Of a DNA stretch of 22,085 nucleotides, positions 1-22,085 are shown in pieces; within the stretch, counting starts at the first letter, position 1, and every line of letters begins with the position of its first letter. A program made the position numbers and the translations under genes. The notes beneath the pieces are model-generated. The model ran no database searches. It was not told the origin of the DNA and saw only the letters and a list, made by a program, of their open reading frames with translations. The stretch is from positions 604 through 22,688 of IMG/VR virus record IMGVR_UViG_3300000116_000053. The stretch is one strand, 5' to 3'. This stretch comes from a virus.

Positions 1-48
1 TATGAATCAAGAGACATCGTCTCTGCGTGGATGGAGACATTTAACTAA
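1..48 (+). CDS. 3' end of an unidentified gene (partial)
   Basis: The window opens inside a rightward reading frame whose last 15 residues are YESRDIVSAWMETFN, followed by TAA. The start lies outside the window. The fragment is too short to assign a family. It is called only because the frame is open from base 1, has a protein-like composition, and stops about 20 nt before the next gene, which is the usual spacing here. A competing frame from an ATG at base 2 ends at 52 and looks less protein-like. Confidence 0.45.
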   Translation, partial: YESRDIVSAWMETFN

Positions 49-68
49 ATGATATATAAGGCAGTGTT

Positions 69-260
69 GTGACAATAAGTGCAGAACAAGAAGAACAACG
101 TAGTAAGATTAAGAAGTTAATTTTAGAAACGAACGAAAAAATGTGTGAGGCTCTAGTTGAGGGAAACCAAGGACTAGTTGCCTCATGTACATATATGATT
201 GCAGAATACGAATCAATGCTTGAAGAATATTGTACATATCACAACATTTCAAAGTACTAA
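69..260 (+). CDS. Small hypothetical protein, helical (63 aa)
   Basis: A 63-residue acidic protein, predicted mostly helical from its Glu, Lys and Ile/Leu heptad-like spacing in the first half (for example EEQRSKIKKLILETNEK). It has two cysteines in the C-terminal half, no signal peptide and no membrane segment. The start is GTG, with an AAGG ribosome-binding site about 8 nt upstream (58-61). I do not recognise a family. It lies between the end of the preceding gene and a DUF6433-like gene, all rightward, and resembles the small accessory genes common in T4-like phages. The GTG start is the weakest part of the call. Confidence 0.6.
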   Translation: MTISAEQEEQRSKIKKLILETNEKMCEALVEGNQGLVASCTYMIAEYESMLEEYCTYHNISKY

Positions 261-288
261 AACGTATATATAATATTAAGAGGAAATT

Positions 289-711
289 ATGGAAAAAGAA
301 GTGTTTGAAATCTTTGAGGATTTCAGTAAACTAAAGACTAGGAAAGACAAAGTTCTTTTCTTAAAAGAGCAGGGTAATCAAATCCCAGCCATCAAAGATG
401 TTTTACGAGGTGTTTTTGACGAACGTCTAAAGTTTGTCTTACCCGAAGGTAAACCCCCATACAACCCAAATAGACCTGAGTCTGTGCCATCATCCCTATT
501 GAAACTACATCGACAATTCGGTAATTTTGTGCAAGGTGCAAGGGCGGGTCAATTATCTTCGTTGCAAATCGAAAAACAATTTATTCAACTGTTGGAAAGT
601 ATTCATGCTGAAGACGCACTCATTGTGTGTAACATGAAAGATAGAATTCCACCAGTCAAAGGTTTGACTAAGAAATTAGTAGAGGAGGCCTTCCCTAACC
701 TACTATCTTAA
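289..711 (+). CDS. DUF6433-like conserved phage protein (140 aa)
   Basis: A 140-residue soluble protein resembling a family of unknown function that recurs in T4-like marine phages (I believe DUF6433, from memory of its pattern). The shared pattern is an N-terminal helical segment rich in Lys and Glu, then a central motif around FVLPEGKPPYNPNR (residues about 50-63). It is followed by LHRQFGNFV and a C-terminal block of the form FIQLLESIHAEDA, MKD and GLTKKLVEEAFP. The start ATG has an AGAGGA ribosome-binding site 4-9 nt upstream. No catalytic motif is evident, and the function in the family is unknown. Intactness is clear; the family name is moderately sure. Confidence 0.75.
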   Translation: MEKEVFEIFEDFSKLKTRKDKVLFLKEQGNQIPAIKDVLRGVFDERLKFVLPEGKPPYNPNRPESVPSSLLKLHRQFGNFVQGARAGQLSSLQIEKQFIQLLESIHAEDALIVCNMKDRIPPVKGLTKKLVEEAFPNLLS

Positions 712-726
712 ATTTTGTTATGTTTC

Positions 727-734
727 TTTAAATA
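727..734 (+). promoter_or_regulatory. Possible late-promoter-like box (TTTAAATA)
   Basis: TTTAAATA lies in the 41-nt gap before the gene at 753 and differs from the T4 late consensus TATAAATA at one base. A transcript from here would start a few bases downstream and carry the CAGGAGAG ribosome-binding site at 738-745. One mismatch in AT-rich DNA can arise by chance, so this is weak. Confidence 0.25.
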
Positions 735-752
735 ACAGCAGGAGAGCGTTTA

Positions 753-932
753 ATGCCAAGAAACCAAATAGAGAGATTAAAGAACGATAGTCGAGAACTA
801 GATAACTACATCCACCGTCTCAAAAAAAAGGGAAGAGACAATTTAGCGCACAAGTTATCGACAAAACAATTGTACCTTAATCAAACTATTGCCGAGTACG
901 AACAAGGAAATCAAACTCAAATTCTAGCATAA
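753..932 (+). CDS. Small basic coiled-coil protein (59 aa)
   Basis: A 59-residue open frame running from MPRNQIERLKND to a TAA at 930-932. It has a strong AGGAG ribosome-binding site (740-744) 8 nt before the ATG. The protein is very polar, almost entirely helix-forming, and reads as a short coiled coil with a basic middle (HRLKKKGRDN). I do not recognise a named family. The combination of a good ribosome-binding site, a gap otherwise empty of genes, and a hairpin right after the stop makes this a real gene despite its size. Confidence 0.72.
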   Translation: MPRNQIERLKNDSRELDNYIHRLKKKGRDNLAHKLSTKQLYLNQTIAEYEQGNQTQILA

Positions 933-953
933 GGTAGGTGGTCAATATCTCGG

Positions 954-974
954 AGAGGGGACTCGTTCCCCTCT
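954..974 (+). terminator. Hairpin, probable terminator
   Basis: An 8-bp perfect stem (AGAGGGGA at 954-961 with TCCCCTCT at 967-974) closes a 5-nt loop CTCGT. It is followed by TTCGTTAT, a short and imperfect U-run. It sits 22 nt after the stop of the 59-aa gene and about 20 nt before panD, so it separates the small-gene block from the next operon. The stem is strong and the U-tract weak, so it could also be an mRNA-stability or processing hairpin. Confidence 0.6.
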
Positions 975-995
975 TTCGTTATATGGAATTAAATT

Positions 996-1337
996 ATGAA
1001 TCTAACAATGTTAAAATCTAAAATCCACGGTGCAATCGTTACCGAGTGTGATTTAAAATACGAAGGTTCTATTGCAATCGATGAAGATTGGATGGACGCA
1101 GTCGGAATACTCCCCAACGAACAAGTAGATGTTGTCAACCTAAATACAGGTGGACGATGGACTACCTATGCCATTCCATTTAAACGTGGGACGAGTTACA
1201 TAGGTGTCAATGGTGCTGGTGCGAGATTGGCTGTACCTGAAGATGAATTAATCATCATGGCGTATTGTCAACTAACCCCGTTCAAAGCAAGACGATTAAA
1301 ACCGCAAATTATAACTGATAAGGAAATGTATACATAA
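996..1337 (+). CDS. panD: Aspartate 1-decarboxylase (PanD)
   Basis: This enzyme decarboxylates L-aspartate to beta-alanine, the precursor of pantothenate and coenzyme A. The family is made as a proenzyme that cleaves itself between Gly24 and Ser25 to create the pyruvoyl cofactor. Here residues 22-25 read YEGS, placing Gly24-Ser25 exactly at the bacterial position. Other family hallmarks are present: MLKSKIH (5-11, with Lys9 and His11), the AID block (27-29), GILPNE (38-42 region), TTYAIPFKRG (Tyr58 equivalent) and the VNGAGARLA loop. It is 113 aa against about 126 in E. coli, shorter only at the C-terminus. It starts after the hairpin at 954-974, and its stop overlaps the next ATG (TAATG). 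The family call is firm; its presence in a phage is the surprising part. Confidence 0.93.
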   Translation: MNLTMLKSKIHGAIVTECDLKYEGSIAIDEDWMDAVGILPNEQVDVVNLNTGGRWTTYAIPFKRGTSYIGVNGAGARLAVPEDELIIMAYCQLTPFKARRLKPQIITDKEMYT

Positions 1338-1582
1338 TGCCTTTATATACTATCAAAAATAAGAAAACCGAAGACACTCAAACGTTGATGTGTTCTTGGG
1401 ATTCTCTTAATGAAAAGTTGGCAGAACTCGGTGATGACTGGAGTCAAGAAATTGGAGCTCCCGCATTAATAAGTGGTACTGGCAATGTTATCAATAAGAC
1501 AAGTGGTGATTGGAAGAACCTAATGAAGAAAATTGAGAAAGGTGCTGGTGGTGCCAGAGAAGGGAGTAATATCAAGACATGA
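1337..1582 (+). CDS. Small FmdB-like phage protein lacking zinc ligands (81 aa)
   Basis: An 81-residue protein beginning MPLYTIKNKKTEDTQTLM, which follows the N-terminal beta-strand pattern of FmdB-like zinc-ribbon regulators (MPxYxYxC). The paired cysteines are missing: only Cys19 remains. The second half (APALISGTGNVINKTSGDWKNLMKKI) matches, from memory, a small protein seen in other marine T4-like phages. It overlaps panD by one base and PhoH by four, which suggests translational coupling of all three. The role is unknown, and it is not expected to bind zinc. The FmdB relationship is an inference from length and pattern. Confidence 0.65.
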   Translation: MPLYTIKNKKTEDTQTLMCSWDSLNEKLAELGDDWSQEIGAPALISGTGNVINKTSGDWKNLMKKIEKGAGGAREGSNIKT

Positions 1583-2265
1583 CAATGAAACGTCTCAAGA
1601 TAGACCATTTGATGACATACGATGCAATAACATCTAATCAACAAATTGCATACGAATCTTGGAAGGACGGAGACCATCTTGTTCTCTGTGGTTCTGCGGG
1701 TACTGGTAAAACCTTTGTTGGTATGTACCTTGCACTACAGGATGTCATGGACAAATCTTATGACCAAGATAGACTTGTTATCGTAAGAAGTGTAGTCCCT
1801 ACCAGAGAGATGGGTTATTTGCCTGGCTCTGTAGAAGAAAAGGTTGATGCTTATACTGCACCCTATCGTGCAATCGCAACCGAACTATTCAATGAGAAGA
1901 CTGCATACGACAATCTAGAACAACAAGGGATTATTGAGTTTGTATCAACATCGTTTATACGTGGTACAACTCTGGATGATTGTGTGGTGTTGGTTGATGA
2001 GATGCAGAATCTTACATACCATGAACTAGACAGTATTATTACAAGGGTGGGACGCAACAGTCGTATCATCTTCAGTGGTGACTACTATCAGTCTGACCTC
2101 AAGTCGGGTTCAGACAAAAAAGGTATCCTTGACTTCATGAACATCATGGAAGTCATGAATAATTTTACAACCGTAGAATATGGATGGGCAGATATCGTCC
2201 GTTCCGACTTTGTCAGAGACTATATAATGACAAAGGAGATGGTTGAAAGAGGAACGATTAAATGA
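1579..2265 (+). CDS. phoH: PhoH-like ATPase
   Basis: A P-loop NTPase of the PhoH family (228 aa). Walker A is GSAGTGKT at residues 38-45 and Walker B is VVLVDEMQN in the middle of the protein. The family block VIVRSVVPTREMGYLPGS and the sensor-like FSGDYYQSD are also present. PhoH proteins are cytoplasmic ATPases, some with RNA-helicase-like activity; the name comes from the phosphate regulon, but the job in phages is not settled. Phage PhoH is common enough in the sea to serve as a marker gene. The ATG at 1579 overlaps the previous stop (ATGA), and a second Met is at codon 3. Length and motifs are complete. Confidence 0.95.
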   Translation: MTMKRLKIDHLMTYDAITSNQQIAYESWKDGDHLVLCGSAGTGKTFVGMYLALQDVMDKSYDQDRLVIVRSVVPTREMGYLPGSVEEKVDAYTAPYRAIATELFNEKTAYDNLEQQGIIEFVSTSFIRGTTLDDCVVLVDEMQNLTYHELDSIITRVGRNSRIIFSGDYYQSDLKSGSDKKGILDFMNIMEVMNNFTTVEYGWADIVRSDFVRDYIMTKEMVERGTIK

Positions 2266-2726
2266 AATTAAGTAAAAACTTTTCACTCAAAGAGTTTACC
2301 AAGTCTATGACTGCAACTCGTTTGGGTATTGATAACACTCCCCAAGACGAACATCTAGAAGCTGCGAAGGCACTGTTCGAGAACTGTGTACAGAAGGTTC
2401 GTGAACACTTTGGTATCACTCGCATAAGTTCTGGTTACAGGGGCCCTGAATTAAACAAAGCAGTTGGTGGTTCGTCTAAATCACAACACTGTAAAGGTCA
2501 AGCAGTTGACTTTGAGTGTGATGGTACAGATAATCTAGAAGTCGCAAAATGGATTAGAGATAATCTAGACTTTGACCAAGTCATCTCTGAGTTCTATGTA
2601 GATGGTGACCCAACGTCTGGTTGGATTCATCTATCCTACGTAAGTCCTGAAGAGAATCGTAACAGGTGTTTAACTGCACAACGTGTAGATGGTAAAGTCC
2701 AGTATAGTGTTGGATTACCTGTGTGA
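2262..2726 (+). CDS. M15-family peptidase, likely endolysin-type
   Basis: A 154-aa zinc peptidase of the M15 group (D-Ala-D-Ala carboxypeptidase or endolysin type) that cuts peptide cross-links in peptidoglycan. Zinc ligands fit the family signature: His76 in SQHCKGQAVD (74-83), Asp83, and His123 in GWIHLSY (120-126). The N-terminal part (NFSLKEFTKS, then a helical segment and SSGYRG at 56-61) matches the Peptidase_M15_3 layout. There is no signal peptide, so export would need a holin; a two-TM protein encoded at 6245 is a candidate. It overlaps PhoH by 4 nt (ATGA) and the next gene by 4 nt (GTGA). It could serve lysis or be a virion-associated hydrolase. Confidence 0.9.
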   Translation: MKLSKNFSLKEFTKSMTATRLGIDNTPQDEHLEAAKALFENCVQKVREHFGITRISSGYRGPELNKAVGGSSKSQHCKGQAVDFECDGTDNLEVAKWIRDNLDFDQVISEFYVDGDPTSGWIHLSYVSPEENRNRCLTAQRVDGKVQYSVGLPV

Positions 2727-3226
2727 AACATGTACGGGTGTTTTCAATAGAGAACTTTGACAGTCTACAGAAAGAAGCACTGTCACTGATTCCAGTTAAC
2801 ACCAAACAAGTCTATGGGGACTATGATGTTCATGGAGACCCCAAACAGTGGCAACCCAAGACCAAACCGTATTACGATGTTACCATGCGTATGATAAAGA
2901 AGGCCTGCGATACATATTGTAATTCGTGGGGATGTACTTCTTGGAATCTTAATACGTTATGGTATCACGCCTACAACGAAGGTGGAACATATCGGAGTCA
3001 CACTCACACCTTGACAAATATGACTGGTGTGTTACACTTGTTATTAGAAGATGAAAGAGACTGCACCAACATTATGAATTTTGAAAACAACATCAAACAA
3101 GGTGAGGTTGTCTTGTTCCCCTCTATGCACCCACACAAATCTGAAGCTGTTCATGGAATTAAAATCATTATTGGTTTTAACTGGGACATCCACCATGACA
3201 TGAAATTACATGAGGAAGTACAGTGA
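2723..3226 (+). CDS. 2OG-Fe(II) oxygenase-like protein
   Basis: A 167-aa protein of the double-stranded beta-helix 2-oxoglutarate/Fe(II) oxygenase type (2OG-FeII_Oxy_5 pattern). The metal site fits SHTH at 92-95, with a distal His in LFPSMHPHKS (His138). The strand KIIIGFNWD (147-155) occupies the place where the family usually has an Arg that binds the 2OG carboxylate; here it begins with Lys147. The first ligand motif reads HTH rather than the commoner HxD, so activity is plausible but not assured. Members hydroxylate diverse substrates, and the target here is unknown. The start is GTG in a GTGA overlap with the M15 gene. It opens the long tailoring and glycosyltransfer cluster. Confidence 0.72.
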   Translation: MKHVRVFSIENFDSLQKEALSLIPVNTKQVYGDYDVHGDPKQWQPKTKPYYDVTMRMIKKACDTYCNSWGCTSWNLNTLWYHAYNEGGTYRSHTHTLTNMTGVLHLLLEDERDCTNIMNFENNIKQGEVVLFPSMHPHKSEAVHGIKIIIGFNWDIHHDMKLHEEVQ

Positions 3227-4047
3227 ATCTGATATATCAATATATGATAACCAACGAAGAGACAGAAAAACGTGCTCCCGTTCCACAGTATCCTCAAGGT
3301 ACTAGGTCAGAACTCTATCGTGTAACTGGTGATTTATCTGCAAAGTCGTTTCAAATCTATGCGGATAAGATTGGATGTGAACATCACTACTCAACCAAAC
3401 AAGTGTTTACTAAGGGTAAGACTGGTTCAACTGTTTTATTGTTTGAATGTCTACGTATGATTTACGACCCCATGTATGACAAGTACGACAAAGTCGCATT
3501 CATTGATACCGATATCATCTGCAACACCGAAGAGAATATCTTCGATGAGACCAATGGTTACGATGTAACAGGTGTATTCGAATCTGAAATTAAGACTGCA
3601 AAGGGTGGTGGGTACAACACTTGGGACTACAGTGACAAAACTAAGAACGAACTGATTACCAAGTATGAACGCAATGGTATCCCAATAGTCCCCACAGAAC
3701 CCCCATACAGACCCTCTTGTATCACTACCTTCAATACTGGTGTATTGGTGTGGACTAAGGAAGCACGTCTGAAAGCAAGGGAAGAGTTCGATGATTGGTA
3801 TGAATATATGGCAGATGGTGATAAACACGGTGACCCGTTCTGGTTGAACAATGACCAACCTTGGATATCTGGTCAACTAATGAAACATGGATTTAATGTC
3901 CAAAGTATAGACCAGAAGTGGAATGATACTCCTACCCATTGGCCCGATGACCGTGGATATGACATGAACTTCCTCCATTATACTGGGGGTGGTAATAAGG
4001 TTGTTATGTTAGATGACTATAAAAAGGGTAAATTTAAGTACCTGTAA
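3223..4047 (+). CDS. GT-A glycosyltransferase-like protein
   Basis: A 274-aa protein with the layout of a GT-A (GT8-like) nucleotide-sugar transferase. A Rossmann-like N-terminal half leads to VAFIDTDIIC, with the metal-binding DxD at Asp95-Thr-Asp97. It is followed by an acceptor-side region with a conserved-looking FNTGVLVWTKEA and a late LHYTGGG whose His could complete the metal site, as in GT8 enzymes. There is no membrane segment. It starts with GTG overlapping the previous stop (GTGA), and its end is followed by a 38-nt gap that holds a promoter. Donor and acceptor sugars cannot be read from sequence. Confidence 0.78.
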   Translation: MNLIYQYMITNEETEKRAPVPQYPQGTRSELYRVTGDLSAKSFQIYADKIGCEHHYSTKQVFTKGKTGSTVLLFECLRMIYDPMYDKYDKVAFIDTDIICNTEENIFDETNGYDVTGVFESEIKTAKGGGYNTWDYSDKTKNELITKYERNGIPIVPTEPPYRPSCITTFNTGVLVWTKEARLKAREEFDDWYEYMADGDKHGDPFWLNNDQPWISGQLMKHGFNVQSIDQKWNDTPTHWPDDRGYDMNFLHYTGGGNKVVMLDDYKKGKFKYL

Positions 4048-4050
4048 CGC

Positions 4051-4079
4051 TTGCCATTATTGGTTATTCTTGTTATAAT
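4051..4079 (+). promoter_or_regulatory. Sigma70-type promoter with extended -10
   Basis: TTGCCA (4051-4056) and TATAAT (4074-4079) are separated by 17 nt, with TG one base before the -10 (TGTTATAAT). This lies in the only sizeable gap between 3223 and 6234. Transcription should start at about 4086, which is the first ATG of the next gene. The same extended -10 (TGTTATAATA) precedes the tRNA gene. It is likely read by host RNA polymerase early in infection. Confidence 0.72.
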
Positions 4080-4084
4080 AACCA
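4061..4084 (+). repeat. 8-bp inverted repeat over the -10 region
   Basis: TGGTTATT (4061-4068) and AATAACCA (4077-4084) are perfect inverted repeats around an 8-nt centre, covering most of the promoter spacer and the -10 box. It could be an operator for a repressor, or a hairpin ending transcription from the upstream glycosyltransferase gene, though no T-run follows. It is mostly A and T, so chance is possible. Confidence 0.4.
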
Positions 4085-4085
4085 C

Positions 4086-4703
4086 ATGAAGACAGAAACT
4101 AAACTAATAAAAGGAAAAGAAGTGTTAAGTCAATACCATAAGGTAATACTTACAGATGCGGATGGTGTCCTACTAAACTGGGGATACGCTTTCGATGTGT
4201 GGATGACCGAGAAAGGTTATACCGCAGAAAACAAATTAGAATACAATGTCGGTACGATATATGGTATTACTAAAGAAGAATCAAGAAAACTAGTCAGAGA
4301 GTTCAACGAATCTGCCCATATGGGTTTTGTGCCTCCATTAAGAGACGCAATCCAGTATGTCAGAAAGTTGCACGAAGAACACGGTTATGTGTTTCACCTG
4401 ATTACTTCAATGAGTAAAGATGAGAACGCACAGAAGCTGAGAACAATGAATATCAAGAAGTTGTTCGGTGAGACTGCGTTTACTAAGTTCATCTACCTTG
4501 ATACTGGTGCAGACAAGGATGAAGTCCTTGCAAAGTATGAAGGAACAGACTATACTTGGGTCGAAGACAAGGTTGAAAACGCCATTGCTGGTGCAAAGGT
4601 TGGTCTTGACTCTATTGTCATGGAACATGGATACAACATGCATGACGAAAACTTCCCGCTCATGAAGGGTTGGAAAGATGTTTACGAATATCTAGTCGGT
4701 TAA
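4086..4703 (+). CDS. HAD-like phosphatase
   Basis: A haloacid-dehalogenase fold protein (205 aa from the first ATG). Motif I is ILTDADGVLLNW (nucleophile Asp24, acid Asp26), motif II is the LITS strand end, and motif IV is WVEDKVENA near the C-terminus. The spacing and small cap resemble 5'-nucleotidase-type HADs, but the substrate is unknown. The start is uncertain. The promoter at 4051-4079 would begin transcription at about this ATG and leave no leader. An in-frame GTG at 4122 has an AAGGA site 6 nt upstream and gives a protein that begins just before the first beta-strand (MLSQYHKVILTDADG). I list the longer frame but consider 4122 at least as likely. Confidence 0.78.
   Translation: MKTETKLIKGKEVLSQYHKVILTDADGVLLNWGYAFDVWMTEKGYTAENKLEYNVGTIYGITKEESRKLVREFNESAHMGFVPPLRDAIQYVRKLHEEHGYVFHLITSMSKDENAQKLRTMNIKKLFGETAFTKFIYLDTGADKDEVLAKYEGTDYTWVEDKVENAIAGAKVGLDSIVMEHGYNMHDENFPLMKGWKDVYEYLVG
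4110..4115 (+). promoter_or_regulatory. Internal ribosome-binding site favouring GTG 4122
   Basis: AAAGGA lies 6 nt before an in-frame GTG at 4122 and about 25 nt after the predicted transcription start. This is better start geometry than the ATG at 4086, which would be at or beside the 5' end of the mRNA. Confidence 0.45.
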
Positions 4704-4722
4704 AACTTCCCTATATACCTAC

Positions 4723-6234
4723 ATGAGATATGTAGGTTATTCAGAATTGTATCACGATGCAGCCCTTGCCATTGTTAATCCCGATGGCGAGGTTGCATTC
4801 GCATCCCAAGCAGAACGTTACAGTGGTCTAAAAATGGACTCACTGATACATCCGTCTATGTGGCATTTCGTTAACAACGATGACCTCGTCACCTTCTATG
4901 AAGATACCGCATTGCGTCAAGCAAAGATGGGTGGTATTCGAACCTTTGGTCAATGGAGTATCACAGGGTTTACTTCACGCAGTCAAGAACTAAAAACACC
5001 AATCCACACCTCACTAGATTTCGATAGATTTAATTCTCACCACGAAAGTCATCACGCACTTGCGTTTTTCACACGGCCGTGGGAATCAAAAGAAGATACT
5101 GTAATGGTATCTATTGATGGTTCGGGAGAAGTAGAGTCATTAACAATCTATGACCACAACTTCCAAAGTCTCAAAACTATTGATTGGCCACAATCCCTTG
5201 GAACAATATATTCTACAGGATGTGTTGCCTTAGGTATGAAACCACTTCGAGATGAGTACATCTTAATGGGTCTCGCATCCTACGGTGAGTCCAACGAAGA
5301 ACTATACAAACTATTACACAATTGTTACTATTGGTTTGAGAGTGAAGATGGTATCAACACAAAACAAATTGTCGAGTTCGAAGGTAGAGTAATCGCAGAG
5401 AGTCCACTCTCCGCAAAGTTTGCCAAGTACGAAGACCGAATATTAAAAACAGCAGAGAAACTAACTTCAGAAGATGTTGCGGCAACCGTACAAAAGTTCT
5501 TTGAGGTTGAAGTTCTAAAGATAATGAAAGAAGCACGTAAGTATGGTTCTAAGTTGGTCTACTCTGGTGGGTGCGCTCAGAACGTTACCGCAAACAGTCT
5601 TATACGTCCAATGTTCGATGAGATGCATATCTCTGTTGCACCTAATGATGCGGGTAACGCTCTTGGGTGTGCGGCATACACATGGCACAAAGAGACTGGT
5701 GGTACACACCTAAAGTGGTCTCCGTATTTGGGACACAACATAGAACGTGACATAGACCCCAAAGAAGTCGCACAGTATCTTGTAGACAATAAGGTATGCG
5801 GAGTTGCAAATGGTCGTGCGGAGTATGGCCCTCGTGCATTGGGTAATCGTTCATTACTCGCAGATGTGAGATATGATGTGAAGGATACCGTCAATGATAT
5901 CAAACAGAGACATCGATTCAGACCTTTTGCTCCCGCAATACTATCGGAACACGCAGAAGACTACTTCGATGGCCCGATGAATCAGTACATGCAATTCATT
6001 GCGAAGGCAAAACATTCCTACGATTCGGTAACTCACGTTGATGGAACTGCAAGGGTTCAGTTAGTTGAACCTGATTGTGAGTCCGTCCTACGTCAGATAC
6101 TAGAAGAGTATTACAAATTAACGGGTGTACCGATGTTACTAAATACATCATTGAACATTCGAAATAAACCTATGGTTAATACTATAGAAGATGCTATAGA
6201 ATGGGAAGAAAAATATAAAGTAAAAGTATTTTAG
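4723..6234 (+). CDS. NodU/CmcH/TobZ-type carbamoyltransferase
   Basis: A 503-aa carbamoyltransferase; the family moves a carbamoyl group from carbamoyl phosphate, through carbamoyl-AMP, to a hydroxyl group. The N-terminal Kae1-like domain shows the metal-binding His cluster NSHHESHHALAF (His106-His111), the nucleotide site VSIDGSGE (129-136), the block ILMGLASYGES (180-190) and SGGCAQN (281-287). The C-terminal YrdC-like domain carries GRAEYGPRALGNRS (364-377), RPFAPAIL (400-407) and LLNTSLN. It is somewhat shorter than the usual 550-600 aa but not broken. Family substrates are Nod factors, antibiotics and, in some phages, modified cytosine in DNA. No clear ribosome-binding site precedes the ATG at 4723, but MRYVGYSELYHDAALAIV is the expected N-terminus. 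Confidence 0.93.
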   Translation: MRYVGYSELYHDAALAIVNPDGEVAFASQAERYSGLKMDSLIHPSMWHFVNNDDLVTFYEDTALRQAKMGGIRTFGQWSITGFTSRSQELKTPIHTSLDFDRFNSHHESHHALAFFTRPWESKEDTVMVSIDGSGEVESLTIYDHNFQSLKTIDWPQSLGTIYSTGCVALGMKPLRDEYILMGLASYGESNEELYKLLHNCYYWFESEDGINTKQIVEFEGRVIAESPLSAKFAKYEDRILKTAEKLTSEDVAATVQKFFEVEVLKIMKEARKYGSKLVYSGGCAQNVTANSLIRPMFDEMHISVAPNDAGNALGCAAYTWHKETGGTHLKWSPYLGHNIERDIDPKEVAQYLVDNKVCGVANGRAEYGPRALGNRSLLADVRYDVKDTVNDIKQRHRFRPFAPAILSEHAEDYFDGPMNQYMQFIAKAKHSYDSVTHVDGTARVQLVEPDCESVLRQILEEYYKLTGVPMLLNTSLNIRNKPMVNTIEDAIEWEEKYKVKVF

Positions 6235-6244
6235 GAGAAGTACA

Positions 6245-6631
6245 ATGGCAAAACAAATTGCAGACACACCTGTAGGACAGGCAACAGTTGACTTGGAAAA
6301 GTATACTGAGTTAGTTCTCAAGGTGGACGAAGCACAAGATAAAATTAAAGAGATGGAAAAACTCTCTAAAGAACTACAAGTCGTATCAGCGGCCGCAAAA
6401 CCAGTACCAAAAGGTTTCTGGTCTTTGTTTCGAGATGAGAACGACATCAATGAGAAATCTATTATTGGATTTGCATCATTTATAATGATGGTCGTATTCG
6501 GTATATTCGATTTAATTACTGCAATGAACGGTGTACAGTTAGAGATATCTGATACAATCTACACATCCTTTGTTGTTGTAACATTAGGTTCGTTTGGTAT
6601 CGCAGAAGCAGGAAAAGCATTCGGCAAATAG
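6245..6631 (+). CDS. Two-TM membrane protein, possibly holin-like
   Basis: A 128-aa protein with a helical, coiled-coil-prone N-terminal part (residues about 19-49) and a short FWSLFRDEN segment at an expected membrane boundary. Two hydrophobic helices follow, at about 73-94 (IIGFASFIMMVVFGIFDLI) and 105-121 (IYTSFVVVTLGSFGIAEAG). A strong AGGAG site precedes the ATG. The layout resembles phage-encoded small membrane proteins annotated as holins, and an M15 peptidase that would need one is encoded 3.5 kb upstream, but no holin signature is decisive. It sits oddly inside the sugar cluster. It may also be another kind of inner-membrane effector. Confidence 0.68.
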   Translation: MAKQIADTPVGQATVDLEKYTELVLKVDEAQDKIKEMEKLSKELQVVSAAAKPVPKGFWSLFRDENDINEKSIIGFASFIMMVVFGIFDLITAMNGVQLEISDTIYTSFVVVTLGSFGIAEAGKAFGK

Positions 6632-6632
6632 A

Positions 6633-7430
6633 ATGGAAAAAATTAGGTGGAGAGGAACTTGGGGTGTTGGTGATGCGATGCTCGCCCTCAACGTGTGTCA
6701 CAGATATTGTTATGATAATAACATAAAAGTGAATCTTGAGATGCACTGGGAACATGGTGAGGAGTACTTACACTCACCAGAAGACCCTGAGACAATCATC
6801 GAAAGAATGGAGTGGATACATACACAGTATCATCGACAAGATGATGTTACCTTGACCCACGTCTATAACTCTGACCTGTTTGATAAGGGTAACGTTAATC
6901 CTGACAAACAAAAAGATAGATTCTATTTCGACTCAAATGCATACAAACCTACAGGAGCTCCCAGAAACGATTGGGTGTTTAAGAAAAACTTATATCGTAA
7001 TCACGAGAAGAACAAACGTATAGTTATCTGGACACCCCACTATAATACAGAACAACCAAGATTGTGGAAAAGATTCTTGACAAAAGATGATTGGTCGTGT
7101 ATAATAAGCTTAATGCGTAGGGAGGGTTGGATACTGACTGAACTAACATATCGAACACCTATTAGAGATGCGTTTAACCAGATACAAAGAGCAGATTACG
7201 TAGTGTGTTATGATGGAATGTGGCACTACATTGCAAAGAACTTTAGTACACCTATATTCATTCCATCGTGGGAAGGTATCACATCTTACGCTTGTCCTCA
7301 AGTAGTATGTAGGCCTAATAGAAAACACGTCTTAGAATTCTTTGAAACGTTCTTTGATGAGGGTAGACATCACATGGATAAGAAAGCAGATAAATACCTA
7401 CAAAGACTCGGAAAGTTATATGAAAATTGA
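6633..7430 (+). CDS. GT9-like (GT-B) glycosyltransferase
   Basis: A 265-aa protein with the outline of heptosyltransferase-type GT-B enzymes. An N-terminal RGTWGVGDAMLALN (5-18) resembles the GxGDxLxxxP acceptor-domain start. A C-terminal nucleotide-sugar half runs through IVIWTPHYNTEQPRLWKRF, a WILTEL strand, and ADYVVCYDGMWHYIAKNFST, matching the family's 'AD-VVG-DSG--H-A---G-P' pattern with Tyr-Asp-Gly-Met in place of the usual residues. The frame extends upstream to 6594, but the ATG at 6633, just after the previous stop, gives the proper N-terminus. It overlaps the radical SAM gene by 11 nt. GT9 membership is inferred from pattern only. Confidence 0.65.
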   Translation: MEKIRWRGTWGVGDAMLALNVCHRYCYDNNIKVNLEMHWEHGEEYLHSPEDPETIIERMEWIHTQYHRQDDVTLTHVYNSDLFDKGNVNPDKQKDRFYFDSNAYKPTGAPRNDWVFKKNLYRNHEKNKRIVIWTPHYNTEQPRLWKRFLTKDDWSCIISLMRREGWILTELTYRTPIRDAFNQIQRADYVVCYDGMWHYIAKNFSTPIFIPSWEGITSYACPQVVCRPNRKHVLEFFETFFDEGRHHMDKKADKYLQRLGKLYEN

Positions 7431-8382
7431 TAGAGCAGTAATTGAAATTAATGGTGGGTGTAACTACTCATGTACTATGTGTCCACAGGATACACGTACT
7501 GGTGGAAGACATAAAGACTTTCTCAAGAAGATGGGACTAGAAGAGTTTGAGAAGAATGTCGCAGATTGTGCTCAACATGGATTAAGAGTAGTCAACCTAG
7601 AAGGTAGTGGAGAACCCACACTGAATAGAAACCTACCTGAGTACATTAAGATTGTAAAGAAGTATGGAGCCAAGTGTTTCATGTTCTCTAATGGATTCCG
7701 TATGCACGGTGACTTCATGAAGAAGTGTGTTGATGCGGGATTAGACTTCTATAGATTTTCATTCATTGGGTACAACCCTGAGAAGTATGATGAATGGATG
7801 AATAATATCATTGGAGGAAACTTCAATACTATTGTAAATAATATACGTGAAATGAAAGCGTATGTTGATGAATCGAAATCTGACTGTGTGGTCGCAACCT
7901 ACCATCTGATTCTTGACAACAACAATATAAATAATGAATTGGACGCTTATAAAAGTCTAGTCAACGGTCTTGGTGTAAAAACTGAGATATGGAAAATGCA
8001 CAACTGGTCTGGTGTATACGAGATTGGTGAGAACGAGAGAACGGGTGAGGTAAAAACTTGTGGTAGACCTTTTAGTCCCGATGTGGTTATTCGTGCTGGC
8101 GGTACTGGCGGTAAAAGAGGTGGTGTTGCACCATGTTGCCAAGTACTCGGACAAGACGAAAAGGCCGTTCTGGGGCACACCTCTGAGAATACAATCGAAG
8201 AAATATGGAATGGGCCGGAATATACGAAACTCCGTGCTGACCATACTAGCGGAAACTATCCTGATTACTGTCGGAGTTGCGACTTTCTACTTGATGACCC
8301 AGAAGTCTTGGTATATACCAATCACGAGCGTGATTTGATGAAGATGCATGGAACTGAGTTTGACCTGAATGATTACCGATAA
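7420..8382 (+). CDS. Radical SAM/SPASM-like enzyme
   Basis: A 320-aa radical S-adenosylmethionine enzyme. The [4Fe-4S] cluster motif CNYSCTMCPQ gives Cys14, Cys18 and Cys21 (CX3CX2C). It is followed by the SAM-binding LEGSGEPTLN block and a C-terminal cysteine-rich region (TCGRPF, VAPCCQVLG, DYCRSCDF) typical of SPASM domains with auxiliary clusters. The phrase TIEEIWNGPEYTKLR is also typical of that domain. Members modify peptides or sugars, or act as sulfatase-maturing enzymes; the substrate here is unknown. The ATG at 7420 lies inside the end of the GT9-like gene, and the N-terminus MKIDRAVIEINGG fits the usual beta-strand before the cluster. An upstream extension to 7342 overlaps coding sequence and is unlikely. 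Confidence 0.92.
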   Translation: MKIDRAVIEINGGCNYSCTMCPQDTRTGGRHKDFLKKMGLEEFEKNVADCAQHGLRVVNLEGSGEPTLNRNLPEYIKIVKKYGAKCFMFSNGFRMHGDFMKKCVDAGLDFYRFSFIGYNPEKYDEWMNNIIGGNFNTIVNNIREMKAYVDESKSDCVVATYHLILDNNNINNELDAYKSLVNGLGVKTEIWKMHNWSGVYEIGENERTGEVKTCGRPFSPDVVIRAGGTGGKRGGVAPCCQVLGQDEKAVLGHTSENTIEEIWNGPEYTKLRADHTSGNYPDYCRSCDFLLDDPEVLVYTNHERDLMKMHGTEFDLNDYR

Positions 8383-8965
8383 CTTATGGATGATACAGAT
8401 ACCTGATAACGAGGTATCACAACATTATGTAAAACAGTCGATTCCTACATGGGATTGTCATGTTAACTTATTTGATGCATACACTCCAACCGCAATGCCC
8501 GACTATTTGAACTTTGGTAAGTTCTGGGGTCAACGAGAGTTTAGTGAAACTGAGAAGGCAGGATTCTACAGTCATCTAGAGTTATGGCAATTGTGTTTCA
8601 TGGAAGACCGTCCTATCTCAATTATAGAACATGATGTGATGCGATGCAAGAAGGACATGCCTATCATAGGTAACTTCTTTGCGTTTGCAGACTTCGAGGA
8701 TGAGAAAGGTTGGAGAAACTATTCTACCAGATTTAGAGGTCATCCATACTGGGGAACAGACGAACCATTGTGTCCTGTCACACACGCATACTACCTAACC
8801 CCCGATGTTGCGGAGGCGTTATTCTATGCTGTCACCTTAGACCCTCTCACCAAGTTTGTTGACGATTATATGTGGGAGTTCATGGGTCAAGACAAAGACA
8901 AGATAGTACCATATTCTAATCCTATATATTATGAACACATAGGAAGCACGATGGCTCATGAATAA
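8369..8965 (+). CDS. GT25-like glycosyltransferase
   Basis: A 198-aa protein like the lipooligosaccharide galactosyltransferase family GT25. The hallmark block is FYSHLELWQLC (residues 66-76), followed by ISIIEHDV (83-90), which aligns with the family's GCxxSHxxxW and xxExDx segments. The usual EDD is EHD here (Glu87-His88-Asp89). A late segment VTHAYYLTPDVAEALFYAV matches the GT25 'aYliS--gA--Ll' region. The ATG at 8369 overlaps the radical SAM gene by 14 nt; an in-frame ATG at 8390 is an alternative. Two more GT25-like genes at 17049 and 17759 share the EHD change. Confidence 0.75.
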   Translation: MITDNLWMIQIPDNEVSQHYVKQSIPTWDCHVNLFDAYTPTAMPDYLNFGKFWGQREFSETEKAGFYSHLELWQLCFMEDRPISIIEHDVMRCKKDMPIIGNFFAFADFEDEKGWRNYSTRFRGHPYWGTDEPLCPVTHAYYLTPDVAEALFYAVTLDPLTKFVDDYMWEFMGQDKDKIVPYSNPIYYEHIGSTMAHE

Positions 8966-9146
8966 AGTACCCGTACCAGTAAACCCAACCATGATGTTTT
9001 TGGAATATAAAATGCATAGAACCGAAGATATGAAAATACAAATCGATGAGGCTCTATCGCTAGATAAGTTAAATCCCACATGGTCAGAAGGCGACACACT
9101 TAAAATCACGATTGAAGACGATAGGGTTACACTAACTAAATTATGA
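8958..9146 (+). CDS. Small hypothetical protein (62 aa)
   Basis: A 62-residue protein beginning MNKVPVPVNPTMMFLEYKMH and ending in a run of alternating charged and hydrophobic residues (LKITIEDDRVTLTKL) that looks like two beta-strands. It has no cysteines and no membrane segment. It overlaps the GT25-like gene by 8 nt and the next glycosyltransferase by 4 nt (ATGA), so it is read in the same chain of coupled genes. I do not recognise a family. The tight overlaps on both sides are the main support. Confidence 0.65.
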   Translation: MNKVPVPVNPTMMFLEYKMHRTEDMKIQIDEALSLDKLNPTWSEGDTLKITIEDDRVTLTKL

Positions 9147-9934
9147 AGAGACTGATATTCCAAGTATCGGTGGGTAAACCATCTAAACTATACGAACACT
9201 GTATTGAATCAGTCGCACATTATTGTGCGAAGTATGACATTGAACATATCGTATTGACTCAACCTAAACTAAGAATCAAACCTGATATCTTTACCAGTGG
9301 ACGTAGTGAAGAATCCTACATGAAATATGGTGGGTATCTTCCCATCTTTGAAAAGGAGAATGCATTTGAATACCTTGATGATTATGACCAGATTGCAATT
9401 GTGGACGCCGATATTTACATCCGACCTGATGCAGATAACATATTTTCTGACTTTGGTACTGATTTCGCCTTTGGCGCAGTAGCAGAACGTGAGATGGATA
9501 TCCAACAATGGTACGAGGGTAAGATTCAAAACTACTCTGCCATGCAGTATCGACACCTACACGGTAGTGGACAGGGTGACTTTAAACCAAACAATCTAGG
9601 TTACGAGTTCTTTAATATGGGATTGATTCTCTTGAACTCCGAACTATTCAAACCATATCTCAAAGGACAAGACCCACACACCTTTTTGAATCGTATGGAA
9701 TTTAAAGACTTTGTAGATGGTACTGGTGCATACAAGTGGAGTACTGACCAGACCTTATTAAACTATTTCCTGAAGAAGTATAAGATACCTACCAAACATA
9801 TGGAAGGTAAATGGAATGGACTATTTGGTGCAATCAATAATGTAAAGGATTGTAACTTTGTACATTTCTTTCTGAAGGATAAACTCCCTGACGGTGGAGA
9901 AAATGTTGACCAGTTAATGAATCAAATCATATAA
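9143..9934 (+). CDS. GT-A glycosyltransferase-like protein with DAD motif
   Basis: A 263-aa GT-A-fold nucleotide-sugar transferase. IAIVDADIYI carries the metal-binding DxD (Asp88-Ala-Asp90). Later, GYEFFNMGLILLNSELF resembles the 'YFN-G---i' segment of GT8 enzymes, and CNFVHFFLKDKLP near the end could supply the C-terminal His of the metal site. The order matches the gene at 3223, but the two are not close in sequence. It overlaps the 62-aa gene (ATGA). Its stop codon lies inside the late-promoter box of the next gene. Confidence 0.77.
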   Translation: MKRLIFQVSVGKPSKLYEHCIESVAHYCAKYDIEHIVLTQPKLRIKPDIFTSGRSEESYMKYGGYLPIFEKENAFEYLDDYDQIAIVDADIYIRPDADNIFSDFGTDFAFGAVAEREMDIQQWYEGKIQNYSAMQYRHLHGSGQGDFKPNNLGYEFFNMGLILLNSELFKPYLKGQDPHTFLNRMEFKDFVDGTGAYKWSTDQTLLNYFLKKYKIPTKHMEGKWNGLFGAINNVKDCNFVHFFLKDKLPDGGENVDQLMNQII

Positions 9935-9937
9935 ATA
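9930..9937 (+). promoter_or_regulatory. T4-type late promoter (TATAAATA)
   Basis: An exact match to the T4 late promoter consensus TATAAATA, overlapping the stop codon of the upstream gene and 54 nt before the ATG of the next. In T4 this box is read by the phage sigma factor gp55 with gp33 and the sliding clamp. It sits in one of the few real gaps in the window (9935-9991). The AGGAG ribosome-binding site of the next gene would be on the transcript. Confidence 0.65.
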
Positions 9938-9979
9938 ACTAATAGACAATACCGTCAAACTTATATTAATAGAGTGAAT

Positions 9980-9984
9980 AGGAG
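9980..9984 (+). promoter_or_regulatory. Ribosome-binding site fixing start at 9992
   Basis: AGGAG sits 7 nt before the ATG at 9992. An upstream in-frame GTG at 9974 lies before this site and would place it inside the coding region, so 9992 is the start. Confidence 0.75.
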
Positions 9985-9991
9985 AACCCTA

Positions 9992-10690
9992 ATGTTAAAC
10001 CCGAACGATTTTGTGAAGAAGATTCGCAAAGATAACCAAGCCCTGTTCGAAGCGTCCAAGATGAATACTAAGGCGTATTTCGAAGGTGACCTTCCTGAAG
10101 AGGAAATGGTCAATCACTTCATTGGTCGCATGGTCAATGAACGTATGAACATGCAAGAAATCTCAATGCAGATTGCAAATGCATCCGATGACGCAGACCC
10201 TAAAGAGTTAGAACTTCTTTCTAAACAAGCAGCAGACGAAGCAAAACATTACCGTATGGTTCGAGAAGTAATCGAACACATTAAAGGTGAGAAGATTGAT
10301 GTAGTCCAAGCACTTGAAGATGAGAGAAAGGCAAACACCGCAAAAGGTGCTGCACTTCTAGAGAAGTATGATGCACAAGAAGATGAGGCAGTCCTTGCCG
10401 CATATCAACTTGTTGCGGAAGGACGTGCAGAAGCTGTCTGGAATCAGATGGCAGACACCATTCAAGATGAATTCATCTCTACTCGTTATCGTGAGATTGC
10501 GAAAGACGAAGGTTTCCACAGCGCAATCGGTGGATACTCGTTACGTAAACTTGCGACAGATGAAGAGACTCAAAGTCGTGTCCAACGTGTTGTTAACGCA
10601 ATGCGTAAAGACCTATTTGAAATCTCTTGTAGAAATCAAGTTGAAGCAGAAGGTTCGAGAGAACTGGTAAACGCAGCTTACGGTTGGTAG
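9992..10690 (+). CDS. Ferritin-like di-iron protein
   Basis: A 232-aa, almost entirely helical protein with the spacing of a ferritin-like four-helix di-iron carboxylate centre. Candidate ligands are Glu50 (MVNERMN), Glu83 with His86 (ADEAKHYRM), Glu143 (VAEGRAEA), and Glu173 with His176 (AKDEGFHSA), which makes two ExxH motifs. Such centres serve iron storage, oxygenases, ribonucleotide reductase R2 and tRNA hydroxylases; the sequence does not say which. It has its own TATAAATA late promoter and a strong ribosome-binding site. Its base composition (32 of 60 G+C at 10381-10440) is well above that of the AT-rich genes downstream, as in a strongly expressed gene. The stop is directly followed by the next ATG. 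Confidence 0.75.
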   Translation: MLNPNDFVKKIRKDNQALFEASKMNTKAYFEGDLPEEEMVNHFIGRMVNERMNMQEISMQIANASDDADPKELELLSKQAADEAKHYRMVREVIEHIKGEKIDVVQALEDERKANTAKGAALLEKYDAQEDEAVLAAYQLVAEGRAEAVWNQMADTIQDEFISTRYREIAKDEGFHSAIGGYSLRKLATDEETQSRVQRVVNAMRKDLFEISCRNQVEAEGSRELVNAAYGW

Positions 10691-11242
10691 ATGAAAATAG
10701 GACTCACGCAAAGAGTCCTCACGCACAATAAACAAGTACATGATTCCTTAGACCGTTGTTGGTATACATTTCTAAGGGGTCATGAACTTGTTCCTATCCC
10801 AAATCGTGAAGACTTGGATTACGAATCCCTTGCAGAATCTCTAGACCTTCTCATAATTACAGGAGGGGGAAACGAGCGTCATCGAATTACCACAGAAGTA
10901 AACATGGCAACAGAGATGTCCACTCTGGGATTACCCATACTTGGTATATGTCATGGTGCATTTTTACTGACAGAGATTCTTGGTGGTAAAACAAGAACAG
11001 GTAAAGAGAATCACTATGGTGTAGAACATATTGTACACAGTAAGTATGAACCACATTTAGTGAATAGTTTTCACAATATTGTTATTGACAAATGCCCCCC
11101 AAATAGTGTACAATTATGTACAGATGCAGAAGGTGATTGTGAATCTTGGATAAAGGATAACGTCTGTGCAATCGTGTGGCATCCTGAACGGATGGCAATA
11201 CCCTATATACCTACAGAGATTATGAAGGCAACAGGATTATGA
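10691..11242 (+). CDS. Class I glutamine amidotransferase (peptidase C26-like)
   Basis: A 183-aa class I glutaminase domain of the gamma-glutamyl-GABA hydrolase type. The catalytic triad is visible: nucleophile Cys87 in LGICHGAFLL, and His164 with Glu166 in VWHPER. An oxyanion-type LIITGGGNE (54-62) precedes it. The N-terminus MKIGLTQRVLTHNK plus DSLDRCWYTFL resembles stand-alone GATases found in capsule and surface-polysaccharide loci, including, as I recall, the Campylobacter phosphoramidate capsule hydrolase Cj1417. It starts at the base after the stop of the di-iron gene. The hydrolysed gamma-glutamyl substrate is unknown. Confidence 0.85.
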   Translation: MKIGLTQRVLTHNKQVHDSLDRCWYTFLRGHELVPIPNREDLDYESLAESLDLLIITGGGNERHRITTEVNMATEMSTLGLPILGICHGAFLLTEILGGKTRTGKENHYGVEHIVHSKYEPHLVNSFHNIVIDKCPPNSVQLCTDAEGDCESWIKDNVCAIVWHPERMAIPYIPTEIMKATGL

Positions 11243-11895
11243 TTAATATAAAAAAAGGTGAGACCTTTCAAGTTCGTGATGTATGGAGTTATGATATCAC
11301 GTTTGTTGAAGGTAGATATACGAGTGACAATTTCTTAGGAACAAGTTACTTGATGGCCAAAGATTCTAATATTCATATTAGAGATGGATACTCAGTCAAT
11401 GGTAAGAATTTTGCGGGACAGACAACAAAACAATTTACCGTATATGATGACTCCACAATTGCCCATATAAAATTCTATGGTTTATCCATGAATGATGAAC
11501 GTCTGTTTATACCTGAAGATAAATCAACGGGCAATCTATCCTATATGGATGGTGGTACAAACACTACCGCAGTAAATCCTGGCAGACTAGGATTACCTGT
11601 TATCAACTATGTCCATTTCCCAGCAGGGATGAAACAAACCCTACACACCCATCCAAGTCAACGTATTGGTCTTATCCTTTCTGGTAAAGGTGAGATTGAA
11701 CTTGACAATGGTGTAATGTTTCCTATCAAAGAAGGTGACTGTTGGGTGATGGAAAGAAATGTGCTACACAACTTTATGTGTAACCAAGGTGAAGATGTCA
11801 CCCTATTTGTGTTCAGTCCTGACTCTGGTACAGGGCCGACAGATGAAATTAATCCATTGAAGGTGAGAACTTATGTCGGACAAACAAGAGTCTAA
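11239..11895 (+). CDS. Cupin-domain protein
   Basis: A 218-aa protein whose C-terminal half is a cupin. Motif 1 is FPAGMKQTLHTHPSQRIGLI (His136 and His138; the usual Glu is not obvious, with Arg142 near its place). Motif 2 is the block after IKEGDCW, with His177 in RNVLHNF. The N-terminal half is beta-rich and unassigned. Cupins act as sugar epimerases or isomerases, oxygenases or binding proteins; a metal site of three His looks possible. It overlaps the GATase gene (ATGA) and the following P-loop gene by 23 nt, so it probably acts in the same pathway. Confidence 0.83.
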   Translation: MINIKKGETFQVRDVWSYDITFVEGRYTSDNFLGTSYLMAKDSNIHIRDGYSVNGKNFAGQTTKQFTVYDDSTIAHIKFYGLSMNDERLFIPEDKSTGNLSYMDGGTNTTAVNPGRLGLPVINYVHFPAGMKQTLHTHPSQRIGLILSGKGEIELDNGVMFPIKEGDCWVMERNVLHNFMCNQGEDVTLFVFSPDSGTGPTDEINPLKVRTYVGQTRV

Positions 11896-12511
11896 GAAAC
11901 TACTTATTATCACAGGGCCGCAAGGTTCTGGAAATCATCTATTCAGTAAAGTGTTCGGTTATCATCCTGATGTAAAGGGATGGGACTTTGGTGGACAGTA
12001 CTGGATACCATCTGACGAAGAACCCTTTGCGGGCTGTTGGGTTGACCCATCCAAGACAAAGAGTATGTTGACCAAAGACCATGTGGTCGCAAACGTTAGT
12101 GTACCATTTGTCTTTGATGGTGTCAAACAAATTCCTCAGATACAAGAGGTTGTCTACGAAGCACAAGATGCGGGTTACGAAGTAAAGGTCTGTATCGTAA
12201 CAAGAGACCGAACCATTAACGAAGAACAACAACTCAGAGTTCGTAAGGAAATAACCCTACCTACTGCATTGCAGTACTACTACAACCTAGATGCGACTAT
12301 AGAATTCATATCACATGAATCACTCTACCTTTATGGTGGTGCATATCTGAAATGGTTAAGTAAAGTTCTTGACTTTCCGATTGCATATAGTGACGAACGA
12401 CTATTGAAAGATATCAAAGAGAACCAGAATGCGAAGTATGTGAAACACGTAGAGGAACACTGGTTGGATGAACACGTATGGAATGGGATAAGGCCTAAAA
12501 GTGAACGGTAA
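11873..12511 (+). CDS. Sulfotransferase-like P-loop protein
   Basis: A 212-aa P-loop protein. LLIITGPQGSGNHLFSKVF (10-28) has the GxxGSGxxxL form of the 5'-PAPS loop in sulfotransferases rather than a GKT/S Walker A. KVCIVTRDR (about 104-112) resembles the 3'-phosphate-binding Arg strand, and EFISHESLYLYGGAYLKWL recalls the conserved 'yE-L' segment of that fold. Similar proteins occur in other marine myoviruses, from memory. If active it would move sulfate from PAPS to a sugar or protein; loss of activity cannot be excluded. It overlaps both neighbours, by 23 nt and 11 nt. Confidence 0.6.
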   Translation: MSDKQESKKLLIITGPQGSGNHLFSKVFGYHPDVKGWDFGGQYWIPSDEEPFAGCWVDPSKTKSMLTKDHVVANVSVPFVFDGVKQIPQIQEVVYEAQDAGYEVKVCIVTRDRTINEEQQLRVRKEITLPTALQYYYNLDATIEFISHESLYLYGGAYLKWLSKVLDFPIAYSDERLLKDIKENQNAKYVKHVEEHWLDEHVWNGIRPKSER

Positions 12512-13115
12512 ATATTTATTAATGACAGGAGCGCCAGGCAGTAGATGGTCTGGGGTTGCAAATAACATTCAAGCATCTAGTAGTTTTGACCAGACTGATT
12601 GCACTGAAGAAAGGTCATTCTCTCATCATAATGGATTAGTACACGGGGGTGCATACTTTGACCCTATGATGGAATTTGGATTACATAGAGGTGAGTGGGA
12701 CAAACCTTTTTCTGGTGAAGGTATTAGACTAATAAAGTCACATACCTTATCTACATGTTTACATTACTTTGATAAGTTTCCTATTGTTATGGTAATGAGA
12801 AATGACTATGAGTGTTGGACGTGGTGGAACGAGTGTGGTGGTTTTGATATTCCATATCCTAGTTATGAATGGTACAAGAATCAAGATAACATGTTCACAC
12901 AGATACAATTACAAAATACTGCTATAATGTCATTCATATATAATAAGAAGGACAAAGTAATTAAATGTAAAGATAACTTTGAAGTACTTGATACTCTAGG
13001 ATTAAATGCACACCCTTATGGTGGAACACCTATCCCCAAAACAGAATGGGTTAAAGATGTGCAGAGAGATGAATATAATAAAAAGGATGTGAGTGTATAT
13101 GTCTACCAACCTTAA
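12501..13115 (+). CDS. Sulfotransferase-like P-loop protein, AT-rich
   Basis: A 204-aa P-loop protein starting at GTG 12501; MNGKYLLMTGAPGSRWSGV supplies the beta-strand and loop (TGAPGSRWSG, 9-18). IRLIKSHTLS and FPIVMVMRNDYECWTWW (around 93-109) resemble the sulfotransferase 'K-H' and '3-phosphate' Arg regions. The gene is much AT-richer than the di-iron gene: 16 of 60 G+C at 12721-12780 and 14 of 60 at 12901-12960, against 32 of 60 at 10381-10440. That hints at separate acquisition or weak expression. Function is inferred only; it could be a kinase-like P-loop protein. Confidence 0.55.
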   Translation: MNGKYLLMTGAPGSRWSGVANNIQASSSFDQTDCTEERSFSHHNGLVHGGAYFDPMMEFGLHRGEWDKPFSGEGIRLIKSHTLSTCLHYFDKFPIVMVMRNDYECWTWWNECGGFDIPYPSYEWYKNQDNMFTQIQLQNTAIMSFIYNKKDKVIKCKDNFEVLDTLGLNAHPYGGTPIPKTEWVKDVQRDEYNKKDVSVYVYQP

Positions 13116-13656
13116 AACCATCAATGCAGAAACTAGACAATGGTTGAAGGACTACTTCACATACGACTGGCCAAGTTCACGCACTGCGGGACTTGATAGA
13201 TATTACTGGACGGGGTTTAGATTAATTGAAGAAATCAAAGAAGGGGAATCAGTTCTGGATGTTGGTTGTGGTATCAATCCTTTTAAGCGTCATATTGCCG
13301 ACTTGCATGGAATTGATATTACGGACATAGGTTCTGATGAACAAGTAGATGTTCAATACTTTAAATCTGAAAAGAAGTATGACGTTGCGTTTGCATTGGG
13401 TAGTATTAACTTTTGTAGTTATGATACAATAAGAGACCAGACCGAAGGAATGGTTAACGCACTCAAACAGAAGTCTCGCATCTATTGGAGATGTAATCCC
13501 GCACACCGTGACCACGGCAATACAAAAGTAAAGGATGTTCCGTTCTTCCATTGGAGATTAGAACACCATCTTTTGTTATCAAAACGTTTTGGATACGAAG
13601 TTACAGAATTTATGCCTGACCAAAATAGATATTATGTCAAGTGGGAAAGAGAATGA
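13099..13656 (+). CDS. Class I SAM-dependent methyltransferase
   Basis: A 185-aa protein with the Rossmann-type methyltransferase fold. Motif I is VLDVGCGINPFK (52-63), and the acidic strand end is GIDITDIG (71-78). YDVAFALGSINFCSY is the motif IV region, and a C-terminal strand ends in MPDQNRYYVKWERE. The substrate is unknown; the context suggests methylation of a sugar or lipid intermediate. ATG 13099 lies 6 nt inside a GTG-started version (13093) and overlaps the previous gene by 17 nt. It overlaps the sulfotransferase gene at its end (ATGA at 13653). Confidence 0.85.
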   Translation: MSTNLKTINAETRQWLKDYFTYDWPSSRTAGLDRYYWTGFRLIEEIKEGESVLDVGCGINPFKRHIADLHGIDITDIGSDEQVDVQYFKSEKKYDVAFALGSINFCSYDTIRDQTEGMVNALKQKSRIYWRCNPAHRDHGNTKVKDVPFFHWRLEHHLLLSKRFGYEVTEFMPDQNRYYVKWERE

Positions 13657-14351
13657 AGATGTTTATACACATCCCTAAAAATGGTGGGATGACAATAAGA
13701 AAAAATAATAATATAAGACAAAGGGTCTTACTCGGTCAACCTGATAATCTAAAGAATGTCGATTATGTTAGAGGTGTTACATCTAAGATGAATAACACCC
13801 AAGACCACCCAGGCTATGAACACGCAAGGTGGAGAGACTGGAAACAGGATATAAGAGACACACATAAAGCAGTTGCAATCGTTCGTAATCCTTGGGACAG
13901 GGTATGTTCTCGTTATATGTTTGCACGAAAGGTTATATTGCACGAAGGCACTCAACCAGCGAGTTATGCGGATATCTCATCCTTCGAGGCATTCCTAGAG
14001 GAACGTCACAAGTGGGGTGGAGAAGAGTATATGTGGCATCGTGCGGTACGTGGTTGGTACAATGCATACGACCATGTATCAGATGAAGAGGGGAACAACC
14101 GTTGTGACATCCTACGGTTTGAAAATTATAATGATGATGTCAAACAATACTTTGGTTTATTATCTAATCCAGAACCCCGTAACATTACTCGTGTACCTAA
14201 TGACAAAGGTACAACAGGATACGGTACTTCTTATAGGGATATATACACTAAAGATACTATTCAGATAATTGCTGACTGGTATAAGAAAGACATTGACTAT
14301 TGGGGATTTGATTTCGATAGTGGTGCAACGAGGAACTATTGGAATGCTTAA
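13653..14351 (+). CDS. Sulfotransferase (Sulfotransfer_2-like)
   Basis: A 232-aa sulfotransferase that would move sulfate from PAPS to a hydroxyl or amine, usually of a carbohydrate. FIHIPKNGGMTI (4-15) is the 5'-phosphosulfate loop of carbohydrate sulfotransferases (family form HIPKTGGTS). AIVRNPWDRVCSRY (75-88) is the 3'-phosphate block (family form RdPwdRlvS-Y). Both key blocks are intact. The ATG at 13653 overlaps the methyltransferase stop (ATGA); an in-frame GTG at 13641 is less likely. This is the clearest of three sulfotransferase-like genes in 2.5 kb. No PAPS-making enzyme is seen in the window, so the host would supply the donor. Confidence 0.88.
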   Translation: MKMFIHIPKNGGMTIRKNNNIRQRVLLGQPDNLKNVDYVRGVTSKMNNTQDHPGYEHARWRDWKQDIRDTHKAVAIVRNPWDRVCSRYMFARKVILHEGTQPASYADISSFEAFLEERHKWGGEEYMWHRAVRGWYNAYDHVSDEEGNNRCDILRFENYNDDVKQYFGLLSNPEPRNITRVPNDKGTTGYGTSYRDIYTKDTIQIIADWYKKDIDYWGFDFDSGATRNYWNA

Positions 14352-14967
14352 AGAACTATTTGACAAGTACCAGTGTGATAAGGGTACAGAAAAACATCAC
14401 TACTATAAAGAGTATGAACTATACTTTGAAGAACGTAGGGAAGAACCACTCAACTTTTTGGAGATTGGTACATTCAAGGCTGCATCTACGGCTGCATTTA
14501 ATGAGTATTTTCCTAACGCAAACATATACACGATTGACATCTTCCAGAGAACCGACCCGAAGGATTTGAAAATCCTACACAGCGACAGGGTACATTGGTT
14601 GAAAGCGGATTCTATGGACGCATCTCTTGGTACGAAAATAAGAAAGAAATGGGGACAAGACATTAAGTTTGATTTTGTTATTGATGACGGAGCGCACTGG
14701 CCTGAAGCAAACAGATTAACCTTTGAAAACATTGTACCCTTTCTAAAAGAAGACGGAGTCTATTTCATTGAAGATGTGTGGCCAATGCATAAGATGAGTA
14801 GAGAAGGACTGAAACATCCGTGGTTACTACGACAACCTGATAAGTATGATATGTTAAAACACAATCGTTTCATGTCAACATTGGATGCTTACGATACAGA
14901 ACACCATGACCGAATAAAAGAAACCAAATGTGGCGACACATATATTATAGCGATAAAACATAAATGA
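14344..14967 (+). CDS. SAM methyltransferase, MycE/macrocin O-methyltransferase-like
   Basis: A 207-aa methyltransferase resembling the sugar O-methyltransferases of macrolide pathways. The N-terminus LFDKYQCDKGTEKHHYYKEY (5-24) fits their 'D-y--DKg--HhY---Y' opening. Motif I is FLEIGTFKAAST (38-49), and FDFVIDDGAHWPEANR (109-124) carries the metal-binding acidic pair (Asp114-Asp115 region), with GVYFIEDVW after it. Such enzymes methylate sugar hydroxyls and often need Mg2+. It overlaps the sulfotransferase gene by 8 nt and the next gene by 4 nt. An upstream extension to 14269 runs through the sulfotransferase gene and is rejected. Confidence 0.82.
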   Translation: MLKELFDKYQCDKGTEKHHYYKEYELYFEERREEPLNFLEIGTFKAASTAAFNEYFPNANIYTIDIFQRTDPKDLKILHSDRVHWLKADSMDASLGTKIRKKWGQDIKFDFVIDDGAHWPEANRLTFENIVPFLKEDGVYFIEDVWPMHKMSREGLKHPWLLRQPDKYDMLKHNRFMSTLDAYDTEHHDRIKETKCGDTYIIAIKHK

Positions 14968-16313
14968 CGATAAAATGTGTACTATTTGATTTGGATGGTG
15001 TCCTCGTTGACACTAAGAAGATACACTTTGACGCTTTGAATGAGGCGTTAGTTAAATATGGGTATCTCCCAATTAATTATAGAGACCATCTAGAAAAGTT
15101 CGATGGACTTACTACAGATGATAAGTTAGATATATTGGGCGTTACAGAAGACCTGATAAAAAAAATCCAAATACATAAACAGTCTGTAACTTATTACAAA
15201 TTGAATACAATCAAACCTGATGCAGATATCACAGAGGTCTTTGGTAACCTAAAAGAACGTGGATATATTATCGCTGTTTGTTCTAACGCAATTGACAGAA
15301 CTGTACACAAGTGTATCAAGATGTTGGGATTGGATGAATACATTGACATCATACAGACCAATGAAGACGTAACTAACCCCAAACCACATCCTGAGATTTG
15401 GTGGAATGTCATGGTTGATTGTGACATTTTTCCAGAAGAGTGTGTTATTATTGAGGATTCACCAAAAGGTCTTGCATCCGCATATCACTCTGGTGTGCCC
15501 GCACATCAAATTATTAGGGTAGATTCACCCGATGATATCAATATGAATTTGGTGAATCAAATAGAAAGTGGTAAACAAACGAAACCTAAGTGGGTGGATA
15601 AGAAAATGAATGTACTAATTCCTATGGCTGGTGCGGGTAGTCGTTTCCAGAAGGCAGGATATAGTTTCCCCAAACCTTTGATTGATGTCAACGGTAAACC
15701 AATGATTCAGACCGTAGTGGATAACATCAATATTGATGCGAACTACATCTTTATTGTACAGAAGGAACATCGTGAGAAGTACCACCTAGACAACATGTTG
15801 AATCTGATTGTACCCAACTGTAAGATTGTTGAGGTTGATGGTTTGACCGAAGGTGCAGCTTGTACCACACTACTCGCAGAAGAATATATCAACAATGAAC
15901 AACCACTGTTTATTGCGAACTCTGACCAATGGGTGGGGTGGGATTCACTCGACTTCTTGTACAAAATGAATGAGTTGAATGCAGACGGTGGTATTGTTAC
16001 TTTCAAAGCAACACACCCCAAGTGGAGTTATGCAAAGACTGATTCCGATGGTATGGTCACTAAGGTGGCAGAGAAGAATCCAATTAGTGACAATGCAACT
16101 GTAGGTTTCTACTACTGGAAGAAAGGACAAGACTACATAGAATTTGCAAAGGACATGATTGAAAAGGACATAAGAACCAACGGTGAGTTCTATGTTTGTC
16201 CTGTATATAACCAAGCAATTCTGGATGGCAAGAAAGTATTCGTACATGAAGCCTCTGAGATGTGGGGACTTGGTACACCCGAAGATTTAGAGTCGTTTTT
16301 GCGTGAGTGGTAA
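14964..16313 (+). CDS. HAD phosphatase fused to sugar nucleotidyltransferase
   Basis: A 449-aa two-domain protein. Residues 1-205 are a beta-phosphoglucomutase-like HAD domain: FDLDGVLVD (Asp9 and Asp11), VCSNAID (Ser107), NPKPHPE (Lys140), and IIEDSPKGLASA (Glu164-Asp165). Residues about 215-449 are a sugar nucleotidyltransferase: IPMAGAGSRFQKAG (219-232), FPKPLIDVNGKPMI (235-248), then IANSDQ (the catalytic Asp region) and GEFYVCPVYN later on. Together they would process a sugar phosphate and activate it as an NDP-sugar, or a mimic of one. The join at about 205-214 is a charged linker ending in Met215. No frameshift is present, so it is a true fusion in this genome. Confidence 0.9.
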   Translation: MTIKCVLFDLDGVLVDTKKIHFDALNEALVKYGYLPINYRDHLEKFDGLTTDDKLDILGVTEDLIKKIQIHKQSVTYYKLNTIKPDADITEVFGNLKERGYIIAVCSNAIDRTVHKCIKMLGLDEYIDIIQTNEDVTNPKPHPEIWWNVMVDCDIFPEECVIIEDSPKGLASAYHSGVPAHQIIRVDSPDDINMNLVNQIESGKQTKPKWVDKKMNVLIPMAGAGSRFQKAGYSFPKPLIDVNGKPMIQTVVDNINIDANYIFIVQKEHREKYHLDNMLNLIVPNCKIVEVDGLTEGAACTTLLAEEYINNEQPLFIANSDQWVGWDSLDFLYKMNELNADGGIVTFKATHPKWSYAKTDSDGMVTKVAEKNPISDNATVGFYYWKKGQDYIEFAKDMIEKDIRTNGEFYVCPVYNQAILDGKKVFVHEASEMWGLGTPEDLESFLREW

Positions 16314-17068
16314 TGAAGACAGCATTATGTTTATCTGGTAGATGGAACGAATATTGCCACTCTAAGTGGGTAGACCGTTCCAAACGACTTCTTCCCTTTG
16401 ATGAGATATTTACTGGGACATGGGAAGGTCAAGACGTTGTTGTTGATTATTACTTCCCTGAACCTAAGAATGAATATCATCCAGTCTTTGACACCGACCC
16501 CTATCCCGATGATGCGTCTAAACTCAGACGTGACGTTTTCCCTGAACTAATACACCAAGACCAAAATTTCTTTGGTGGTAGTCAACATAGTCAGTTGAAA
16601 CACGCATACGCATCCGCAAACTGGCACAAACAGATTCTCATACACAATGAGATGATGAAAACGATTCCCCCAGAATATGACATGATTATTCGAAGTCGTT
16701 TCGATGTTATTGTGTCTGAAATTATTCCGTGGGCAGATTTGTTACAAGAGTCATATGATGAGGTTCTTCCTATCGGGTTCAATTGCATGAACTACTATGG
16801 CACTCATGGTTACAATGAACTAAGGGATATGGGAAAGGAAACCACATACTATATCAATGATGCGTTGATAATGCATCCCAGAGAGTGTTGGGATACCGAC
16901 TTAGTGGATTCTCTATATAAAGACAAGAAGCTAAAGAGTGCGGAAGAGGGGTGGTATCAGATACTATCTGAACCGTTTAAGATGTGGCACCGTAGTTATC
17001 ATGGTGGATGTTACCTATCAGAGAGATGGGAGTATGTAAGAGATGTTGATGAAAGCCTTCATAATTAG
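16313..17068 (+). CDS. Glycosyltransferase-like protein, unassigned family
   Basis: A 251-aa protein beginning MKTALCLSGRWNEYC, a start seen in surface-polysaccharide loci proteins of unassigned glycosyltransferase type (ALCLSGxxR). A middle block EYDMIIRSRFDVIVSEII (121-138) is the other hallmark of that group. There is no signal peptide or membrane helix. The last helix of the preceding gene and this ATG share bases (TAATG at 16311-16315), and its end overlaps the next gene by 20 nt. The donor is unknown, and the glycosyltransferase label rests on pattern and neighbourhood. Confidence 0.58.
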   Translation: MKTALCLSGRWNEYCHSKWVDRSKRLLPFDEIFTGTWEGQDVVVDYYFPEPKNEYHPVFDTDPYPDDASKLRRDVFPELIHQDQNFFGGSQHSQLKHAYASANWHKQILIHNEMMKTIPPEYDMIIRSRFDVIVSEIIPWADLLQESYDEVLPIGFNCMNYYGTHGYNELRDMGKETTYYINDALIMHPRECWDTDLVDSLYKDKKLKSAEEGWYQILSEPFKMWHRSYHGGCYLSERWEYVRDVDESLHN

Positions 17069-17762
17069 TATGATAAACAATCACGAGTCCACAGTTGCGA
17101 CTCGTCATGTTATTGAATCAATAAAGAAAACTGGAACAAAACTAGAACCTATCATTCTACCCGCTACCACACCAAAGACTATTGGTGAGGGGATAGACCA
17201 GTTGGATATGAATGGTGTTGCATGGACATATCCTCTAGATGAACACCAAGACGGTCTTGATATGAAAACAGGACTACGTCTCACCCACTACAAAACTGCG
17301 AATCATCAAAACAGGGTTGCGTGTATGATATCTCATATGAGATGTTGGCAGAAAGCAATCGACCTTGATGAGACTATTGTTGTACTGGAACACGATGCAT
17401 TATTTATTGATTCTTTTCTGCCTGAGGACTTGACTTCTGAATGGAAGGGTGGTATAATAGGCTTAAATGACCCAAGAGGTGCAACTAGAAGGTCTCAAGA
17501 GTTTCATAGAAAAGTATCTAGTTATGTGGGTCTACAATCAGTACCATCTATAGATGATTGGGATGTACCTCAAGGTTTAGCTGGTAACTCAGCATATATG
17601 ATATCACCCAAGGGTGCTAAGAAACTTATAGATAAAGTTAAAGAAATAGGTATGTGGCCAAACGATGCATTAATGTGTAAACAGATGTTCCCTTGGTTAC
17701 AGGTAGTATATCCGTACTACACAACTATACAACGAGGGTTGAAATCAACAACAACATCATGA
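17049..17762 (+). CDS. GT25-like glycosyltransferase, tandem copy 1
   Basis: A 237-aa GT25-like protein. The family blocks are NRVACMISHMRCWQKAI (88-104) and TIVVLEHDALFI (109-120, with Glu114-His115-Asp116 in place of EDD). GLAGNSAYMISPKGAKKLID in the C-terminal third is the 'aY--s--gA--l' region, and the end carries MFPWLQVVYPYYTTIQ. The ATG at 17049 follows another ATG two codons upstream (17043); both lie inside the end of the preceding gene. The next gene is a diverged paralog with a matching N-terminus (MKAFIISMI and MKAFVITIL) and matching end (FPWLQ). Confidence 0.78.
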   Translation: MKAFIISMINNHESTVATRHVIESIKKTGTKLEPIILPATTPKTIGEGIDQLDMNGVAWTYPLDEHQDGLDMKTGLRLTHYKTANHQNRVACMISHMRCWQKAIDLDETIVVLEHDALFIDSFLPEDLTSEWKGGIIGLNDPRGATRRSQEFHRKVSSYVGLQSVPSIDDWDVPQGLAGNSAYMISPKGAKKLIDKVKEIGMWPNDALMCKQMFPWLQVVYPYYTTIQRGLKSTTTS

Positions 17763-18406
17763 AAGCATTTGTAATTACAATATTAGAAAACAAACATTCG
17801 GTTGAGTCTGCGAATAAATGCATTGAGTCTGGTAAACGTCATGGACTAGAGATTGAGAAGTTTGACGCAATCACCCCCGCAGATAATCCTGTGGAACTGT
17901 TAAAGACTAGAGGCATCGACCCTATACAATTTGATGAGAAATATTCTCGTAGTTTGAATTGTATTTCTGCATTCCTATCACACTACGCATTGTGGGAGAT
18001 GTGTTCGAAAGGTAATGAAAACTTTGTTATCTTTGAACATGACGCAATCATGGTTGACAGGATTCCCCCCGCACATCCTAACTATGTGATGAACCTTGGA
18101 CACCCATCATATGGTAAGTGGAACACCCCAGAGATGTTGGGTATCAATCCCCTAACAACTAAAAATTATTTCCCAGGCGCACATGCGTACATGGTTACTC
18201 CCGCAGGCGGAAGACTGTTGGTGGAGAATGCACCGATGTATGCAAAACCTACAGATGTATATTTAAACAAAACAACATTCCCTTGGTTACAAGAGTGGTA
18301 TCCTTTCATTGCAGAAGCACGAGACACATTTACCACAATACAGGTGGAAGAAGGATGTCTCGCTAAACACAATTGGAAAGAAGGATATGAAATCATCAAT
18401 GCATGA
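17759..18406 (+). CDS. GT25-like glycosyltransferase, tandem copy 2
   Basis: A 215-aa GT25-like protein and tandem paralog of the gene before it. ISAFLSHYALWEMCS (69-83) and FVIFEHDAIMV (89-99, Glu93-His94-Asp95) are the family blocks. GAHAYMVTPAGGRLLVE is the later conserved region and TTFPWLQEWYP is near the end. It overlaps the first copy by 4 nt (ATGA), so the pair would be made in fixed ratio. The amino-acid likeness is clear only at the motifs, so the duplication is old or the two were acquired separately. An upstream extension to 17693 runs through the first copy and is rejected. Confidence 0.78.
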   Translation: MKAFVITILENKHSVESANKCIESGKRHGLEIEKFDAITPADNPVELLKTRGIDPIQFDEKYSRSLNCISAFLSHYALWEMCSKGNENFVIFEHDAIMVDRIPPAHPNYVMNLGHPSYGKWNTPEMLGINPLTTKNYFPGAHAYMVTPAGGRLLVENAPMYAKPTDVYLNKTTFPWLQEWYPFIAEARDTFTTIQVEEGCLAKHNWKEGYEIINA

Positions 18407-19064
18407 AGTATTTTTAACAGGGTGTGATAAACACACCGAATGGCAACTCCCGTGGTTCATAGAGAACTACCGCAAACACAATACTAAACCTATTTTACTT
18501 GCAGACTTTGGTATGGAAAAGAACACCCGTGCCAAGATGGAGTCTGAGTTTGACCTCATTATAGATGTTAAAAGTGAGGCCCAAGGGTGGTTCAAGAAAC
18601 CTCGTGCGATACTTGATGCAACTAAGTTAGATGCTGTAGAAAAGGTATGTTGGATAGACACAGATTGTGAGATTGTAACTAACATCGAAGACATCTTCAC
18701 TCGCACAGTGTTCGGCAAACTCTCAATGGTAGAGGACAGACCGTGGACAGTGCGTAGACCCGACATGGGCAAATGGTACAACTCTGGTGTTGTTGCGGTT
18801 ACTGGTACACCCAATATTCTAAAGGCATGGGCAGACGAGTGTATTCGTAATCCTGTACAGGGAGACCAAGAAGTACTTTATCTCATGATGAACGGAGACG
18901 AGATTTATAAGATGACGTGCATAGAACCTATGCCACATCATTATAATACTTTACGGTTGGACTATATAGATGGTATAAACGTAGGAAACCCAAGGATTAT
19001 CCATCACACGGGTAAGGTTGGTAATGAAACAATAAGGAGACAGATGAATGAGTTATCTACTTGA
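18399..19064 (+). CDS. GT-A glycosyltransferase-like protein with DTD motif
   Basis: A 221-aa protein with GT-A features. VFLTGCDKHTEWQLPWFIEN opens the fold, VCWIDTDCEIVTN (83-95) carries the DxD (Asp87-Thr-Asp89), and GKWYNSGVVAVTG resembles the GT8 'fNsGv' segment. PRIIHHTGKVG near the end could supply a metal-binding His. I chose the ATG at 18399 because MHEVFLTGCD begins right at the first strand; ATG 18387 is also in frame but sits only 1 nt after an AAGGA. It overlaps the GT25-like gene before it and, by 17 nt, the small gene after it. Confidence 0.72.
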   Translation: MHEVFLTGCDKHTEWQLPWFIENYRKHNTKPILLADFGMEKNTRAKMESEFDLIIDVKSEAQGWFKKPRAILDATKLDAVEKVCWIDTDCEIVTNIEDIFTRTVFGKLSMVEDRPWTVRRPDMGKWYNSGVVAVTGTPNILKAWADECIRNPVQGDQEVLYLMMNGDEIYKMTCIEPMPHHYNTLRLDYIDGINVGNPRIIHHTGKVGNETIRRQMNELST

Positions 19065-19257
19065 GGCGTTAGTACAACGTCTAAACGGAGACATTGCAGT
19101 TGCGAAAGCGAACGTTGATGTCTATATAAAAAACAGTGCGGGTATCGGGGAACATCCTGATATCATTGGTGCAATAGAAACTCAAGTTGAGTTGATTGCA
19201 GCTGCAGAAGAAAAAATAGAAACAATCCATAATCATTTTGGATTTGGGAAAAAATAA
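19048..19257 (+). CDS. Small helical phage protein (69 aa)
   Basis: A 69-residue, almost wholly helical protein (SYLLEALVQRLNGDIAVAKA at its N-terminus; a second helix near EKIETIHNHF). The central SAGIGEHPDIIGAIETQ looks conserved, and I recall similar small proteins in other marine T4-like phages, without a known function. A good AAGGAG ribosome-binding site (19034-19039) precedes the ATG. It overlaps the glycosyltransferase gene before it by 17 nt and the SNase gene after it by 1 nt. It marks the point where the sugar cluster returns to ordinary phage genes. Confidence 0.75.
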   Translation: MSYLLEALVQRLNGDIAVAKANVDVYIKNSAGIGEHPDIIGAIETQVELIAAAEEKIETIHNHFGFGKK

Positions 19258-19664
19258 TGTATGAATACAGAACAAAAGTGGTACGTGTTGTCGATGGTGA
19301 TACCGTTGACGTTGACATCGATTTGGGGTTTGGTGTTTGGCTTCGTAAGTCCAGAATCCGCCTACTTGGTATAGACACTCCAGAGTCACGAACACGTGAC
19401 CTCGTGGAAAAGAAATATGGACTTGCCGCTAAGGAATTCCTCAAGAAAACTCTAGGTACAACACCTATTCTTAAAACAACAAAAGATGGTAAGGGTAAGT
19501 TCGGACGTATCCTTGGTACATTTATTGTTGAACATGAAGGTGGGATTCGAGTTGATATCAATCAGTATTTGGTTGATAATTACCACGCAGTACAATATCA
19601 AGGTCAATCTAAAGAGATTATTAAAGACCAACACTTGGCGAACAGAGAACTGGTACAACTATGA
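19257..19664 (+). CDS. SNase-like thermonuclease
   Basis: A 135-aa staphylococcal-nuclease-fold enzyme (OB-fold) that would cut DNA or RNA with Ca2+. VVRVVDGDTVDVDIDLGFGVW (8-28) is the first family block; RIRLLGIDTPES (33-44) carries Arg35, Asp40, Thr41 and Glu43 at the same numbers as the S. aureus enzyme. GKFGRILG (80-87) supplies the second catalytic Arg (Arg84). There is no signal peptide, so it acts inside the cell, plausibly in host DNA breakdown. All catalytic residues are present. It overlaps the co-chaperonin gene by 4 nt (ATGA). Confidence 0.93.
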   Translation: MYEYRTKVVRVVDGDTVDVDIDLGFGVWLRKSRIRLLGIDTPESRTRDLVEKKYGLAAKEFLKKTLGTTPILKTTKDGKGKFGRILGTFIVEHEGGIRVDINQYLVDNYHAVQYQGQSKEIIKDQHLANRELVQL

Positions 19665-19915
19665 AAGTCTTACATAACAACGTCCTTGTGACAAATGCAG
19701 AAGTTGAAGAGAAGACTGCGGGTGGTATTATCCTATCGGGTGATATCTCTACAGGTAATAAACCCGCAATAGTTATTGCGGTTGGTGAGAGTGTAACAAA
19801 CGTTTTACCTAAACAAAAGGTTTATCTAGATTGGCCAAAAGCAATGGCAGTTGAAATTGATGGACTAAAGTGTGCAGTGATTGATGAAATACACATCAAA
19901 CTAATTATAGAATAG
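19661..19915 (+). CDS. GroES-like co-chaperonin
   Basis: An 84-aa Cpn10/GroES-fold protein. VEEKTAGGIILSGD (15-28) is the mobile loop that binds GroEL, with GGIIL matching the GGIVL of bacterial GroES. KPAIVIAVGE (34-43) is the following strand, and the C-terminal half has the VYLDW and IDGLKCAVIDEIHI strands. It is shorter than E. coli GroES (97 aa) and lacks a clear roof-loop insertion. T4-like phages carry such proteins (gp31) to fold their capsid protein with the host GroEL. It overlaps the SNase gene and is followed 9 nt later by the next gene. Confidence 0.88.
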   Translation: MKVLHNNVLVTNAEVEEKTAGGIILSGDISTGNKPAIVIAVGESVTNVLPKQKVYLDWPKAMAVEIDGLKCAVIDEIHIKLIIE

Positions 19916-19923
19916 AGCAATAT

Positions 19924-20547
19924 ATGAGAGTAAATGTTTTAGGTAACGGTGATAATGCTGGTATCTTCGAACGTGGTACTAAGGGTAAGTTACTAATATG
20001 TAACATGCCTCCATTTGAGATACCACGTAATGAGGTTCATGCAACCTGTATGGTAGACTTCAAGATGATGAAGGCACTACAGGAAGGACATATCAAACTA
20101 GATATGTACGACTGGATTCTGGGTACAAGACCTCGTATCTGGATGGAACAATCTGGAACCTTTTATCTTAAATACTCACATCTTATTAAGGGGTTCTACC
20201 AACACGTACCAGATTATGCTGCTACTAGTGGTGACCCACGAATGGCTGCAACTAATTTTAATTGTGGTCACATGGCAGTTCATTACGCATGTGCAAAGAT
20301 GAAGGCTACAGAAGTTCACATCTACGGGTTTGACAGTATCTTTGATATGAACTTAGATAGTTTCACCGATTTAATATTAGAGTCAGACCGTTCTACCAAC
20401 AACACAGTAAGACTTGCTGGCAACTGGAGACCTATCTGGACAAACATGTTCAAAGAGTTTCCTAACGTGAAGTTCCATTTATATCATTGTCATAACAACA
20501 TTAAGATACCTATCGGGGACAATGTAGAGATTCACTCAAAAAGATAG
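19924..20547 (+). CDS. Conserved marine-phage protein, possible glycosyltransferase
   Basis: A 207-aa protein starting MRVNVLGNGDNAGIF, with a Rossmann-like opening. FNCGHMAVHYACAKMKATEV followed by HIYGFDSIFD resembles the 'TG--Ai--A---g---i-l-GfD' region of sialyltransferase-like and DUF115-like enzymes. A histidine-rich strand FHLYHCHNN lies near the end. I recall related proteins in T4-like marine phages as hypothetical. There is no membrane segment. It is the last protein before the tRNA, with no strong ribosome-binding site visible. The enzyme class is a guess; the conserved-phage status is more secure. Confidence 0.6.
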   Translation: MRVNVLGNGDNAGIFERGTKGKLLICNMPPFEIPRNEVHATCMVDFKMMKALQEGHIKLDMYDWILGTRPRIWMEQSGTFYLKYSHLIKGFYQHVPDYAATSGDPRMAATNFNCGHMAVHYACAKMKATEVHIYGFDSIFDMNLDSFTDLILESDRSTNNTVRLAGNWRPIWTNMFKEFPNVKFHLYHCHNNIKIPIGDNVEIHSKR

Positions 20548-20548
20548 C

Positions 20549-20577
20549 TTGACTTAGGTAAGTAAGTCTGTTATAAT
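20549..20577 (+). promoter_or_regulatory. Sigma70-type promoter of the tRNA gene
   Basis: TTGACT (20549-20554) and TATAAT (20572-20577) are separated by 17 nt, with TG at the extended -10 position (TGTTATAATA). It begins right after the stop of the preceding gene (20547) and 38 nt before the tRNA, in a gap with no other content. It is close to consensus and the better of the two sigma70-like promoters in the window. Confidence 0.8.
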
Positions 20578-20586
20578 AGTGTTATT

Positions 20587-20661
20587 GCCTCCGTAGTTTA
20601 ACGGATAAAACAGTCCGCTACGAACGGACAACTCGTGGTTCGATTCCATGCGGGGGCGCCA
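20587..20661 (+). tRNA. tRNA-Arg(ACG)
   Basis: A 75-nt tRNA with encoded CCA. The acceptor stem is GCCTCCG (20587-20593) with CGGGGGC (20651-20657), with one G-T pair. The D stem is GTTT with AAAC, and the anticodon stem is GTCCG with CGGAC around the loop CTACGAA. The anticodon is therefore ACG (Arg, reads CGU and, after A-to-I editing, CGC and CGA). The variable region is AACT, and the T stem CGTGG/CCATG closes the loop TTCGATT. The discriminator is G, and CCA is at 20659-20661. All arms fold, so it looks functional. Editing by host TadA would be needed for wobble decoding. Confidence 0.95.
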
Positions 20662-20679
20662 ATCAGAAAGAGACAGATT

Positions 20680-20850
20680 ATGACGGAAACAGAAGTTGGA
20701 ATTAATTACAAGTTTTTTAAGATGTGTGCGGGACGCAAGTTTTCCGACATGTCATGGACGGAATTAAAATACTATAGGGACATGTTAACTAATGGCCAGA
20801 AGATGGCAGTAGTAGGAACCGATGGTAGATTAATATATGTTGAAGAATAA
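20680..20850 (+). CDS. Small hypothetical protein (56 aa)
   Basis: A 56-residue protein from ATG 20680, beginning MTETEVGINYKFFKMCAGRK and ending in a beta-hairpin-like GTDGRLIYVEE. The frame stays open upstream to a GTG at 20635, but that lies inside the tRNA and is rejected. A purine-rich stretch (GAAAGAGA, 20666-20673) 6 nt before the ATG may serve as the ribosome-binding site. The family is not recognised. It starts 18 nt after the CCA of the tRNA and overlaps the next small gene by 14 nt. Confidence 0.62.
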   Translation: MTETEVGINYKFFKMCAGRKFSDMSWTELKYYRDMLTNGQKMAVVGTDGRLIYVEE

Positions 20851-21016
20851 AACGAACGAAACTTACAGAGAGTTCATGGCACGAAAGTACAAAGAACTTA
20901 CAGGGACGGAACAGGTCAATGAGTTTGAGAAAATCCTCATTGACGCTAATCCTTTGATATTACGTATTGAGTCTTTAGAAAAAAGGTTGAAAGAGTTGGA
21001 AAAGAGGGTTGATTAA
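20837..21016 (+). CDS. Small charged helical protein (59 aa)
   Basis: A 59-residue frame from ATG 20837 to TAA 21014-21016. Its C-terminal half is a coiled-coil-like helix (RIESLEKRLKELEKRVD); the N-terminal half has MLKNKTNETYREFMARKYKE. The start overlaps the previous gene by 14 nt; an in-frame ATG at 20876 would shorten it by 13 residues. Its stop shares the sequence TTAA with the stop of the convergent kinase gene, so the two genes overlap by 4 nt tail to tail. The function is unknown. The heptad pattern and the snug fit to both neighbours support it. Confidence 0.6.
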   Translation: MLKNKTNETYREFMARKYKELTGTEQVNEFEKILIDANPLILRIESLEKRLKELEKRVD

Positions 21017-21693
21017 CCTCTCTTCTTCTTTTCTCTCTCTTGTTTAATCCATGCCTTTGCTTTGGCATTATCTGGTGCTTTACCTAAGAACTTCTTAACA
21101 TCTTTGTACGCACGGAGAGTTTCTACTTTGAAGTCTTTACCGTTAGAGTTATCAACGATAAGCATATTGGGTTTACCAAAGAAAGTCTGGAATGCACCTA
21201 TGTTCTTTTGAACGGTCTTCCAGTAGTTGGTAACTTCTTTCTCACCAATGGTACGGTCACGAGCGGCATCACGTGCAATTGCAGTATCAAGGTCAGTGTT
21301 AACAAATATCATTGCGATATCATAACCTAAGTCTTTCATTGCTTTTGCTTGTTTCTTGACCTTTTCAAAGTCTTTACCAGTTCCATCAACCACAACACCA
21401 AGTCTACCCATAAGGTATCTTGCTTGTTTTTTACCAGTAAGTGCCTTTGCACGACCACGGATGTCTTGACCTTGAACTGAGAAAATATTATCGGGAGACA
21501 TTTCAAGTCCCGCCTTTTTCATTGCAGTTTCATATGCGTCATCTGAGTTTACAACTTTCAGACCGAGGGCGGGGAGACCCGTTTTCCCGACAATGAAGGA
21601 CTTACCACTGCCTGGCCCGCCTGCTAGGAAAACCGCTTTAAAGATTGCGGGGTCATCCACACCCTCTGTCATAAACTTTTTAAATTTAATCAT
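21013..21693 (-). CDS. P-loop kinase-like protein with T4-type capsid-targeting N-terminus
   Basis: A 226-aa P-loop protein of the AAA_33/zeta-toxin kinase group. VFLAGGPGSGKSFIVG (21-36) is Walker A (GGPGSGKS at 25-32). VVNSDDAYE follows the loop as in zeta-toxin-like kinases, VVVDGTGKD is the Walker B-like strand, and AIARDAARDRTIGE resembles a lid with paired Arg residues. The start is ATG at 21693, in a TAATG overlap with the gene before it; a GTG at 21705 is less likely. The first ten residues, MIKFKKFMTE followed by Gly, match the T4 internal-protein capsid-targeting pattern (MKTYQEFIAE then Ala), where prohead protease gp21 cuts after the Glu. Substrate unknown. Confidence 0.8.
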   Translation of the reverse strand: MIKFKKFMTEGVDDPAIFKAVFLAGGPGSGKSFIVGKTGLPALGLKVVNSDDAYETAMKKAGLEMSPDNIFSVQGQDIRGRAKALTGKKQARYLMGRLGVVVDGTGKDFEKVKKQAKAMKDLGYDIAMIFVNTDLDTAIARDAARDRTIGEKEVTNYWKTVQKNIGAFQTFFGKPNMLIVDNSNGKDFKVETLRAYKDVKKFLGKAPDNAKAKAWIKQEREKKKRG

Positions 21694-21854
21694 TAGAGAA
21701 TCCACACCAGTAATAGTGCGATTACAAATCCTTCGATTGCAGCAATTGAACGTAGTCCAAGTCCTGTACTCTCTGATACGATTTCACACACTTCGTCATG
21801 TTTGTCCACAATGATAGATGGGATTTCTTTAATTTTGTTTATGATAGTTTCCAT
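21693..21854 (-). CDS. Small membrane protein (53 aa)
   Basis: A 53-residue protein starting METIINKIKEIPSIIVDKHD and ending with a single C-terminal membrane helix (IAAIEGFVIALLLVWIL). A strong AGGAG site, overlapping the stop codon of the upstream gene, sits 6 nt before the ATG, and the stop shares its A with the kinase start (TAATG), so it is coupled to the kinase. The layout, a short soluble N-terminus then one C-terminal helix, is that of a tail-anchored protein. No family is recognised. The ribosome-binding site and coupling make the call firm despite the size. Confidence 0.75.
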   Translation of the reverse strand: METIINKIKEIPSIIVDKHDEVCEIVSESTGLGLRSIAAIEGFVIALLLVWIL

Positions 21855-21863
21855 TACTTTCTC

Positions 21864-22085
21864 CTAGTAAACCTTAAATTCGTTTCTAATAACTGTTCCG
21901 AGATGAGGTAATATGTAACGAAGTTTCTCCGCACCATTAGCTAAGTCACTCGTAGTTAAATTAGTCATGTTGTTATTTATATATTCCGCAAGTTCGGATA
22001 TGTCCTGTGTCTCACCCACCAATCTATTCGGTGTTACTGGTAAATCTTTATTGAAGGCTATTGCATATTCGGTATCATGACCATT
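21864..22085 (-). CDS. Unidentified protein, 3' part only (partial)
   Basis: A leftward frame open from the window edge, giving the last 73 residues, ending in TAG at 21864-21866. Visible segments are NGHDTEYAIAFNKDLPVTPN near the edge, ETQDISELAEYINNN in the middle and LGTVIRNEFKVY at the end. It looks soluble and well folded, with no cysteines and no membrane helix. The stop overlaps the AGGAG site of the next leftward gene. It is too incomplete to name, and a structural or accessory role is equally possible. Confidence 0.65.
   Translation of the reverse strand, partial: NGHDTEYAIAFNKDLPVTPNRLVGETQDISELAEYINNNMTNLTTSDLANGAEKLRYILPHLGTVIRNEFKVY

Follow-up and report, generated by a model that had tools for sequence, protein, structure and literature searches.

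A predicted aspartate 1-decarboxylase gene carried as a removable one-gene cassette in a group of T4-like marine viruses

The window, as we refer to the whole stretch of DNA that was analyzed (22,085 nucleotides), belongs to a virus record of 40,727 bases (40.7 kb). The genes and features of the window on which this analysis draws are as follows.

753 to 932, plus strand: orf59, a conserved 59-aa open reading frame (ORF) and left border of the panD cassette, identified from 74 related loci
931 to 982, plus strand: conserved intergenic element, AAGGTAGGTG plus a GC-rich hairpin, kept with or without panD
996 to 1337, plus strand: panD, predicted aspartate 1-decarboxylase proenzyme of 113 aa, assigned from family matches, alignment and an AlphaFold model
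1065 to 1070, plus strand: Gly24-Ser25 codons, the predicted self-cleavage site from alignment to E. coli PanD
1337 to 1582, plus strand: 81-aa ORF of PHROG 385 ('transcriptional regulator'), right border of the panD cassette
1579 to 2265, plus strand: phoH, whose start overlaps the stop of the 81-aa ORF, in the same coupled run
2262 to 2726, plus strand: M15 peptidase/endolysin, in the same coupled run
4723 to 6234, plus strand: NodU-like carbamoyltransferase, representative of a glycan-type cluster and also found in panD-less relatives

The panD frame runs from an ATG to a TAA stop, which the ATG of the PHROG 385 ORF overlaps by 1 base. Overlapping starts and stops continue through PhoH, the M15 peptidase, a 2OG oxygenase and a glycosyltransferase-like gene, and this arrangement suggests that the run from panD to the glycosyltransferase-like gene is probably a single transcript. 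A promoter search returned none above chance. An earlier sequence-only reading had described panD as lying beside PhoH and outside a pan operon; there is indeed no pan operon, but the 81-aa ORF separates the two genes. Upstream of panD, the element at 931-982 is found at the equivalent position in a majority of the 74 orf59 loci, and the next gene, whether the PHROG 385 ORF, panD or a methyltransferase-like gene, begins just 3' of it. The sequence of its hairpin stem varies with pairing kept, as judged by eye. An Rfam match to 'Xist_exon1' at 908-987 was taken as chance (20 bits versus a gathering threshold of 50). Further downstream, positions 3223-18406 hold glycosyltransferase-like, radical SAM/SPASM, NodU carbamoyltransferase, GATase, cupin-like and HAD-nucleotidyltransferase fusion genes, a run that resembles a surface-glycan or small-molecule pathway.

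Family searches with the 113-aa product revealed a match to Pfam PF02261 (Asp_decarbox; E 2e-39) covering residues 1-108, and a score of 116.7 bits against the NCBIfam equivalog TIGR00223 (panD), above its cut-off of 106. These scores rule out a chance resemblance to PanD, and together with the position of the ORF they bear out the original proposal of a phage panD here. The top relatives of solved structure were the PanD proteins of M. tuberculosis and E. coli; no PHROGs family was found for the phage protein. All three sequence blocks named in the sequence-only reading were located in the product, namely YEGS at residues 22-25, which represents the Y-x-G-S cleavage motif, TYAI at 57-60 and VNGAGA at 71-76. 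In an alignment of 36 phage and bacterial PanDs, residues K9, H11, Y22, G24, S25, T57, Y58, G73 and D83 were invariant, including the three (Lys9, Thr57 and Tyr58) whose absence had been named as evidence against the assignment; R54 and N72 were also retained in the window PanD. The AlphaFold model of the window PanD (pLDDT 96.9) has the PanD beta-barrel fold, and across 107 columns its rmsd to unprocessed E. coli PanD structures was 0.7-0.9 A (for 1PQE/1PPY, TM about 0.92 and about 0.8 A). As judged from sequence and modeled structure, the product is a full-length canonical pyruvoyl-type aspartate 1-decarboxylase, and we infer from the same evidence that it would be cleaved at Gly24|Ser25 and be active as a decarboxylase.

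We also examined eight phage panD copies for signs of selection. Pairwise pN/pS ranged from 0.08 to 0.39, with most values at 0.2-0.4, and in the majority of pairs dS was close to 1 or higher. Phage panD is under purifying selection and has been kept, not decayed.

Elsewhere on the record are genes for a gp32-like ssDNA-binding protein, tail tube, baseplate, DNA end protector and neck. The gp32, tail, baseplate and neck genes identify the record as a T4-like myovirus fragment. Its gp32 shared 69% identity with that of C48C1, a phage placed under Kyanoviridae, and about 54% with that of Methylophilales phage Melnitz, and the window PhoH was about 50% identical to cyanophage PhoH. A megablast of the whole window against phages gave zero matches, and there is thus no close isolate. 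An alphaproteobacterial host is a tentative suggestion from the nearest cellular relative of the window PanD. A tRNA-Arg (ACG) gene at window positions 20587-20661 is a possible further host clue.

Comparison of related loci revealed that panD in the window's virus group is a one-gene removable cassette. The comparison covered 74 loci marked by orf59 in viral contigs; some of these contigs may represent one and the same phage population, and the counts are therefore of contigs and not of independent phages. At 24 loci panD lay between orf59 and the PHROG 385 ORF, which were spaced 396-438 bp apart, and in 42 (42 of the 50 panD-less loci) panD was absent and the spacing was 66-108 bp. Another gene occupied the panD slot in five loci, so that the slot resembles a cargo hotspot; the remaining three loci were assigned to none of these classes. 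By eye, the five slot genes are methyltransferase-like (L163 at 3416, L194 at 6225, L196 at 6225, L211 at 6247 and L212 at 2416). When 23 records of panD-less relatives (22-144 kb) were searched whole, none carried panD elsewhere. On a backbone tree built from DUF6433 and PhoH, the nearest relatives of the window are without panD, and about five gains or losses of the gene are needed.

A related T4-like lineage (L131, L140 and L141) has an empty site at the orf59-PHROG 385 slot; its panD lies about 2.9 kb upstream, where it follows nrdA-nrdB and precedes an endonuclease II-like gene. L213 and L215 have panD at 6241, in the same slot as the window, and their product, 54% identical to the window PanD, is more distant; it may be a divergent form of the window gene product or a substitute for it.

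Relatives of PanD were encoded by 66 viral contigs, which fell into several distinct groups, and a 113-row PanD tree contained 7 label changes. The nearest cellular relatives of the window PanD were those of two marine Alphaproteobacteria, Rhodobiaceae bacterium UBA7378 (L027; 62% identity) and Parvibaculaceae (L028; 60% identity), and the window group was sister to the UBA7378 protein with moderate support (79-92). A joint clade of the nrdAB-lineage and window-lineage panD was rejected in one tree (p-AU 0.025). With the L213/L215 panD added, a single origin of the T4-like phage panDs gave p 0.07-0.13; on these values a separate bacterial capture for the nrdAB-slot panD was dropped, and only a different insertion place is claimed. 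It is possible on these trees that the T4-like phage panDs share one origin. No accessory neighbor common to panD across phage lineages was found. Several PanD matches filed as phages (H1-H9 and H12-H14) sit on unannotated or bacterial-looking records and are not countable as phage panD.

PanD makes beta-alanine, the precursor of vitamin B5 (pantothenate) and coenzyme A (CoA), and pantothenate synthesis is its established role. In the mechanism we propose, the 113-aa proenzyme would fold as a PanD protomer and cut itself between Gly24 and Ser25 to generate the pyruvoyl cofactor, and the mature enzyme would convert aspartate to beta-alanine during infection. Host PanC would then take the beta-alanine to pantothenate and on to CoA, with phage PanD relieving a limit in hosts whose own PanD is scarce or absent. 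We infer both expression of panD and this destination. The reading we favor, with somewhat better than even confidence, is that panD serves this T4-like marine phage as an auxiliary metabolic gene and that its beta-alanine most likely passes through host PanC to CoA.

Searches for pantothenate/CoA partners covered PanB, PanC and ACP in records that were mostly fragments. PanB was found in none of the 28 phage records searched and true PanC in none of the panD phages searched; weak PanC matches in three other panD phages were ORFs of 138-158 aa that by inspection encode a TagD-like cytidylyltransferase, and these were rejected. An ACP-like match was present in one of 22 records, that of a remote panD phage. 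Since no PanB or true PanC was found in panD phages, the beta-alanine would have to pass to host enzymes. Of 144 genomes sampled from the class to which the nearest cellular relative belongs, 27 had PanD and 82 had full-length PanC, and 58 of these 82 were without PanD by the same search (genomes of unstated completeness). These counts suggest that the sampled class has many hosts with PanC but without PanD, in which phage PanD would supply the missing step; the window phage's own host may or may not be one of them. Three observations weigh against the favored reading: the neighbors of panD differ between phage lineages and the gene context is not CoA-specific, the PanB, PanC and ACP searches yielded no companion pantothenate or CoA gene for panD, and most backbone relatives manage without panD.

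An active enzyme might instead benefit the phage by a drain on aspartate, by the use of protons in decarboxylation or through another host sink for beta-alanine, a reading we consider improbable, though the strongest of the alternatives. It would fit panD being the sole piece of the CoA pathway found in the phage, but it sets aside the established role of the enzyme. Other viruses, moreover, carry panB or pantothenate kinase (PMC8940887).

The sequence-only reading had also raised the idea that the beta-alanine goes into a compound of the phage, for instance a beta-alanyl-modified sugar or peptide from the glycan-type cluster. This cluster does lie on the same strand a few kb downstream, with glycosyltransferase-like genes, NodU, radical SAM, a nucleotidyltransferase fusion and GATase. 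The idea is weakened, however, because at least 20 relatives without panD have NodU, the one cluster gene checked for co-occurrence, at the corresponding position; in panD phages of other lineages, furthermore, panD is surrounded by replication or nucleotide genes and has no accessory partner that these lineages share. We regard it as quite unlikely.

That panD has no function in the phage, whether as a neutral passenger or through decay, seems more doubtful still; its patchy presence (24/74 loci) speaks for this, but diverged copies are under purifying selection, the active site is complete and panD recurs in unrelated phages. Misassembly or host contamination is excluded in practice, because the junctions repeat across contigs: although several other PanD matches in phage databases sit on doubtful records, the gene order is identical in 24 contigs, a further 42 show precise empty sites, and panD shares the 40.7 kb record with tail, gp32 and neck genes.

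Viral genes of this pathway have been described before. Oxygen minimum zone viruses carry genes for pantoate transferase (panB) and pantothenate kinase, with the same proposed purpose as that favored here for panD (PMC8940887); panB (K00606) appears in a list of virus-enriched genes (PMC4022391); and a sargassum study assigns viral genes, left unnamed in the passage concerned, to the beta-alanine and pantothenate/CoA pathways (PMC11295528). A literature search of partial coverage found no paper describing a phage panD, which is a weak absence. The original suggestion of a phage gene for CoA supply, a strategy not known there to be common, keeps its core, an apparently intact and selected panD outside a pan operon, but loses some of its novelty, since viral pantothenate/CoA genes are published and Jace gp87, a phage protein, is already annotated. 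Phage panD is a genuine but precedented case of a phage gene that would draw on host vitamin metabolism.

The gene adds the beta-alanine step to the published pantothenate/CoA genes of marine viruses and suggests that beta-alanine supply is limiting for phages, and the matched backbones with and without panD make the benefit of carriage directly testable. More tentatively, panD may be a roaming one-gene cassette gained separately by many phage lineages, with beta-alanine a true bottleneck of infection, above all where hosts turn beta-alanine into pantothenate without PanD; Gly75 and a short C-terminus, common to several phage copies, may then escape host control. We hold this broader proposal to be possible and no better than speculative.

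Among known systems, the panB and pantothenate kinase genes of marine viromes share pathway and proposed purpose with phage panD and encode other enzymes; panD goes unnamed in the relevant passages of PMC8940887 and PMC4022391. Two isolated phages carry annotated counterparts, Gordonia/Rhodococcus phage Jace (gp87, annotated aspartate decarboxylase; 47% identity to the window PanD) and Achromobacter phage 2-1 (annotated panD; 36% identity); both are unrelated to the window virus, and their panD neighbors differ. In UBA7378 panD is chromosomal and adjoins a sigma-factor gene, whereas the window copy is phage-borne. The bacterial PanD proteins of E. coli (1PPY) and M. tuberculosis (2C45) match the window PanD in length range, fold, cleavage motif and catalytic residues. 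Compared with E. coli PanD, the window protein is 45% identical, has Gly75 in place of the usual Ala75 and is shorter by about 13 residues at the C-terminus, and in contrast to bacterial panD its gene is carried by a phage and lies outside a pan operon.
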